A stretch of DNA of 64,000 bases. Origin: Bacillus sp. ISL-18 (GTDB lineage Bacteria > Bacillota > Bacilli > Bacillales > Cytobacillaceae). The position numbers and the translations under genes are program-made. Within the stretch, counting starts at the first letter, position 1. Each line of letters starts with the position of its first letter. Of the stretch, positions 1 through 64,000 are shown piece after piece. The DNA is taken from NCBI RefSeq assembly GCF_018613415.1, contig NZ_JAGGQG010000010.1:471573-535572 (forward strand). The letters run 5' to 3'. The notes below the pieces were generated by a model. The model did no database searches. It was not told the origin of the DNA and saw nothing but the letters and a program-made list of their open reading frames with translations.

Positions 1-483
1 TACATTTACTAATTTAGCTAAATCAAGTACATCTGCTGGAACTTCTTGTGGCTTTAATAGTTCTTCAGGGATTAATGCCCCACCTTCTACAGAAGTGAAT
101 CCTGCACGTTCTTGACCTTTTGAGCGAATATATGCATTAATACCATCTCTTACTTCTTCATTACCTTTTTTCATTTTACGTTGTCCCCCTTCAGGATTAT
201 CATTTTGGTTTGGTGTTTTTTGGTTTGATTCTTCAAGTGCTAATTCCAATGCTTGAATTTCTTTTTCTAAATTTGATTTTTCTTCTTCTTTTGCAGTTAA
301 TTCAGATTGAATTTCTTCAACTGACTTTTCTACAGTCGCTAAATCTTCCTCATTAGTAGCTTCATCAATTGCTCTAACAAGTTCATCTGAGCGTTCTTGT
401 ACTTCCTTAATTTCAGATAGTTTTACTTCTAAGGCACTACGCTTAAGTTTTAACTTAGCAGCCACAATTACTGGATTACTCAT
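1..483 (-). CDS. HK97-type major capsid protein, N-terminal part (cut by window edge)
   Basis: This is the first 161 codons of a capsid gene that runs off the left edge. The reading frame begins [20 protein letters not shown]. Residues about 10-95 are rich in Glu, Lys and Leu with heptad character, as in the scaffolding delta domain of HK97-fold capsid precursors. A Gly/Lys-rich break follows at about residue 100, then a segment resembling the mature capsid N-arm (GALIPEELLKP). The ATG overlaps the protease stop by 4 bp (ATGA), which implies translational coupling. Family knowledge: the delta domain is removed by the co-encoded protease during prohead maturation, and the mature protein builds the icosahedral shell. 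The assignment rests on position after portal and protease plus this N-terminal architecture; the core fold lies outside the window. Confidence 0.85.
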   Translation of the reverse strand, partial: MSNPVIVAAKLKLKRSALEVKLSEIKEVQERSDELVRAIDEATNEEDLATVEKSVEEIQSELTAKEEEKSNLEKEIQALELALEESNQKTPNQNDNPEGGQRKMKKGNEEVRDGINAYIRSKGQERAGFTSVEGGALIPEELLKPQEVPADVLDLAKLVNV

Positions 484-1043
484 TTACTTAACATCTCCTT
501 TAGTTTCTGTTTCCTAGTGTTTAATTTTTCAAGTTTGATAGCTTCAATGTCTTGTTGTCTTGCTGCAATTTCTGTTTGTGGGTATGCAGGAAAAGTTACT
601 GCCGATACCTCAAAAACATCTGCTTCACGTATAATAAATTTTGTTGTACCATCAGTACGTATCTCATAGTCTTCCTTGACAGGGAAAAAGCCAAAACTAC
701 AGGAGTTTATATCGCCCCTTTGAATACGTGCATATATAGCCATTGCTTCAGGGTCATTACGATTGATTTCAACTTTTCCATAGAGTCCTTTATCATCTGA
801 TTTCAACTCTAAAGTTTTGTTTCCCACCCTACCTAAAACGACACCTGTATCATGATTAAATAAACAACGAATATCATTTTTCTCTAAACTTTTTAGAACC
901 GCTTGTGGTGATACTTCTTCAAATACACCATCATAAAGTTCAGTTTCTTGGTTATACCGAATGAAATATCCTTCGATAAATAACTTTTCTTCATGTTCCT
1001 CTGCCCTAAATTTGCTTTCTAAAAAAGAGGTACGCTTATTCAT
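480..1043 (-). CDS. HK97-family prohead protease
   Basis: A 187-residue protein matching the phage prohead maturation protease family (peptidase U35). Visible hallmarks are the N-terminal strand GYFIRYN, the FNHD segment holding the likely catalytic His, and the later SCSFGF segment holding the likely catalytic Ser. In the family it cleaves the capsid delta domain inside the prohead. I place the start at the ATG at 1043 (MNKRTSF), because the strong AAGGGGGGTG Shine-Dalgarno is too close to the upstream in-frame GTG at 1055. It overlaps the portal stop by 8 bp and the capsid start by 4 bp. It lies within the continuous minus-strand head cassette TerS-TerL-portal-protease-capsid, which supports the call. 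Confidence 0.93.
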
Positions 1044-2226
1044 TAGTGTTTTCACCCCCCTTCAACTTCTCTTGATCACCTAATTGACCAGCAGGAATGT
1101 AATTTTCTAAAACAATTAACTCTTCCATTTCATCATCAGGGTCTAATCCAACCCAATCCCTTAATTCATTCCTTCGCATAGCGTTCATTTGTACCATTGA
1201 ACCACCAGCAGTTACTAATTCAGTTAAAGCATAAGAATACAAACTTCTTGGGTTTAGTTTGAAATACAATTTCGGACTGAATAGTAAATCTCTAGTCAAT
1301 GTTTGAGCAATAACCTGTGCAATAGACATGATTCGTGAATTGATGAAATTGTTATATTCGTCCTTGTTGAATGTTCCAACGCCCATAAAAAAAGCAGGTA
1401 CTCCTAAGAGTCCAGCCACTGTTTTCTTATCAATTTCAACTGATTCATTAATAGCAATATCATTTAGAGAAAGAGGTTTAATTTGTTGTATTTCCAATAG
1501 TTCTGCCGGAATAATCCATGGTTCTCCTGCATTGGTTGATTTCAAGTATTTATCCTTTACGGATTCCCTACCTTCAACGGAAGCAAGCTCCTCATTCATG
1601 GCATCTACTTTGACAATAACGTTTGGCATATACTTACCACTCATGAAACTGTTTTTCGTCTTTGTAGCTTGTTGTAAGTTCTTAGTTATTTCCCTCAATG
1701 CAACTCGATAACCTGTACCTTTAAACGGATAATTAGGGTCAGGATTAATTACAAAATGTATGACTTCATCTGGTGTGTAAATAGTTTCGTTATACTCAAT
1801 CAGGTATCCGTCTTTATTTTCCTTAAAAGTAACACCACCCATTTGAAACGGTGTTAAATCTTTAATGAATGTTGTCTGTTTATCTATACCAATGTGAACA
1901 ACTGAGTTTCCATCACCATATAAAAGTAAGTCAGATACTATTTTGTAAATCCATCCTTTACGAGTCATATATTTATAAGGGTTTATATCAAGTTTTCGTG
2001 ATAACTCATTCTTTACACGTTTATCGCCTTTGTCTGTATTCTCCATTAGATGAATAGTCATGTTTGAAACTAAGTCTGCAATTTTATCAACAGCTATTTT
2101 AACTTCTGGATTATCGGAAAGTTTCACGTATCCATTAGCTAGCATGTCATAAAATTCCACACTTGCTAATGCTTGAACTGCTGAATCAATTGAACGCTGT
2201 TGCTTTTTCCTTCCAAAGAATTTCAT
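1036..2226 (-). CDS. HK97-family phage portal protein
   Basis: A 396-residue portal protein. Family features include the N-terminal segment with an IADLVSNM helix, the central [26 protein letters not shown] region, and the C-terminal [31 protein letters not shown] stretch typical of HK97-like portals. As a dodecamer it forms the DNA entry/exit vertex of the head and docks the terminase. The start at 2226 is backed by GGAAGGGGGTGAATAAATG. Length is in the normal range of 380-430 residues. It sits 23 bp downstream of the large terminase and runs into the protease gene. Confidence 0.94.
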
Positions 2227-2249
2227 TTATTCACCCCCTTCCATCCAAC

Positions 2250-3998
2250 TCAACTATTTAACCATTTACTAACACTTTGAGCAGTTGCCATATCTTCAAG
2301 CATCTGACAACATGCAAAAACTGAAGCATCGAACAAATCAATGCGTTGGTTAGCCATCACTTTTTCGTATTGAATCATATCGTCTGTCTTTTCAATAGCT
2401 TTTACATTCTGAACACAATATTCAAATGCTTGATTCCCTAAATAATACAGTTCTTGGTTTTTTGCCTTCACTTCAATACGTCTAAAGCCTTCTGATTTAC
2501 GATAGAAATACTGTGGTTGGTCAACGATTCTAAAACCTGATTGTTTCATCTTTAAGAAAAACTCTCGACCAAACTTCTTATCAAATCCAACCATCTTAAT
2601 TTTGAATCCTTTTTTCTTCATTCCAATAAACCAGTTAACAATATCATCATAATGAACGGTAACTGTATTACTCATTGTAAGTACTCCATCATCTTTCCAA
2701 CCAAATAGAGGTATATTGTCTTCCTCTGCTTTCTGTGTCGCTCTTACAATTGGGAAGAATGCATGACTAATAGCAATATCAACTTCTTTACCATTTTTCA
2801 TTGTGTATCGTCCATATAGAGATGTCGCACTAAGATCATGTAGCTTCGAGCCATCGAACCCCCCATACCAAGTGATTGGAAGTTTAGCTAATTCTTCTAA
2901 CGTCCAACTATATTGAGCATTGGAATTTTTGAATTCATCAACGTTGAAGTAAGCTTTCATTGCAGATGTGTATATATTCAGTGACTTACTAAAAAAGTCT
3001 TTACGTTGCTGTGGGTCATTCTGTGCTTGTAAAGCATCATTTAATATATCGTCTGGACGAATAGTTACTCCATAATTAGGATTAGCTTTTTCATGTTGAA
3101 TTGGATCAGTATAATCGACCTCACCCAGCTCATTTTCATCGGCTTTAGCTATAAACACAAAATATTTTTCATCTGTGACTGTTTTATCTAATATCTTCTG
3201 ACAATATTTCAAACGGTTATAACAGAAACTTGTTTGGCTATCACCAGCAGTGGTAATTCCGACCATTAATTTGTTGGTGTATGCTTTCATAGCCTCCTTG
3301 ATGATGTTATATTGCTTTGGTGAACGGTAGGCATGGAGTTCATCTGCAATTCCGATATTACACAATAGCGAGTCCTGAGCATCTGGATTAGCTGCTAATG
3401 CTTTAATATAAATTGAACCATTATTACCAAAGTCACCACTGATTGAATGTTCCTGATTGTTGTCACGAACACGGAAATTATTTTCTTCACCCATTTGTTT
3501 CAAATTAAAATTAATAAAGTTGAATGACTGCATGGACTGTTCAAGTGCCGCACCTACAATATAAATGCTCGAACCACTTTTTCTTTCTAATAACGCTAAT
3601 CCCCATGAGAGAGCAGCAACAAAACGGCTCTTACCATTTTTTCTTGGCAGGAAAATGAACGCTTCTTTAAATCTTCGAATTTTTCCATTTGATTTCTTTA
3701 GATAAAAAGCCAACAGGTTATAAATAATAAACTTTTGCCACGGTTCCAAAATAAAAGGCTCACCCTTTAAAGGTGAACCATCTAATCTCTCTCCCTTGTC
3801 ATGTACAAAAGTTGTTTCAATTACTTGTATAACAAACTCTGCATCTTTTGGTAAAAAGTCATACTCTGTATTATTTAGGTCATCTAAGAAACGCTGACAC
3901 ATTTGAATAATTTCCTTACCTGCAACCTTTACTCCACTAACGATAGACTGTGCATACTCCATAACAACAGGTTCGTTAGAAAACTTTTTAGTTACCAC
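2250..3998 (-). CDS. Phage terminase large subunit
   Basis: A 582-residue packaging motor. The ATPase domain carries a Walker A-type PRKNGKS at residues 118-124 and a Walker B ending in IADE (Asp219/Glu220). The C-terminal RNase H-like nuclease domain begins with FDGSKLHDLSA (Asp382) and ends near an RIDLFDASVFA helix, where a further metal-binding Asp is expected. The protein would cut concatemers and pump DNA through the portal. The open frame starts at a GTG that overlaps the small-subunit stop by 11 bp and lacks its own Shine-Dalgarno, so translational coupling is likely. The subfamily is the HK97/phi105-type terminase that pairs with P27-like small subunits and HNH nucleases. Confidence 0.95.
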   Translation of the reverse strand: MVTKKFSNEPVVMEYAQSIVSGVKVAGKEIIQMCQRFLDDLNNTEYDFLPKDAEFVIQVIETTFVHDKGERLDGSPLKGEPFILEPWQKFIIYNLLAFYLKKSNGKIRRFKEAFIFLPRKNGKSRFVAALSWGLALLERKSGSSIYIVGAALEQSMQSFNFINFNLKQMGEENNFRVRDNNQEHSISGDFGNNGSIYIKALAANPDAQDSLLCNIGIADELHAYRSPKQYNIIKEAMKAYTNKLMVGITTAGDSQTSFCYNRLKYCQKILDKTVTDEKYFVFIAKADENELGEVDYTDPIQHEKANPNYGVTIRPDDILNDALQAQNDPQQRKDFFSKSLNIYTSAMKAYFNVDEFKNSNAQYSWTLEELAKLPITWYGGFDGSKLHDLSATSLYGRYTMKNGKEVDIAISHAFFPIVRATQKAEEDNIPLFGWKDDGVLTMSNTVTVHYDDIVNWFIGMKKKGFKIKMVGFDKKFGREFFLKMKQSGFRIVDQPQYFYRKSEGFRRIEVKAKNQELYYLGNQAFEYCVQNVKAIEKTDDMIQYEKVMANQRIDLFDASVFACCQMLEDMATAQSVSKWLNS

Positions 3999-4344
3999 TT
4001 AATAACTGAGCCAACTTTGATTGTTTAGGAGCTTCAGTTGTAACTGATTGAATGGATTTTGGATTTAAACACAACCTGTCGGAGTATGCAAGTAAATCTT
4101 TTCTTAATGATTCTAATGTTGCTACAATAGCAGACTTTTTTGTACCACCAGCAGCAGTTTCTGTTTCATATTGATAACCACTTTGTTCAAATTCTTTATT
4201 CGCTCGAATATATTGAGATAATAAATCAGCGTATACATCAATTAATGGATCATATTCTTCCTTGTATACACCAAGATTTTTCATATCTCGAATCGTATTT
4301 TTCTTTAGTGCGGACTTACTTGTTGTTGGTTTTGCCATAACCAT
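3988..4344 (-). CDS. Phage terminase small subunit (P27-like)
   Basis: A 118-residue protein, Lys-rich at the N terminus (AKPTTSKSALKKNTIRDMKNLG) and followed by a helical region with YADLLSQYIRANKEFEQSGY and a segment ending LCLNPKSIQS. This pattern is that of P27-type small terminases. The subunit recognises the packaging site and regulates the large subunit. AAGGAGCGA lies just upstream, and either the ATG at 4344 or the next in-frame ATG six bases downstream could start it. It leads the structural cassette and is preceded by a gene-free AT-rich stretch that may hold the packaging site. Confidence 0.88.
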   Translation of the reverse strand: MVMAKPTTSKSALKKNTIRDMKNLGVYKEEYDPLIDVYADLLSQYIRANKEFEQSGYQYETETAAGGTKKSAIVATLESLRKDLLAYSDRLCLNPKSIQSVTTEAPKQSKLAQLLSGN

Positions 4345-4497
4345 TCGCTCCTTTCTAAAAAAGTTTTCTGAAAATAGTGGAGAGGGAAAGAGTTTTGCCC
4401 ATCGGTCTTTATTCCTTTGAAATTTTTTTTAAAATTTTTGGGGGGATTTGAAAAAAGTAAAAAATAATTTTGAAATAAAATATTTTTGAAATAAAAT
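4345..4497. other. Gene-free AT-rich stretch, candidate cos/packaging or late-promoter region
   Basis: There are 153 bp without a gene between the HNH nuclease and terminase small subunit. It holds a GGGGGG run at about 4440-4445 inside long A/T tracts and a tandem repeat of TTTTGAAATAAAAT at about 4469-4497. HK97-like phages with an HNH gene beside the terminases usually have their cohesive-end site here, so this is a reasonable cos candidate. No cleavage site can be read off the sequence. Confidence 0.35.
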
Positions 4498-4785
4498 TTA
4501 TTCTTCTATGTGTTTCCTCATTCTCTCCAATAGTTTCATACCTGCATTAGTTAATTCATGTGAGTCCCTATCATGAAATGAATTGTGACAATTGTTGCAA
4601 CAACTATATAAGTTCGAACTCCTCATACCATACTCAGGATAATGTTCTAATGGAAAGATATGATGACATGTTGTCGCAGTAGTAGACTTACCATATCGCT
4701 TACACTCACGACATAGATACTCATCTCGCCTTAACACATTAGCCCTCTTCTTTATCCACTTAGTTGATTTATAAAAGCTAGTCAT
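4498..4785 (-). CDS. HNH endonuclease, terminase-associated
   Basis: A 95-residue single-domain HNH nuclease. The zinc/metal finger is visible: CRECKRYG, then TTCHHIFPLEHYPEY with the HH of the active site, then CCNNCHNSFHDRDSHEL. Small HNH proteins encoded immediately upstream of the terminase genes are known partners in cos cleavage by HK97-type packaging machines (established for phages such as HK97 and phiSLT). It starts at an ATG behind GGTGATAAGTA. Position, size and motif all agree with a packaging role rather than a homing endonuclease. Confidence 0.93.
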   Translation of the reverse strand: MTSFYKSTKWIKKRANVLRRDEYLCRECKRYGKSTTATTCHHIFPLEHYPEYGMRSSNLYSCCNNCHNSFHDRDSHELTNAGMKLLERMRKHIEE

Positions 4786-4810
4786 TACTTATCACCGAAC
4801 CATTCAATCC

Positions 4811-4843
4811 AAAATAAAAAGACACCAGTATTAAACTGATGCC
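4811..4843 (-). terminator. Intrinsic terminator after the Pmp3-like gene
   Basis: In the minus-strand RNA, a 9-bp stem (GGCAUCAGU with ACUGGUGUC, including G-U pairs) has a short AU loop and a tail UUUUUAUUUU. The pairing works only in the minus-strand RNA, which fixes the direction. Confidence 0.8.
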
Positions 4844-5050
4844 TTAATTATTCCTATTTGCTTTAGCTATAAGCTCTGCCTGTTTCTTCATTCGCCTATC
4901 TGCTTTCTTTTCGTTGACAACAAACAATGCATGAATAATCCCTGGCACATAAAAGAATAAACATAGCACTAAATTAATAAATGCTTGAAACGGTTTACCT
5001 ACAAGCAACACAGCAACAGGTGGTAACACAATAGCCAATAGATATAACAA
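4844..5050 (-). CDS. Small YqaE/Pmp3-family membrane protein
   Basis: A 68-residue protein with two hydrophobic segments, LLAIVLPPVAVLLVG and FINLVLCLFFYVPGIIHALFVV, followed by a Lys/Arg-rich tail. The PP in helix 1 and the FYVPGIIHAL segment in helix 2 match the Pmp3/YqaE (UPF0057) proteolipid family, which is linked to membrane potential and stress tolerance in bacteria and yeast. The frame starts at a TTG, with AAGGGAG about ten bases upstream, and ends just before a terminator. In a phage element it looks like a cargo (moron) gene expressed as its own unit. Family call firm, role inferred. Confidence 0.8.
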   Translation of the reverse strand: MLYLLAIVLPPVAVLLVGKPFQAFINLVLCLFFYVPGIIHALFVVNEKKADRRMKKQAELIAKANRNN

Positions 5051-5121
5051 AAATAACCCACTCCCTTAGAATAAATGTACTGCCTATTTATTCTATATAC
5101 GTTAGGATATTCCTTTAAGTT

Positions 5122-5289
5122 TCATCTATTCCTAAATTCTAAATAAGACACCCGTCTTTGTAACTCCCTATTTTCCTTCTTAACTTGATCAAACTGTTTA
5201 TTAAATTGATGTTGCATCTTATCTAAAACTGCAGCTATAATACTTAAGCCAATTATTAATAATACAAGTCCAAAAATTAAGGTTAACAA
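5122..5289 (-). CDS. Small membrane-anchored coiled-coil protein (55 aa, TTG start)
   Basis: This unlisted short gene starts at a TTG and is preceded by GGAGGG six bases upstream. The product begins with one hydrophobic helix (LTLIFGLVLLIIGLSIIAAVL) and continues as a charged amphipathic segment with the pattern QHQFNKQFDQVKKENREL that ends RRVSYLEFRNR. A single membrane anchor plus short coiled coil is common among small phage proteins (Rz-like or holin-associated types), but nothing here shows which. It sits between a terminator and the Pmp3-like gene in the string of tiny genes. Confidence 0.6.
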   Translation of the reverse strand: MLTLIFGLVLLIIGLSIIAAVLDKMQHQFNKQFDQVKKENRELQRRVSYLEFRNR

Positions 5290-5309
5290 TTTATCCCTCC
5301 ATTCAAGAC

Positions 5310-5342
5310 AAAATAAAAAGGCAATCCTCGTAAGGACTGCCC
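5310..5342 (-). terminator. Intrinsic terminator after the DUF6173-like gene
   Basis: The minus-strand RNA forms GGCAGUCC-UUACGA-GGAUUGCC followed by UUUUUAUUUU, a textbook intrinsic terminator 17 bp after the stop at 5359. Confidence 0.85.
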
Positions 5343-5358
5343 TATTATAGATAATAAA

Positions 5359-5730
5359 TTATTCATTGATAAAACCAATTTGCTTCTTAGGTTCTTCTTT
5401 ACTTTCTCTTGGTAAGGAAACTAATAAAAAGCTTAATTGATTTACATGTTGATATAACTCAACTGGAGCACCAGATTCAGTTATATTTCCTATAAGTTTC
5501 AATAATTTAGCACCCTTATGACCTATCGCTGTTATATTAATTGTCACAGTCTGACCAAATGAGGCTAACATAACTCCGACTTCATGGTCTTCATCTAAAT
5601 TTAAATTGTATTCATTCACTGCTTTTACAATATCCTCAGCAATTACTTCAGCATCGTCATAACGTGTAAATTTAACATTTTGTAATGCAGATACATCAGG
5701 AAGCTGAGGTCTTAAACTATTCCAATCCAT
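5359..5730 (-). CDS. Phage protein resembling DUF6173
   Basis: A 123-residue acidic protein. I start it at the ATG at 5730 (MDWNSLRPQLPD), because GGGAGGTGAG lies six bases upstream; the longer open frame adds 12 residues of no plausible use. The central DEDHEVGVMLASFGQTVTI and GAPVELYQHVNQLSFLLVSLP segments recall the DUF6173 family found in Firmicute phages. No catalytic motif is visible and no function is known to me. It ends at a strong terminator, so it probably closes a transcript beginning upstream at the two next genes. The family link is from memory of the motif and could be wrong. Confidence 0.6.
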   Translation of the reverse strand: MDWNSLRPQLPDVSALQNVKFTRYDDAEVIAEDIVKAVNEYNLNLDEDHEVGVMLASFGQTVTINITAIGHKGAKLLKLIGNITESGAPVELYQHVNQLSFLLVSLPRESKEEPKKQIGFINE

Positions 5731-5782
5731 AATCTCACCTCCCAAGGACAATCTTACAACAAACAAACGTTCCTAGAAAAGA

Positions 5783-6091
5783 TTATTCCCAATGTGTAAA
5801 GGTTTTTGCTGCTTTGTTCTGAACTATTTTCCTTTTTTGTGTTACATTCTCATTTTCAGCATTTCTTTTGTTTTGTTCAATTATTTCATCTTTGCTCATT
5901 GAAATCCCGATACAAACTATTTCATGCTTATCTACAGAATATTTAATAAAATCATCACTTACAAATGAAAACCATTTACTGGATTGGATATCCTGAATTT
6001 CATTTTTATATGCTTCAACATCTTTTAAATGCGTTAGGTAAGAATATTGTTTACCACTTTTTAAGACTAAATGAATTTGATATTCTGTCAT
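5783..6091 (-). CDS. Hypothetical phage protein (102 aa)
   Basis: I do not recognise this protein. The N-terminal half (MTEYQIHLVLKSGKQYSYLT, then a helix, then WFSFVSDDFIKYSV and HEIVCIGISM) reads as a small alternating strand/helix fold. The C-terminal 35 residues are Lys/Asn/Gln-rich and probably disordered. A strong GGAGGGATGATTT ribosome site precedes the ATG at 6091. It is the middle gene of a three-gene minus-strand run. Confidence 0.6.
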   Translation of the reverse strand: MTEYQIHLVLKSGKQYSYLTHLKDVEAYKNEIQDIQSSKWFSFVSDDFIKYSVDKHEIVCIGISMSKDEIIEQNKRNAENENVTQKRKIVQNKAAKTFTHWE

Positions 6092-6149
6092 AAATCATCC
6101 CTCCTTTCCACCTATATAAACTTCTAGGCAAAAAGAAGGAATTCCTGCA

Positions 6150-6335
6150 TCACTTAAACATTCCATCTACAACAAATGCACGATATATCTCTTCCACATC
6201 TTTAAAACAATCTTCCTTGGTATATCCATTCTTATTAATCTTCATGTACTTAGTAAATATTAAAGCTAATGTCTTTTTAGATTCCATTTCATCCATATCT
6301 TTTATTCTTTCAAAAATATCAGTTTCAAACGACAT
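6150..6335 (-). CDS. Hypothetical small phage protein (61 aa)
   Basis: I do not recognise this protein. It is a short, all-helical, charged protein (MSFETDIFERIKDMDEMES, then TLALIFTKYMKIN). The ATG at 6335 is chosen because AGGAGGG lies six bases upstream; the two earlier in-frame starts are directly against or before that site. The gene is preceded and followed by a repeated intercistronic motif (GCAGGAAT followed by a T-rich run). Confidence 0.55.
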   Translation of the reverse strand: MSFETDIFERIKDMDEMESKKTLALIFTKYMKINKNGYTKEDCFKDVEEIYRAFVVDGMFK

Positions 6336-6404
6336 TAACATCCCTCCTACTGACTTGTTCGCCAATAAAAGGGATATTCCTGCCAAATTTATGTACGTTA
6401 TGTA

Positions 6405-6962
6405 TTAATCTTCAATAACCTTATAAGTATTGCCTAAAATAATATTCTGAATTGATCTAGCTGTAACTCCAAGTTCTTTCCCCTTCATTTTGTACCATTC
6501 AACCTTACTTCCAGACCATGTTGTAAACTCTTCTCTAATTTGATTTGCTGCCTCGTTAGATAATCTAACCTTATTCCAGTATCTATCCCTTGAATTACCT
6601 TTGTTACCCTTATCAGTAATCAATCTCAGATTCTCAATTTTATTGTTACGTGGATTCTGATCAATATGGTCAATTTGTAATCCTTGAGATAACCAAAACT
6701 CTTTTTTAGTACCATATGCAGAACTTAAGACAATTTCATGTTTATACATCGGTATTAGTTCCCCTGTTTCATCGCACTTAAGTCTGGTCATTAAGTACTG
6801 TCCATTATCACCAGTTCCTTTACAAAAATCACTTTCAATTAACCATTTATTTCTAATTTTGCTCCATACTCTTCCTGATGGTGTGTGACATAAGTAATTA
6901 CTGAATCCCGGTACTGGTGTCATTTCACTTTTTAATTCTTCAAATGTTAACTTATTTTCCAT
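6405..6962 (-). CDS. NUMOD4-like HNH endonuclease (homing type)
   Basis: A 185-residue protein. Residues about 15-40 (PGFSNYLCHTPSGRVWSKIR) resemble the NUMOD4 DNA-binding module. The centre carries the HNH core with QIDHIDQNPRNNKIENLRLIT, where His/Asp and Asn form the metal site. The C-terminal region (KVRLSNEAANQIREEF, then KELGVTARSIQNIILGNTY) is a helix-turn-helix/NUMOD-type specificity domain. These are free-standing homing endonucleases that spread between phage genomes. It is distinct in architecture from the packaging HNH protein at 4498. A GGGG-rich ribosome site precedes the ATG. Confidence 0.85.
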   Translation of the reverse strand: MENKLTFEELKSEMTPVPGFSNYLCHTPSGRVWSKIRNKWLIESDFCKGTGDNGQYLMTRLKCDETGELIPMYKHEIVLSSAYGTKKEFWLSQGLQIDHIDQNPRNNKIENLRLITDKGNKGNSRDRYWNKVRLSNEAANQIREEFTTWSGSKVEWYKMKGKELGVTARSIQNIILGNTYKVIED

Positions 6963-6979
6963 TACAAAACATCCCCCTT

Positions 6980-7015
6980 AAAAATAAAAGAGGACTCTGT
7001 AAAAATACAGAATCC
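6980..7015 (-). terminator. Intrinsic terminator upstream of the homing endonuclease gene
   Basis: Minus-strand RNA GGAUUCUGU-AUUUUU-ACAGAGUCC is followed by UCUUUUAUUUUU. It would stop transcripts arriving from the small ORF at 7147-7263 and thus isolates the homing endonuclease gene as its own unit. Confidence 0.8.
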
Positions 7016-7146
7016 TTAAATAAATGAGCGGATGATAATGCTGTCCCTGCTAAATATTCAATTGTATTGAGCTGCCTCTCACCAACTCTATCCTCACTGT
7101 TAAACCTCTATAGATCAATTGAATAAGTCAGTTGACCTATACAAAT

Positions 7147-7263
7147 TTAACTCTTATGTATAACCCATTGAACACATGAAACTACACCATATTGATCAAC
7201 ATTCCACTTAATATACTTCTTCCTTGGTTCCTTTAATTCAATCTTGTCTTTGTTCTTTTCCAA
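7147..7263 (-). CDS. Possible 38-residue phage peptide (TTG start)
   Basis: A short frame reads (M)EKNKDKIELKEPRKKYIKW and then WNVDQYGVVSCVQWVIHKS. AAGGGG lies seven bases before the TTG. The N-terminal half is highly basic, and the C-terminal half could form strands, with the look of a small DNA-binding or scaffold peptide. There is no family I recognise. Support is only the ribosome site and frame, so it remains tentative. Confidence 0.35.
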   Translation of the reverse strand: MEKNKDKIELKEPRKKYIKWNVDQYGVVSCVQWVIHKS

Positions 7264-7385
7264 CTCTCTTCCCCTTTCAAAATTTCATTAAAAAATACTT
7301 GCATTCTCTTATTTTAGGGTTTATAATTGACACATAAGGTATATTAAGCCATAAGTATTGGTGTTTTTAAAATAAAAAATAAAAC

Positions 7386-7545
7386 AAAAAAAAGACAGAT
7401 AACTTCCCCTCAAAAGCCATCTACCCATTTGATAATATGTTAGGAAAGGGAAAAGTCACTTACTTTGCCTAATGCATTCAGTGCCACGACAATTGCTAGC
7501 TTCGTGTTCCAGCCCCCCCTCTTCCCTTAGTAGATAGGTATCCAC
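7386..7545 (-). ncRNA. Candidate small RNA or peptide gene bounded by terminators
   Basis: The stretch after the terminator of the 926-aa gene ends in its own minus-strand terminator at 7386-7422 (AGAU...AUCU stem with an inner CUU/AAG pair and UGUCUUUUUUUU tail). It is much more GC-balanced than its flanks, including a GGGGGGG run near 7515. A 29-codon frame (GTG at 7545 to 7456, starting MDTYLLREEGG) exists but has no Shine-Dalgarno, so a small structured RNA seems as likely as a peptide. No promoter is obvious between the two terminators. Confidence 0.35.
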
Positions 7546-7550
7546 CTAAT

Positions 7551-7590
7551 AAAAAACGCTAGAACCCTTGTGCATCAAGGACTCTAGCAT
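7551..7590 (-). terminator. Intrinsic terminator of the 926-aa gene
   Basis: The minus-strand RNA forms a long imperfect stem (GCUAGAGUCCUUG with CAAGGGUUCUAGC around a UGCA-containing loop) followed by GUUUUUUAUU. It lies 13 bp past the stop at 7603. Confidence 0.85.
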
Positions 7591-7602
7591 TATGCTAAAA
7601 TA

Positions 7603-10383
7603 TCAACCGTGACTTTTTTTGAAACAATTTAGGAATGTTTCTTTGTGGGCTTGATATAGACAATTCAACAAGTTTAATCTAAACGAATTATACTTCTTAT
7701 CATCAATATCCTTCAATATGCTATACATTGTATCTGACTTAATCTTTAACTTGCTGATCTTCTTGAGGTAAAAACTTTTAGTGTCTGATAATCGTCTATT
7801 CTTCTCATTCTTATTTAACTTTTTAGAATGTATTGACTTTAATTCAGCATTCAAATCATCTACTAACACTTTAATCTTTCCCCTTTGTTTACGATTAGCT
7901 TTATCAATATTAACCTTACGCAAGAAATAATTAAAGTTCCAAGTATCTACACCTTCTGCGTCCTCTAGATTACTTAAAATGTCACACAAATAATCCATAG
8001 GTGTATTGTAGTGTGTAAACTCTACCCCTTCTTTCTTATCAATATACTTGAAGAAGTTAGGTTTCTTTCCATCGAATTTTTCTTCAATGATATTTCTAAC
8101 AAATTTCTGTATATTTCTTAACTCACTGCCAATTTTAATTTTGTATTTACGCTTAGCGTTATCAATGGAACACATACTCAAAATAGTCAAAATATCAGTT
8201 TGCTTGTATATATCTTTATTTACTTCACCATTTTTGAAGTAATCCCAATATAGAGCATTACAAAGTTGCCCCTCATTAACAATACTACCTATTTCAGTGA
8301 CTGCTTTGCTTAATATGTGATCTAATGCAGCCATTTGATTATCTGCCAATGTATATGGTGTTTTATCAGCTTCTAATTCATTTACACACACATTGTATTT
8401 TCCGTAACTTTTATTAGCTAGTTTCGTTAAACTTTGACTAAAGAAAATTGCTGCAACATCACTATCCCAATCACACCCTGATAATCGGTTCATAATGTTC
8501 TCTTTGCACGAATTGACTGCAATAATATTAGGTGATAAATTGAAATATTTCTCTATATCCTTGTTGAAAATACATTTACCAATCATAATATTTGATGCAG
8601 ATGTATGAGGGTTTCTAAAAATGGTAAGTTCTTCACCAAAGGCATCATCACCAAACATTGTTGTATACACTTGATTACCAACTAACCCAATAGGTTCTGT
8701 AATTGTCTCACCTACCGCATGGTAAAGATAGTTAAGCGGTGATGAAAATAAGGTAGCATAGTCTCCAATCAGGCGAATATGTCCTCTTTTAATATATTTA
8801 ACATGATTATATATTGTATCGGCTCTAAACTTTTTGAATGCACGGGTATGTATAATTTCTTTATCTTGTTGATACAAATCAATAAACATTTTATCAGATG
8901 AATAGAAATTAAGTTTATTATCCTCGATTTCTCCCTCGTCATTAGTATCCCCATAATCTAAATTCAATTTAACGTGTTTCATGAACTTTTCCGGGTCATC
9001 CTTCAAACCTTCAATATAATTAACCTCAAACTTTGATAATTCTTTTATATCGGCTGGCGAAGCCTCTAAACTGTTCACCATTTGGTATGATAAACTTTGT
9101 AACGGTAATCCATCTATTTCACCTTTACGATTAGTTTTATCATGTTTACAAACTCCCCAAATATTTCCCCCATCTGATACGACCTTTTTCCAATGTCCCC
9201 ACATTCTAGACTGCCACAAATGTCCATGATCCTTTTCATTCTCACCATCAAGTTTAAATAAGTAACTGAATTTAAGGAATTTAATGCAAGTTGGGTTCAA
9301 TATCATCTTTATGGACTTTACAGGCATCTCTTCATTAAACATTGATGTTACAGTCCAAGTTTCATAATCCTTACCATGTTCCTTAGCATAATCTTCAAAG
9401 AATAATTGCAGGTTTGTTGAAAATGCTGCTGCTTTTGTAAAATGGCTACGTAATAACATCATAGACTGATTATCATCATAAAATTCGCTATCGAGTAATG
9501 CTTCACCATCGAATATACTATTTTCGATTGGATGATTTTTAATTGGAACACTGTCTACTTCACCATTTATAGTCTTAATTACATTTACTTCTTCCGGTTC
9601 TTCCCATCGTGAGAAAACTTCATCAACAACAAGGATAGAATTAGGGTCAATTTTTATGATTTTCTCAATACTTGAAGTAACTAGTGCTTGGTATGCACTT
9701 AGGCTTGCTAAATCGACTGATTCACCAAGTTTGAATGGTAAAAACATTCTAGACCATGCAATCATTTTTTCTTGTAAAGATTCCTTCACAAATAAACATT
9801 CGCCCTTTCTGGACTTGCTAGAGCTACGTTTATACATCTTATACGAATCTCTAATTATTTCATCAGTGTTCTTATCCACTCGCATAATGGTAAATCCATT
9901 CTCATATAAGTTATGTCTTAGCTTCTCCTTACTTACTTTTGACCAATTATCAGGTAGATTCTTAATGAGTTGTTTTCTACTACGTTTATAGTGTCTAGTT
10001 TGATTAAACTGCTTAATTAGGGATAATTTTTCTTTATCAGACAAACTATCTTTCTTATCCTTATATTCCTGTTTAATATCATTTAATTGTTTAGTTGCAT
10101 TTTCTAATTGATCAGTATAAATCTTTTCGTAACCATCTGTATCCTTAACAATGTTATTAAATTTTAAATTAATCACATCACGAGATAACAATTTGTTAGG
10201 ATTCCTATTTGACGTGAAAGTATTAAGTCCTTGTTTTTCTAACTGAATCATTTCCAATGAGTATGGAAGGAATCCAACATAAACAGAATACAAATTTTTA
10301 TCCCTGTTCATGTGTTCCCAAATATCACAAGCTTCAATTGATGGGATATAAACACCTTTATTAATTGTTTGATTATTTGTCAT
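7603..10383 (-). CDS. Candidate two-barrel single-subunit RNA polymerase (YonO/QDE-1-like)
   Basis: A 926-residue protein. Residues 638-642 read DWDSD within LSGCDWDSDVAAIFF, matching the DxDxD metal-binding loop of double-psi beta-barrel polymerases. FRNPHTSASNI at 589-599, 45 residues upstream, mirrors the RNP...DI motif that precedes DxDGD in QDE-1 and eukaryotic RdRPs. An earlier region near 400-470 (DHGHLWQSRMWG, then LPLQSLSYQMVNSLE) could be the first barrel and its following helices. The last 150 residues are Lys-rich and helical. Family knowledge: YonO of phage SPbeta is a single-chain DNA-dependent RNA polymerase of similar length. Here it could transcribe element genes or prime replication, since it follows the initiator-like gene and no other primase or polymerase is present. 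The usual Gly of DxDGD is Ser. AAGGAG precedes the ATG. I call the superfamily with moderate confidence and the role as inference. Confidence 0.6.
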   Translation of the reverse strand: MTNNQTINKGVYIPSIEACDIWEHMNRDKNLYSVYVGFLPYSLEMIQLEKQGLNTFTSNRNPNKLLSRDVINLKFNNIVKDTDGYEKIYTDQLENATKQLNDIKQEYKDKKDSLSDKEKLSLIKQFNQTRHYKRSRKQLIKNLPDNWSKVSKEKLRHNLYENGFTIMRVDKNTDEIIRDSYKMYKRSSSKSRKGECLFVKESLQEKMIAWSRMFLPFKLGESVDLASLSAYQALVTSSIEKIIKIDPNSILVVDEVFSRWEEPEEVNVIKTINGEVDSVPIKNHPIENSIFDGEALLDSEFYDDNQSMMLLRSHFTKAAAFSTNLQLFFEDYAKEHGKDYETWTVTSMFNEEMPVKSIKMILNPTCIKFLKFSYLFKLDGENEKDHGHLWQSRMWGHWKKVVSDGGNIWGVCKHDKTNRKGEIDGLPLQSLSYQMVNSLEASPADIKELSKFEVNYIEGLKDDPEKFMKHVKLNLDYGDTNDEGEIEDNKLNFYSSDKMFIDLYQQDKEIIHTRAFKKFRADTIYNHVKYIKRGHIRLIGDYATLFSSPLNYLYHAVGETITEPIGLVGNQVYTTMFGDDAFGEELTIFRNPHTSASNIMIGKCIFNKDIEKYFNLSPNIIAVNSCKENIMNRLSGCDWDSDVAAIFFSQSLTKLANKSYGKYNVCVNELEADKTPYTLADNQMAALDHILSKAVTEIGSIVNEGQLCNALYWDYFKNGEVNKDIYKQTDILTILSMCSIDNAKRKYKIKIGSELRNIQKFVRNIIEEKFDGKKPNFFKYIDKKEGVEFTHYNTPMDYLCDILSNLEDAEGVDTWNFNYFLRKVNIDKANRKQRGKIKVLVDDLNAELKSIHSKKLNKNEKNRRLSDTKSFYLKKISKLKIKSDTMYSILKDIDDKKYNSFRLNLLNCLYQAHKETFLNCFKKSHG

Positions 10384-10510
10384 TTAGCTCATTCTCCTTT
10401 GATTAAATTCGGATTAATATTATATAATTATTAACAATATTGAGTATGTAGCATGTAAATGTTCGTGTTTTAGTTGATTTTTAAGTATAAAAAAAGAACT
10501 TATGTAATCA

Positions 10511-11377
10511 TTAACAAATATCAGGTAAATTGCTTAAATCATCATTAAACTTTTCAGGACTATTCTTATTCCTTTGTTTACTTTTGCGTTCAGCCTTTCT
10601 ATTGGCTCGGTTAGTTATTATTTGCATATCATCTTTATAATGAAATAGCCAACCATTCCATTGTGATAATCCTTTATCTTTATTAGCATATTTGCCATTA
10701 TCCTCGAAGGTTATATGCTCATATCTATAACTACCTTCTCCACGTCTATGCTCATTCTTTTTCCTCCAAGAAACCATTAACTGATGCCTATTTAAGTTAA
10801 TAATCATCCTATTAATCGTATCTTTATCGATTCCTAATATTTCGGACATAGTTTCAATTGCCATATAACAAACATTGTTCTTATTATGTTGGAGCCTCTG
10901 CACTAAACAATGTAAAGCAAAATGTTTCTCATCTAACTTTTTGTCCTCATACCCTTTTAACAATCTAAAAGAAATGTAGATATAGAAATCTTCTGCTTTA
11001 TCAAATTCATTAAATATTGGAAATGATTCTCCTGGGCAAACAGTTATACTTAAAATTTTATCCTCTTTGATTTCTCCTTTTCCATCCAACAAATATTCCG
11101 ATCTAGACGCACCAGCTATAGAAATAACCTTTGCTGCTTTTAACTTTTTCAATAACCCGAACACATCCTCAGTTGTATATCCTGTTTCTTTTCTAAGTAA
11201 GGAAATGGAAGTTAAAAAAGTATGTTCATTTTCCTGATTATGTAATCGAAATTTATATAATTGTAGATATAGATAAAACCCTTTATATCCACCCATTTTT
11301 TGAAATGTATTCATCTTACGTTCTGGTTGATCAAACCAACGTGAAGGAATACGAATAGATTGAATTGAATAATTCAT
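10511..11377 (-). CDS. Winged-helix replication initiator-like protein
   Basis: A 288-residue protein starting at the ATG at 11377 (MNYSIQSIRIPSRWF), six bases after GGAGGT; the longer frame adds a spurious hydrophobic leader. Residues about 20-85 (MGGYKGFYLYLQLYKFR, then FLTSISLLRKETGYTTEDVFGLLKKLKAAKVI) look like a winged helix. A second HTH lies near 175-215 (MSEILGIDKDTINRMIINLNRHQLMVSW). The C terminus is basic and disordered. Two winged helices in tandem resemble phage and plasmid initiators of the DnaD/RepA N-terminal class. The direct-repeat array just upstream would be its natural target. There is no ATPase motif, so it is not a helicase. A role in replication is inferred from architecture and context. 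Confidence 0.6.
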   Translation of the reverse strand: MNYSIQSIRIPSRWFDQPERKMNTFQKMGGYKGFYLYLQLYKFRLHNQENEHTFLTSISLLRKETGYTTEDVFGLLKKLKAAKVISIAGASRSEYLLDGKGEIKEDKILSITVCPGESFPIFNEFDKAEDFYIYISFRLLKGYEDKKLDEKHFALHCLVQRLQHNKNNVCYMAIETMSEILGIDKDTINRMIINLNRHQLMVSWRKKNEHRRGEGSYRYEHITFEDNGKYANKDKGLSQWNGWLFHYKDDMQIITNRANRKAERKSKQRNKNSPEKFNDDLSNLPDIC

Positions 11378-11512
11378 TAGACTACCTCCATGATTAATAT
11401 TTGAATAAGAAACAATTACAATAAACAAAACAATTATAAATTTTAGGAACGCAGTCACTTTTGCGTTTCTAATAGTATTAACTTTATTACTCTATATTTA
11501 TTAACTTAATAA

Positions 11513-11836
11513 CTACATCCCCATATCGCATTTTTTATCATTAGAAATCAGTTAAAAAAGCGTACCCTTTTAGGAAAATATCATCAGCCTATATTTCTTT
11601 AATACTATTCAACCCCTTGTCTCTCTAAGGCTGAAGACACTTTTCAATTCTATGTGTAGTACATCCCCATTTCGGTACTTTTTATCATCGTTTTTGTACG
11701 AATAAGACTGCCCCTTAGTATGTAAATATCACTGTTTTTGCAAAGCACATGTACCCTTTTCAGAAAATATCATTAAATATGTCACGGAGCCTTATACACC
11801 AACGTTTCTAGCTGTTATGTAAAGTGAAAATATCAT
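11513..11836. repeat. Iteron-like direct repeat array, candidate replication origin
   Basis: Same-orientation repeats are visible in the leader of the initiator-like gene. Type A (TACATCCCCAT followed by TTTTTATCAT) occurs at 11513-11541 and 11659-11688. Type B (GTACCCTTTT followed by AGAAAATATCAT or GGAAAATATCAT) occurs at 11561-11584 and 11751-11773. A weaker copy lies at 11711-11732 (CCCCTTAG then AAATATCA) and a half copy at 11819-11836 (GAAAATATCAT). All share CCC, then 10-14 bases, then TATCA. This fits initiator-binding iterons; binding sites for the element's own polymerase are an alternative. The stretch 11459-11848 holds no credible gene. Confidence 0.6.
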
Positions 11837-11848
11837 TGAAATTGCAGG

Positions 11849-12034
11849 TTAATTATTTGATAATCGTTTATAATCATCAATTGCACTCTGCAACTCTTCG
11901 TTTTTAATGAACATTGCAAAAGTTTTATCGGTCACTGGATGTTTTGCTACAGTCAAAAAGTCAATTCCTTTAATATCCTTGATAAATGTGAACAGTCGTT
12001 TGTTGTAACAGAAAAAGATATCCGATTTATTCAT
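11849..12034 (-). CDS. Small phage protein, DUF5659-like
   Basis: A 61-residue protein: MNKSDIFFCYNKRLFTFIKD, then GIDFLTVAKHPVTDKTFAMFIKNEELQSAIDDYKRL. The pattern of a CYN start, a FIKD..GI segment, then a strand with TDKTF..F and a final helix is that of the DUF5659 small proteins found in Firmicute phages and ICEs. No function is known to me. Its Shine-Dalgarno is a near-perfect AAGGAGGTGATC. It sits immediately upstream of the repeat array and probably is the first gene of the replication transcript. Confidence 0.65.
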   Translation of the reverse strand: MNKSDIFFCYNKRLFTFIKDIKGIDFLTVAKHPVTDKTFAMFIKNEELQSAIDDYKRLSNN

Positions 12035-12137
12035 TTTTGATCACCTCCTTCAGTACCCTTTTAAAACCCTAGTTTTATTTGATGATTGTTAAGTTAATTA
12101 ATATTGCATTCCAATTTTAAAAAAATGAAAAATTGGA

Positions 12138-12166
12138 TTGACTTATCATTGAACTGTCCGTATAAT
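12138..12166 (+). promoter_or_regulatory. Strong sigma-A-type promoter on the opposite strand
   Basis: TTGACT at 12138-12143, a 17-bp spacer and TATAAT at 12161-12166 are near consensus. It faces opposite to all surrounding genes and is the only such unit in the replication region. Confidence 0.65.
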
Positions 12167-12172
12167 GTGATT

Positions 12173-12464
12173 TATAGGACGATAGACTATAAACTTATCA
12201 AAGAACTAAAAAATAAAAATAGGCAAAAAGAAATTACGAACTTGTATAATCGAGCACGCTTATTTGTGTTTCTTTATAAATATAGAGTTACCTTTAATTA
12301 TATCAAGTTTTTACCAGTATTACAATATATTTTTAGATAATTTAGACTAGCAAATCTTTAGTTCAAATTCCTCTTTTTAACATTTTAAATGGTTAATATA
12401 ATAAAGCTATGAATTGACCCCCTGAGATATACTTTTGGACTCCATATAAGGGGTCTTTTTTTGT
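12173..12464 (+). ncRNA. Candidate plus-strand noncoding RNA of about 290 nt
   Basis: The strong promoter at 12138-12166 and the plus-direction terminator ending near 12464 delimit a transcript with no ribosome site and no frame of useful length. An open frame at 12104-12340 begins upstream of the predicted start site, so it would not be made from this RNA. The RNA is divergent from the DUF5659-like gene and ends convergent to the early gene at 12476. A regulatory or copy-control RNA is the simplest idea, by inference only. Confidence 0.4.
12416..12464 (+). terminator. Plus-direction intrinsic terminator
   Basis: GACCCC(C)T pairs with AGGGGTC, with an inner TATA/TATA pair, followed by TTTTTTT at 12458-12464. 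The T-run exists only on the plus side. Confidence 0.65.
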
Positions 12465-12475
12465 CATCCAACCAT

Positions 12476-12805
12476 TTAAATTAGTAGTTTGTTAATGTCT
12501 TGATCATTGTAAAAGGCATCTATAAGTTGATCTTTAATCTTGAATAGGCTTCCACTTTTGATAATATCAATTAACTCCTCTTTTTCCTTCTCACTGAACA
12601 TACCACCTAAAATTTGAAATGCGAATGTTTCCATTATAAATATGGAATCAAACTGTTTCATGTTTGTTAATGCTCGAATGATTTCCTCTTTATTGTCCTT
12701 CACACATTCCCTTAAGAAATTTTTAATACTTGGTTTCTTTTTTGCCATGCCAACCTTATAAGCTTCTTCTAAATTAACCATTGCCTCATTCATCATTGTT
12801 TCCAT
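12476..12805 (-). CDS. Hypothetical early phage protein (109 aa)
   Basis: I do not recognise this protein. It is all-helical and charged: METMMNEAMVNLEEAYKVG, a basic KKKPSIKNFLREC segment, then long helices ending DQLIDAFYNDQDINKLLI. GGGGGAG precedes the ATG at 12805. It is the third gene of the early minus-strand operon that starts at the promoter near 13420, 14 bp after its neighbour. Confidence 0.55.
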   Translation of the reverse strand: METMMNEAMVNLEEAYKVGMAKKKPSIKNFLRECVKDNKEEIIRALTNMKQFDSIFIMETFAFQILGGMFSEKEKEELIDIIKSGSLFKIKDQLIDAFYNDQDINKLLI

Positions 12806-12819
12806 ATTATCTCCCCCTG

Positions 12820-13065
12820 TTAAATGAATGGTATTGGTTTAACCTTTATAAAACTCCCCAAGGTTTCCATATAGAAATTAACTTCATCGTCACAAACTCC
12901 AAACTGATGTATATCGTCTTCTATTTCATCTTGAAACTCTTCAAACTCTGGACTATCTTTAATTGTTTGAAGGAACTGGACATATTGCTCATCTAGATTT
13001 TTATCTTGTTGGATAATAAATTCTGTTCTAATGATCAATTGTCTGTACAGTTTTAAATCAAACAT
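12820..13065 (-). CDS. Hypothetical early phage protein (81 aa)
   Basis: I do not recognise this protein. It is an acidic helical protein (MFDLKLYRQLIIRTEFIIQQ, then FEEFQDEIEDDIHQFGVCDDEV). A GGGAGG site lies eight bases before the ATG. The small acidic fold is of the kind seen in phage anti-host or anti-repressor factors, but nothing specific can be claimed. Second gene of the early operon. Confidence 0.55.
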   Translation of the reverse strand: MFDLKLYRQLIIRTEFIIQQDKNLDEQYVQFLQTIKDSPEFEEFQDEIEDDIHQFGVCDDEVNFYMETLGSFIKVKPIPFI

Positions 13066-13117
13066 TTATAATATCCTCCCTAATGATTACCAAAGGGGGA
13101 ATAATCCCCTCATTTAA

Positions 13118-13357
13118 TTAGTAAGCTAAAGTTTCCTCATCGATTTCAATTCCGTCTTCATCTGCCACTGTTAACTGATTGACTTCTGGTGCAAAATAAG
13201 ATGTTAATTCAATTTGCTCTCCTGTTGCTGTAGTAAATGATAATTGACATTGGATAGATGTTTTAATGGCTGCTTCAAGTTGCTGTTTATTCATTCCTGT
13301 AAAACCGAATACCTCTAAATTGTTAATGTTTAAAGTGATCATGTTTTCGTTCATCAT
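13118..13357 (-). CDS. Hypothetical early phage protein (79 aa)
   Basis: I do not recognise this protein. It reads MMNENMITLNINNLEVFGFTG, a helix (NKQQLEAAIKTSIQCQL), and then a strongly acidic tail (ADEDGIEIDEETLAY). It is the first gene after the early promoter, with AAAGGGAGAGG as ribosome site. It is encoded opposite the Cro/C1-like regulator across the operator region, the position often taken by Cro-, Xis- or antirepressor-type proteins, though no HTH is visible. Confidence 0.55.
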   Translation of the reverse strand: MMNENMITLNINNLEVFGFTGMNKQQLEAAIKTSIQCQLSFTTATGEQIELTSYFAPEVNQLTVADEDGIEIDEETLAY

Positions 13358-13386
13358 TATGTAACCTCTCCCTTTTTAACTTATTT

Positions 13387-13410
13387 AGGTTAACTCATTT
13401 AGTTTAACCT
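13387..13410. promoter_or_regulatory. Palindromic operator candidate
   Basis: A 24-bp imperfect palindrome with outer arms AGGTTAA and TTAACCT lies just downstream of the early minus-strand start site. A partial direct copy (TTAACTTATTTAGG) sits immediately left. The GTTAAC core recurs upstream of the integrase gene at 14823 and 14898-14912. It is the probable binding site of the regulator at 13518. Confidence 0.5.
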
Positions 13411-13419
13411 GTTGAGTCA

Positions 13420-13448
13420 AATATACACCCATTTAATTCCATAGTCAA
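13420..13448 (-). promoter_or_regulatory. Early (lytic-direction) promoter
   Basis: On the minus strand TTGACT, a 17-bp spacer and TATATT drive the small early genes. The predicted start lies against the palindromic operator at 13387-13410, so repression by roadblock is plausible. Confidence 0.65.
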
Positions 13449-13467
13449 CACACTTAACCAAAAAAGT

Positions 13468-13496
13468 TTTACTTATTGCGTTAAATTTTCTATAAT
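13468..13496 (+). promoter_or_regulatory. Promoter of the Cro/C1-type regulator
   Basis: TTTACT, a 17-bp spacer and TATAAT (13491-13496) lie 21 bp before the ATG at 13518. It is back-to-back with the early promoter. Confidence 0.6.
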
Positions 13497-13517
13497 GTAT
13501 TCAAGGGGTGATTATAT

Positions 13518-13796
13518 ATGGAGTCAACATTAATGATTGATAATAATTTTGTTGCTAATCTAAGCGTAACAATTGAACAATTAGGAATAACAAGAAATGC
13601 TTTAGCGGTAGAAGCAAAAGTAAGACCTTTAACCATTAATGAAATAGTAAGTGGTAAAGCAAAACAAATTAACTTTGTTACACTTAATAAGATACTGGAA
13701 GCATTAAACAGGATTTCAGAAGAAAAAGGGTTAGAAAAAAAATATTTAGTTTCAGATGTATTTGAATATGCAGACACAAAAAAGACGGATAACTAA
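13518..13796 (+). CDS. Cro/C1-type HTH regulator of the element
   Basis: A 92-residue protein. Residues about 12-60 form a Cro/C1 helix-turn-helix: VANLSVTIEQLGITRNALAVEAKVRPLTINEIVSGKAKQINFVTLNKILEAL, with the recognition helix around RPLTINEIVSG. The remainder is a short charged tail without a protease or ligand domain. It is the only plus-strand gene with a full set of signals (promoter, GGGGTGAT ribosome site, terminator) in the element, placed divergent to the early operon with a palindrome between them. That is the classic lysogeny-switch layout. It is smaller than typical CI proteins, so SOS-type self-cleavage is not expected. Confidence 0.85.
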   Translation: MESTLMIDNNFVANLSVTIEQLGITRNALAVEAKVRPLTINEIVSGKAKQINFVTLNKILEALNRISEEKGLEKKYLVSDVFEYADTKKTDN

Positions 13797-13815
13797 ATCC
13801 GTCTTAATTTTATTT
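13782..13815 (+). terminator. Terminator of the regulator gene
   Basis: AAGACGGAT pairs with ATCCGTCTT, followed by AATTTTATTT. The stop codon lies in the loop. Confidence 0.85.
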
Positions 13816-13922
13816 CTAAGTATTCTATTCATTGATTACAGTCGTATAAATACATTTCAGTTATAAATACCCTATTTTGATTAAAGTTGCTCAGATTGAC
13901 GATATGAAAGCCTAATAAGGTG

Positions 13923-14798
13923 TCATGTTGATAATGGACTATGTTTAGATGCCCTTTCCAATATTCTTTTATCAGCAATTGATTCTAAATACCGTTGAGT
14001 AGTCGAGATTTTCATGTGTCCGACAGTCTTTGAGAGTGTATAAATATCAATCTTCTCAATCATGTTCTGGATGTAGAATCTCCTGAAATTATGGATTGTT
14101 TTTGCTACATCAATATCCAATACTTCCCCCATTTCTTTTATCAACTTGACCAATGCGAACCTCGTTACATTCCTTCTGTATCTGCTAACAAATAATAGAT
14201 CGGATTCATGCCCTTCCATGTATTCCTTCCGTATCCTCAAATACTTATTTAACTGTACCTTTAATACCTTGCTTAATGGCACATATCTAATTTTATTACC
14301 CTTACCCATTATTCTAATAGCGTTATTACTTATGTCAGTAAGTTTGATATTTCTCATTTCAGAATTTCGAACGCCTGTTTCCGCTAAACAAATAATCATT
14401 GTCTTATTCCTCACAGGCATAAATTTATTACCTTTCCAATAATTCAACATCTTGTGAATATCTTCCTTATCATAAGCTGGAATAATAGGTGGCGGAGATT
14501 TCAATAATTTAATTTTAGCCCAAGGACTTTTTTCAATAATCTCTTCTTCTATAAGCCAATTAAAGAAAGGACGAATATGTTGTATCTTTGAATTAATACT
14601 GTTAGCTTTGCACCTAGTCTTTTCATCAAGTATCCATTTACGTAAAAAAGCAGAAGCAATTTCCTCAACATCTTCTACATCATTTTGGTTACAGTACCTA
14701 ATAAATTGATTTAAAAGTACCCTTTTTTGTCGTATCGTTTCGACAGTGTAACCATCTGCTTCACATACTAGTAAGTACTCTTCTGCTAAGTCTTTCAT
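13923..14798 (-). CDS. Tyrosine recombinase / integrase
   Basis: A 291-residue site-specific recombinase. The N-terminal core-binding (SAM-like) domain spans about residues 1-85. The catalytic domain shows Arg144 in ETGVRNSEM, Lys166 in GKGNKIR, His236 and Arg239 in HNFR, His261 in VGHM and the nucleophile Tyr270 in QRYLES. All active-site residues are present, so it should be functional. It would integrate and excise the element. It is the last gene before host sequence, facing inward, and is followed by a gene-free 125 bp. The ATG has a weak site of its own but overlaps the stop of a tiny frame (14795-14806) that has AGGAG. Confidence 0.95.
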   Translation of the reverse strand: MKDLAEEYLLVCEADGYTVETIRQKRVLLNQFIRYCNQNDVEDVEEIASAFLRKWILDEKTRCKANSINSKIQHIRPFFNWLIEEEIIEKSPWAKIKLLKSPPPIIPAYDKEDIHKMLNYWKGNKFMPVRNKTMIICLAETGVRNSEMRNIKLTDISNNAIRIMGKGNKIRYVPLSKVLKVQLNKYLRIRKEYMEGHESDLLFVSRYRRNVTRFALVKLIKEMGEVLDIDVAKTIHNFRRFYIQNMIEKIDIYTLSKTVGHMKISTTQRYLESIADKRILERASKHSPLST

Positions 14799-14978
14799 TG
14801 TACCATCAACATCTCCTATATAGTTAACTTGATTAGTACAATTCTGTGAAAACCCTATAATACCAAGGTTTTTGTGAACATTTTCTAAACATATAGTGTT
14901 AACATTGTTAACTTCATTCCTTTGTTATTTCGCCTGTATTATAATGGAATAAATTATGGGGGTTCGAGGTGAACAGTG
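14799..14978. other. Element/host junction region
   Basis: These 180 bp lie between integrase and the first host gene. The right attachment site should be near here, but it cannot be named because the left end is outside the window. Visible elements are GTTAAC boxes (14823-14828 and paired at 14898-14912), a three-codon frame coupled to the integrase start (14795-14806), and a TATAAT at 14940-14945 that is probably the -10 of the downstream host regulator. I see no tRNA gene, so insertion seems intergenic. Confidence 0.4.
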
Positions 14979-15677
14979 ATGGAACAAACATTAAAAATAA
15001 CAAACGTTTTGTCAGATCCAACACGTTACTACATTTATCAATACATTACAAAACGCCATCAAGAGGTAACAGTTCAAGAGGTGGCTGAAAATTTTAATAT
15101 TCATCCAAATGTAGCACGACTACATTTATCAAAACTAGAGGATGTTAATATGTTAGCATCTGAAACAAAGAAAACAGGAAAAGGCGGCAGACCAAGCAGA
15201 CTATACCGTTTATCCGATGATGTTATCCAGCTGCATTTCCCATACCGCGACTACATGCTTTTATCAAAAGTAGCCATTCAGACGATGATATCACTCGGTG
15301 AAGCTGGTAGAGAAGCACTGTTTATGACCGGTAAACGATTTGGAACGGAAATAATTGAACAGGAACTGGCAAAGCGAGCATTGGGTGATGATCTGACATT
15401 CGATCAAAAGCTGACGATTTTAAAAAGCGCTGCCACTCTTGCAGGATTTTATCCAGAGTTTGAAGTGGGCGGTGACCAATCAAAAATTTACTTCCAAATT
15501 TTTAATTGTCCATTTAAAGAAATTGCTGAGGACCACACTGAAGCAGTTTGCAATATGCACCATAAATTTTTAAAGGGAATGTTTGAAGCTTTATTCGATT
15601 CAGTTGAATTGATCGAAAAAGAAAACATGATTTCAGGCTGTGAGACATGCTCTTATCAAGTGCTTGTGTCAAACTAA
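14979..15677 (+). CDS. ArsR-like winged-helix transcriptional regulator with C-terminal ligand domain
   Basis: A 232-residue protein. Residues about 1-75 form a winged helix (ITNVLSDPTRYYIYQYI, then VTVQEVAENFNIHPNVARLHLSKLEDVNMLASETKKTGKGGRPSRLYRLS) like the DeoR/ArsR/SufR-type regulators. The C-terminal half resembles the metal- or ligand-binding domain of that group and contains several Cys/His (FNCPFKEIAE, VCNMHHKF, GCETCSYQV), consistent with binding an iron-sulfur cluster or metal. Start chosen at the ATG at 14979, seven bases after GAGGTG. In related bacilli a similar gene sits between the comG operon and yqgY, so it is host DNA bordering the prophage. The ligand is inferred. Confidence 0.75.
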   Translation: MEQTLKITNVLSDPTRYYIYQYITKRHQEVTVQEVAENFNIHPNVARLHLSKLEDVNMLASETKKTGKGGRPSRLYRLSDDVIQLHFPYRDYMLLSKVAIQTMISLGEAGREALFMTGKRFGTEIIEQELAKRALGDDLTFDQKLTILKSAATLAGFYPEFEVGGDQSKIYFQIFNCPFKEIAEDHTEAVCNMHHKFLKGMFEALFDSVELIEKENMISGCETCSYQVLVSN

Positions 15678-15760
15678 TTCGAGTCTGATGTTTACATTAT
15701 GCCTCCTTTTACTTTATAATATTGTATTGATGGTATCGCAGGTTAAAAGGGGGTATACAT

Positions 15761-16003
15761 ATGGATCGCATGTTCAGAGTTTGTGGTTTTTGGACTGGTA
15801 TTTTTACCGTATTTCTCTATCTGGGTGGTCTGGATAGAACAGCCATGCTATTCTTGGCTCAAACAGGATTTTTTGTCCTGCTTAGCTACCTAAAGCTTTC
15901 CGAACGTATGTATATGTATGTATTCGGAGCATATTTAACTATCTTCTTCGTTGGCTTTACTTATTGGACAACGTTCATGATGCCGCTAGGCGGAGGAGAG
16001 TAA
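15761..16003 (+). CDS. yqgY: DUF2626 membrane protein YqgY
   Basis: An 80-residue membrane protein with three hydrophobic segments (FWTGIFTVFLYLGGL, AMLFLAQTGFFVLLSYL, YMYVFGAYLTIFFVGFTYW). It matches DUF2626, the YqgY family confined to Bacillaceae; function unknown. AAAGGGGG seven bases before the ATG fixes the start. The neighbourhood (methyltransferase, yqgX, yqgW) is the same as in B. subtilis. Confidence 0.85.
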   Translation: MDRMFRVCGFWTGIFTVFLYLGGLDRTAMLFLAQTGFFVLLSYLKLSERMYMYVFGAYLTIFFVGFTYWTTFMMPLGGGE

Positions 16004-16050
16004 TAAGACCGTGGGTGTATAGAATCGTATTCTAACGCCGCAAAAAAAAA

Positions 16051-16077
16051 AAACGCCGGTGCTCCGGTGTTTTTTTA
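16051..16077. terminator. Bidirectional terminator between yqgY and the methyltransferase gene
   Basis: AACGCCGG-TGCT-CCGGTGTT is flanked by A-run on the left and T-run on the right, so it can serve both convergent genes. The minus-strand gene's stop lies inside it. Confidence 0.85.
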
Positions 16078-17169
16078 TTCCAAAAAAACGTCCTGTTCAC
16101 TTAAATGGAGGCCTTTTTGTTGGATTATGATATGAAAATATGTGCTCATCCCTGACGGCATTATTAAACTGCGTATGGCACGATTTCTTCTGCTCACCTC
16201 GGAAAAAGGATTAGGATCATAATGTTCCTCTAACTCCTTCAAAATACCTGCCTTTAAAAGAAATTCATCCTGCCTTAGTTTGGTTAGCAACTCGAGCTGA
16301 TACTTCATCCCTTTTTGGATAAGCTGATCAAAGTGGATATGGGTGGTTATGTCCATTTCCCCTGGATGCAAAAAGACATTGTCTATCATCATATGTTGGT
16401 GGTATCCTCTTAGACTCCCTTGTTTGCGCTGGGGAGCTGCCCACTCCTCATTGGTATAGCCGTAATCCGCAGTTACAACAAAACCTTCCTTTAGGACCTT
16501 TGAAATATCCTCCATCATGGTCTCCATTGCTAGGGGAATCTCAATCCGTTGTTTTTCTTTTATATCCAGATGACTTTCTGCAAGAAATGAAAGGATCGCT
16601 TGATTCGTTAATGGTTCCTTCTGTTCAAAAAGCTGTCCGTCCTCTGACATTCCCACCATTACTTCCACAAGTTCACCGTTTATTTTTTCAATCACATGAA
16701 CCGGAAGAGCATCAAAAAGTTCATTGGAAAAAACCATGCCGGAAAAAGGTTCAAGCGTTGCAAGGCTCTCCACTTGAACAAGGGAAAGGTGAGGATGAAG
16801 TAATTCACTTTGTTGCTTGCGATGGTAAGGACTACTCTCCACTATTAAATAGGTAATGGGTGTTCCAAATGATTTTTGCCACTCTTGTAAAAAGGCATTG
16901 GCAAAACGGCCGGTTCCAGCTCCAATTTCACAAAAAACAGGAGGCAGTTTAGTTTTTTCACAAATATAAAAAAACCATTTTGCCAAAAGTCTGCCGTACA
17001 CGTCCGAAATATTGCTCGTAGTAATAAAATCCCCTTGCCTCCCGATTTTAGGTTTATCCTTCATATAATAGCCTAATTCCGGATGATAAAGGACAGCTGA
17101 AATATAATCAGCATAAGTGATCAGCCTTTTAGGTGAATTAGCAATTAGTTTCTCTAAATAGGTAATCAT
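16075..17169 (-). CDS. SAM-dependent methyltransferase, MidA/NDUFAF7 family
   Basis: A 364-residue protein of the COG1565 (DUF185) family. It opens with MITYLEKLI, then the conserved ISAVLYHPELGYYMKDKPKIGRQGDFITTSNISDVYGRLLAKW segment. The SAM-binding loop CEIGAGTGRFANAFLQEW lies near residue 80. FSNELFDALPVHV, about 50 residues later, supplies the acidic/aromatic pocket seen in NDUFAF7. The mitochondrial relative methylates an arginine of complex I; the bacterial substrate is unknown. It is single-copy and convergent with yqgY. The B. subtilis region has no well-studied equivalent here. Confidence 0.85.
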   Translation of the reverse strand: MITYLEKLIANSPKRLITYADYISAVLYHPELGYYMKDKPKIGRQGDFITTSNISDVYGRLLAKWFFYICEKTKLPPVFCEIGAGTGRFANAFLQEWQKSFGTPITYLIVESSPYHRKQQSELLHPHLSLVQVESLATLEPFSGMVFSNELFDALPVHVIEKINGELVEVMVGMSEDGQLFEQKEPLTNQAILSFLAESHLDIKEKQRIEIPLAMETMMEDISKVLKEGFVVTADYGYTNEEWAAPQRKQGSLRGYHQHMMIDNVFLHPGEMDITTHIHFDQLIQKGMKYQLELLTKLRQDEFLLKAGILKELEEHYDPNPFSEVSRRNRAIRSLIMPSGMSTYFHIIIQQKGLHLSEQDVFLE

Positions 17170-17282
17170 AATAACTCCCTTTAAGTCTTTAAGTTAGCAT
17201 CGTTGACATAGTGTAAACTTTATTATATTTTAAGTCAGTAGCTTAAAAATCATCATTTTTAAATAAAAAGAACCTCCCTAGA

Positions 17283-17316
17283 AAAGACCCTTCTTTTTAG
17301 TGAGAAGGGTCTTTCT
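17283..17316 (-). terminator. Terminator of yqgX
   Basis: AGACCCTTCT and AGAAGGGTCT form a 10-bp stem with an eight-base loop. In the minus direction the tail is TTTCTAGG; the plus-side tail TTCTTATT is also T-rich. Confidence 0.7.
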
Positions 17317-17323
17317 TATTATT

Positions 17324-17959
17324 CTAAAATCCATTTAAAAATGGGTTGCTGTCCATTTCCTCTCCTATGGTGGTTACCGGACCATGGCCTGACAAGACGT
17401 ACGTTTCCTCTGGCAAACTTAGCAGCTTGTCATGAATACTTTTCAAAAGCTGTCCTGAATTCCCTCCAGGTAAATCAGTACGGCCGATCCCCCCCTGGAA
17501 TAAAGCATCACCGGAAATAACCACATCATTTCCCTTGAAATAATAAGAAACACTGCCAGGTGAATGTCCTGGAGTATGGAAAACCTGAAAAGAAAATCCG
17601 CCTATTTCCATGTTTCCTTCATTATGTATAATATGATCCGCTGATTTAACTATGATCGGTTCAATTTGCATAAATAGTTGCGAGCCATTCAACCTTGGGT
17701 CTTCAAGCCATTTTTCTTCCTGTTTGTGGACGTAAACGGGAACTTTATAGGTATCCCTAACAACATCCACAGCACCAATATGGTCAAAATGAGCGTGTGT
17801 TAATAGGATTGCCATCGGCTTTAGTTTTCTTTGAGTCAACAAGTTAATCAATTTTTTCCCCTCTTCACCCGGGTCAATGATTAGACAAGTCTTATCAGGA
17901 TTTTCAACAATATAGCAATTCGTTTGCAGGGGTCCTAAAGGAATTTGCTGCCATTTCAT
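17324..17959 (-). CDS. yqgX: Metallo-beta-lactamase-fold hydrolase YqgX
   Basis: A 211-residue glyoxalase II-like hydrolase. The binuclear metal motif THAHFDHIG, the later His in HTPGHSPGS and the Asp in SGDALFQGGIGRTDLPGG are all present, plus the terminal SGHGPVTTIG. Related enzymes hydrolyse thioesters such as S-lactoylglutathione or bacillithiol conjugates, or act on other phospho-/thio-esters; in Bacillus YqgX has been linked to methylglyoxal detoxification. I start it at the ATG at 17959 (MKWQQIPLG), seven to eight bases after GGGAGGA; the longer frame adds seven residues. Confidence 0.9.
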   Translation of the reverse strand: MKWQQIPLGPLQTNCYIVENPDKTCLIIDPGEEGKKLINLLTQRKLKPMAILLTHAHFDHIGAVDVVRDTYKVPVYVHKQEEKWLEDPRLNGSQLFMQIEPIIVKSADHIIHNEGNMEIGGFSFQVFHTPGHSPGSVSYYFKGNDVVISGDALFQGGIGRTDLPGGNSGQLLKSIHDKLLSLPEETYVLSGHGPVTTIGEEMDSNPFLNGF

Positions 17960-18153
17960 AAAATTGTTCCTCCCATACATAAATACATCAGGTTAATTTT
18001 ACACTAAAGAACATAGGAGAGAAAGCCGTTTAATCATTGCTGTATTTTTTGCCTCGACAAATTGAAGAAAAAAATATAAAATAGGAAACGAATGGATATA
18101 ATATAGTTACATAATTTTTGGAAATCGCTTTTACGAAAAAGGGGGAATAAAAA

Positions 18154-18330
18154 ATGGGTTTAGTTATTATTTTTGCTCTTGTAACAATCCTTGCAGCCTT
18201 CGGCGGTTATAGCTCACTGAAAAATAAGAACTTCTTGGCTGCTTTTTGGGGTGTAGCTTCATTTCTAGTTTTCGGCTGGTTTACAGTCATGACGATCATT
18301 GAATCTGGGTTTCCAACTGGAACTCACTAA
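18154..18330 (+). CDS. yqgW: DUF2759 membrane protein YqgW
   Basis: A 58-residue membrane protein: helix 1 MGLVIIFALVTILAAFGG, loop SSLKNKNF, helix 2 AAFWGVASFLVFGWFTVMTII, tail ESGFPTGTH. It matches the DUF2759/YqgW family of unknown function in Bacillaceae. A GGGGG site precedes the ATG. Position between yqgX and yqgV is conserved with B. subtilis. Confidence 0.85.
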   Translation: MGLVIIFALVTILAAFGGYSSLKNKNFLAAFWGVASFLVFGWFTVMTIIESGFPTGTH

Positions 18331-18339
18331 TCGAAATAA

Positions 18340-18368
18340 ACAAAAGACTGTCCGCTGACAGTCTTTTT
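18340..18368 (+). terminator. Terminator between yqgW and yqgV
   Basis: AAGACTGTC-CGCT-GACAGTCTT is followed by TTTTC; A-rich on the other side, so it can also end yqgV transcripts. Confidence 0.85.
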
Positions 18369-18695
18369 TCATTTATCCTCGTTCTCATTTACAAGGCTGT
18401 TAACCCGTTCAACCTTATATTCCATGGTTCGCTTCACATCTCTGCGGTCATCAATTCGAATGGATGTCGCAACCCGCTTAATCCCCTCGGAAAAGGGAAC
18501 CTCATGCATTGCCTGAATGACTTCAAACAGAATTGGCAAGTCTCCTTCAATAATTGTATTCATCGGTGTTAATTGGAACTTAATTTTCTCTTCTGCTTCA
18601 TAGTTTTTTAAAATCTTTTGAATACTAGCTACATACTTGCTTACACTTGGCGTTTCAGTCCCGATAGGAATTACTGTTACATCTACAATTGCCAT
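18369..18695 (-). CDS. yqgV: MTH1187-family thiamine-binding protein YqgV
   Basis: A 108-residue protein of the UPF0045/MTH1187 (thiamine_BP) family. It shows the ferredoxin-like fold elements VDVTVIPIGTETPSVSKYVA, FQLTPMNTIIEGD and KRVATSIRIDDRRD. Structures of this family are tetramers that bind thiamine or similar small ligands at the subunit interface; in Bacillus its biological role is not settled. Lone minus-strand gene bounded by terminators on both sides. Confidence 0.85.
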   Translation of the reverse strand: MAIVDVTVIPIGTETPSVSKYVASIQKILKNYEAEEKIKFQLTPMNTIIEGDLPILFEVIQAMHEVPFSEGIKRVATSIRIDDRRDVKRTMEYKVERVNSLVNENEDK

Positions 18696-18762
18696 TAGAT
18701 ATCACCATCACTTTAGCATTTTTTTATCCCTTTGTGATTTTACCATAACTGTTAACAAAGGA

Positions 18763-18793
18763 AAAAAGAATGACACTTTGATTGTCATTCCTT
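18763..18793 (-). terminator. Terminator of yqgU
   Basis: GAATGACAAT-CAAAG-TGTCATTC on the minus strand is followed by TTTTTTCC; the yqgU stop lies within the stem. Confidence 0.85.
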
Positions 18794-19933
18794 TATTAAA
18801 TCGAAGCTTTTCTTTTTGTTTAAATCAACTAATTTTTCATAACTATTCCCTAATAGAACTGTATCCCCAGAGGGTGAAATTGAAACAGGAACATTGTCCA
18901 ATCCTCCCAAGATCAATTCACTGCTGCCTTTCTTTAGATCATAACGAATAAGTTGAAAACCCTCTGTATAGGTATCCGCCTCCCCACTTGTAAGCGGACT
19001 AAGGGTGATAAATTGCTTTTTAAGTTCGCTATAATCATAAAAAGGGACCAGCCAATCTGAAAACTTCGCTAACTGCGGTATGGAAAAGCTTAATAATTTT
19101 TTTTGCTCTTTATTAAAGAATGAATAGTTCGCCATAGACGGCTCCCCTTCTTTTACAGCCACCGTCATGAGCATTTCTCGATAGGCATCAAATTGAATAA
19201 TCTTCGAAAAAACAGTCTTGTCCTCATCACTACCTAATTTTTTCATTACTAAAGGCGCAACTAACGATGGACTAGTTTTGTCCCAATCCAGATAAGCTAC
19301 TTCATCCTTTTCTATCCATTTCATAAATGGCTGTGGAAGATTTAGTTCAGCTGTACTAGCATTAGTAAAGTCTAATAAATATACTTGAAAGCTCCAGTCT
19401 TCTGCGAATTTTGTGATGATAACCTGGCTTTCATTATAGCGATTCCATTCAAAATCTAAATCGTACGATGGAAAAGTCTTTTTTAACCGCTCCTTCCCAT
19501 TGGAATCAATAATTGTTACCAGGCCCTGATCAGGGTTCGGTGATGAGTGAATTAACAGATACTTCTTGGATGGGCTTATTTGGACATTGACGATCGGATG
19601 CTCGGTTTGATAGATTAATTTACTTTTTCCGGTTAATAAATTATATAGAAAAAGATTTGACGTTTGGTTTAAGTTCGTTACATAGAAAATTTGTTGGTCG
19701 GTATACCAGCCTGCAACCTTATAAAACTCACCTTGACCTGCGGGAATTGATATGGGCAGTTTCCATTCGCTAGCAATGGAAGCTGTCGGTACTTTAGTCT
19801 TGTTATTTGGGATTGGATTTTTTTGTTTAGGCTGTTCCTTTGCAGCACATCCACCTAAGAAGAGAGACGACAAAATAAAGAGTAGCAAAATAAATGCACG
19901 ATTCGCTTGTTTAAATTTGTTCCTATTCATCAA
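18785..19933 (-). CDS. yqgU: Lipoprotein YqgU
   Basis: A 382-residue exported lipoprotein. The N terminus MMNRNKFKQANRAFILLLFI continues to a lipobox ending LGGC (Cys at about residue 29). The mature part shows repeating strand blocks such as FYKVAGWYTDQQIFYVTNL and KKYLLIHSSPNPDQGLVTI, consistent with a WD40-like beta propeller. YqgU of B. subtilis is of unknown function and is linked to sporulation gene sets in some studies. It is a single-gene unit with a terminator overlapping its stop. Confidence 0.85.
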   Translation of the reverse strand: MMNRNKFKQANRAFILLLFILSSLFLGGCAAKEQPKQKNPIPNNKTKVPTASIASEWKLPISIPAGQGEFYKVAGWYTDQQIFYVTNLNQTSNLFLYNLLTGKSKLIYQTEHPIVNVQISPSKKYLLIHSSPNPDQGLVTIIDSNGKERLKKTFPSYDLDFEWNRYNESQVIITKFAEDWSFQVYLLDFTNASTAELNLPQPFMKWIEKDEVAYLDWDKTSPSLVAPLVMKKLGSDEDKTVFSKIIQFDAYREMLMTVAVKEGEPSMANYSFFNKEQKKLLSFSIPQLAKFSDWLVPFYDYSELKKQFITLSPLTSGEADTYTEGFQLIRYDLKKGSSELILGGLDNVPVSISPSGDTVLLGNSYEKLVDLNKKKSFDLIKE

Positions 19934-20012
19934 GTCGTCTCCTCCTATCCCATATTGGTTACGACGTTAAATTCACGAAAAGGTTTCAACATTTATACCT
20001 TTTATGCTAAAT

Positions 20013-20044
20013 AGGAAAAAAGCCGTAGATACCCGGCTTTTTTT
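20013..20044 (-). terminator. Terminator of yqgT
   Basis: AAAGCCG...CGGCTTT hairpin with T-runs on both sides; it is the first stop signal for minus-strand transcripts coming from yqgT, about 120 bp past its stop codon. Confidence 0.7.
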
Positions 20045-20165
20045 AATTAATCGTTTGTCAATGGATGATCCGAGAGACCCCATCAATATCTGAATTTTCT
20101 AACGTTAGTTTCATTCTATTTTAATAACAGTTGATAGAGATTACAAGTAATGAGACAAGAAAATT

Positions 20166-21353
20166 TTAATAAGCTAAAGCTGCAAAAAAGATTTCTTCTG
20201 CCTGCTTAAGTATTCTTGGAAATTGTGAAAGCGGTAAGGGATTAATTCCTCTTCCCAGCTCTAGTGTAAACCCAGGCTTTTGAAATTCTTGAATAAACCA
20301 ATCCTTATAGCCAGCGTGACTGTTAACATAACGAATCGCTCGGTAGCCACTGACTTCTTCAAATTCTTTTGCGAGTAATTCTGACTCAGATGGTTCAAGT
20401 CCTTCATACCCCCAATAAAATTCCTCTCCTTGAGTATGAAAGGCCAGAATGAGATCAAACTGATTTTCCCTGGCTAATTCTTCCATAGCAGCGGCTTCTG
20501 GTTCTGTTAATGGTTCAATTCCTGGAAAGTCGCGTGAGGCTGGTGTCTTGGGCTTTTTATTTTTTCTGCAAAGGTCCCAGTTAGCTGGAAATTGGTTATT
20601 TAAATCGATGCCTCTTATATTAGCTTTCCAATGAATAAAATCATCGCTGCCTTCGTTGATTTCAATAAGCTCTTGTCGTAGATGAGAAGGCGCCCCGTTT
20701 AATACCAAATCTACACCGTCAGGATTTACCATTGGAACGAGGGATAGCTCTACATTCTCATACAGAGCTGTCGCCTTCTTCCCTTTAACAGGTTGATCAT
20801 TCGTGATTGATAATAAATACTGATTTAGTAACCTCATTAGAACCAAGGTGGTTATCCATTCATTAGCATGGAAGGAAGCATTCATATGGATCTTTTTATC
20901 CCCTTTGCCAATTCTAAGTTCATGAATCGGATTACCTAAGATACTCGTACCAATCTTTAAAGCTTCGATGAAAGGGTAAATATGTGTAAGATTTTTTATT
21001 AATTTCACTAACCGTTTAGAATCTAATGGAGTTTTCCCTGTAACGAAGGGAACCCTTACCAATTCGGGGACAAAAATTTGATCGCCAATAGCCAACTGAT
21101 CTGCATCTTTCGTTTGATTAAGCAGGTAAAGGGAATCAACCTCTAAATTCTTTTGTTCAGCTATCTTGGCAAAAGTATCTCCCTCTTTAATCGTATAGGG
21201 AGTTAAAACATGTCCAGGTATCTTAATTTTCTCTTTTGTTTTCATTTTAATTGGATTTACATGTAAATTGGAATCCACTATTAATTTGAGTGGGATCTTA
21301 AATAACTGGCTTAAAGATGACAGAGTATCCCCAGGTCGTACACTAATCTCCAT
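20166..21353 (-). CDS. yqgT: LysM-containing M14 peptidase YqgT (gamma-D-glutamyl-L-diamino acid endopeptidase I-like)
   Basis: A 395-residue cell-wall peptidase. Two LysM repeats occupy the first 95 residues (VRPGDTLSSLSQLF and IKEGDTFAKIAEQ). The M14 zinc-carboxypeptidase domain follows, with HANEW giving the His/Glu zinc ligands, a later AFHTQGEEF His ligand, and the catalytic Glu in TLELGRG. Enzymes of this class cut the gamma-D-Glu to meso-diaminopimelate bond of peptidoglycan peptides in sporulating bacilli. Start chosen at the ATG at 21353, behind GGGAGGAGAG. It has no signal peptide, so an intra-sporangial or autolytic role is likely. Confidence 0.9.
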   Translation of the reverse strand: MEISVRPGDTLSSLSQLFKIPLKLIVDSNLHVNPIKMKTKEKIKIPGHVLTPYTIKEGDTFAKIAEQKNLEVDSLYLLNQTKDADQLAIGDQIFVPELVRVPFVTGKTPLDSKRLVKLIKNLTHIYPFIEALKIGTSILGNPIHELRIGKGDKKIHMNASFHANEWITTLVLMRLLNQYLLSITNDQPVKGKKATALYENVELSLVPMVNPDGVDLVLNGAPSHLRQELIEINEGSDDFIHWKANIRGIDLNNQFPANWDLCRKNKKPKTPASRDFPGIEPLTEPEAAAMEELARENQFDLILAFHTQGEEFYWGYEGLEPSESELLAKEFEEVSGYRAIRYVNSHAGYKDWFIQEFQKPGFTLELGRGINPLPLSQFPRILKQAEEIFFAALAY

Positions 21354-21406
21354 ATACTCTCCTCCCATCATAAAAAGATATGAAGATAATCATAAAAAAA
21401 TGATAA

Positions 21407-21430
21407 AAACCCGTATTTCTACGGGTTTAA
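21407..21430 (-). terminator. Terminator of the gluP-yqgQ unit
   Basis: AACCCGTA-GAAA-TACGGGTT followed by TTTATC on the minus strand, overlapping the yqgQ stop. Confidence 0.8.
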
Positions 21431-21639
21431 TCATGTTTACCAATTAATTCTTTTTGAATTCGAATTTCATGTCTTAATATTAACAAAGCACTCTGATATT
21501 CTCTTGGTTCAATTAGTTGTGCCTGATAAATGTCTTTTAACTCTGCTTCCATCAGTTCAAGGTCACCAATTCGATCACCTATATATATGATGGTTCCAAA
21601 TCGTTTTAAAAATTGCTGAATATCATAAATTGTCTTCAT
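21427..21639 (-). CDS. yqgQ: DUF910 protein YqgQ
   Basis: A 70-residue three-helix protein (MKTIYDIQQFLKRFGTIIYI, then DRIGDLELMEAELKDIYQ and ALLILRHEIRIQKELIG) of the DUF910/YqgQ family. The B. subtilis structure is a three-helix bundle proposed to bind nucleic acid. Directly downstream of gluP (11 bp), so co-transcribed. Confidence 0.9.
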   Translation of the reverse strand: MKTIYDIQQFLKRFGTIIYIGDRIGDLELMEAELKDIYQAQLIEPREYQSALLILRHEIRIQKELIGKHD

Positions 21640-21650
21640 CTAGAGACCCG

Positions 21651-23207
21651 TCACTCCTTTGTAGATTGAAGTTGCTGATTAATTTCAATTAGTAAATTCT
21701 TATATTGTTCTTTTTTCGGTTCAAGATTTGCCGCCTTTTCAGCATTTAATTTTGCTTGTTTAAGATCATTTTGTTCTAAGTTAATCAGTGCAAGGTTAAA
21801 ATAAGCCTCATCCAATTCTGGGTCTAATTGAATCGCTTTTTCTAAATGTTTTTTTGCTGCTGGCAGCATATTCTTCTTTATTTCTACAAAAGATAAAAGA
21901 AAATAAGTTCTTTCTGAAAGGTTAGATGCATTTTTTTCTGTATCTTTTAATAGTTGGTAAGCTTGATTGTAATTACCTTGTTTGACATATTCCTCTGCCA
22001 TGATTAAGTTAGAGTTTTCATCCTTTGCTTGTGCAGAAGAGCTAAATCCATATGATAAAGAAGACCAAACAATAGCTATGGAAGCAACAAGAAATACCAT
22101 TTGCCATAAAAGTTTTTTCCTTTTAGGAAAATGAGTAACACCAGCTGCTAAAAATCCTCCTGCTAGCCCGCCAAGATGCCCGGCATTATCAATTCCTGAT
22201 ACTGAAAAACCAAACACAAGATTTATTCCAAGCACAACCAGGATGTTCAGTCCCATCGTTCTAAAAAATAATTTGGGATACATGGCACCAAAATACAACA
22301 GAGCGCCAAAGCATCCAAAAATTGCACCGCTAGCACCTGCAGACAAGTTGGAACTATAGAGGAAACTCGCAATAAAACCCGTAAACCCTGCAAATAAATA
22401 GATAATAAAGAACCGAGACTTACCGAATATCCGTTCAACTGTCGTTCCTAAAAAGTATAGCGCAAGGGTATTCGTCAGCAGATGAAGGAAACCGATGTGT
22501 AGAAAAATAGGGGTGATGAATCTCCACCATTCACCTTGATCAATCAAAGCATTTACTTTGGCACCATATTTAATTAGTGTTGACGTATTCGTGCTCCCCC
22601 CATTTATTTCTAACCAGAGGAAAACTGCAAGTTGAATAACGATAAACAGATAGGTAAATAAAGGTTTTCCATTAACTAGAATTTCTTGTTCCGCTTTTAC
22701 TTTATGAATGGCAAGCTCTAAGGCCGATTTCTTTAATTCTTCCACTTCTTGTTCCGAATATTCATTCGAAAATTCAAAATAAATATTCCAGCCGAGCTTG
22801 TCAGACAATCTCCTAAAACCTGATTCCAATTCATCGTTTACGAAAAGGATGGAGGTTACAGTCGTTTTATTTCCTTGTGGAAAGACAAATGGCCTTTCAA
22901 GACGATATTCATATTCATCAACCGGTGGAAACTTACTAACATATATATTCAGTACATTTAGTTCGCTCTTACCGATTTGTTTACGGACTCTTTCCCCGTT
23001 AGTAGCCGTAAATTCGATATCTCTCTGCATGGCATTACTCCAATCTAAATCATGGAGCATCATTCGTATGATTGGAGCTTTTTTATTTTCTAATTTTTCA
23101 AGCCACAATTCTTTTTGATTTTCAAATAATTGAATAACCCGATATCCATGATCAGAGATGAAAGAATAGGCCAACCTCCAAAAGATGTAACCTTCTCGAT
23201 TATTCAT
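21651..23207 (-). CDS. gluP: Rhomboid intramembrane serine protease GluP
   Basis: A 518-residue membrane protease (YqgP/GluP). An N-terminal cytosolic domain of about 170 residues precedes a rhomboid core with six or seven helices. Catalytic Ser lies in SAGASGAIFG and catalytic His in DNAGHLGGLAGG; the WWRFITPIFLHIGFLHLLTNTLAL segment is the conserved loop/helix region. Two to three TPR repeats follow (YVKQGNYNQAYQLLKD, AYFNLALINLEQNDLKQAKLNAEKA). In B. subtilis GluP cleaves membrane substrates such as the MgtE magnesium transporter with FtsH and affects cell division and glucose export. Gene order gluP-yqgQ is conserved. Confidence 0.95.
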   Translation of the reverse strand: MNNREGYIFWRLAYSFISDHGYRVIQLFENQKELWLEKLENKKAPIIRMMLHDLDWSNAMQRDIEFTATNGERVRKQIGKSELNVLNIYVSKFPPVDEYEYRLERPFVFPQGNKTTVTSILFVNDELESGFRRLSDKLGWNIYFEFSNEYSEQEVEELKKSALELAIHKVKAEQEILVNGKPLFTYLFIVIQLAVFLWLEINGGSTNTSTLIKYGAKVNALIDQGEWWRFITPIFLHIGFLHLLTNTLALYFLGTTVERIFGKSRFFIIYLFAGFTGFIASFLYSSNLSAGASGAIFGCFGALLYFGAMYPKLFFRTMGLNILVVLGINLVFGFSVSGIDNAGHLGGLAGGFLAAGVTHFPKRKKLLWQMVFLVASIAIVWSSLSYGFSSSAQAKDENSNLIMAEEYVKQGNYNQAYQLLKDTEKNASNLSERTYFLLSFVEIKKNMLPAAKKHLEKAIQLDPELDEAYFNLALINLEQNDLKQAKLNAEKAANLEPKKEQYKNLLIEINQQLQSTKE

Positions 23208-23425
23208 TTCTCCCCTACTTTCTATTTCAGCTATACGTGACTCGGTCTTGATCCGGTCATGACCAGTACAAGTTTACAGCTTAAGCTATACATAACGAAG
23301 TGTTAATCTGTATTCATTTTTCCCCCGTCTTTTTCATTATAAACGATATGAACATTTAATCATTGCTTTAAACCACCGAAGAATAGATATTTAATTATTT
23401 AGACAAAAAAAACCATCTGTGGTTT

Positions 23426-23620
23426 TCACCTAGCAGATGGTCCTCCAAAAACAGATGACATTAATTTTTGTCTTACACCAGGTAAACTCATAATTGAGCC
23501 TACCGCAAGCCGCCGCATCCAGCCTGTACCAATTAAGGCATTGATGATTCTGTACCTGTAGCGGAATACAACATAGCCAATGGAACCAATCATAAATATC
23601 GATGTTAAAAGACGAGACAT
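23426..23620 (-). CDS. yqgO: Small conserved membrane protein YqgO
   Basis: A 64-residue protein with one hydrophobic segment (LLTSIFMIGSIGYVVFRY) and a conserved basic/amphipathic rest (INALIGTGWMRRLAVG, SIMSLPGVRQKLMSSVFGG). It matches the YqgO small protein of Bacillaceae; function unknown. The second ATG (23620) is preferred because AGGAGGG lies against the first. Isolated between ldh and gluP. Confidence 0.75.
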   Translation of the reverse strand: MSRLLTSIFMIGSIGYVVFRYRYRIINALIGTGWMRRLAVGSIMSLPGVRQKLMSSVFGGPSAR

Positions 23621-23720
23621 CTTCATCCCTCCTATTACTATTCTGTGATAGGAACAAAAGATTTATCCATTTATTCTCGAAAAAGAGATGGAAGAAGAAA
23701 TCCGTCTCTTTTATTCCCAT

Positions 23721-24689
<969 letters not shown>

Positions 24690-24744
24690 TTATATTTAGC
24701 AGATAATTACAGTGTAAACATTAATATGAGTACAATTTACAATT

Positions 24745-25533
24745 TCACCAAAAAAATCTTAAAATGACGATTGATAACACTGCTGCAATAAATCCCGAAA
24801 GAAAATTTACCATATCATTATCCACTAAGGTGTATCCTTTTATTCTAGTTGTTGGAATTTGACAATGACTCTTTTTCTCCGTTGTAATTCCACATTGTCC
24901 GCATACATAAACTTGTTGGTAGAGTGCACCAAATAACGTATCAATGACATTCCCAATATAGCCAAATAGAAAAATAAGAATTACAAAAAAGAGATTTAAT
25001 TGGAAAAGGAAATAACTAAGTGCCGAGATAAAAAAAGAGCCCGCAATCGCCGCAGTACTTCCTAAGCCGCTAATTGCCCCGGAAGTGCCTCGTTCTACTC
25101 GTTTAAATGTTCGTATGTAAATAGGATTTTTCTTACTTAAACTGCCAATTTCCGATGCCCATGTATCAGAATTGGCACTCGCTAAACTAACGATAAATCC
25201 CAAAAGCAAAGATTGATTAGGTTGAATTGAATAAAGAAGACTAAAAAGTGAGGCCGCTCCCCCGTTCGCAAGGACTTGCAGCCAATCACGGGTTCCACCT
25301 TTTGCTAGTTTTTCTTCCAATGACTTTTTTGCCGTACTTTTATATTTTGACCAAATACTGGAAGAGGCAAAAAAAGCACCGAGAAGGGCAAGTCCCTCTA
25401 GTTTAAAACCAGTATAAACAGCCGCCCCTACCAGGATCGCTGTAATGGCACCCGTTAGGGTCAGCGAATTTAATCGGTATCCAGCCAGCGCCACGAAGAT
25501 GATAAAAATATAAACCGAAATAACTCCAATCAT
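24745..25533 (-). CDS. DUF92 membrane protein
   Basis: A 262-residue integral membrane protein of the DUF92 family, with about six hydrophobic segments and the conserved motif SLASANSDTWASEIG followed by GTSGAISGLGSTAA. Plant and cyanobacterial relatives (VTE6) are phytyl-phosphate kinases, and others are CTP-dependent prenyl/phytol kinases, so a polyprenyl-related kinase role is possible but not shown. It starts inside the yqgN stop (4-bp ATGA overlap), so the two are co-translated. A Cys pair (YVCGQCG) sits in a cytosolic loop near residue 200. Confidence 0.85.
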   Translation of the reverse strand: MIGVISVYIFIIFVALAGYRLNSLTLTGAITAILVGAAVYTGFKLEGLALLGAFFASSSIWSKYKSTAKKSLEEKLAKGGTRDWLQVLANGGAASLFSLLYSIQPNQSLLLGFIVSLASANSDTWASEIGSLSKKNPIYIRTFKRVERGTSGAISGLGSTAAIAGSFFISALSYFLFQLNLFFVILIFLFGYIGNVIDTLFGALYQQVYVCGQCGITTEKKSHCQIPTTRIKGYTLVDNDMVNFLSGFIAAVLSIVILRFFW

Positions 25534-26096
25534 TTTGTTGTGATAACCTCATGATTGGTAATAATTTTTGAAACAGGGATGTCATATTCTTCAATTGGAA
25601 ATTGCGGAATGATTTGCTGATCAAAGGCTAACGAAATGGTTTGACCAGTATAGTGGGATAAGAAACGATCATAGTATCCACCGCCAAATCCTAACCGATG
25701 GCCGGTCCTAGTATAGGCAAGTCCCGGTACGATTAATAAATCAATCATTTCTTCATTCATTTCGTCGGTCAATGCTACTATTGGTTCGAAAAGACCAAAA
25801 TAGACTGATTCAAGCTGGGCAAACTCTGTAAGGATTCTAAAGGATAAGTTCTTATCAGTTGGATTACATTTTGGTACCACGACAAGTTTCTCTTGTTCCC
25901 AAGCTTTTCGAATTATTTGGTATGTATCTACTTCAGGCTGCCTTGAGACATAAATCCCGATGACCTTTGCATTTATCCAATCATCGGCAGCAAATAAGGT
26001 TTGGGCAATCTTATAGGAATAATCCTCATAAACGGGTCTTGGAAGGTTTGAAAGAATTTCTTTAACCTGTTTCCGTAATTCATCCTTGCCACTCAT
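25530..26096 (-). CDS. yqgN: 5-formyltetrahydrofolate cyclo-ligase YqgN
   Basis: A 188-residue enzyme that converts 5-formyl-THF to 5,10-methenyl-THF with ATP. Family motifs are an N-terminal Lys/Arg-rich helix, YVSRQPEVDTYQII, VVVPKCNPTDKNLSF, and RLGFGGGYYDRFL near residue 130, which forms the nucleotide-binding loop. RBS GGAGGA precedes the ATG. It shares an operon with DUF92 and follows rpmG as in B. subtilis. Confidence 0.92.
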   Translation of the reverse strand: MSGKDELRKQVKEILSNLPRPVYEDYSYKIAQTLFAADDWINAKVIGIYVSRQPEVDTYQIIRKAWEQEKLVVVPKCNPTDKNLSFRILTEFAQLESVYFGLFEPIVALTDEMNEEMIDLLIVPGLAYTRTGHRLGFGGGYYDRFLSHYTGQTISLAFDQQIIPQFPIEEYDIPVSKIITNHEVITTK

Positions 26097-26127
26097 AACA
26101 GATCCTCCTTACTTATTTAATGGCAAC

Positions 26128-26160
26128 AAAAAAAGCAGCAGGAAGCCCTACTGCTTATTT
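26128..26160 (-). terminator. Terminator of rpmG
   Basis: Minus-strand AAGCAGTAGG...CCTGCTGCTT followed by TTTTTGTT, overlapping the stop of rpmG. Confidence 0.75.
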
Positions 26161-26304
26161 TGTTTCACGATGTGCTGTTGTACGCTTTTCTCTTGGGCAA
26201 TATTTCTTAAGCTCAAGACGATCTGGGTTGTTACGTTTATTTTTTGTTGAAATATAGTTACGATCTCCACACTCAGTGCAAGCTAACGTAATATTTACAC
26301 GCAT
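26155..26304 (-). CDS. rpmG: 50S ribosomal protein L33
   Basis: A 49-residue ribosomal protein: [20 protein letters not shown], then [20 protein letters not shown] and RTTAHRETK. It has Cys9, Cys12 and Cys36, but the fourth zinc Cys expected after CPR is Glu39, so it is a degenerate or zinc-independent version like the RpmGA type. Good GGAGG ribosome site. Located next to yqgN as in B. subtilis. Confidence 0.95.
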
Positions 26305-26368
26305 GTCAATTTCCCTCCAAACGATTAAGCAGTTCGTTCATACGACTTTTCTATAATATCATTTTTCA

Positions 26369-26998
26369 TTAGGAAATGCTAGTGTGTTTTTTAAGAAGTG
26401 CATTTTCTAATAAAATCAGTTCATTTTTGTTGGAGCCGCTAATCGTCCAGGTATCCATTTTTCTCGTTTGATGCGGTTCAATTGACAAACTCATCGTAAA
26501 GATACTAGCTGCAGGACCTTTTGCCATGGGTTGATATTTTAAGTTTCCTTTTTGAATGGAATTCCAAATTCGGTCTGTATAGGCATTCCACAAAGGCACA
26601 GCCGTATATTCATTTATACTTGCATTAGTACAGTGGCCATTCACAAGATAAACATGTGTTTTTGCATGATGAATAATATGATTCTCAATGGGTGATACGA
26701 ATGTCAAGTTATCTTGTCCAACATTCACCATATGGTGCATCGCTAAAATTTGAACTTGGATCGTTTTATGACTGTGATTGCTTACATAGACACTTGAAAG
26801 ACAAATCTTAGAATGAATTTGTTCATTCTTTACTTTAACGACTAACGCTTCATCATAAATCACTTTTTCCTTCGTGTTTTGCAGCCATACATATTTCCCA
26901 TTCACCCAAAGTCCCGGAACAAATTGAAGTGGTTCCATCGCTAATTCAAGATGAGAAGCATGTTTTTCATTTTGTAATTCAGTAATTAAGTTCATCAT
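26369..26998 (-). CDS. Conserved hypothetical protein downstream of YqgM
   Basis: I do not recognise a named family. About 209 residues, rich in beta strands (LQFVPGLWVNGKYVWLQ, ICLSSVYVSNHSHKTIQVQILAMHHMV, FVSPIENHIIHHAKTHVYLV) and unusually rich in His. The N-terminal start is uncertain: three ATGs at 27001, 26998 and 26995 follow AAGGTG, and a TTG lies at 27019 inside the yqgM stop. It is translationally coupled to the glycosyltransferase gene and forms a three-gene cassette with it and the DUF4912 gene, so a role around an extracellular or cell-surface polysaccharide is possible, by inference. Confidence 0.65.
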   Translation of the reverse strand: MMNLITELQNEKHASHLELAMEPLQFVPGLWVNGKYVWLQNTKEKVIYDEALVVKVKNEQIHSKICLSSVYVSNHSHKTIQVQILAMHHMVNVGQDNLTFVSPIENHIIHHAKTHVYLVNGHCTNASINEYTAVPLWNAYTDRIWNSIQKGNLKYQPMAKGPAASIFTMSLSIEPHQTRKMDTWTISGSNKNELILLENALLKKHTSIS

Positions 26999-27015
26999 CA
27001 TGCACACCTTATTTT

Positions 27016-28272
27016 TCAATTATTTGGCGCTGCCTCTTGCACCTTCTCATTCACTCGTTGTCGTAATACAGTATCTACCATAATCCTGCTTGTTTCAGCA
27101 GCAATTCGATTCCAGCCATAAAGACTTTGAACAATTTGCTTACCTCTGCTGCCAATTTCTTTCGCTTTCTCTGGTTGATTGATTAAAAAATCAATTTGTT
27201 CCAAAAGACTTTGAGGATTACCCGGGACCATCAGCATCCCCGTTTGCAGATGCTTAATTATCCCTTTCATACCGCCAGTATTCGATACTACAGTTGGTTT
27301 TCCGAGAACCATAGTTTCTAATACAACTATTCCGAATGGCTCGTATAGGCTTGGGATCACAGCTAGCTCACACCCTTCAATAAGGGCATTTCTTTGGTCA
27401 TCAGTAACATATCCAACAAAAGAAACATAGCTCTCCAAACCACGCCCTTTAACCTGATTTTGATACTCTGTAAGCATAGGTCCTTTACCGGCAATCACAA
27501 AAATAAAGTTTAGCTTCTTTTCTTTTGCTATTGCGGCTGCCTCAATTATGGTTTCGAATCCTTTTTCTTCAACAATTCTTCCAATTGAAAAAATATACTT
27601 TCTATCGGTTAGTTCCGGAAATACCTGAGAAACTTTTTCATCAACGATTAATGGTTCAATTCCATTTGGAATAACGGTTATATTCTTATTCTGTGAAGTA
27701 AAAACCTGATTAAGTTCGTCCTTCATAAATTCACTGCAGACAATAATTTGATCTGATTCGATCATTAATTGCTGTTCCTTTTCATGAATGAACTGCTGCA
27801 TTTCGGTATATATACCATTATTTCTGCCATGTTCTGTTGCATGGATAGTAGTTAATAAAGGAACTCTTAATAGCTCCTTTAGGGATATCGCGGCTGCTCC
27901 GACAAGCCAATCGTGAGCGTGAATGAGCTCAAAATCTATCTCTTCTGCCAGCTGTTCCGCCTTAAATGCCATTGCCAAATTTAGACCGGCAATCCAAGAT
28001 AGAAAATGGTCATCATATTCATTAACTGGTCTTACTCGGTGGACAAATATTCCATTCATTACTTCAAATGATGGAAGATTATGTTTGCCTGCTGTCAGAA
28101 CATGAACCTCATGTCCTTGTTCAGACAAATGAGTGGATAAACCAACTACATGCCTTGATAAACCTCCGATAATATTTGGCGGGAATTCCCAGGATAGAAT
28201 TAATAATTTTAACTTCCAAGCAGCTTGGGGCTTTCTTTCTAGGTTACTGGATTCTGGCAATCGTTTATTCAT
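27016..28272 (-). CDS. yqgM: GT4-family glycosyltransferase YqgM
   Basis: A 418-residue GT-B fold retaining glycosyltransferase. The N-terminal domain has LSWEFPPNIIGGLSRHVVGL (substrate loop) and LIHAHDWLVGAAA. The C-terminal domain has the SIGRIVEEKGFETIIEAA sugar-nucleotide region and the EPFGIVVLETMVLGKPTVVSNTGG (EX7E) motif. It resembles glycogen/starch synthase-like GT4 enzymes and corresponds to B. subtilis yqgM. Donor and acceptor are unknown. It overlaps the DUF4912 gene by 4 bp. Confidence 0.9.
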   Translation of the reverse strand: MNKRLPESSNLERKPQAAWKLKLLILSWEFPPNIIGGLSRHVVGLSTHLSEQGHEVHVLTAGKHNLPSFEVMNGIFVHRVRPVNEYDDHFLSWIAGLNLAMAFKAEQLAEEIDFELIHAHDWLVGAAAISLKELLRVPLLTTIHATEHGRNNGIYTEMQQFIHEKEQQLMIESDQIIVCSEFMKDELNQVFTSQNKNITVIPNGIEPLIVDEKVSQVFPELTDRKYIFSIGRIVEEKGFETIIEAAAIAKEKKLNFIFVIAGKGPMLTEYQNQVKGRGLESYVSFVGYVTDDQRNALIEGCELAVIPSLYEPFGIVVLETMVLGKPTVVSNTGGMKGIIKHLQTGMLMVPGNPQSLLEQIDFLINQPEKAKEIGSRGKQIVQSLYGWNRIAAETSRIMVDTVLRQRVNEKVQEAAPNN

Positions 28273-28949
28273 TTTGCTCCCCCAGAGTTGTCTGATTTCA
28301 CATAATAACTATAAGTACTCACTTGCTCGACCCATTGGGGAGGTTCTTCCTCATATCGTTGGAATTGCAACATTTCCTGCTGAAATATATTCGTGCCTTG
28401 CAGGGCAGCAGAAGGGGTTTGTATACAATTGGAACGATAAAGAGGGAAAAACACTTTTCCGGAAATGTAAACACCTAATTCTGCAAGATATCTCCGGTTT
28501 TCTGCCAAGCCTTTAATAAACCAGTGTCCGCTTTGGTAAGGGACAGATATTTCATTAAAATGAAGGGCGTTTTTTCCATTAAACAAAATATCCGTTACGT
28601 CATAAATCCTAGTGACCATGACAAGTTCTTCAAACTTTTGATTAAAAAATCTTTCGATGATTTTTTTTGGCAATTCGGAAATGTTCCAGAAAAGAATTAT
28701 TTTATGAGGTGTCACAAGCTTTGCCTTAAGCTCACCTTTTAGTGGAATTAATTCTGATGAAATAGAGTAATCTGAGGAATTGGAATCCTTAGAAGAATGT
28801 CTATTAGGTTCATTCGCGAGTTCATTTTTATTTTCTTCCAACCATTTATTCCAGCGATATTGGACTTTCCCTATGGTTGTATTCAATTCAGAGGCGATTT
28901 TACGAAATGATAAGCCATTCCCTCGTAGTTTGATAATTTCCTCAATCAT
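28269..28949 (-). CDS. HTH and DUF4912 protein
   Basis: A 226-residue protein starting at the ATG at 28949 (GGAGGAAAAAA upstream). Residues 1-40 (MIEEIIKLRGNGLSFRKIAS, then ELNTTIGKVQYRWNKWL) are a resolvase-like HTH. After a linker, residues about 75-200 form a DUF4912 domain (KIILFWNISELPKKIIERFF, then LVMVTRIYDVTDILFNGKNA and HWFIKGLAENRRYLAELGVY). DUF4912 occurs beside carbohydrate-active enzymes and may bind sugars. First gene of the three-gene glycosyltransferase cassette; the HTH suggests it could regulate it. Confidence 0.8.
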   Translation of the reverse strand: MIEEIIKLRGNGLSFRKIASELNTTIGKVQYRWNKWLEENKNELANEPNRHSSKDSNSSDYSISSELIPLKGELKAKLVTPHKIILFWNISELPKKIIERFFNQKFEELVMVTRIYDVTDILFNGKNALHFNEISVPYQSGHWFIKGLAENRRYLAELGVYISGKVFFPLYRSNCIQTPSAALQGTNIFQQEMLQFQRYEEEPPQWVEQVSTYSYYVKSDNSGGAK

Positions 28950-29279
28950 TTTTTTCCTCCATTCTGTAAACAATCAATATATGCGGTTAAATGCAAAATA
29001 ATTCTTACTAATTTAATGGTATCATCAGATGAAAAAGCATTCAATAAACGCATTTTGTCGTATTTTGGTTAGCCTATACAGCAAGCTTTATTTACAGTCA
29101 ATAAATTTTTTTTAGTTACGCATACCCCCTCATTTTTTACATGTATCAACAAATTACCTACCTGGTAATGTTTATCTTTTCGACAGCATTATCTAAAAAG
29201 GCAAACAAAGAAGCATGGAGATATAATCCCTATGCTTCCTAGCTTTTTCAGATTTTCCATTATTAAATTGAGCATATCG
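28950..29279. other. Intergenic region with hutG terminator
   Basis: 330 bp between hutG and the DUF4912 gene. A minus-strand terminator (GAAGCATAGGGA with TCTCCATGCTTC, tail TTTGTTTGCC) lies at 29204-29240 and ends the hut operon. The rest, AT-rich, should hold the promoter of the DUF4912 gene, but no clear -35/-10 pair stands out. Confidence 0.7.
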
Positions 29280-30251
29280 TTATCTAGTCTGTAAGACGCA
29301 GCCAGTGATAAATTGCAGCCAAGCATATACCCCGGTCTTAACGGTTTGGGCAACTGCCGAATCTTTGCTTGGGTCCAGACAAACAAAATCAATATGCCGA
29401 ACAATCGAATGCTTGCCGATTTCTAGTACTATATCAAACAGCTCCGCTGCTGTCATACCGCCGGGGGTAGACGCTGGTACACCCGGTGCAACGGAAATAT
29501 CCAACACATCCATATCGACGGTGACATAAACGCGGTCAACTTTTCCGGTCAATTGCCGAAGTGCATCCTGAACACTATTAATAAGTCCCTGTCTGCGTGC
29601 TTGCTTTAACGTCACCATTTGAATATTGTATTTCTCCGCATAATCAATAAGGGGCTTCGCATTAAAGTAGCCATGCAAACCAATATTGATAACATTCTCT
29701 CCTTTGACCGTATGACCATCAATTAGCTGCCGAATCGGCGTTCCGTTTGCAGGCCCTAATTCAGCCGGATCCCTTACATCAAGATGTGTATCAAGCTGTA
29801 AGATTCCAATCGTTTCTTCTTTATAAACTTCTTTTATTCCCCGCACCGCACAGGCCGTTGTAGAATGGTCACCGCCAATCATGCATGTTACAGTTTGAGG
29901 ATAGTTTGCTGCAAGATAGGCCGTTGTCTTTTGGATACGTTGATGCGATAAAGGAATATCTGTCGTATGCACCGCCACATCTCCCGCATCAGCAACCTTG
30001 AATGACGTCAAATCAATCATCTCATCCAGGTTGTAGGTGGCAAAGCCCTTCCACATCCGTCGAAATTCTGCTGGATACAAAGAGGCTCCGGACACACTTA
30101 TGGATGACCGAGAAATCGGAGCACCATAAACAATTAAATCGGGTATTTCTTCCATTTCCGCCAATGGCTGCACCCAATGGTGCACATAGCCAGTTTCCCC
30201 CTTAAATCGATTCCAGGACCATTCGGGTGCCTTAAGCCAATGTTCTCCCAC
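29280..30251 (-). CDS. hutG: Formimidoylglutamase
   Basis: A 323-residue arginase-family hydrolase that releases formamide from N-formimidoyl-L-glutamate, giving glutamate; last step of histidine degradation. Manganese-binding motifs are visible: GGDHSTT, LQLDTHLDVRD and TVDMDVLDISVAPGVPASTPGG. It overlaps the end of hutI by 20 bp. Terminal gene of the hut operon, with a terminator about 40 bp downstream. Confidence 0.95.
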   Translation of the reverse strand: MGEHWLKAPEWSWNRFKGETGYVHHWVQPLAEMEEIPDLIVYGAPISRSSISVSGASLYPAEFRRMWKGFATYNLDEMIDLTSFKVADAGDVAVHTTDIPLSHQRIQKTTAYLAANYPQTVTCMIGGDHSTTACAVRGIKEVYKEETIGILQLDTHLDVRDPAELGPANGTPIRQLIDGHTVKGENVINIGLHGYFNAKPLIDYAEKYNIQMVTLKQARRQGLINSVQDALRQLTGKVDRVYVTVDMDVLDISVAPGVPASTPGGMTAAELFDIVLEIGKHSIVRHIDFVCLDPSKDSAVAQTVKTGVYAWLQFITGCVLQTR

Positions 30252-31512
30252 CTGAATCCACCACCTTTACACCCTTTTTCCACACAGTCTTAACGTGATT
30301 CATTCCGAAAAGATATTGAAGCTCCTGGTAGCTTTTTACATTCCATAAGACGATATCAGCCTGCTTACCCACTTCAAGTGATCCTACTTTATCTTGGCGG
30401 TTAATCGCGCATGCAGCATTAAAAGTTGCTGCTGTTAATGCCTCTGCTGGGGTTAGTCTCATTGAAATACAAGCTAGGTTCATCACAAGCGGCATTGAAG
30501 TTGTAGGTGATGACCCAGGATTGCAGTCAGTAGAAATAGCTACAGGTACACCTGCATCGATCATTTTTCTTCCTGCTGCAGCTGCTTCGCGTAAATAGAG
30601 CGCTGTTGCCGGAAGCAGGCAGGCAATCGTGCCCGCATCTGCCATGGCTTGAATTCCTTCATTGGAAGCTTTCAATAAATGCTCAGCTGAAATCGCCCCT
30701 ACCTTTGCTGCCAATTCCGCTCCGCCATATGGCTCAATTTCGTCAGCATGGATTTTCGGGATCAATCCAAAGTGCTTACCTGCTTCTAGAATGCGCTCAG
30801 ATTGTTCTGGTGTAAAAACTCCTTTTTCACAAAAAACATCGTTAAACTCCGCTAATTCTTCCTGGGCGACTTTCGGCAGCATTTCGTCGACTAAATAATC
30901 GACAAATTGATCTTCTTTCCCCTTAAACTCAGGGGGTACCGCATGGGCCCCCATAAAGGTAGGAACAAGGTCAATCGCATGCTGTTCCTGCAGTATCTTC
31001 ATCACGCGAAGCTGCTTAAGTTCGGTTTCGAGATTCATGCCATATCCACTTTTGCCTTCTACAGTTGTTACTCCATGAACAAGAAACGAATCAAGCCGGC
31101 GTTTAGTTTGCATGACTAATTCCTCTTCCGTTGCTTCCCTCGTCATGCGGGTGGTCGCATGTATTCCTCCACCCGCATTCATTATATCCATATATGTTGC
31201 ACCTTCAAGGCGCATTTCAAATTCACGCTCGCGGCTTCCTCCGTATACAACATGTGTATGTGGATCTACAAGTCCAGGCGTTACCAAATGATTTGAGGCA
31301 TCCACAATCATTGCTGTATTTAATTTTTCCTTATAGCATTCCTCAATTTCTTTCGTCGTTCCAATAGCCGAAATAAGTCCATTCTCAATCCACAAGCTGC
31401 CGTCTTCAATCAAACCAAGCTGGGACATCGCTTCTTTTGAACGGGGACCTTTTATTTCGGAAGCAAGCGTTGCAAGCTGGGCGGCATGTTTAATCCAAAT
31501 TGGTTTTTCCAT
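30232..31512 (-). CDS. hutI: Imidazolonepropionase
   Basis: A 426-residue amidohydrolase converting 4-imidazolone-5-propanoate to N-formimidoylglutamate. The metal motif is GLVDPHTHVVYGG near residue 80, a later His in IHADEIEPYGGAELA and STDCNPGSSPTTSMP with the catalytic Asp. It starts 1 bp inside the hutU stop. Third enzyme in the pathway, cytosolic. Confidence 0.96.
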   Translation of the reverse strand: MEKPIWIKHAAQLATLASEIKGPRSKEAMSQLGLIEDGSLWIENGLISAIGTTKEIEECYKEKLNTAMIVDASNHLVTPGLVDPHTHVVYGGSREREFEMRLEGATYMDIMNAGGGIHATTRMTREATEEELVMQTKRRLDSFLVHGVTTVEGKSGYGMNLETELKQLRVMKILQEQHAIDLVPTFMGAHAVPPEFKGKEDQFVDYLVDEMLPKVAQEELAEFNDVFCEKGVFTPEQSERILEAGKHFGLIPKIHADEIEPYGGAELAAKVGAISAEHLLKASNEGIQAMADAGTIACLLPATALYLREAAAAGRKMIDAGVPVAISTDCNPGSSPTTSMPLVMNLACISMRLTPAEALTAATFNAACAINRQDKVGSLEVGKQADIVLWNVKSYQELQYLFGMNHVKTVWKKGVKVVDSGGRTLA

Positions 31513-33188
31513 TACTGATCATTTCCTTTGTCAAGCATTGGGATTTTAATTCCTTTTTCCCGGGCTGTTTTCTTTGCAAGTTCATATCCGGCATCGGCGT
31601 GGCGTACGACACCCATACCCGGATCTGTTGTTAATACACGTTCAATTCGTGCCTCTGCTTCTTTCGTACCATCTGCGACAATCACTACTCCCGCATGTAA
31701 GGAATAACCCATTCCAACTCCACCGCCGTGATGCACGGAAACCCATGTAGCACCGCCCACTGCGTTAACCATGGCATTTAATATTGGCCAGTCAGACACA
31801 ACATCAGATCCATCTTTCATCGCTTCAGTTTCACGGTTCGGTGAAGCAACAGAGCCTGAATCCAAATGATCACGTCCAATAACAATTGGTGCTTTTAGTT
31901 CCCCTCTAGCCACCATATCATTCAGTATTTTGCCAAAACGGGCCCGTTCTCCGTAGCCCAGCCAGCAAATGCGGGATGGGAGCCCCTGGAACTGGATTTT
32001 TTCCTGAGCCATCCGGATCCAGTTGCACAAATGTTCATTATCGGCAAATTCCCTTAGAATAGCCTGGTCTGTTTTATAAATATCTTCAGGGTCACCTGAC
32101 AGCGCCACCCACCGGAAAGGCCCTTTCCCTTCGCAGAATTGCGGGCGGATATAAGCTGGTACGAATCCAGGGAAGTCAAATGCGTTTTCTACCCCTTCAT
32201 CTTTAGCAACCTGGCGTATATTATTACCATAATCAAATGTTACTGCGCCTTTTTCCATCATTGCAAGCATCGCTTTCACATGCACTGCCATAGAAGCCTT
32301 CGACCTCCTGACATACATTTCAGGGTTTGATTTCCGCAGTTCCGTTGCAGCTTTAAAAGACAAACCTGCAGGTGTATATCCGTTCAACGGGTCGTGCGCT
32401 GATGTTTGATCTGTCAGCACATCAGGGATAAAGTTTCGTGCGATCATATCCGGTAAAACTTCAGCTGCATTACCCAGTAAGCCAATTGATAATGCCTTTC
32501 CTTCCCTTTTTGCCTCTTGAGCTAAACGAATAGCCTCATCCAGGGAATCCGTTTTCAAATCGGTATAGCGTGTTTCAATCCGACGGTCAATCCGTGTCTC
32601 ATCTACATCAATACCGATGCAGACCCCACCGTTCATAGTAACGGCAAGCGGCTGAGCTCCACCCATCCCTCCAAGGCCCGCGGTTACTGTTATCGTGCCT
32701 TTTAAAGAACCATTAAAATGTTGTTTAGCGAGTTCTGCAAATGTTTCGTATGTTCCCTGGACAATCCCTTGGGAGCCGATATAAATCCAACTTCCAGCGG
32801 TCATTTGTCCATACATCATTAATCCTTTTTTGTCGAGTTCATGAAAGGTATCCCAGTTGGCGTATGCCGGGACAATATTTGAATTTGCAATCAGTACACG
32901 TGGTGCATCGGTATGAGTTTTAAACACCACCACGGGCTTACCTGATTGAACAAGTAGCGTTTCATCCCTCTCAAGATGTTTCAACGATTCTACAATTGCA
33001 TCAAAACAATCCCAGTTACGTGCTGCCTTTCCAATCCCTCCATAAACGACAAGTTCTTCTGGATGCTCTGCTACATCCGCGTCTAAATTGTTCATCAACA
33101 TTCGCAGTACAGCTTCTTGCTGCCAGCCTTTTGTATTCAATTCTGTCCCTCTATACCTTATAACCTTATTTGATGTATTCGTTTTCAT
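31512..33188 (-). CDS. hutU: Urocanate hydratase
   Basis: A 558-residue NAD-dependent urocanase turning urocanate into imidazolonepropionate. Conserved blocks include [20 protein letters not shown]-type start, [19 protein letters not shown] (NAD loop), [16 protein letters not shown], and [14 protein letters not shown], which contains the catalytic Cys. Length is normal (about 555). The ATG at 33188 follows GGAGG. Second enzyme of the hut pathway, transcribed from the promoter upstream of hutH or from a site in the 94 bp upstream. Confidence 0.97.
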
Positions 33189-33282
33189 TTTTCTACCTCC
33201 AAATTATGATATTTTAGTTTAATAGTGGAATCCTTGTGTCTTATTATCATTTAATAAAAGTTTTACAAATCTATTTTTTAAC

Positions 33283-34767
33283 TTATTCCCTGCTGAAATC
33301 AGCGTCTTGTAATGGAACCATTTTTGATTTCTTTACTACTTTATAGCTAAGATATCCAAATAAAAATAAAGGCAGGCCAATATAAGAAACCAGAATCCCA
33401 TACCAGTCAATTTTGTCACCGATAAACGCTTGGTAGTTACTTCCAAGCATTGCCACCAAACATAACACTGTCGCAAGAATCGGACCTAACGGGAACCATT
33501 TCGCAACATATGGAAGGTCTTTAAAATCTCTCCCTTGTGCAATAAATGCTTTTCGGAATCGGTAGTGTGTAACAGAAATACTTAACCACGAGATATAACC
33601 TGCTAAGCCAGCAGCATTTAATAACCAGGAATAGACTGTTCCGTCACCAAAAAGCGAGGTTAGGAAGCAAAGCATTCCTACTAACGTGGTCAAATATAGA
33701 GCGTTTACAGGAACACCTCCTTTATTTATTTTTTTCAGGAATGCCGGTGCTTTTCCTTCTTCAGCTAATACCCATAGAACACGTGAACCAACGTATAAAC
33801 ATGAGTTTCCTGCCGATAGAACAGCCGTAAGAATAACAGCATTCATCGCTGCTGCGGCAAATGCCAGGCCAGCATGTTTAAAAACTAGCGTAAATGGACT
33901 AACTGCAATGTTCTCAAGATCCGAACTTAATAAATTGGGATCTTTATAGGTAATTAGGCATCCAATAACGAAAATGGCTAAAATATAGAATAAAAGAATT
34001 CTCCAGAAGATTTGTTTAATCGCTTTAGGGATATTTTTTTCAGGATTTTCACTTTCACCTGCAGCTACCCCAACCATTTCCGTTCCTTGGAAGGCAAACC
34101 CCACTACCATAAAGACACTAAAGATGGATAAAAGACCTCCTTTGAATGGCGCTTCTCCTTTAGTGAAATTTTCAAATCCACCTGTATGCCCCTTCATAAT
34201 TCCAAAGATCATCAATAATCCCACAACAATAAAAAGCAAAATGGTTACAACCTTGATAATGGAAAACCAAAATTCTGATTCACCATAACCTTTTACGGAT
34301 AAAACATTCAGACTAAAAATAAGGACCAGAAAAGTTGCACTCCAGACAATACCCGGAATAGTAGGAAACCAATATTTCATAATCAAGGAAGATGCCGATA
34401 ATTCAAGAGCCAAAATAATGGCATTGTTATACCAATAATTCCAGCCAACAGCAAACCCTAAGGCAGGATCAACGAATCTTGAAGTATACGTACTGAATGA
34501 GCCCGAAATTGGTATAAATACAGCCATCTCCGCCAGGCTTGTCATGAGGAAGTAAACCATGATCCCTGCAATAAGATAGGCTGCCAGTGCCCCTCCTGGA
34601 CCGGCATCATGAATAGTAGTACCGCTAGCTAAAAAGAGGCCAGTACCAATCGTGCCGCCAATGGCAATCATTGATAGGTGCCTTGTTTTTAATTTTCTTT
34701 CTAAATGTTCAGGTTGTTCACCTGGATTCGTTGGTTGATTACCTTTTTGTAGGGCCATATTTTGCAT
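33283..34767 (-). CDS. APC-family amino acid permease (histidine permease candidate)
   Basis: A 494-residue transporter with 12 predicted membrane helices. The APC signature is clear: LKTRHLSMIAIGGTIGTGLFLASG in helix 1, GFAFQGTEMVGVAAGESENPEKNIPKAIKQIFWRI in the middle. Closest in style to the YbxG/LysP/RocE-type permeases. Placement between hutH and hutU strongly suggests histidine uptake, replacing HutM of B. subtilis, which is in another place in the operon and of a related family. RBS GAGGTG. Confidence 0.9.
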   Translation of the reverse strand: MQNMALQKGNQPTNPGEQPEHLERKLKTRHLSMIAIGGTIGTGLFLASGTTIHDAGPGGALAAYLIAGIMVYFLMTSLAEMAVFIPISGSFSTYTSRFVDPALGFAVGWNYWYNNAIILALELSASSLIMKYWFPTIPGIVWSATFLVLIFSLNVLSVKGYGESEFWFSIIKVVTILLFIVVGLLMIFGIMKGHTGGFENFTKGEAPFKGGLLSIFSVFMVVGFAFQGTEMVGVAAGESENPEKNIPKAIKQIFWRILLFYILAIFVIGCLITYKDPNLLSSDLENIAVSPFTLVFKHAGLAFAAAAMNAVILTAVLSAGNSCLYVGSRVLWVLAEEGKAPAFLKKINKGGVPVNALYLTTLVGMLCFLTSLFGDGTVYSWLLNAAGLAGYISWLSISVTHYRFRKAFIAQGRDFKDLPYVAKWFPLGPILATVLCLVAMLGSNYQAFIGDKIDWYGILVSYIGLPLFLFGYLSYKVVKKSKMVPLQDADFSRE

Positions 34768-34874
34768 AAAACACCTCTTTTTTTATTTAGTATAGTTATC
34801 AATAGTAGGACCATTAGGAACCGCATGGGAGAGCGATGATTATTAATTAATTTATTCGTTTTGCTCCGTAAGAA

Positions 34875-36392
34875 TTATTTTACGTTGTCTAATTGCTGTA
34901 GTAACTTTTTCAGGTCCATTGTTTTAAGGCCTTCAGCGGCTTTTTCAATATCTTTTGAAAAAATGCGGTCCTTTTTAATAGAAGGAACAAGTTTTCTTCC
35001 GGTATCATAAAGCCTTCTTGTTTGGTTTGCCATTTTCTCAATTCCCCGGTATTCAACCGCCTGCATCGCACAAATTAGCTCTATTGCCAGGACTCTTCTT
35101 GTATTCTGAATAATTTGATGTGCATGCCTGGAAGCGATTGTTCCCATGCTTACATGGTCCTCTTGGTTCGCTGATGATGGGATGGAATCTACACTTGCTG
35201 GATGTGCCAGAGTTTTGTTTTCCGAAACAAGAGATGCAGCAACATATTGCATGATCATGGCACCTGATTGTAAGCCTGGCTCCGGGCTTAAAAATGGTGG
35301 TAAATCATTTAATTGTGGATTGATTAATCGTTCAATCCGTCTTTCAGAAATATTCGCCATTTCTGCAACAGCAATTTTCATAAAATCCATCGCAAAAGCG
35401 ATTGGCTGTCCATGGAAGTTACCACCGGAAATTACTTTTTCACCATCATCAAAAATTAATGGATTATCCGTTGCAGCATTCATCTCAATCTCCAATTTCT
35501 CTTTTACATAATCCAGGGCTTGCCACGTGGCACCATGAACTTGCGGGATACATCGAAGGGAATAAGCATCCTGTACTCTCAATTCTCCCTGTACCGTCGT
35601 CAATAAACTATCGCTTAAGTAACCGCGGATTCGTGCTGCGGTATCGATTTGCTGTTGATAACCCCGAGCAAGATGAACCTCTTCAGCAAAGGCATCAATA
35701 ATCCCAGTTAATCCTTCAATCGTCATGGCGGAAATTAACTCACTTTGGAATGCAAGTTGTTCTGCCTCGAGATAGCCAACCACGCCCATTGCTGTCATTG
35801 CTTGCGTTCCGTTGATAAGAGCAAGGCCTTCTTTTGCTTGAAGTGTTACTGGGAATATCCCTTCTAGCTGAAAGGCTTCAAGTGAGTCCATTCGATTTCC
35901 TTTATAAAATACTTCTCCTTCCCCGATTAGCACCAATGCCAAGTGTGAGAGCGGTGCCAAATCACCGCTTGCTCCAAGGGAACCTTGCTGCGGAATCACG
36001 GGGATTATATCCTTGTTTACTAAATCTAATAATCTTTCAATCACAATCGGTCTAATTCCAGAATAGCCCTTCAAAAGAGCATTAGCGCGAAGAAGAACCA
36101 TTGCCTTTGCAACAACCTCTGGGAACGGCTCACCTACTCCGCAAGCATGTGAGCGAATTAAATTGAGCTGCAGATCTTGAACATGATTCTTATCAATTAG
36201 AACATCGCTGAATTTACCAAAACCTGTTGTAATTCCATAAACTACTCTTGATTCTGATACGATTCTTTCAACTGCTCTCCGGCTCTTTCCGGCAGCCTCA
36301 ATACTTTTCTCGCAAGCGGCCACCTTCTGACCTCCGAATAAAACTTCCTTTATTTGAGCTAGGGTTAAACTTTGGCCTGTTAACGTAATCAT
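34875..36392 (-). CDS. hutH: Histidine ammonia-lyase
   Basis: A 505-residue enzyme deaminating histidine to urocanate. The self-forming MIO electrophile derives from Ala141-Ser142-Gly143 in [15 protein letters not shown]. Other conserved blocks are [24 protein letters not shown], and [18 protein letters not shown]-type (here [18 protein letters not shown]). GGAGAG precedes the ATG. First gene of the hut operon hutH-permease-hutU-hutI-hutG. No hutP regulator lies upstream, but a leader peptide and terminator-like hairpin do. Confidence 0.97.
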
Positions 36393-36424
36393 AATATCTC
36401 TCCTCTACCACTTTAGTATAATAA

Positions 36425-36475
36425 AGAAAGAGGCTGGATTCCGATTCTGATTAGAATTGGAGTCCAGCCTCTTTT
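36425..36475 (-). terminator. Terminator-like hairpin in the hutH leader (possible attenuator)
   Basis: On the minus strand AGAGGCTGGA and TCCAGCCTCT form a strong stem, with an inner pair ATTCT/AGAAT, followed by TTCTTTATTATA. It sits between the predicted promoter and hutH and overlaps the end of a leader frame, so it could attenuate the operon. It could also stop plus-strand transcription (tail TTTTATTA). Confidence 0.65.
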
Positions 36476-36519
36476 ATTACCGTTTTTGAATTTTGAACTA
36501 TTTTTTTATGCCACTTCAT
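36451..36519 (-). CDS. Putative 22-residue hut leader peptide
   Basis: A short frame starting MKWHKKIVQNSKTV, ending in ...AGLQF, with GGGAG nine bases before the ATG. Its last codons run through the 5-prime arm of the terminator-like hairpin and its stop lies in the loop. It holds one His codon. A ribosome on this frame would disrupt the hairpin, so translation could control readthrough into hutH. No homologue is known to me. Confidence 0.45.
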   Translation of the reverse strand: MKWHKKIVQNSKTVIKEAGLQF

Positions 36520-36563
36520 GTGTTTTCACTCCCATCATATAATTTTCTATTACTATGATAATT

Positions 36564-36593
36564 ATCTTATGTGAGTAAACCATGCTTTGTCAA
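36564..36593 (-). promoter_or_regulatory. Probable hut operon promoter
   Basis: TTGACA (36588-36593 on the minus strand), an 18-bp spacer and TAAGAT. The predicted transcript carries the leader peptide and hairpin before hutH. No clear catabolite-response element was found by eye. Confidence 0.5.
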
Positions 36594-36675
36594 CAAAAAA
36601 TTCTGAATTTTAACACAATAATACTTTAGCACAATAGTAAATGAAAGGCTTAAGCAAATTGAATAAACCTATTTC

Positions 36676-36720
36676 ATAGTAAAGAGGAGACTGCACATTT
36701 CCAGGCAGCCCCCTCTTTTT
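36676..36720 (-). terminator. Terminator of the pst-phoU operon
   Basis: AAGAGGGGGCTGC with GCAGTCTCCTCTT form a long imperfect stem directly after phoU. The T-run is better on the plus side; on the minus side the tail is TTACTATG, so strength in the needed direction is uncertain. Confidence 0.6.
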
Positions 36721-37379
36721 TAAGCATTTAAGTTTAGTCGTTTTCCTGTAACAAGATAAATGACATTCTCAGCAATATTCGTTGAATGATCGGCGATTCT
36801 CTCGACATTTCTACAAACAAATGCTAACTGAATGATTTGGTTGGTTGAATTTAGATTTTGCGGGATATATCCTATTAATTCTTGAATTAGACGGCCAAAC
36901 ATTTGATCCACCTGGTCATCTTTTTTTGCACATTCTTGTGCCAGAGAAACATCCTCGGTGGTAAAAGCTTCAATCGACTCAGAAACCATCTCCAAAGCGA
37001 TTCCCATCATATTTGGTATATCAATGATCTCCTTAATATGCTTTTCATGACCTATGTGAATGGTGGATTTAGCGATATTTACGGCAATATCAGCCAATCT
37101 TTCAATTTCTGATGATACCTTTAATGCAGCGCTTATTTTTCTAAGGTCGGTAGCTACAGGTGATTCTCTTGCAATTAATAATAAGGCTTTATCATTGATT
37201 TCTTGTTCCAAATTATTAATTTCATTATCCCCCATTAGAACAGCCTTTGCCTTATCGAGGTCTTGATTGACTAAAGAGAGCATAGCATCTTTAATCGCCA
37301 TTTCTGCTTTTTTAGCCATGGATAATAATATTTCATTTAATTGCAGTAAATTATGATCAAAATTAGACCTTGTACTCAT
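36720..37379 (-). CDS. phoU: Phosphate transport regulator PhoU
   Basis: A 219-residue all-helical protein of two PhoU repeats with the metal-binding motifs (E/D)xxxD near LERLADIAVNIAK and VERIADHSTNIAENVIYLV. It modulates Pst transport and, in many bacteria, signalling to the PhoR kinase. I start it at the ATG at 37379 (MSTRSNFDHNLLQ), after GGGGTGG; the open frame extends 29 codons further into pstB. Last gene of the operon. B. subtilis lacks a phoU in its pst operon, so this is a difference. Confidence 0.92.
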   Translation of the reverse strand: MSTRSNFDHNLLQLNEILLSMAKKAEMAIKDAMLSLVNQDLDKAKAVLMGDNEINNLEQEINDKALLLIARESPVATDLRKISAALKVSSEIERLADIAVNIAKSTIHIGHEKHIKEIIDIPNMMGIALEMVSESIEAFTTEDVSLAQECAKKDDQVDQMFGRLIQELIGYIPQNLNSTNQIIQLAFVCRNVERIADHSTNIAENVIYLVTGKRLNLNA

Positions 37380-37392
37380 TTTGTCCACCCCA

Positions 37393-38166
37393 TCATCCGA
37401 ATCTTCCGGTAATATACCCTTCCGTACGTGAGTCCGCAGGGTTTGAAAATATAGCAGCAGTAGCATCTAATTCAATAAGCTCCCCCATTAAGAAGAAGGC
37501 TGTTTTATCTGACACCCGTGATGCCTGCTGCATGTTGTGAGTAACAATGACGATTGTATACTTTTCTTTTAACTCTAAGATCAATTCCTCTATTTTCAAA
37601 GTAGAGATTGGATCTAACGCAGAAGTTGGTTCATCCATTAGTAATACCTCAGGTTTGGTAGCTAACGCCCTAGCAATACACAATCTTTGCTGCTGTCCGC
37701 CCGATAACCCCAATGCAGGTGCGTGTAATCGATCCTTCACTTCATCCCATAATGCTACGTCCATCAATGATTTTGTGACAATCTCATCAAGATGGACCTT
37801 TTTTTTAATCCCATGAATTCTCGGTCCGTAGGCGATATTATCATAAATAGATTGTGGAAAGGGATTTCCCTTTTGGAAAACCATCCCCACATGTTTGCGA
37901 AGGTCTACAAGATCAACTTTTTCATCAAGGATGTTCTTACCATTTAAGTTAATTTCACCTGTCATTTTGACATTTGGAATCATATTAATCATTAAGTTAA
38001 GTGTTTTAATAAAGGTGGACTTACCACATCCAGATGGTCCAATTATTGCCGTAACTTCTTTTTTATTAATGGAAAAGTTTATATCTTTTAAGGCATGATG
38101 GTCTCCGTACCATAAATTTAAATCTTTTACATCAAATATTTGTCTTGTTAACGTTGAAGTTGTCAT
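37393..38166 (-). CDS. pstB: Phosphate ABC transporter ATP-binding protein PstB (copy 2)
   Basis: A 257-residue ATPase. Walker [10 protein letters not shown] near residue 42, signature [16 protein letters not shown], Walker [14 protein letters not shown], and switch His in [11 protein letters not shown]. The [13 protein letters not shown] segment is typical of PstB. It powers high-affinity phosphate import through PstC/PstA. It is about 55-60 percent similar by eye to its upstream neighbour, a tandem duplication also seen as pstBA/pstBB in B. subtilis. Confidence 0.93.
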
Positions 38167-38178
38167 GACGATACCCCC

Positions 38179-39000
38179 TTATCCGAATCTTCCAGAAATA
38201 TATTCTTCAGTCTTTTTAACGGAAGGATTGGTAAAGATTTTTTCAGTAGAATCGATTTCAATTAAATCTCCATTTAAAAAGAACGCTGTTTTATCGGAAA
38301 TACGGGAAGCCTGCTGCATATTATGTGTAACAATAATAATCGAATAATCCTTTTTCAAGTCAACAATCAGCTCTTCGACCTTTGCATTGGAAATGGGGTC
38401 TAATGCGGATGATGGCTCATCAAGGAGCATAACTGCCGGCTTCATTGCAATCGTCCTAGCTATACAAAGACGCTGCTGCTGCCCGCCTGAAAGTGAAAGA
38501 GCAGATTTATAGAGTCGGTCCTTTACTTCATCCCACAAAGCTGCTTTTTCTAGACTTTCTTGTACAATATCATCAAGCCGGCTTTTCTTTTTAATGCCGC
38601 TAAACTTCAATGCATGGGTAATATTTTCATAGATAGATTTTGGAAACGGGTTAGGCTTTTGAAATACCATACCAATTTCTTTCCTTAATGCGACTACATT
38701 GATTTGGTCGGATAAGATATTTAGGTCTTCATAAAGAATTTCACCTTCAGCTCTTGCTCCTGGAATTAAATCATTCATCCGATTAATACTTCGCAAAAAT
38801 GTTGACTTCCCACAGCCAGACGGTCCAATTAATGCAGTTACAGCATTTTTCTCTATATCCATTGAGATACCATTTACGGCACGTTTTTCCCCATAAAATA
38901 TTTCTAAATTATTTACTTTTAAAATATTTTCCATTGGGAACGGGACGGTTGTTTCAAATGTTTGTTCCATAGATTCCTTTTCCAATAGAGTCGTAACCAT
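38179..39000 (-). CDS. pstB: Phosphate ABC transporter ATP-binding protein PstB (copy 1)
   Basis: A 273-residue PstB. Walker [10 protein letters not shown], signature [16 protein letters not shown], Walker [14 protein letters not shown] and the His in [10 protein letters not shown] are present. It has a 25-residue N-terminal extension (METTLLEKE-like region up to [14 protein letters not shown]) absent from copy 2. Same operon, 18 bp after pstA. The two copies may form a heterodimeric ATPase pair. Confidence 0.93.
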
Positions 39001-39017
39001 CCATTTTCACCTGCCCT

Positions 39018-39905
39018 TTATTTAGTTGCTGTAATTTTTTTATGAATCAATCTGCCAATCCATCTTGCTAAGAGGTTAAATACTAAGACTGAAATAACCA
39101 GCACGGCGGCAGAACCATTTGAAACTTCTTCAACGTCAGGAATTAGCCCCTGTGTATTGACCGACCAAATGTGTACAGCGAGTGTTTCGGCAGGACGAAA
39201 AATATTTAATGGCGACTGATCAGAAAATGGATTCCAGTTGGCATAATCAAGCCTTGGTGTCGATAGACCAGCTGTAAATAACAAGGCGGCCGCTTCACCA
39301 AATACCCTTCCTGCTGCTAGAATGGCACCAGTTAAAATGGACGGAAATGCACTTGGTAAAATAACCGTTTTAATTGTGTGCCAATGCGTAATCCCTAGGG
39401 CAAGACTTGCCTCTTTTAATTCGCGGGGAACAGCACGAATCGCATCCTCACTCACCCGTACAAGCACTGGAAGATTAAATACCGTTAATGCTAAAGCACC
39501 GCCCAAAATCGTATAACCCCATCCGGTTAAATTAACGAACATTAATAAACCAAACATCCCAATAACAATCGATGGCAGAGAAGCAAGGACCTCAATACAT
39601 GAACGGATCATATCGGTGACCTTCCCCGGTTTTGCATATTCCGCCATATAGATTCCACCACCTACACCAAGTGGAACGGTAATTAACATCGTTATAAATA
39701 GAACGTAGAAGGAATTAAATAATTGATCGCGAATTCCTCCCCCAGCAAGTACATTACTTGAAGGTGTTGTTAAAAAATGAAGTGAAACATGTTTTAGGCC
39801 GTTCACTAAAATATAGGAAAATAGTCCAACTAAAATAGAAATAATTATAATGGCAATCGCTACAAATACTCCTGTAGCTAATCGGTCAGCAGTTTTGCTA
39901 TTCAT
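39018..39905 (-). CDS. pstA: Phosphate ABC transporter permease PstA
   Basis: A 295-residue permease with six helices. The EAA loop is the SEDAIRAVPRELKEASLALG, then THWHTIKTVILPSAFPSILTGA stretch, which contacts PstB. Start placed at the ATG at 39905, behind GAGGAGGAA; the longer frame is upstream pstC sequence. The ATG overlaps the pstC stop by 1 bp (TAATG). Confidence 0.95.
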   Translation of the reverse strand: MNSKTADRLATGVFVAIAIIIISILVGLFSYILVNGLKHVSLHFLTTPSSNVLAGGGIRDQLFNSFYVLFITMLITVPLGVGGGIYMAEYAKPGKVTDMIRSCIEVLASLPSIVIGMFGLLMFVNLTGWGYTILGGALALTVFNLPVLVRVSEDAIRAVPRELKEASLALGITHWHTIKTVILPSAFPSILTGAILAAGRVFGEAAALLFTAGLSTPRLDYANWNPFSDQSPLNIFRPAETLAVHIWSVNTQGLIPDVEEVSNGSAAVLVISVLVFNLLARWIGRLIHKKITATK

Positions 39906-40825
39906 TACAGCTTCCTCCTCGATGATAGATAACGGATTAGGAGAATAAACGCAAACGACATAACTAATAAAATAAGACCCATCGACCAAAGTGTGTTATT
40001 TTCAACACTTCCGTAAGTGGTGTGTCCCATATTTAAGGTAATAATGGTCGTTAAAGTTGCTGAAGCATCCAATAGGCTTGTTGGTATATCACGAACGTTA
40101 CCGATTACCATTTGGACAGCTAAAGCTTCTCCGAATGCCCTTGCCATACCTAAAACTACGGCAGTCAACAAGGTGGGCAAAGCAGCCGGAATAAGAACCT
40201 TGCGGATCGTTTGCCAACGTGTTGCCCCAAGAGCATAGGACCCTTCTCGTAAACTTTTTGGTAATGAACTCATTGCGTCTGTCGCAATGGTCGTAATCGT
40301 TGGTAAAATCATGATGGATAACACAATCGTCCCTGAAAGCAAACTAAATCCTAATCCGCCCACATGTTCTCTGATAAAAGGAACTAATACTGTAAGCCCG
40401 ATGAATCCATAAACAACAGATGGAATTCCAACTAAAAGCTCAATGATTGGTTGTAATATTTTTCGTCCCCATGAAGGTGCAATTTCTGTCATGAATATCG
40501 CACCGCCAATTCCCAATGGTGCCGCAACAATTGCTGATAAAAAAGTAACAGCAAAGGAACCGAAGATAAACGGTAATACCCCATACTCTGGATTAGCTTT
40601 ATCGGTAGGATTCCAGTGGACACTGGTTAAGAACTCAATAAAATTAACACCATTCTTAATAAATGATTGCAGCCCTTTTGTACCAAGGAAGATGGTAATC
40701 GAAATGGTGGCAGAGATCATAATCACCGCGCACAGTAACACAAGAATCTTTCCACGAACTTCTCCATCCATCCGATTTTTTCCGGACTTTAACAATCTTT
40801 CCCTAGCAGGTACGATCTTTTCCAT
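39905..40825 (-). CDS. pstC: Phosphate ABC transporter permease PstC
   Basis: A 306-residue permease with six helices; EAA loop MSSLPKSLREGSYALGATRW, then QTIRKVLIPAALPTLLTAVV. The start is taken at the ATG at 40825 (MEKIVPARER), eight bases after GGGGTG. It is the first gene of the pst operon in this window: no pstS lies upstream, only the Pho-box promoter and then pbpA. The phosphate-binding protein must be encoded elsewhere. Confidence 0.94.
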   Translation of the reverse strand: MEKIVPARERLLKSGKNRMDGEVRGKILVLLCAVIMISATISITIFLGTKGLQSFIKNGVNFIEFLTSVHWNPTDKANPEYGVLPFIFGSFAVTFLSAIVAAPLGIGGAIFMTEIAPSWGRKILQPIIELLVGIPSVVYGFIGLTVLVPFIREHVGGLGFSLLSGTIVLSIMILPTITTIATDAMSSLPKSLREGSYALGATRWQTIRKVLIPAALPTLLTAVVLGMARAFGEALAVQMVIGNVRDIPTSLLDASATLTTIITLNMGHTTYGSVENNTLWSMGLILLVMSFAFILLIRYLSSRRKL

Positions 40826-40992
40826 TGCAGCAACACCCCTATATACGTCATAAGAGGGTAAATGCAGTTCCACACTTACCCAGTTATTCAATTAACTATC
40901 AACTTATAAATCTTTTTAATTTCCTTCCGTATCACGTTCTACTTTCATCCTTGTTCCTGTTTTCTCTTACATATACAAGCATAAATCCTAAG

Positions 40993-41052
40993 TGTAAACG
41001 GAGTTTTAATCGTATGTAAAGGTTTTGTAAATCTATGTTTAGATATTGTAAA
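40993..41052 (-). promoter_or_regulatory. PhoP box array upstream of pstC
   Basis: Six TTTACA-like hexamers (TGTAAA, TTTTAA, TGTAAA, TGTAAA, TGTTTA, TGTAAA on the plus strand) begin at 40993, 41004, 41015, 41026, 41036 and 41047, spacing 11, 11, 11, 10 and 11 bp. This is the known PhoP pattern of TT(A/C/T)A(C/T)A repeats at 11-bp spacing, pointing to induction of pst under phosphate starvation. Confidence 0.85.
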
Positions 41053-41056
41053 GTTG

Positions 41057-41097
41057 AAAAAAATAAAAAAACCACCTGTCTAATTAATGACAGGTGG
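41057..41097 (-). terminator. Terminator of pbpA
   Basis: CCACCTGTC-TAATTAAT-GACAGGTGG with a long T tract on the minus strand. Confidence 0.9.
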
Positions 41098-41113
41098 CTA
41101 TAAGAATATAAAT

Positions 41114-43267
41114 CTATTGTCCCGTTTGTTGCGTATTTTGAGTAGAATCTGCTGTATTTTGGTCTGCTTGCTGTTCAGAACCTGAAACACCATCTGTTAG
41201 TTGACGTGTTTTCTTCAAGTCAAAATAGGCATTCAATACTCGGCGCCCAATTGAGGAGTTGATACTTGGACCACTATTACCTGAATATGCCCAAGGCACA
41301 ACGACAGCAATGGCAACTTCCGGGTTAGTTGACGGTGCAAAGCTAACAAGGCTTAAGTTCATTACTGCTGTACCACGTAAAGATTTAACAGAACCATCAT
41401 AAAAGGCTTGAGCCGTTCCGGTCTTTCCAGCAGGGCTGTATGGTGCACTTCTAAAGGCGCTAGTTGCCGTACCATCTCCAACCTGCATAACCATTCGGAA
41501 ACCTTCTTGGACCCGTTTAATCCAAGCATCCTTCATATCGAGACGATTTAATACCTTTGGTTCTATTTCTTCAATAATCGGTCCTAACTTATTACTATCC
41601 ATTACTGGTTCGCGAATTTCTTTGACTATATGAGGCTGGACACGATTACCCCCATTAGCGATCGTTGAAACGTATTGAGCTAACTGCATCGGTGTGTACG
41701 TATCATACTGACCAATAGCAAAGTCAAGAAGTTTACCCGGAATATTCTCTTGTCCTTGGAAACCGCTCATTTCATTTGGAAGGTCAATTCCTGTTCGTGT
41801 TCCAAGTCCAAATTGGCTAAAAGATTGCCGCATCGTATTAAAGGTCTTTGCAGTTTCCATATTGAGCGTACCATGCGGCACATACTTTCCATGCGCCATT
41901 GCAATAACGGTTTTCCACATATAGACGTTGGAAGAAACCTGTAAGGCTCTTAGATCATTAATAGAACCAAAGGTTTTCCATGATTTCTTTATAGGAGTAT
42001 TTTTAATCACTAACGGTTCATCTAGTTGGTAGGAACCCGGTTTAATCGCACCAGTCTGATAACCAGTTAAAATGGTAGCCCCTTTCACCGCTGACCCCAC
42101 GTTATAGGAGCTGGTAAAAGTACCACTAGCATAGTCTTTCATAACCGTCTTACCATTACTATCCTTACCAATTAGCTTTCCGGCCATCGACAATATTTCA
42201 CCTGTATTAGGATTGGTAACAACGACAAAGGCACGATCCATAACACCAGTATTAGGTTTGCTTTTAGCAGACCACATTTCTTCTTCAATAATCTTTTCAA
42301 CCTGCTGTTGAAGCTGCATATCAATCGTTAAGACTAGGTCGTCCCCTCGCTTCCCTTCCGAAACAACCTCGGTCGAAAGGACTTTCCCAGCTTTGTCCGT
42401 GACAGTCTTCACTTTTGCCTTCTGGCCATGGAGAACATCTTCATATTTTAATTCTAGATAACTTTTCCCCACGCGGTCATTTCGGCTGTAACCATGAGCG
42501 AGATACTTATCTAATTGTTCTTTCGGGATCCCAGCTTCAGAGGAAGTCACATCCCCTAAAATAGATTTCAACGTATCACCAAATGCATACTCACGTTTCC
42601 AGTCTGTGGTTGTATCAACGCCAGGCAGATTTTCTAGATTTTCACTGACGCTGGCAAATTCTTCTGCAGTTACGTCTTTATTTTTAACAATTTGCGGGGT
42701 TAATGCATAACCACTATTGAATTTGCTATAGATGGCAAGTGTCTCAAGGGTTTCACCTTGAATGCTGTTAATTTCCTGATCAGTCACCCGGTCCAGCTGT
42801 AATTGATAAATTTCCTTATCATCTAATTTTTTCTGATTATATAAGGCCCACTCTTTTTTCGTAATTTTTTTCTTGGCTTCCTTTGGATGTTTCATTATCC
42901 AAAAATCCTTTTTGTCACGCACCGGAACTTTGGAGGTATCCATCGAGATAATCTTTGCTAATTTTGCAGCGGTATCCAGCATTTCCTTTTGTGTCACATT
43001 TTGACTTTTTGTATAGGTAATCGCATTTAGCGGACTATTATCTACAATTGTGCTGCCATTACGGTCATACATTTTCCCTCTCGGTACGGGGTTATTCACA
43101 GTAATATCTTCGGTTCGTTGGATCTCACGTTTAAAATCATCACCAAAGACAATTTGCAGTTCTCCAAGACGAAGAATAAGAACAGAGAAAAGGATAAATA
43201 CAACAAAAAACACCATATTTAAACGAAACGGGACATGTGTTTTTTTCTTCTTCTTTTTAAGATTCAA
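41114..43267 (-). CDS. pbpA: Class B penicillin-binding protein PbpA (PBP2-type transpeptidase)
   Basis: A 717-residue protein. It opens with a Lys run, a membrane anchor (MVFFVVFILFSVLILRL), then a pedestal domain (about 60-340) and the transpeptidase domain. Catalytic motifs are Ser392-x-x-Lys395 in GSAVKG, SSN in QVSSNVYM, and KTG at 615 in AGKTGTAQA. It cross-links peptidoglycan; B. subtilis PbpA acts in rod-shape elongation. The C-terminal tail is Gln/Thr-rich. Between yqgE and pst as in B. subtilis. Bounded by a strong terminator. Confidence 0.94.
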   Translation of the reverse strand: MNLKKKKKKTHVPFRLNMVFFVVFILFSVLILRLGELQIVFGDDFKREIQRTEDITVNNPVPRGKMYDRNGSTIVDNSPLNAITYTKSQNVTQKEMLDTAAKLAKIISMDTSKVPVRDKKDFWIMKHPKEAKKKITKKEWALYNQKKLDDKEIYQLQLDRVTDQEINSIQGETLETLAIYSKFNSGYALTPQIVKNKDVTAEEFASVSENLENLPGVDTTTDWKREYAFGDTLKSILGDVTSSEAGIPKEQLDKYLAHGYSRNDRVGKSYLELKYEDVLHGQKAKVKTVTDKAGKVLSTEVVSEGKRGDDLVLTIDMQLQQQVEKIIEEEMWSAKSKPNTGVMDRAFVVVTNPNTGEILSMAGKLIGKDSNGKTVMKDYASGTFTSSYNVGSAVKGATILTGYQTGAIKPGSYQLDEPLVIKNTPIKKSWKTFGSINDLRALQVSSNVYMWKTVIAMAHGKYVPHGTLNMETAKTFNTMRQSFSQFGLGTRTGIDLPNEMSGFQGQENIPGKLLDFAIGQYDTYTPMQLAQYVSTIANGGNRVQPHIVKEIREPVMDSNKLGPIIEEIEPKVLNRLDMKDAWIKRVQEGFRMVMQVGDGTATSAFRSAPYSPAGKTGTAQAFYDGSVKSLRGTAVMNLSLVSFAPSTNPEVAIAVVVPWAYSGNSGPSINSSIGRRVLNAYFDLKKTRQLTDGVSGSEQQADQNTADSTQNTQQTGQ

Positions 43268-43397
43268 GATCTCTATACACTTCCTTTACCAAAGCTTACA
43301 TAACTTTCTTTATTTTAAAGGATAATGTCCTATTTATCTATGAATAACCCTTACCAATTTTGTTAAAAATCCTGGACCAAATTGTTTCATGGCTACA

Positions 43398-43432
43398 AAA
43401 AAACGATGAGTAGTAAACTCACCGTTTTTATG
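43398..43432 (-). terminator. Terminator of yqgE
   Basis: AAACGGTGAGTT...ACTCATCGTTT hairpin on the minus strand followed by TTTTTG, just past the yqgE stop. Confidence 0.8.
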
Positions 43433-44645
43433 CTGCAGGTATTTGAACTCTTCGCATGAACAAATAAATTAATAAATGACCTGCACCTAAAAAGAATAAC
43501 AGAATTGGAATACTTTGTTCTTCATTAAACCAAGTAACTGCTGCAAGAAAAGCTAAAATCGAAATAATCCTGCCGAGATTAAGGTAAATTTCCCGGACAA
43601 CAATATATTCTATCCTCATTTCTGCTGCCTTCCATCCTGACCCAATCACATCATATGTAGTTGAACTATAAGGGACAAACAATAGTGGATACGCTATTGC
43701 AATCATCCCTCCATATAATAATAATTTTACAAAATTCAAATCCCAAATAATTAGCATAACTGAAGCATAGAGGATAATCCCACCAATTAGAATGGCTTTT
43801 TTACGAAATTTTTTCTTTATCAATCGTGACGCAAAATAGTAAGCAACAAAGGATATTCCGGAATTAATCAAACCAAATGTCCCTAAAGACATTTCACTTC
43901 CGGTTGAAATGTAGACAAAAACAGAGATAACAAAAGCAAAGGTCCCCTCGCGTAACCCCTGAACAAAATGAGCATTTGTCACAAAACGCCAATTTTCGTT
44001 TTGTTTCCTTTCCTCAATAATCCGTTTAAAGCAATACCGGCCGGAAGCAGGCCTCGGTTTTAGTGAAAAACTCATAAACACTGCCAGACCAAATAATGCT
44101 AGTGACAATCCAAAAACAAACGAATATCCGGTAAATTCTTCAAATTTTGTGATGATAATACCTGCTGCAATTGGGCCAATCATGCCGCCTGCGGAGGATA
44201 ATATCCCTAAAAATCCATTAAAAAAATCCCTGGTCTCTGGTTCGGTAATTTCAAAGGTCAACACATTATAAGCTAACCAATAAAAGCCATAACCAATTCC
44301 GAGCAGTCCACCTAATAAAAGTAAGTAAGTAGAAGCATTTGTGCCGGTAATCAATACAGCTAGATAAAACAATGCTAACGAAATGACACCAATTCGCAGT
44401 ACGATCACTCTATCGATTTTTTTCGCCCACCGCCCCGCCAAGATAAACGTTATCGGCTGCAATACGACTATTGAGAGGTTATATAGGGCAATATCGGAAT
44501 ACTGTCCCGTTTGCTTCCAAAGATAAATATTCACAAACGTGTTAGATAAAGCAACACTCAATGAATACAGTCCGCCAATGATCAGCAAAAGTGATAAATC
44601 CTTCGTTAATTCTACGTCACCCAAAATCTTAAATTTTTTTGCCAT
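43428..44645 (-). CDS. yqgE: MFS transporter YqgE
   Basis: A 405-residue major facilitator with 11-12 helices. The motif-A-like loop AGRWAKKIDRVIVLRIG lies between helices 2 and 3, and a second FASRLIKKKFRKKAILIGG between 8 and 9. It corresponds to B. subtilis YqgE, a transporter of unknown substrate next to sodA and pbpA. RBS GGGGAG precedes the ATG. Confidence 0.88.
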   Translation of the reverse strand: MAKKFKILGDVELTKDLSLLLIIGGLYSLSVALSNTFVNIYLWKQTGQYSDIALYNLSIVVLQPITFILAGRWAKKIDRVIVLRIGVISLALFYLAVLITGTNASTYLLLLGGLLGIGYGFYWLAYNVLTFEITEPETRDFFNGFLGILSSAGGMIGPIAAGIIITKFEEFTGYSFVFGLSLALFGLAVFMSFSLKPRPASGRYCFKRIIEERKQNENWRFVTNAHFVQGLREGTFAFVISVFVYISTGSEMSLGTFGLINSGISFVAYYFASRLIKKKFRKKAILIGGIILYASVMLIIWDLNFVKLLLYGGMIAIAYPLLFVPYSSTTYDVIGSGWKAAEMRIEYIVVREIYLNLGRIISILAFLAAVTWFNEEQSIPILLFFLGAGHLLIYLFMRRVQIPAA

Positions 44646-44716
44646 AAAAAAAACTCCCCTTTGTCATAAGGGTAGTCTTTATCTAGGATAGGGTTCTTAT
44701 ACAATTAAAATAAATG

Positions 44717-44744
44717 AAAAAAAGACAGCTAATGCTGCCTTTTA
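44717..44744 (-). terminator. Terminator of sodA
   Basis: AGGCAGC-ATTA-GCTGTCT followed by TTTTTTTC on the minus strand. Confidence 0.85.
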
Positions 44745-44752
44745 AATACTCA

Positions 44753-45361
44753 TTACTTCGCTGAGTTATAACGCTTTGAAACTTCATCCCAGTTAACAAC
44801 ATTCCAGAACGAAGAAATGTAATCAGGACGTTTGTTTTGATATTTAAGATAGTAAGCATGCTCCCAAACATCAAGGCCAAGAATTGGAGTTTTACCTTCC
44901 ATTAATGGAGAGTCTTGGTTTGGAGTACTAGAAACTTCTAATTCACCATTGTTTACAGATAACCAAGCCCAGCCAGAGCCGAAGCGTGTAGTTGCTGCTT
45001 TTGCAAACTCTTCTTTGAAATTATCGAAGCTGCCAAATTTGCTAGTGATTGCGTCAGCCAATTCACCAGTTGGGGCACCACCGCCATTTGGAGAAAGAAT
45101 TTGCCAGAATAAAGAGTGGTTAGCATGCCCACCGCCATTATTGCGCACAGCTGTACGTGCAGATTCTGGAACCGCATCCAAATTAGAAATAACTTCCTCA
45201 ACTGATTTAGAAAGCAATTCTTCGTTTCCTGCTAATGCATTATTTAGATTTGTCACATATGTGTTGTGGTGTCTAGTGTGGTGAATATTCATTGTTTCTT
45301 TGTCAATATGTGGTTCTAGTGCATCTTCTGCATAAGGTAATTTTGGTAATTCAAATGCCAT
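44753..45361 (-). CDS. sodA: Superoxide dismutase (Mn/Fe type)
   Basis: A 202-residue dismutase. Metal ligands are expected at His27 ([13 protein letters not shown]), His81 region (NHSLFW), and Asp/His in [35 protein letters not shown] and the GSGWAWL motif favour manganese. I start at the second ATG (45361), which gives the typical [20 protein letters not shown] and better spacing from GGAGG. It removes superoxide in the cytosol. Conserved neighbour of yqgE. Confidence 0.96.
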
Positions 45362-45364
45362 CAT

Positions 45365-45729
45365 TAATTCCTCCTATGTACGTATTATTTTTTGGGGCTT
45401 TAGGTAAGCTTACAACCTTTACGATTTATAAGAATATTTCTAAAGCTTTACTTAAAAGATACCAAAGTTGGTTTTTCCTTTCAAATAAAATGCTTATGCC
45501 CAACATAAATACAATTTCCTTTTAACAGATTTTTATACCGATAAATAAAGGGAAAAATTTAAAGCCTAACTATTATTCGAAAAATTGTCATGATTCATCA
45601 AACTAGCATCCTGTCAACGATTTTTGTCATACCACGGAAAAACAATTCCAAATCAGCTTCAATGCCTTATTGACAGGTTGTTATTTAAGGATTTTAATCA
45701 ATTTGAAGGGGTAAAAAGGAGGGCCAAAT
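45365..45729. other. Intergenic region between sodA and the Fnr-type regulator
   Basis: 365 bp, AT-rich, no gene. It should hold the sodA promoter on the minus strand, which I could not define, and has the plus-strand promoter below. A TTGACA at 45612-45617 on the minus strand lacks a good -10. Confidence 0.5.
45670..45698 (+). promoter_or_regulatory. Promoter of the Fnr-type regulator
   Basis: TTGACA (45670-45675), 17-bp spacer, TTTAAT (45693-45698), 31 bp before the ATG. No Fnr dyad (TGTGA-N6-TCACA) is apparent nearby. Confidence 0.6.
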
Positions 45730-46425
45730 ATGCAAACTACAGGCATTTCAATTTATACTTTACTGGTACAATTTTTCCAAAAAAATGAGCCAGTCCAAAA
45801 GGTAAAAGCGGGAACCGTCCTTTTTCACGAAAAAGATCCCGTAGAATATATCTACTTAAATCTAAAAGGAAGTATTGCACTAGGCAGGGTTCATTTACGC
45901 GGAAAGGAATTTATTTTAAAAGTCTTGGATGACAAGGAATTAATTGTGGAGTATCAGCTTTTTAAGCCAAATCCCCACTATCAGTTTTTCGCCAAGACTC
46001 TGTCTGACTGTGAATTAATTGCTATAAAAAAAGAACAATTTGAAGAATTTATAGTAACGGACCCTGAAGCGATGATTGCTTTGGTTGAATGGTTAAGCAC
46101 TGGTTACTTAAAGTCCCAAATGAAGTGTCAGGACTTAATTATGAATGGCAAAAAAGGTGGTTTATTTTCCACCCTGATCCGGTTATCCAAAACTTACGGA
46201 GTTAAAACGGAAAACGGTATATTAATTGACTTGCCCTTAACCCATCAGGAACTTGCCAACTTAACCTATGGAACTAGAGAAGTGATCCAACGTGCCTTAA
46301 AAGAACTCCGGGAAAAAGACATCATTCTATATGAAAATCAAAAATTCACGATAAAGAACTTAGCATATCTAAAAATGGAAGTGGATTGCCAAAACTGTCC
46401 GAGCGAAATTTGCGGGATTAATTAA
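45730..46425 (+). CDS. Crp/Fnr-family regulator with C-terminal cysteine cluster
   Basis: A 231-residue regulator. An N-terminal cyclic-nucleotide-type beta roll (KAGTVLFHEKDPVEYIYLNL, then ELIVEYQLF) leads to a long helix and a Crp-type HTH (LTHQELANLTYGTREVIQRALKEL) at about 170-192. At the very C terminus Cys220-x2-Cys223-x4-Cys228 matches the spacing of the three Cys ligands of B. subtilis Fnr, and Asp135 lies close to where its Asp ligand would be. It may bind a 4Fe-4S cluster and respond to oxygen, which suits a neighbour of sodA. It is not an Fnr-typical full match, so the ligand is inferred. RBS AAGGAGGG. Confidence 0.7.
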   Translation: MQTTGISIYTLLVQFFQKNEPVQKVKAGTVLFHEKDPVEYIYLNLKGSIALGRVHLRGKEFILKVLDDKELIVEYQLFKPNPHYQFFAKTLSDCELIAIKKEQFEEFIVTDPEAMIALVEWLSTGYLKSQMKCQDLIMNGKKGGLFSTLIRLSKTYGVKTENGILIDLPLTHQELANLTYGTREVIQRALKELREKDIILYENQKFTIKNLAYLKMEVDCQNCPSEICGIN

Positions 46426-46470
46426 CAGCTTAAAGTGTCTAGCAAAGAAGCTGAAGCCGAAACACTAAGC

Positions 46471-46497
46471 CACCTGGTCATCAAGTGGCTTTTTATC
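46471..46497 (+). terminator. Terminator of the Fnr-type regulator
   Basis: AAGCCAC...GTGGCTT stem with TTTTATC on the plus side; the yqgC stop overlaps its right end. Confidence 0.8.
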
Positions 46498-46975
46498 GTA
46501 CAAGGATAAAAAAATAGCCTACCATTATGACTTGAATAATGGTTTTTGTGATTACACTGCTTATAAATCCAATGACCGAACCAAATCCTACTTTCACACT
46601 CTCAGTAAATCCTCTTCTGTTCACTATTAGCTCGGCTGCAATCGCCCCAATAAACGGACCAATTAAAATTCCGAAAATAGGAATAACAAACGGGCCTGCT
46701 AAAATACCGATCGTACTTCCCCAAACCCCCGCCTTGGAGCCGCCATACTTTTTGATCCCAATGAGGTTTGCTACATAATCAGCTGCAAACAATAATATGA
46801 CAAATAAACCTTGGATAAGCCAAAATAACCAACTAAAAGGCCCAAATGAAAAGAAGACACCGTACAGTATAAATCCTGCCAGCAGAAATAACACACTCGG
46901 AATAATCGGGTACACCAGGCCAACAAAAGCAATAATAAAAAGAATACTTATGATACTCCAATAAACAATTTCCAT
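46493..46975 (-). CDS. yqgC: DUF456 membrane protein YqgC
   Basis: A 160-residue protein with four to five hydrophobic segments and the Gly/Pro-rich repeats typical of DUF456 ([20 protein letters not shown]). B. subtilis YqgC is the orthologue; function unknown. The start at 46975 (MEIVYWSI) is chosen because AAGGA lies eight bases upstream, whereas the upstream ATG lies inside that site. Confidence 0.87.
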
Positions 46976-47120
46976 CGTCCCCATCCTTCTTTATTCTTAT
47001 CTATTTTACGGTTTACCCTCAAAATGGTTTCATTAACCTCTACATTCTTGTATATCTCAATGACTCAGGCTACAATAGAATGTGTGTCTTGTTATCATGT
47101 TTCATTAAAAGGTGGTTATT

Positions 47121-47888
47121 ATGAATATCTTCAAACAATTTTATAAAAGTATTTATTCCCCAAGGGATATTGCCCTATTTCGTTTTCAAGGGATTGGAAA
47201 AACGATTCTATATGTATTTTTCTTAACCTTCATCTCCATCCTGCCATCTATTATTTATTTTAGTACCGCGCTCATAGAGGGAATTGACGCTGCAAAAACA
47301 ATTATAAAAGACGAAGCTCCTTCTTTCTCCATTAAAAATGGACGGCTTACAGCAAAAACAGAAGTGCCAGTTACAATCGATAAAGACAACTTTACCATTA
47401 TTATTGATCCTACTGGTGCAATATCTGGAGATGATGTAGCGGATGAAGGAAATGCTTTCGCATTATTGAAGGATGGGTTTGCATTGTCCTCCGGCGGCAA
47501 CGTTGAGACCTATCCATATTCGATGATGAATGATATACATATTACCAATAGCGACCTGCTAAATTTTGTTGATACGATCGGCGGAATGAAAGGGATTATT
47601 ATTCCTGTTGTATCACTGTTCATTTATATTTTCTCAAGCGCAGCTAGTTTTATTGAGATATCTGTTTTAGCCTTTATCGGGCTTGCTTTAAAAGGAAATC
47701 GTAAGCTTAATTACCGGCAATTATGGAGAATGGCAGCTTATAGTGAAACTTTGCCAACCTTATTCTTCACCATTATGGCCGCTATTCAAACTATAGTTCC
47801 GAACAGTTTCTTAATTAATTGGTTTGTAGTTATCATTGTGTTATTCCTGGCTATTAAGGAAGTCCCGAGACCAAAAAATGCAAACTAA
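47121..47888 (+). CDS. yqgB: DUF1189 membrane protein YqgB
   Basis: A 255-residue protein with a first helix (TILYVFFLTFISILPSIIYF), a large predicted extracytoplasmic beta-rich domain (residues about 50-150, ending before GGMKGIIIPVVSLFIYIFSS), then three further helices. It is DUF1189, corresponding to YqgB in B. subtilis; function unknown. ATG at 47121 follows AAAGGTGG; the extended GTG start is unneeded. A terminator follows. Confidence 0.85.
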   Translation: MNIFKQFYKSIYSPRDIALFRFQGIGKTILYVFFLTFISILPSIIYFSTALIEGIDAAKTIIKDEAPSFSIKNGRLTAKTEVPVTIDKDNFTIIIDPTGAISGDDVADEGNAFALLKDGFALSSGGNVETYPYSMMNDIHITNSDLLNFVDTIGGMKGIIIPVVSLFIYIFSSAASFIEISVLAFIGLALKGNRKLNYRQLWRMAAYSETLPTLFFTIMAAIQTIVPNSFLINWFVVIIVLFLAIKEVPRPKNAN

Positions 47889-47914
47889 ACGTCCTTAAAC
47901 GGACGTTTTTTGGT
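47887..47914 (+). terminator. Terminator of yqgB
   Basis: AACGTCC-TTAAAC-GGACGTT with TTTTGG. Confidence 0.8.
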
Positions 47915-47972
47915 CTAATTTAATGTGGACAAGCATACGAATGTACAAACATTCTTTCTGGAGGCTTGTCCC

Positions 47973-48302
47973 ATGAAAAAACTATTCGGCATTCTACTAG
48001 GAATCTTAGTCCTATACGTCATTTATTACGATCTAACAGTTGGCACTCTTCCAACCTCCACCCCTAAACCTGTAGACGCAAAAGTTGAGCAAAGCACCCC
48101 GTCTAAAACAGATTTACCTTCTTTTGATGCAGAAGTAAAACCAGGTGATACAGTGATTTCCATTGTTGAGCATAGAATCAATAAATCACTTCCTGTTCCC
48201 ATCCCTGACTTAATCGAGGACTTTCAAACATTAAATGGAGGTAAGTCCCCTGAAAAAATTCAAATTGGCTCTACATATCATTTTCCTGATTACTCAAAAT
48301 AA
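47973..48302 (+). CDS. yqfZ: LysM-like exported protein YqfZ
   Basis: A 109-residue protein. Start at the ATG at 47973 behind GGAGG. It has an N-terminal anchor helix (KKLFGILLGILVLYVIYY), a Pro/Thr linker, and a C-terminal LysM-type domain (VKPGDTVISIVEHRINKSLP, then FQTLNGGKSPEKIQIGSTYHFP). It matches YqfZ of B. subtilis, a sporulation-associated gene. Likely anchored outside the membrane and binding peptidoglycan. Confidence 0.85.
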   Translation: MKKLFGILLGILVLYVIYYDLTVGTLPTSTPKPVDAKVEQSTPSKTDLPSFDAEVKPGDTVISIVEHRINKSLPVPIPDLIEDFQTLNGGKSPEKIQIGSTYHFPDYSK

Positions 48303-48321
48303 AGAGGATATATCGTAAATC

Positions 48322-48396
48322 TTGTCAAAAATAGCACATGGCTGATACAATAAGATGAACCTCCAAGCAGGGGCTATTCATACTTCTGCTTGGGAG
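48322..48396 (+). promoter_or_regulatory. ispG promoter and 5-prime leader stem-loop
   Basis: TTGTCA (48322-48327), 18-bp spacer, TACAAT (48346-48351). The predicted transcript begins next to a stem pairing CTCCAAGCAG with CTGCTTGG-GAG (48361-48396), with no T-run after it, so a leader structure, not a terminator. Its distance from the start codon is about 85 bases. Confidence 0.55.
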
Positions 48397-48482
48397 AACA
48401 TTCGAGTGTACTGACCGTTATGACGGCAATAGATCGAATTTATTCAGATTCGAATCCATATTTGAAGGAGAGCGAATTACAC

Positions 48483-49598
48483 GTGAGTGAAATTATACAT
48501 CGCACCAAAACCCGGCCCATTAAAGTAGGAAATTTAACCATTGGCGGGAGCAATGAAATCATTATTCAAAGTATGACTACAACGAAAACGCACGATGTGG
48601 AGGCGACCGTTGCAGAGATTAAACGCTTGGAAGAAGCAGGCTGTCAAATAGTCCGGGTTGCATGTCCAGATGAACGGGCTGCAAATGCCATTCCAGAAAT
48701 CAAGAAAAGAATTAATATCCCTCTTGTAGTCGATATTCATTTTGATTATAAATTAGCACTTAAAGCCATTGAAGGCGGTGCTGATAAAATTCGAATTAAC
48801 CCAGGGAATATCGGTAAACGTGAAAAGGTTGAAGCAGTTGTAAAAGCAGCGAAAGAACGTGGAATCCCGATTCGAATTGGAGTAAATGCTGGATCTCTAG
48901 AAAAGAAAATTCTTGAAAAATACGGATATCCGACAGCTGATGGTATGGTAGAAAGTGCCCTTCACCATATTAAAATTCTCGAGGATTTAGATTTCCACGA
49001 TATTATTGTCTCGATGAAGGCATCTGATGTTAACCTAGCTATCGAAGCTTATGAAAAAGCCGCACGCGCTTTCGATTATCCATTACACTTAGGTATTACT
49101 GAATCTGGGACACTTTTTTCCGGTACAGTTAAAAGTGCGGCGGGATTAGGTGCGATTATCAGTAAAGGGATAGGAAATACATTACGGATTTCTTTAAGCG
49201 CCGACCCTGTGGAAGAAGTGAAAGTCGCACGCGAGCTTTTAAAGGTATTTGGACTTTCTTCTAATGCAGCAACATTAATTTCATGCCCAACCTGCGGAAG
49301 AATTGAAATTGACCTGATCAGTATCGCAAATGAAGTTGAAGAATATATTTCAACCATAAAAGCTCCGATTAAAGTATCAGTATTAGGCTGTGCTGTAAAT
49401 GGTCCTGGCGAAGCACGGGAAGCGGATATCGGAATTGCCGGTGCTCGTGGTGAGGGATTATTGTTTAGGAAAGGTGAAATTGTCCGCAAAGTTCCAGAGG
49501 CACAAATGGTTGAGGAACTTAAGAAGGAAATTGATCAAGTCGCTGAAGAATATTTCCGCAAAAAGGCAGAAGAAGAAAAGTTGTTAAATAAAAACTAA
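48483..49598 (+). CDS. ispG: (E)-4-hydroxy-3-methylbut-2-enyl-diphosphate synthase
   Basis: A 371-residue enzyme of the MEP isoprenoid pathway, converting MEcPP to HMBPP with reduced flavodoxin. It has a TIM-barrel domain ([20 protein letters not shown], then [13 protein letters not shown]) and a C-terminal cluster domain with the 4Fe-4S Cys in [10 protein letters not shown] and [12 protein letters not shown]. The start is taken at the GTG at 48483, giving [12 protein letters not shown] as in B. subtilis; AAGGAG lies ten bases upstream. The longer frame is untranslated leader. Confidence 0.96.
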
Positions 49599-49608
49599 CC
49601 GCAAAGAA

Positions 49609-49641
49609 ACCCGGTATGAATGCCGGGTTTCTTTTTGTCTG
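49609..49641 (+). terminator. Terminator of ispG
   Basis: AAACCCGG-TATGAATG-CCGGGTTT with CTTTTTG. Confidence 0.9.
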
Positions 49642-49644
49642 TCT

Positions 49645-49775
49645 GTCTGTCTAGCTCCAGCGCCTAGCCCCTCGAGGTCATAAGCCAATCCGACCAAAAG
49701 GTTAAAAAGCAACCTTTCGGCCGGCTTGGCTTATGCTTGTCGGGGCTGAACAAGGCGCTTGCGCTTTTCTTAGCT
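49645..49775. repeat. Palindromic dispersed repeat of Bacillaceae
   Basis: A short TCTG microsatellite leads into nested complementary arms: GCGCC(T) with AGGCGC, AGCCCC with GGGGCT, CATAAGCC with GGCTTATG, and an inner CCAAAAGGTT/AACCTTTCGG. It is GC-rich against its surroundings and ends in GCTTGCGCTTTTCTT. Near-identical elements occur in many copies between genes in Bacillaceae, from memory; it would fold as a long RNA hairpin in either direction. Confidence 0.75.
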
Positions 49776-49792
49776 CCTATGCAGCAGTACTG

Positions 49793-50287
49793 TTAAAAGA
49801 ACGGAAGAATAAAGATACCGACAACAATTGATATGGCTCCAATACCAATTGCCCATGCACCAAGACCTTGGGCACCTCTACTCCTCGCTACAAACCCTAA
49901 CACAATACCTGCAGCACCAAATAGTATAGGCATTACAAACAGTGATAAAATCGATAACGCTAAGGCAAGGGTACCTATCCCTGTTCCTGCGGCAGCTCCA
50001 GCTTTCTGCTGCTGCTGCGTATTGTTTTGATTTTTCCTTAGTGCAACAGGAACAGGTGCAGCAATTTCAGCTGCCGATTCTTCTCGGTATTGAGAAGATC
50101 TGATCGGAACGGAAGCACCAATCTCAGGAGTATTCTCTGACTTCTTCAAGGAATAAGAAGTGCTAATTGGTGCAGCTACTTCTGAAGCGGTTTCTTCCCT
50201 ATATGAGGAAGGAGAATTGGGTATATCTTCTCCAATTATTGGTCCTCGAAGAGCTTCTTGCACTTTCGTGTCTCGTTCATCTGCCAT
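49793..50287 (-). CDS. yqfX: Membrane protein YqfX-like
   Basis: A 164-residue protein. The N-terminal 95 residues are disordered and contain two near copies of a 14-residue unit, SYREETASEVAAPI and QYREESAAEIAAPV. Two C-terminal helices follow (IGTLALALSILSLFVMPILF and GLGAWAIGIGAISIVVGIFI). The position between ispG and yqfW matches B. subtilis yqfX, and the two-helix end resembles the DUF4190-type Gly-rich pair. Function unknown. RBS GAGAGGGAT. Confidence 0.7.
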   Translation of the reverse strand: MADERDTKVQEALRGPIIGEDIPNSPSSYREETASEVAAPISTSYSLKKSENTPEIGASVPIRSSQYREESAAEIAAPVPVALRKNQNNTQQQQKAGAAAGTGIGTLALALSILSLFVMPILFGAAGIVLGFVARSRGAQGLGAWAIGIGAISIVVGIFILPFF

Positions 50288-50482
50288 CCTAATCCCTCTC
50301 TTTCAGTTATAGGAGCATTTATTAGTGTGGACCACATGACGGTTTTTAGTATGTCAATGTTTGTCTTAAATAGGGATTTATTTGAAATAGCGGAATGTAA
50401 CTTTTTAAATTAATCCTTTATTGTTGGCCTGACTTTGGTAAAATAAAAGGAGAACTTACATCAAACGAGGGTGAAGAATATA

Positions 50483-51076
50483 ATGAAAAGATTTGGTATA
50501 GATATAGATGGCACCGTAACCTCTCCCACCTCCCTGATTCCTTTTATTAATAAGGCCTTTAACTTAACTATCTTATATGAGGATGTAAATAAGTATGAAT
50601 TGACCCCGTTTGTTAATGTACCTGAACAGGAATTCGCAAAGTGGTTTACCGAAAATGAACCGATTATTTACGAAGGTTCACCGCCTGCACCTGGTTCCAT
50701 TGATGTACTAACGAGATGGAAACATAAACATGAATTATTTTTTATTAGTGCACGAGGACCTCATTTGCTCGATGTAACGGAGGAATGGTTTTTCAAGCAT
50801 GGGCTTACGTTTCACCATATTGAGTTGATCGGTTCACACGATAAGGTGGAAACTGCCAAGAGGCATAATATTGATCTTTTTTTTGAGGATAAACATGATA
50901 ATGCGGTTATGATTCATGAGGAGTGCCGTATTCCGGTTATTCTCTTCGATACTCCCTATAATCAGGATCCCCTGCCAGAAGGCGTTATACGTGTTAAGAA
51001 TTGGCGTGAGGCCTATCATTGGGTAGAAACCTGGCTAAAGAATCAAAAACCAGTACGTAAAAAACAGCTTGTGTAA
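50483..51076 (+). CDS. yqfW: HAD-type 5-prime nucleotidase-like protein YqfW
   Basis: A 197-residue protein of the HAD superfamily. FGIDIDGTVTSPTS carries DxDGT near the N terminus, SARGPHLLDVTEEWF the second motif, and DLFFEDKHDNAVMI the acidic pair. It matches the UPF0655/NT5C-like YqfW. It likely dephosphorylates a nucleotide or sugar phosphate. ATG at 50483 follows GAGGGTGA; the extra GTG frame adds four residues. Confidence 0.87.
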   Translation: MKRFGIDIDGTVTSPTSLIPFINKAFNLTILYEDVNKYELTPFVNVPEQEFAKWFTENEPIIYEGSPPAPGSIDVLTRWKHKHELFFISARGPHLLDVTEEWFFKHGLTFHHIELIGSHDKVETAKRHNIDLFFEDKHDNAVMIHEECRIPVILFDTPYNQDPLPEGVIRVKNWREAYHWVETWLKNQKPVRKKQLV

Positions 51077-51094
51077 CCCACAAGCTTTTTTTTA
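51064..51094. terminator. Bidirectional terminator between yqfW and zur
   Basis: AGCTTGTG-TAACC-CACAAGCT with A-run on the left and T-run on the right. Confidence 0.88.
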
Positions 51095-51505
51095 ACAACA
51101 ACAATCCGGACAACGTCCATATATTTCGAATTTATGCCCAGAAATATCATATCCCTTTAGATTTTCACTTAATCCCTCCATGGGACAGGTATCGATTTCT
51201 TTGGTTTTTCCACAATCTAAACAGATAAAATGATGATGATGATGGTTTCTGGAACAAGTAAACCGGAAATGTTTTTCCCCGGATAACTCTGTCATTTCTA
51301 AGATCCCCATATCGACAAATAGAGATAGGTTACGGTAAATGGTATCAAAGCTTAAACCTGGATAATCTTCTTTTAATAAATCGAGGACATCTTTAGCCGT
51401 TAAATATTTATCATTATCTGCAAATAATTGCAGCATATCTTCTCTTTTTCCTGTTTGTTTAAATCCATTTTCCTTTAGGTGCTGTATGGCTTCATTAACA
51501 TTCAC
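51092..51505 (-). CDS. zur: Zinc uptake regulator Zur (Fur family)
   Basis: A 137-residue Fur-family repressor. Winged-helix N-terminal domain ([20 protein letters not shown], then [21 protein letters not shown]). The metal-rich [15 protein letters not shown] loop, CxxC and the C-terminal RCPDCCC supply zinc sites. In B. subtilis Zur represses zinc uptake genes. Here it is in the same operon as the transporter genes (start overlaps znuB stop by 4 bp), with a Zur box upstream of znuC. Confidence 0.9.
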
Positions 51506-52353
51506 TTAGCTCCTCCTCCTAATCGACTGGTCATTTTTTTATAAAAGATTGCCATTATTAAGATGAGAACCGCGAGCATAACAATCGTACCCCCGGGTGC
51601 AAGATCCAGGTAATAGGCCGTAAAAAGTCCGCCTAAGACAGAGAGTTCACCGAAGAGAACCGATAAAAAGATCGTTTGTTTGAACCCCTTGGCGATGCGA
51701 ATACTGGCCGCAACTGGAAGTGTCATTAAAGAGGAAACCAACAAGATTCCTACAATTCTCATCGATGCAGCAATCACAAGGGCTACCATGACAATAAAGA
51801 TGAAATGAATACTTTTCGCAGGTATTCCTGAGGCTTTGGCATGTTCCTCATCAAAAGAAAGTAAAAATAGCTCTTTATACAATAAAATAATTACGACTGT
51901 GACAAGTATACTTATAACCAATATAACCCATAAATCGGTCCGGCTGACAGCAGAGACACTGCCAAATAAATAACTATACAAATCAGTATTAAATCCATTG
52001 GCAAGCGAAATAAAAATGACTCCAAGCCCAATTCCGCCTGACATAATAATTGGAATCGCCAGCTCTTGGTATTGCTTATAAACGCCTCTTAGCTTTTCAA
52101 TAAACAATGAGCCGCCTACAGAAAAAACCATTCCCATATAAAGCGGGTTCAAACCCGCAAGCATAGTAAATTTGTTCTCAATAAGCAAGCTTGCAGCAAT
52201 GCCTGCCAAGGTAACATGACTTAAGGCATCAGCAATTAATGATAACCTTCTGACGACGATAAACACTCCTAGCAAAGGGGCTAGGATTCCAATCAAAATC
52301 CCTGTTAAAAACGCATTTTGTAAAAATTCATAATGAAAAATACCTTCAATCAA
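51502..52353 (-). CDS. znuB: Zinc/metal ABC transporter permease (ZnuB-like)
   Basis: A 283-residue permease of the ABC-3 family with eight to nine helices and the conserved [26 protein letters not shown] start and [17 protein letters not shown] cytosolic loop. It forms the channel of a zinc or manganese importer. Zur and its box point to zinc. Overlaps znuC and zur by 4 bp each. Confidence 0.92.
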
Positions 52354-53123
52354 TTTCTAACGCCTCCATGTTCATGGTTATGGGCTAACACGTGTACATC
52401 ATGACCATAAACCTTAGACAACCCATTCCTGCTAACTTGTTCAAATTCCTCTGTATTACCATGAAAATGCAAATGTTTATTTAAACAAGCAACATGTGTA
52501 ACCTTATCGGAAATGGTGCCTATATCATGGGTAACCAATAAAAGCGTAATCCCCCTGCTCTTATTTAAGTCGCCTAGCATCTCATAGAACGAATGAACAT
52601 TTTCCGCATCCACGCCGACGGTGGGCTCATCCAAAATCAAAAGCTTCGGTTCACTTACCAGTGCACGGGCAATAAATACCCTTTGCTGCTGACCTCCGGA
52701 CAGTTCTCCAACATTTCGATGGCTAAATGCCTTCATCCCCACTGCGTCTAGTGCCTCCATTACCCTCTGCCTATGTTCCTTTTTAAAGAAGGTAAATAAT
52801 CCCAACTTTTTGGTTAATCCGCTTGAAACCACTTCAAAAACAGTAGCTGGAAATCCAGTATTAAAGGAATTGGCCTTTTGCGACACATAACCAATTTTTT
52901 GCCAATCTTTAAATTTACTTATTTCCTGACCAAATAAAAAGATGTCCCCTCTTTGCAGCTTTAATAAACCTAATATTAATTTTAACAAAGTAGATTTACC
53001 TGAACCGTTAGGGCCGACAATGGCCAAAAAGGATCCGTCTGGGACAGTAATCGTAATATCTTCAAGAACACTTTCTTTTTCATAACGGTAAAAAAGATCT
53101 TTTATTTCAATATTAGCTTGCAT
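52350..53123 (-). CDS. znuC: Zinc/metal ABC transporter ATPase (ZnuC-like)
   Basis: A 257-residue ATPase. Walker A GPNGSGKST, signature [15 protein letters not shown], Walker B LLILDEPTVGVD, switch TLLLVTHDIGT. The C terminus is His-rich (GHDVHVLAHNHEHGG), suiting metal handling. The start at 53123 (MQANIEIKDLFYR) lacks a strong Shine-Dalgarno and the GTG-rich upstream in-frame segment could extend it. No substrate-binding protein (ZnuA) is at this locus. Confidence 0.92.
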   Translation of the reverse strand: MQANIEIKDLFYRYEKESVLEDITITVPDGSFLAIVGPNGSGKSTLLKLILGLLKLQRGDIFLFGQEISKFKDWQKIGYVSQKANSFNTGFPATVFEVVSSGLTKKLGLFTFFKKEHRQRVMEALDAVGMKAFSHRNVGELSGGQQQRVFIARALVSEPKLLILDEPTVGVDAENVHSFYEMLGDLNKSRGITLLLVTHDIGTISDKVTHVACLNKHLHFHGNTEEFEQVSRNGLSKVYGHDVHVLAHNHEHGGVRN

Positions 53124-53147
53124 GGTCCACACTCTCACTTTTAATTA

Positions 53148-53162
53148 TCAGAATGATTCCGA
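53148..53162 (-). promoter_or_regulatory. Zur box upstream of znuC
   Basis: TCAGAATGATTCCGA is a 7-1-7 dyad (reverse complement TCGGAATCATTCTGA) close to the Bacillus Zur consensus TCGTAATNATTACGA, 25 bp upstream of the znuC start. Confidence 0.7.
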
Positions 53163-53290
53163 TTTAACTTCAAGTAGTATACAATAGGACTTCCCAATTG
53201 TAAAGGCAAAGAAACTTGGTCAATCCCCATTATAATCCATTGTCACACTCTATCCTCATCTTCATACATTAGCATGGAGGAGTGATGAGG

Positions 53291-53548
53291 GTGAAAATAT
53301 TTGAAAGCATCATTAATCATAAAATTAACACAATTACAGCAGAAGAGCTTATAAAGTATGCAAATCAGTTTAATATTACGATCAGTAACCAACAGGCAAA
53401 CAAGATCTCCGAATACTTAAGAGGGAAAAACATTAATATTTTTGATACAACACAACGGTCCCAATTGGTAAAGCAAATAGCAAAAGCAGCTGGACCCGAA
53501 ACCGCCCGAGAAGTTAATAAGCTATTAGTTGAATTTACGAAAAAATAA
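53291..53548 (+). CDS. yqfT: DUF2624 protein YqfT
   Basis: An 85-residue helical protein (FESIINHKINTITAEELIKY, ANQFNITISNQQANKISEYL, QRSQLVKQIAKAAGPETARE). Matches DUF2624/YqfT of Bacillaceae; unknown function. I take the GTG at 53291 (giving MKIFESI, the usual family start); the ATG at 53285, four bases after GGAGG, is the alternative. Confidence 0.83.
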   Translation: MKIFESIINHKINTITAEELIKYANQFNITISNQQANKISEYLRGKNINIFDTTQRSQLVKQIAKAAGPETAREVNKLLVEFTKK

Positions 53549-53577
53549 AAAAGCTGTGCCGAAGCACAGCTTTTTCC
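53547..53577. terminator. Bidirectional terminator between yqfT and nfo
   Basis: AAGCTGTGC-CGAA-GCACAGCTT with A-run left and T-run right. Confidence 0.9.
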
Positions 53578-54471
53578 TTATCCTTGCATTATTTCATCTA
53601 ATAAGTTTTCGTTAAACTCTTGCTCCCTGAGCATGTTGATTTCAAACTTATAAGGCGGTTTTTTATTATTTTTATCTTCGCCAACAAAAGGAGTCTCCAA
53701 AATCTTTGGGACTTCTGTTAATTGAGGATGATGAACGACATAATTTAGGGCTTTAAATCCAATATGACCAAATCCGATATTCTCATGGCGGTCTTTTCTC
53801 ATCCCCACTGTGTTCTTACTATCATTGATATGAAGGACTTTTAGTTTGTCTAAACCGATAATTTTATCAAATTCATTTAGAACACCGTCAAAGTCGTCTA
53901 CAATGTTATAGCCGGCATCATGTGTATGACAAGTATCAAAGCAAACTGACAACCTGTCGTTAAAATTGACACCGTCCATAATCATCGCTAGTTCCTCAAA
54001 TGATTTTCCACATTCAGAACCTTTTCCTGCCATCGTTTCGAGCGCAATTTGAAGCTGTTCCTTACCTGTTAAGACTTCATTCAAGCCTTCGATGATTTTT
54101 TTTATGCCAAGCTCCGTTCCCACCCCGACATGGGCACCCGGATGAAGAACAATTTGTTTCGCCCCAAGTGCCTCTGTTCGTTCAATTTCACTGCGAAGGA
54201 ATCTTACTCCTAATTCAAACGTATCCGGATTAGTTGTATTTCCAATGTTTATGATATAGGGAGCATGCACGATTATATCTGTGATCCCGTTCAACTCCAT
54301 ATGTCTTCTTCCTGCTTCAATATTCAGATCTTCAATTTTCTTTCTTCGGGTATTTTGCGGTGCACCCGTATAAATCATAAAAGTATTAGCACCATAGGAT
54401 ACTGCTTCCGCACTGGCAGCAAGCAGCATATCTTTGCCGCTCATAGATACATGTGAGCCAATTTTCAACAT
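53578..54471 (-). CDS. nfo: Deoxyribonuclease IV (AP endonuclease)
   Basis: A 297-residue TIM-barrel endonuclease IV. Three-zinc site motifs are visible: [66 protein letters not shown] and ILETPF. It incises abasic sites for base excision repair; B. subtilis YqfS/Nfo is made in spores. RBS GGGAGAG before the ATG. Next to cshB as in B. subtilis, 22 bp away. Confidence 0.96.
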
Positions 54472-54493
54472 CCCATTCTCTCCCTTTAGATGA

Positions 54494-55810
54494 TTATTTC
54501 TTTCTCTTCTCTATCTTCCGCTGCCGTTTTTTTATTTTATCCATTTCCCACTGCATTTTCTTTTTATAGCCTGGTTTTACCTTTTGTGGTTTTTTAACAA
54601 TTGATTTCGCCGTTCGATCAGCCTCATCTTCTTTTCGTACACGGGTTTTCCGTCTATTTCTATCGTCGATCTCTTCAATTCCTTCATTTTTGAAATCAAC
54701 ATGTTTAAATTGAATGCCCATTTTTTCCAACCGGTTTAAAGCGTCCTCATCGGAGCTTTCATAAATCGTGAGGGCAATTCCAGAATTACCTGCGCGTGCT
54801 GTTCTTCCCACCCGATGAATATAAAAATCCAAATCAGTTGGAAGTTCATAATTAATGACATGGCTGACCCCTTCAATATCAATCCCTCTAGAAGCAAGAT
54901 CGGTCGCAACAATATACTGATACTCCAAGTCCTGTATTTGTTTCATCATTTTTTTTCGTTCACGGGGGTTTAAATCGCCATGAACTCGTCCGACTTTTAA
55001 GCCTTTATCATTTAAGAAATAGGCAACCTCTTCTGCCATCTTCTTCGTATTGGTAAAAACAATCGCTAGATATGGATTGTAGGCAAGCAGTGCATCATGG
55101 ACAAGCTGCTTTTTATTGCGATGCCTTGATGGTAACAGATAATGCACTAAGTTCTCAGCTGCTTTTCTTTTTGAATCAATCTGAATGGTTTTAGGATTTT
55201 CCATATATTTCTTTAAAAATGGTTTTAATTTTTCAGGTATCGTAGCTGAAAAGACCAACATTTGCAATTTCTCTGGCATTTTGGCAGCAACCTGATCGAC
55301 ATCTTCAATGAATCCCATATCAAGCATCATGTCAGCTTCATCAACTACAAGGATTTTGGCTGTATGGATAAATAATGCCTGTTCCACCATAAGATCTTTA
55401 ATTCTGCCCGGGGTACCAACCACGATTTGCGGTTGAACCTTTAATTTTTCAATTGTTCTTAGCTTATCGGTTCCTCCGATATAGCATCTAGTCATAATTT
55501 GCTGATCAGGACTGCAATGTTCGGTAACTTTCAAAATCTGGTGGTAAATTTGTGAAGCTAATTCTCTTGTTGGTGCGGTAATGACTGCTTGAACCTCTTG
55601 ACGGTTTGGATCTATTCCCTGCAGAATCGGCAAAGCATAAGCAAATGTTTTCCCTGTCCCGGTTTGGGATTGACCAATCGCACTTTCTCCTTTTAACACT
55701 AATGGAATCATCCGTTCCTGAATTTCTGTAGGCTCAAAAAAACCAAATTGGTTCAATGCTTCTATAATAAAAGGCTGAAACTTAAAACGCTCAAATTGAT
55801 TTGCTTTCAT
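54494..55810 (-). CDS. cshB: DEAD-box RNA helicase CshB
   Basis: A 438-residue helicase. Q motif [10 protein letters not shown], Walker [22 protein letters not shown] in [16 protein letters not shown], and the second RecA domain with [13 protein letters not shown] and [12 protein letters not shown]. The C terminus is strongly basic ([20 protein letters not shown]). B. subtilis CshB works at low temperature on mRNA and rRNA. ATG at 55810 follows AAGGAG. Confidence 0.95.
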
Positions 55811-56067
55811 AAAATTGCTCCTTATTCTTTTTAATCTTCTTATGGAGTAGTGTTTCCTCAAGTTTAACTTCCTTCTCTATGTCCATCATGTTATTATAGT
55901 AAAATTTCTCCTAAATAACCAGTTAACTTATTTTTTTATTCACAGCTTTTACTAATTTGCCAATTTTTAAAACGAAATTAAGTTATTTCCTTGTGTGTAA
56001 ACCTAAACCAAATTTGGATTTATGCATATTTTAAAGTATGAAGTCATGGTAGAAAGGAGGTTTTGGA

Positions 56068-56712
56068 ATGCAGCCAAGACCAAGAATGCCCTTTAACGGC
56101 GGAATGGGACAGCAAATGTTCGGCGGTGGCCCCATGATGGGGTCAGGGGGCACCCCTTCATTCGGTAGAAATCCGATGATGAGGCCTCAAACAGGACCTT
56201 TCGGCGGTGGAAACTCAATGATGGGGGCGAGAATGGGAGCCGGATCCGGTCAGATGGGAAGAGCCGGAGGCGGAATGCTCTCAAAACTACTCGGAAGAGG
56301 TACACAAGCAAGTACTCCTGGCGGACTTATGGGAATGGGAAGGGCCGCAGGAAGCGGCGGCGGCGGCTTACTTCAATCCTTAAGCAATCCTGGGGGGTTA
56401 ACAGGAATTTTAAATAATACCCAGCAAGTGTTAAAAACAGCACAAACAATTGGACCAATGATCCAACAATATGGCCCTATGGTTAAGAATATACCTGCGA
56501 TGTGGAAGCTATATCGGGGCTTTAAAAATGCTACAAAGGACAGTGAGTCATCCACTAAGAAATCAAAAGCAGAATCAGTCACGGAGGAATCTTCTAGCAG
56601 TGAAAGTTCGGAATCCGGACATTCTAAACAGTCGGCAACCCAAAAAGGAAGCCAAAAGTCACGCTCTCATCAGTATCAAAAAGGAAGTTCAATCCCGAAA
56701 ATGTATATTTAA
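56068..56712 (+). CDS. yqfQ: YqfQ-like protein
   Basis: A 214-residue low-complexity protein. The first 90 residues are Gly/Met/Pro-rich, with repeated GGG and PMMG segments; the middle (GGLTGILNNTQQVLKTAQTI) is a small conserved helical part; the end is Ser/Lys/Glu-rich. It corresponds to YqfQ of B. subtilis, a VrrA-like protein made in sporulation. A spore-coat or spore-associated role is inferred. Strong AAAGGAGG ribosome site. Confidence 0.82.
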   Translation: MQPRPRMPFNGGMGQQMFGGGPMMGSGGTPSFGRNPMMRPQTGPFGGGNSMMGARMGAGSGQMGRAGGGMLSKLLGRGTQASTPGGLMGMGRAAGSGGGGLLQSLSNPGGLTGILNNTQQVLKTAQTIGPMIQQYGPMVKNIPAMWKLYRGFKNATKDSESSTKKSKAESVTEESSSSESSESGHSKQSATQKGSQKSRSHQYQKGSSIPKMYI

Positions 56713-56773
56713 AACACTTGAATGCTGAAACCCAGCATTCTTTTTTAATTAATCCTACAGGAAAAATGTATCT

Positions 56774-56802
56774 TTGTATTCTATCTATTAGTTTTATATA
56801 AT
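56774..56802 (+). promoter_or_regulatory. Promoter of ispH
   Basis: TTGTAT (56774-56779), 17-bp spacer, TATAAT (56797-56802), about 97 bp before the ATG. Confidence 0.6.
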
Positions 56803-56898
56803 AAATACATAGACTTACAGAAAAGCCTATTGATTCAGGGAAAAGAACGGATTGCTGATCTAATAAAAAGCAAAGTTCATGTAGGAGGACTTTAAAAT

Positions 56899-57849
56899 AT
56901 GCAAATCATTAAAATATCACCACGCGGTTACTGTTACGGTGTCGTCGATGCCATGGTTATTGCAAGAAATGCTGCTTTAGATAAATCATTGCCACGTCCC
57001 ATTTACATTTTAGGGATGATTGTTCATAACAAACATGTTACAGATGCGTTTGCAGAAGAGGGTATTATCACCCTTGATGGTAATAATCGCATGGATATTC
57101 TTAATAAAGTTGAATCGGGTACGGTTATTTTCACCGCCCACGGCATCTCTCCGGAAGTACGTGAGCTTGCAAAGAAGAAAGGACTAGTAGCGATTGATGC
57201 AACCTGTCCTGATGTAACTAGAACACATGATTTGATAGAGGAAAAAACCAAACAAGGATATCAAGTTATTTATATAGGTAAAAAGGGACACCCGGAGCCT
57301 GAAGGTGCGGTTGGTGTTGCACCAGATATGGTTCATTTAGTGGAAACTCCTAATGATGTTGAAGCATTAACCATTCAAAGTGAACACCTTATTGTTACGA
57401 ACCAAACTACCATGAGTCAGTGGGATGTTGCCGATACTATGAAGAAAGTAAAAGAAAAATATCCGCATGTCGAGGTCTATAATGAAATTTGCCATGCAAC
57501 GCAAATCCGCCAAGAAGCCGTTGCGGACCAAGCAACTAAAGCAGATGTAACAATTGTTGTGGGCGATCCAAAAAGTAATAACTCAAATCGTCTTGCACAA
57601 GTTTCGGAGGAAATTGCTGGAACACGAGCATATCGCATTGCCGATATAACAGAATTAGAAATTGATTGGTTAAAAGATGCCAAAACTGTGGCCGTAACGT
57701 CGGGTGCTTCAACACCGACCCCTATTACCAAAGAGGTAATCACATTTCTTGAGCAATTTGATCCAACGAATGAATCGACTTGGGAGCGCCGTAAACAAGT
57801 TCAATTGAACAAAATATTACCTAAAGTTAAAAGTGCTGACAAAGCGTAA
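56899..57849 (+). CDS. ispH: 4-hydroxy-3-methylbut-2-enyl diphosphate reductase
   Basis: A 316-residue 4Fe-4S enzyme making IPP and DMAPP from HMBPP; last step of the MEP pathway. Cluster Cys are in GYCYGVV near residue 12, DATCPDVT near 96, and [13 protein letters not shown] near 195. Catalytic residues HGI (AHGISPEV) and E in NEI are present, plus SNNSNRL for substrate. GGAGGAC before the ATG. Its partner ispG lies 8 kb away on the same strand. Confidence 0.96.
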
Positions 57850-57887
57850 GAAAAAACGCTAAGGACTTGTCCACTGTAACTATTTAA

Positions 57888-57926
57888 TAGAAAAAGAACC
57901 GTGTCCTATAAAGACCGGTTCTTTTC
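57888..57926. terminator. Bidirectional terminator between ispH and yqfO
   Basis: AAAAGAACCG...CCGGTTCTTTT stem with an 11-13 base loop. Confidence 0.8.
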
Positions 57927-57934
57927 TATGTAGT

Positions 57935-59056
57935 TTATACAAACTGAAAGGGATCTGTATTTTGTTCAGATGGGAAAATGTCAACATGGTAGCCAGACTC
58001 TTGGCACATCTTTTGGAGTACGTTTGTCAGCCCTTTTTTCATTACCTTTTCCACATTATGTCCCGGGTCAATCATATTTAAGCCCTGCATCAGCGCATCA
58101 TGGGCCGTATGGTAATAGATATCCCCTGTAACATATACATCTGCCCCTTTAAATTTCGCACTCATAAAATATTTATTACCATCGCCGCCTAATACAGCAA
58201 CCTTTTTAATTTTAGAGGTTAAATCACCTACAACCCGGACTGTGGAGACGTTTAATGCTGTCTTTACCTTTTCAGCAAACTCAGCTAATGTCATCTCTTT
58301 CACTTTTCCGATTCTGCCGAGACCAAGTGTCTCCCCTTTATTCTCAACCGGATACACATCATAGGCAACCTCTTCATATGGATGTGCTTTAATCATCGCA
58401 GTGATTGTTTTCTTTAAAAGGGATTCAGGCAGGATGGTTTCTATTCTTACTTCCTCCACTTTCTCTAACTGCCCTGGTTTGCCCACATATGGATCTGTAT
58501 GTTCACCTGGTAAAAATCTCCCTATACCATTTGCCGAAAAAGAACAATGACTGTAGTTTCCAATATGACCAGCCCCTGTATGACCTAACACTTGTCTGAT
58601 TTCTTCTGCATGACTAGAAGGGACATAAACAACTAATTTCTTAAGCTTTGTATCATAGGTTGGGACCAAAACCTCCGCCTCTTCAAGCTCCAAAGCTTCT
58701 GCCAATAGATCATTGACCCCGCCTTTGGCCACATCCAAATTTGTATGGGCTGCATAAACAGCTATATCATGTTTTAATAACTTTTCAAACATTTTCCCCT
58801 GGGTTGTATCAGTTAACAGTTTTTTAAGCGGCCGATAGATAATCGGGTGATGAGCAATAATGAGCTGCACATCTTTTTCAATTGCCTCATCAATTACATG
58901 ATCGAGGACATCAAGAGCAATCATTACTCTCTCAACTTTTTTATTTAGATGCCCAATTTGTAAACCTATTTTATCGCCTTCCATTGCCAACCCCTTTGGT
59001 GAAAATTGTTCAAAAAGCTGGATGATTTCATGACCGTTCGGATTCTTCATTATCAT
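57935..59056 (-). CDS. yqfO: NIF3/DUF34-family metal-binding protein YqfO
   Basis: A 373-residue protein of the DUF34/NIF3 family. Metal ligands are in IIAHHPIIYRPLK and TNLDVAKGG (first domain), and GHNVEKVMK / ITGDIYYHTAHDALMQ-like segment (VTGDIYYHTAHDA). A middle PII-like insert (VVYVPSSHAEEIRQVLGHTG, then YEEVAYDVYPVE) is typical of the Bacillus form. Often annotated as a GTP cyclohydrolase I type 2 homologue, though activity is unproven. Overlaps trmK by 29 bp. Confidence 0.9.
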   Translation of the reverse strand: MIMKNPNGHEIIQLFEQFSPKGLAMEGDKIGLQIGHLNKKVERVMIALDVLDHVIDEAIEKDVQLIIAHHPIIYRPLKKLLTDTTQGKMFEKLLKHDIAVYAAHTNLDVAKGGVNDLLAEALELEEAEVLVPTYDTKLKKLVVYVPSSHAEEIRQVLGHTGAGHIGNYSHCSFSANGIGRFLPGEHTDPYVGKPGQLEKVEEVRIETILPESLLKKTITAMIKAHPYEEVAYDVYPVENKGETLGLGRIGKVKEMTLAEFAEKVKTALNVSTVRVVGDLTSKIKKVAVLGGDGNKYFMSAKFKGADVYVTGDIYYHTAHDALMQGLNMIDPGHNVEKVMKKGLTNVLQKMCQESGYHVDIFPSEQNTDPFQFV

Positions 59057-59762
59057 TACTTAGGACCTCCTCCACAAGTTTTATCTTTTCAATGAGCTCA
59101 TTCTTTTTTTCGATCGTTTCGGCGGTTTCCGAAGCCCCTTCCATCGCTTCCACAATGCGCTGCCAATTTTTCATCTCTAAATCCCACTTCTTTTTAAAGA
59201 TTTCATTCTTTTCTTTCAAAAGGAATGGACCGAGCAAAAACTCTCTTTCTTTCTTTTCCTGATAAGGTTTAACCGGATCACCTTGTTCGGCAATTAAAAT
59301 TTCGTAAATTTTCCCATCTTCCTCAAGGATTTCTTCCGCAAGTAACTCCCAGTGATTTTCAAACAACCACGTTCGAATGGAGAACGCACTAATATTCGGC
59401 TGCAGTACAAGACGCTTAACTGAACCTAGCTTGTCTTTCCCATTTTCCAAGATACTTGAGATGAGAGCACCTCCCATTCCGGCAATGGTAATACAATCGA
59501 CCTCACCAGACTGAATAACCTCAAGTCCATCACCCATGCGGACAGTAATTTTGTCAGCGAGCCCTTCTGTTAGTACATTTTTCTCGGCTGATTGGAATGG
59601 ACCTTTGGCCACTTCGCCTGCTATCGCATACGATATTTTTAAATTCTTTGCTAGATAACATGGCAGATAGGCATGATCGGAGCCAATATCCGCCAACCGT
59701 GCCCCTTCTGGTACATATTTTGCGACTGTCGTTAAACGAACTGATAATTTATCTGTATTCAA
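59028..59762 (-). CDS. trmK: tRNA (adenine-22-N1)-methyltransferase TrmK
   Basis: A 244-residue methyltransferase. SAM motif ADIGSDHAYLPCYLA near residue 23, and TIAGMGGALISSIL later; the C-terminal 75 residues form a coiled-coil (ERSKEEIFKKKWDLEM-like helices). It makes m1A22 in tRNA. Immediately precedes yqfO as in B. subtilis. Confidence 0.94.
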   Translation of the reverse strand: MNTDKLSVRLTTVAKYVPEGARLADIGSDHAYLPCYLAKNLKISYAIAGEVAKGPFQSAEKNVLTEGLADKITVRMGDGLEVIQSGEVDCITIAGMGGALISSILENGKDKLGSVKRLVLQPNISAFSIRTWLFENHWELLAEEILEEDGKIYEILIAEQGDPVKPYQEKKEREFLLGPFLLKEKNEIFKKKWDLEMKNWQRIVEAMEGASETAETIEKKNELIEKIKLVEEVLSNDNEESERS

Positions 59763-59801
59763 GATTCCACCACTTTTATATAATGTATTTTATTAAGTAT
59801 A

Positions 59802-59836
59802 TAAAAAAGTCCTTTACAGATGCAAAGGACTTCTTT
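59802..59836 (-). terminator. Terminator of cccA
   Basis: AAGTCCTTT-GCATCTGT-AAAGGACTT followed by TTTTATA on the minus strand. Confidence 0.9.
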
Positions 59837-59838
59837 TG

Positions 59839-60207
59839 CTATTTAATTTTTGAAACCCATTCTGCCATTGCTTCAGCTTGTTCTTGAGGAACAAGACCTG
59901 ATGGCATGTTGCCTTTACCTTTTGTAATGATGTTCACAATCTCTGCTTTAGAATACTTGCTGCCGACACCTTTTAATGTTGGCCCTACTACCCCTTGATA
60001 CTGATCCCCATGACAGCCAATACAGGTTTGCTTATAAATGTCTTCTGGCTTTGTTGCTGCAACCTCTGTCGTCTCGCTGCCGCTTCCTTTTCCATTCTCT
60101 TTGGCGACTTCTTTCATGTCTCCCAGGCCTTTGAAGGAAAGAATAAACACTAATACGATCCCAAAAACCATGACAAGAATGTAAGGAATAACCGGATTCC
60201 GTTTCAT
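59839..60207 (-). CDS. cccA: Cytochrome c-550 (membrane-anchored)
   Basis: A 122-residue c-type cytochrome. One N-terminal helix (IPYILVMVFGIVLVFILSF) anchors it outside the membrane; a Gly/Ser/Glu linker follows; the haem site is TCIGCHGD with a likely Met ligand in GNMPSGLV. It carries electrons between the bc complex and oxidase. Standalone gene, RBS GGGAGGT. Confidence 0.95.
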   Translation of the reverse strand: MKRNPVIPYILVMVFGIVLVFILSFKGLGDMKEVAKENGKGSGSETTEVAATKPEDIYKQTCIGCHGDQYQGVVGPTLKGVGSKYSKAEIVNIITKGKGNMPSGLVPQEQAEAMAEWVSKIK

Positions 60208-60339
60208 GATCTTACCTCCCTTATGTACGAACGCATCTTAAAAATAAATAGTCTACAAACAACTACTATTTTACTTGAAAAATAACAGAAGGAAAAGCCC
60301 TAAACTTATTTTATCACTATAATCTTTTTAATATAGAAA

Positions 60340-60385
60340 AAAGAGACTGAAGAATTTAACCATTTATCTCTACAGTCTCTCCATT
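60340..60385 (-). terminator. Terminator of the acyl-CoA dehydrogenase gene
   Basis: GAGACTG...CAGTCTC with a loop of about 22 bases and TTTTTTC tail on the minus strand. Confidence 0.75.
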
Positions 60386-60399
60386 TAGCCCTTTATTTA

Positions 60400-61539
60400 T
60401 TAGCCGCCGATGAGGCGGGATATGACGATTCTTTGTACTTCGGAGGTGCCTTCGCCAATCTCAAGGAGCTTTGCGTCGCGCATCATTCTTTCTACCTGGT
60501 ACTCCTTCATATAACCGTAACCACCATGGATTTGCACGGCCTGGTCTGTTACTTCCATACACATTTCGGATGCATATAACTTACACATGGCTGCTTCTTT
60601 GGAAAACGGCCTGCCTTGATCTTTTAACCAGGCAGCTTTATAGACCATATTTCGTGCTAACTCGATTTTCATGGCCATATCGGCTAGTTTAAATTGAATA
60701 GCCTGAAAGGAAGAAATGGATTTACCAAATTGTTTTCTCTCCTTCGCATAGGCTAACGCCTTCTCATAAGCACCTTGAGCAATCCCTACAGCCATTGCCC
60801 CAATCCCGATACGTCCACCATCTAATGTGATTAAAAACTGTCTAAAGCCCTCTCCACGCTTCCCAAGTAGATTATCAACTGGTACCTTTACATTTTCTAA
60901 TACTAGCTCCGTTGTATTGGAAGCGTTCAAACCCATCTTTTCATAATTATCAATGATGGTAAATCCCTCAGCGTTTGTAGGAACGATAATGGCGCTAATC
61001 TCTTTTTGTCCATTCTTCTCTCCAGTTACAGCTGTTAATGCTAAATGGTGCGCATAACTGGCATTGGTAATAAAGCACTTATTTCCATTTATAATAAATT
61101 TGCCATCTTCTTCTTTGGCCGATGTCCTTGTTCCCCCCGCGTCTGAGCCGGCATTAGGTTCTGTTAGACCAAATGCCCCCAATGATTCTCCCTTACAAAT
61201 TGGAGTTAAATAGTTACGTTTTTGCTCCTCCGTTCCAAACATATTAATTGGTGCACCGCCTAAAGAAATATGTGCAGAGTATGTGATCCCCGTCGAGCCG
61301 CATCCCCTGCTTAACTCTTCGACCACTATGGCAAAACTGATTGTATCTGCTCCGCCGCCGCCGTATTTTTCAGGAAAAGGAAGCCCCATCATCCCTAAAC
61401 TGCTTAGCTTTTTTAATATCTCCACTGGAAACAGCTTTGTTCGATCACGTTCTATGGCTCCTGGTGCCACTTCTTCATCTACAAATTGTTTGATCATATG
61501 TTTAATCATTTGTTGTTCAGATGTTAAGTCAAAATTCAT
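60400..61539 (-). CDS. Acyl-CoA dehydrogenase
   Basis: A 379-residue FAD enzyme that makes trans-2-enoyl-CoA. Signatures: AFGLTEPNAGSDAGGTRT (FAD/substrate loop), FAD contact in NKCFITNASYAHH, C-terminal QAVQIHGGYGYMKEYQVERMMRDAKLLEIGEGTSEVQRIVI, with the catalytic Glu in the LEIGEGTSE segment. It is of the short/medium-chain type used in fatty acid or branched-chain degradation. Lone gene between cccA and sigA, not in B. subtilis at this place. ATG at 61539 after GGGGGG. Confidence 0.93.
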   Translation of the reverse strand: MNFDLTSEQQMIKHMIKQFVDEEVAPGAIERDRTKLFPVEILKKLSSLGMMGLPFPEKYGGGGADTISFAIVVEELSRGCGSTGITYSAHISLGGAPINMFGTEEQKRNYLTPICKGESLGAFGLTEPNAGSDAGGTRTSAKEEDGKFIINGNKCFITNASYAHHLALTAVTGEKNGQKEISAIIVPTNAEGFTIIDNYEKMGLNASNTTELVLENVKVPVDNLLGKRGEGFRQFLITLDGGRIGIGAMAVGIAQGAYEKALAYAKERKQFGKSISSFQAIQFKLADMAMKIELARNMVYKAAWLKDQGRPFSKEAAMCKLYASEMCMEVTDQAVQIHGGYGYMKEYQVERMMRDAKLLEIGEGTSEVQRIVISRLIGG

Positions 61540-61923
61540 TTTCATCCCCCCAAAACAACATTGTATACGCTTTCTTTTTTATTATATAAGGAATTGCCAT
61601 TAATTCATAACATTTAAAATTTTAAAATATATTATATTATCGAAATATATAAACGGGATTGGTCAAACCCGGGGGATGGAATGAATAGGATTACCGCTAA
61701 GCTGTTGCTTGAGATGGATGTAGAAGCCATTTTTCCTTTTGTAAAAAAGTAAAGCAACGTAAAAGACGGAACAGATGTTGAAAAGCCTATTTGCAAAAAG
61801 AGAGACAATTCAGTAAAATAACAATACAGAAAGTGCTTACATTCGTTGAAAGCTTTTGTGTTTCGAACAAAAAAATAGTCTACCTCTGTTTAAGAAGTAA
61901 ACTATAATTGGCAACACATTCAG
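61540..61923. other. Intergenic region between acyl-CoA dehydrogenase gene and sigA
   Basis: 384 bp with no clear gene. It should contain the promoter of the acyl-CoA dehydrogenase gene and the sigA terminator. A 23-codon plus-strand frame (61681-61752, starting MNRITAKLLLEMDV) has GGGGGATGG just before its ATG and might be a small peptide or relic; I give it low weight. Confidence 0.4.
61681..61752 (+). CDS. Doubtful 23-residue peptide
   Basis: Short frame MNRITAKLLLEMDVEAIFPF followed by VKK, behind GGGGGATGGA. It looks like the N-terminal end of a longer protein cut short, or a small peptide. Not recognised. Confidence 0.25.
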   Translation: MNRITAKLLLEMDVEAIFPFVKK

Positions 61924-63054
61924 TTATTCTAAGAAATCTTTTAAACGTTTACTGCGGCTTGGGTGACGTAACTTCCGCAGCGCTTTTGCTTCGATTTGAC
62001 GAATACGTTCACGAGTGACACCGAATACCTTTCCAACTTCTTCAAGGGTACGGGTCCGGCCATCGTCCAATCCAAAACGCAATCTGAGAACATTTTCTTC
62101 TCGGTCAGTTAACGTATCGAGAACATCCTCTAATTGCTCTTTTAATAATTCATAGGCAGCATGCTCTGAAGGGGACGTTGCATCCTGGTCTTCAATAAAA
62201 TCACCTAAGTGTGAATCATCTTCTTCACCAATTGGAGTTTCGAGTGAGACTGGCTCTTGTGCTATTTTTAGGATTTCTCGCACCTTATCAGGGGTTAAAT
62301 CCATATCTTCACCGATTTCTTCCGGTGTTGGTTCACGACCAAGATCTTGAAGAAGCTGACGTTGAACGCGAATAAGCTTATTAATGGTTTCAACCATATG
62401 AACGGGAATCCGTATCGTTCTTGCTTGGTCAGCAATGGCACGGGTAATTGCTTGACGAATCCACCAAGTAGCATAAGTACTGAATTTAAAGCCTTTTCGA
62501 TAATCAAATTTTTCAACAGCTTTAATGAGGCCCATATTCCCTTCTTGAATTAAGTCAAGAAATAACATACCCCGGCCAACATAACGCTTTGCGATACTTA
62601 CAACAAGCCGTAAATTGGCCTCAGCAAGACGACGTTTAGCTTCTTCGTCCCCTTCTTCAATCCGATTAGCAAGTTTAATTTCCTCTTCCCCAGAAAGTAA
62701 GTCAACACGGCCAATCTCTTTCAGATACATGCGGACTGGGTCATTAATCTTAACTCCTGGAGGTACACTTAAATCATTTAAATCGAATTCTTCATCATCT
62801 TCTTTTGCCAATTTTTTAACGTCTGGATCTTCTCCATCACTTTCGCCTACTAATTCAATTCCTTGCTCAGTTAAGGACTCATAAAATTCATCCATATGTT
62901 CGGAATCTACATCAAAGTTCGCCATTTTCTCAGCAATATCATCATAGGCAAGGACACCGATTTTTTTACCCAGTTCAGTTAACTGGTCTTTTACTTGTTC
63001 AAGGGTTAATTCATTTTCAACCTCTTTTGAACGGGCTGATTTTTCAGCAGCCAT
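61924..63054 (-). CDS. sigA: Primary sigma factor SigA (RpoD)
   Basis: A 376-residue housekeeping sigma factor. Region 1.2/2 with [20 protein letters not shown]; 2.3-2.4 [39 protein letters not shown]; region 3 [20 protein letters not shown]; region 4 [31 protein letters not shown]. The ATG at 63054 ([11 protein letters not shown]) follows AAGGAGGGGG; the longer frame adds eight residues. Between dnaG and cccA, as in B. subtilis. Confidence 0.98.
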
Positions 63055-63094
63055 ATGTCCCCCTCCTTCCAAAATCAAAACAATATATTAGAAT

Positions 63095-64000
63095 TTATAA
63101 CAATTTACGCAAGTGATTCATTTCAGTAGCAATCGCTGCGGCCTTACTAAAGTTCTTTTCTCGTTCAGCTTCTTTTAGTTCCACTTCTTTTTCTTTTATC
63201 TTTAACAACTTTTGATAATTCAACACCTGTTTGATATAATCAGTTAATTCCTGACTAGTCAGTTCATCATTTATGGCCATCATTTCAATGTCTGCAACTA
63301 TTCTTCTAAGATTATCATCTTGAATATAGGTTAAAAATGCGCTGGTGTCAGGTTCTGCATGGTCCTCATAAAATCCTAACAGATAGGTTATTATTGCCTG
63401 ATGTTCATCCATATTAAACGTTTGTCCTGCAAGTAATTCCTGAACCTTATATGCTACATCTCGATCTTTAAGCATATGGGCAATTAACCGTCTCTCGGCT
63501 GTAAGATATGCCGGTTTCAGTCCTTCTGCCGGCTTAATAACTACCAAAGGCTTATGAGCCGGTTCCTTCGACCCGCTTGATTTTCTCTTTTCAGCAAAAT
63601 ATATTTGCTGCTGTTGCTGCTTTAATGCCTCTAATGAGAGCGAAAATTCAGCTGCCAGCTGTCTTAAGTAATGATCTCTTTCAACAGCCTTATCGAGTTT
63701 GCTGATCTCTTTGATTATTTGTTCGATGTATGCGAACTGATCTCCTTCAAGCTGAAGATTTTTTCCGCGGCGAAAGTAAAGAAATTTAAAGGCCATCCAG
63801 GTTAAACTTGCGCCAATTACATCATTACGGAACTTATCTGTACCATTCTTTTGAATATATTCATCAGGATCCAGACCATCTGCCATCATCGCGACCTTTA
63901 GTTGGAAGCCGGCTTCTTGAAGGTGATTCCCTGCCCGATAGGCAGCCTCGATTCCGGCCTTATCGGAATCATAGCAAATCGTTATCGTTTGAACATTTTG
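63095..64000 (-). CDS. dnaG: DNA primase DnaG, C-terminal part (cut by window edge)
   Basis: The last 301 codons of DnaG; the N-terminal zinc finger and most of the polymerase core lie beyond 64000. The first visible part is the TOPRIM end ITICYDSDKAGIEAAYRAG with its DxD, then MMADGLDPDEYIQKNG. The rest is the helical C-terminal helicase-binding domain (DHYLRQLAAEFSLSLEALKQ, then YLLGFYEDHAEPDTSAFLTY). It is the replisome primase and the first gene of the dnaG-sigA operon. Confidence 0.97.
   Translation of the reverse strand, partial: QNVQTITICYDSDKAGIEAAYRAGNHLQEAGFQLKVAMMADGLDPDEYIQKNGTDKFRNDVIGASLTWMAFKFLYFRRGKNLQLEGDQFAYIEQIIKEISKLDKAVERDHYLRQLAAEFSLSLEALKQQQQQIYFAEKRKSSGSKEPAHKPLVVIKPAEGLKPAYLTAERRLIAHMLKDRDVAYKVQELLAGQTFNMDEHQAIITYLLGFYEDHAEPDTSAFLTYIQDDNLRRIVADIEMMAINDELTSQELTDYIKQVLNYQKLLKIKEKEVELKEAEREKNFSKAAAIATEMNHLRKLL

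Follow-up and report, generated by a model that had tools for sequence, protein, structure and literature searches.

The window, the whole analysed stretch of 64,000 nucleotides from Bacillus sp. ISL-18, encodes a prophage's own single-chain RNA polymerase (RNAP) with two double-psi barrels. Its family, predicted fold and conserved active-site residues show that it belongs with YonO. The enzyme is most probably made early and transcribes the late genes downstream of it, a reading to which a probability of about 0.8 is given. YonO-like prophage proteins were already known. What is new is a promoter-like block and a structured RNA of about 95 nt behind the RNAP gene, recurring in related viruses. 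Small prophages that carry a divergent YonO, a block in a constant position and an accompanying RNA would make the promoter question testable with one enzyme and about 200 bp of DNA. The features are as follows.

7603..10383, minus strand: single-chain two-barrel RNA polymerase, YonO family, 926 aa (PHROG, profile comparison, model)
8458..8472, minus strand: codons of DWDSD, the metal-binding motif, residues 638-642 (Asp triad in 54/54 aligned proteins)
8602..8619, minus strand: codons of FRNPHT, residues 589-594 (R590 and P592 in 54/54, H593 in 43/54)
10511..11458, minus strand: winged-helix, replication-initiator-like protein of the early region (HTH_36 2.4e-6, DnaD_N below cut-off, weak PHROG initiator matches)
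13518..13796, plus strand: Cro/C1-type regulator, likely the repressor (HTH_26 7.4e-6)
13923..14798, minus strand: tyrosine integrase (Phage_integrase 1.9e-23)
14872..14987, no strand: attachment site, a repeat of 116 bp flanking the element, right-hand copy (the left-hand one is at contig 450808-450922)
7555..7591, minus strand: terminator-like hairpin behind the RNAP gene (terminator scan)
7515..7538, minus strand: promoter-like block, putative start signal of the RNAP (matrix, left-out-cluster test)
7436..7530, minus strand: structured RNA, about 95 nt (model R1, 74.8 bits)
7393..7426, minus strand: second terminator-like hairpin, behind the structured RNA (terminator scan)
480..6962, minus strand: start of the late region with HNH genes, TerS, TerL, portal and head protease (outside the window the region goes on to capsid, tail and lysis-type genes)

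The RNAP open reading frame, counted from its ATG, lies on the minus strand, and the plus strand over the same positions is broken by many stops. The profile phrog_8308, which itself carries no function label, covers residues 7-925 of the protein (E = 6.3e-134, PHROG profile search), and SPbeta YonO falls into the same family with 1220 bits. BLASTP of the two proteins gave a single-pair E of 8e-4, with DWDSD aligned onto DNDGD. Profile-profile comparison (hhalign) gave 99.1% against the SPbeta/Perkons pair and reached 100% when five YonO-type proteins were used, bearing out the kinship that a sequence-only reading of this DNA had proposed. Pfam and NCBIfam gave no match to the protein at E up to 1; among PDB sequences phmmer returned a single chance-like coiled-coil match (E = 0.032), and a profile search of the PDB gave nothing significant, maize RDR2 standing at E = 0.79. 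One relative of the YonO type, from Thomasclavelia phage TR-TP1, has a Pfam RdRP match (4.5e-19) and so links the YonO type with the eukaryotic enzymes.

An AlphaFold2 model built from an alignment of 64 sequences had a pLDDT of 90.7, as against 43.7 when 15 sequences were used. In structural comparison the predicted model came closest to RDR2 and QDE-1, both of them two-barrel polymerases, in keeping with the fold expected from the sequence-only reading. Superposition of the whole model onto QDE-1 aligned 650 residues at 4.0 Å, and RDR2 could be aligned as well. The model predicts two double-psi barrels in one chain and puts DWDSD between strands 620-623 and 643-647, in keeping with a place in a barrel loop. 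The protein had been proposed as a new lineage of single-chain polymerase. It does appear to be a distant relative of YonO on a divergent branch, but the phage polymerase family to which this branch belongs had already been described.

Both motifs were read from the translation as first reported, H593 of FRNPHT lying 45 residues ahead of D638. Nine residues are invariant in the 54 aligned YonO-type proteins: R312, K317, R590, P592, D638, D640, D642, D741 and K744, a conservation beyond what chance would give. For the two basic residues that the other barrel contributes in this family, the candidates by sequence position are K317, kept in 54/54, and K413, kept in 38/54. The serine that replaces the usual glycine of DxDGD is real and is a trait of the lineage, position 641 being Ser in 33 and Gly in 16 of the 54 proteins.

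Relatives of the RNAP were found by tblastn in 12 of 50,697 phage records, three of which label them RNA-dependent RNA polymerase, and in 1 of 72,556 plasmid records. The phrog_8308 profile matched Bacillus subtilis only among 14 control genomes and 5 of 398 genomes drawn across the phylum. Within the host's own family the gene is present in 7 of 193 genomes, the copy in G504 being in two frames. A profile scan of viral contigs yielded 36 loci including L001, at 27-67% identity. For many of them the contig is 27-44 kb long and for some 65-173 kb, a contig possibly being shorter than its genome. The motif of the 35 viral loci besides L001 reads DxDSD in 32 and DxDGD in two, and one has a 554-aa frame lacking it.

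The gene is interrupted in several relatives. In Cytobacillus citreus (L002, 10246-11405) the homologue is broken near its start by two open reading frames resembling, by eye, an IS3-type transposase pair. Two gut-phage relatives carry the gene in two frames a few hundred bp apart (L017, 3369-6509; L018, 7974-11220). A group I intron was considered as the cause of these two splits and dropped, as no Rfam match reached the gathering threshold. The two frames of G504 and the interruption in L002 suggest that the RNAP gene can be lost.

The gene belongs to a prophage of about 35.7 kb, and not to the very small mobile element that had been assumed. Its limits are given by a flanking repeat, made up of a 97-bp exact match next to one of 18 bp (the copy in the window is 116 bp long), and by the sister genome G010, where the site is empty: the flanks are joined there at 96-98% identity with one 116-bp copy between them. 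The gene order is integrase, Cro/C1-type regulator, small early genes, initiator-like gene, RNAP, HNH genes and late genes, the last running from terminases through portal, protease, capsid and tail to genes for a holin and for a peptidase that carries a peptidoglycan-binding domain. The tail genes include Dit-like and Gp37-like ones. Judged by this gene content, the element is a complete-looking temperate prophage of the siphovirus type. Capsid-forming phage satellites have head genes without tail or lysis genes; such a satellite is ruled out here by the tail, holin and lysis-type genes that follow the head genes.

Two stretches of DNA were noted in passing. One lies past the lysis genes but within the limits of this prophage (L010, 714-6111). 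Its genes, of the FtsK-like, replication-relaxation, pilin-like, AIPR and DNA ligase kinds, are together reminiscent of modules from plasmids or conjugative elements. The other, to the left of the window in its own genome (L011, about 5190-15090), is a stretch of about 9.9 kb missing from G010; by eye, a 490-aa recombinase-like frame stands at its end beside competence-like frames of the comG type.

When the seven RNAP-bearing genomes of the host's family are taken together with L001, 7/8 have an integrase belonging to a single cluster. G498 is without it and has packaging and capsid genes in common with the others. An early protein of 60-78 aa is likewise present in 7/8, and the late modules vary.

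After the RNAP stop codon follow, in order, a terminator-like hairpin, the block, the structured RNA, which opens with the block, and a second hairpin. A terminator scan of 801 bp gave five terminator-like sites where 0.2 are expected. In the window's lineage the block has the approximate form GTTCCCTATATGGTAGAGGG. A matrix places one right behind the RNAP gene in 36/40 loci, scored on its own training sequences, the exceptions being L164, L188, L189 and L190; in L191 the first matrix scan gave no block site. Altogether the matrix reports 64 sites in the 895 kb of these loci, but 9 once this DNA has been shuffled. With the locus's own cluster left out, the block is the top site of the whole locus, both strands included, in 25/41 loci and ranks fifth or better in 33/41; seven of the nine clusters have a member at rank 1. 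The window is among the 8/41 below rank 5, its own copy reaching rank 26 only. For these left-out tests, in both lineages, the seed was chosen by eye after all sequences had been seen.

At the corresponding place SPbeta-type loci have a different block, near GTC-N3-TAAGGGAG. In a leave-one-out test of 16 of the 18 SPbeta-type loci (L143 and L152, showing no visible block, were left out), it ranks first in 8/16 and within the first five in 15/16. In L154 the site ranked first, located 209 bp past the gene, is probably a different element. No such block was seen by eye in the BUCT082-type loci L019, L033, L039 and L044. In SPbeta itself the block stands before yonN and, with SPbeta left out, ranks 14 of about 134,000 positions in 67 kb. 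The gap from yonN to yonK, which carries no annotation, contains a DUF3800-VIII RNA (L045, 6625-6734; 47.5 bits, cut-off 40.2) together with a skipping-rope RNA that scores below threshold (L045, 7979-8044; 29.6 bits, cut-off 36.7).

The structured RNA was described by the covariance model R1, searched over 73 sources. It matched 24/73 at E < 0.001 and gave 25 matches at E < 0.05, every one directly behind an RNAP gene. These 25 consist of 19 training sequences, five near copies and L069, the sole new match and a weak one (E = 0.039). Over 193 whole genomes R1 gave seven matches at E up to 0.001. Six of them, all training sequences or near copies, are in 6/7 of the RNAP-bearing genomes, G504 being missed. 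The seventh, in G611, was taken as false: it lies inside a 396-aa frame, and no such RNAP is among the surrounding open reading frames listed. The genome scan speaks for the specificity of the model, not for an independent find. Rfam 15 covariance models gave no significant match at the place of the RNA (window 6900-7620, L159, L161, L183).

Pairing in the RNA was examined by counting compensatory changes over 12 named pairs in 19 sequences. Both sides had changed in 46 cells, compared with 15.1 in shuffles; none of 500 shuffles reached 46, and slid partners reached at most 24. The three-helix structure had been derived by hand from the very sequences later counted, and for this reason the slid-partner control favours it by construction. 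In the alignment A9, which was fitted to the structure and the counts of which consequently lean towards it, 18 of 500 shuffles reached the observed number of pairs in which both sides had changed. The alignment puts helix 3 partly in the wrong place (63% paired cells, 56% in a second count), and RNAalifold on a MAFFT alignment found 7 pairs only, near the ends. A9 contains 36 G-U pairs and 9 A-C pairs, an excess that points to the strand shown here as the sense strand of the RNA.

The loop of the first hairpin contains a palindrome of at least 6 nt in 17 of 20 distinct loops, whereas 2000 rounds of loop shuffling gave on average 3.1 such loops and never more than 9. This suggests that two copies of the RNA pair with each other. 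The internal loop of the second hairpin keeps GAA and AGTA in most sequences, facing each other as in bulged-G motifs. The RNA is best regarded as a candidate new structured RNA with signs of loop-loop self-pairing. On the plus strand, around positions 7290-7340 of the window, a TTGCAT-N17-TATAAT pair seen by eye is directed back at the RNA, and some relatives have similar sequence. It was absent from the output of the consensus scan, and for this reason an opposing sigma-A-type promoter is not claimed here.

Some relatives keep the block without the RNA, which makes the block a candidate for the promoter that the polymerase itself uses: L163, L168, L170 and L180 have a block and no R1 match behind it, the following gene in the last three reading by eye as HU protein-like. 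Alternatively, the block could be the 5' strand of the RNA structure, or a processing or termination element, with the polymerase starting elsewhere. All 22 modelled sequences fold with the ends of the RNA paired (P1-P3 enforced where pairable), the G-rich half of the block pairing with the 3' end, as this explanation would have it. The YonO paper (PMC5467207) likewise puts the published late start of YonO upstream of yonK and an unannotated RNA, away from the SPbeta block. Against it stand the retention of the block in the four loci just named, the hairpin preceding the window block, as would be expected of a new start, and the change of block sequence between the two RNAP lineages. The explanation is a real contender but on the whole somewhat doubtful. 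The published start is placed only as upstream of yonK, since the numbering of the 168 chromosome was related to NC_001884 by an assumed offset. SPbeta would have two or more starts, or else the block has another purpose.

In the preferred reading, the RNAP is most likely DNA-dependent and made from the early operon, as YonO and the gene order suggest. Once the prophage is induced, the enzyme would transcribe the downstream genes for packaging, capsid, tail and lysis, which share its strand, and the layout of the genes fits this. That it starts at the block directly behind its own gene is given roughly even odds; the SPbeta block lying before yonN, the published start upstream of yonK and the weakness of the window's own copy count against this step. 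The first transcript would be the RNA of about 95 nt, either a leader or a small RNA of its own that stops at the next terminator. The latter may be the case because it lies between two terminator-like hairpins, the second of which, standing between the RNA and the late genes, counts against transcription into them. A wider and distinctly tentative proposal is that YonO-family polymerases have their cognate promoter behind their own gene, changing with the enzyme. The first product in the DxDSD lineage would then be this undescribed RNA, which would pair with itself through its palindromic loop and have a function in the late programme, such as an effect on the polymerase or a part in particle assembly.

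A role of the RNAP in making primers for prophage replication, the structured RNA being a primer or origin transcript, is very unlikely. In its favour, the initiator-like gene lies directly upstream, next to the RNAP gene as the sequence-only reading had it, and Pfam found no further polymerase or primase among the 29 other element proteins scanned. Against it, the repeats reported beside the RNAP gene are present (11476-12090), but they are a few imperfect direct repeats of two or three copies and not an array; an origin-like repeat array was not found near the gene. Moreover, the RNA is situated at the head of the late region, and YonO, the tested family member, transcribes the late genes of SPbeta (PMC5467207). 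Priming finds no specific support. An RNA-dependent RNA polymerase for RNA amplification or defence, as some public annotations of relatives have it, is most improbable: the nearest solved structures are eukaryotic RNA-dependent enzymes and one relative matches Pfam RdRP, but the RNAP gene has early phage genes on one side and late ones on the other, no partner for silencing was seen, and YonO is DNA-dependent with a strong preference for DNA templates (PMC5467207).

YonO is, to our knowledge, the sole tested member of its family. Enzymes of its type have been proposed to resemble the single-chain ancestor of cellular RNA polymerases. The YonO paper (PMC5467207) already mentions YonO-like proteins in Firmicute prophages and leaves the YonO promoter open, and a jumbo-phage paper (among PMC7824862 and PMC7481178) names two large phages with YonO-like proteins. 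In a literature search with most subscription journals outside its coverage, no title or abstract start among the papers listed described the present RNAP lineage, its RNA or a YonO promoter sequence.

A promoter of the T7 type is a single conserved block with a G-rich start at its end, adjoining the phage's own RNAP gene. The window block resembles it in being one block, with a G-rich end, near a phage-encoded RNAP. It differs in that the polymerase folds are unrelated and in that the block, known from sequence alone, occurs mostly at one site per locus. The phage proteins P32 gp64, P74 gp62 and P23-45 gp96 show lower similarity and come from other phages, with presumably other gene surroundings. 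QDE-1 and RDR2, cell-encoded RNA-dependent polymerases of eukaryotic RNA silencing, have 11-13% identity to the window RNAP. SPbeta YonO shares 15-20% identity with it, has DNDGD in place of DxDSD and is separated from it by a long branch (1.22, support 1.000). SPbeta measures 134 kb, the present prophage 35.7 kb, and the structured RNA belongs to the window's lineage, R1 not finding it in the SPbeta-type loci searched. The two polymerases nevertheless have a PHROG family and conserved residues in common, and the gene of each heads the late region of a Bacillus-type prophage.
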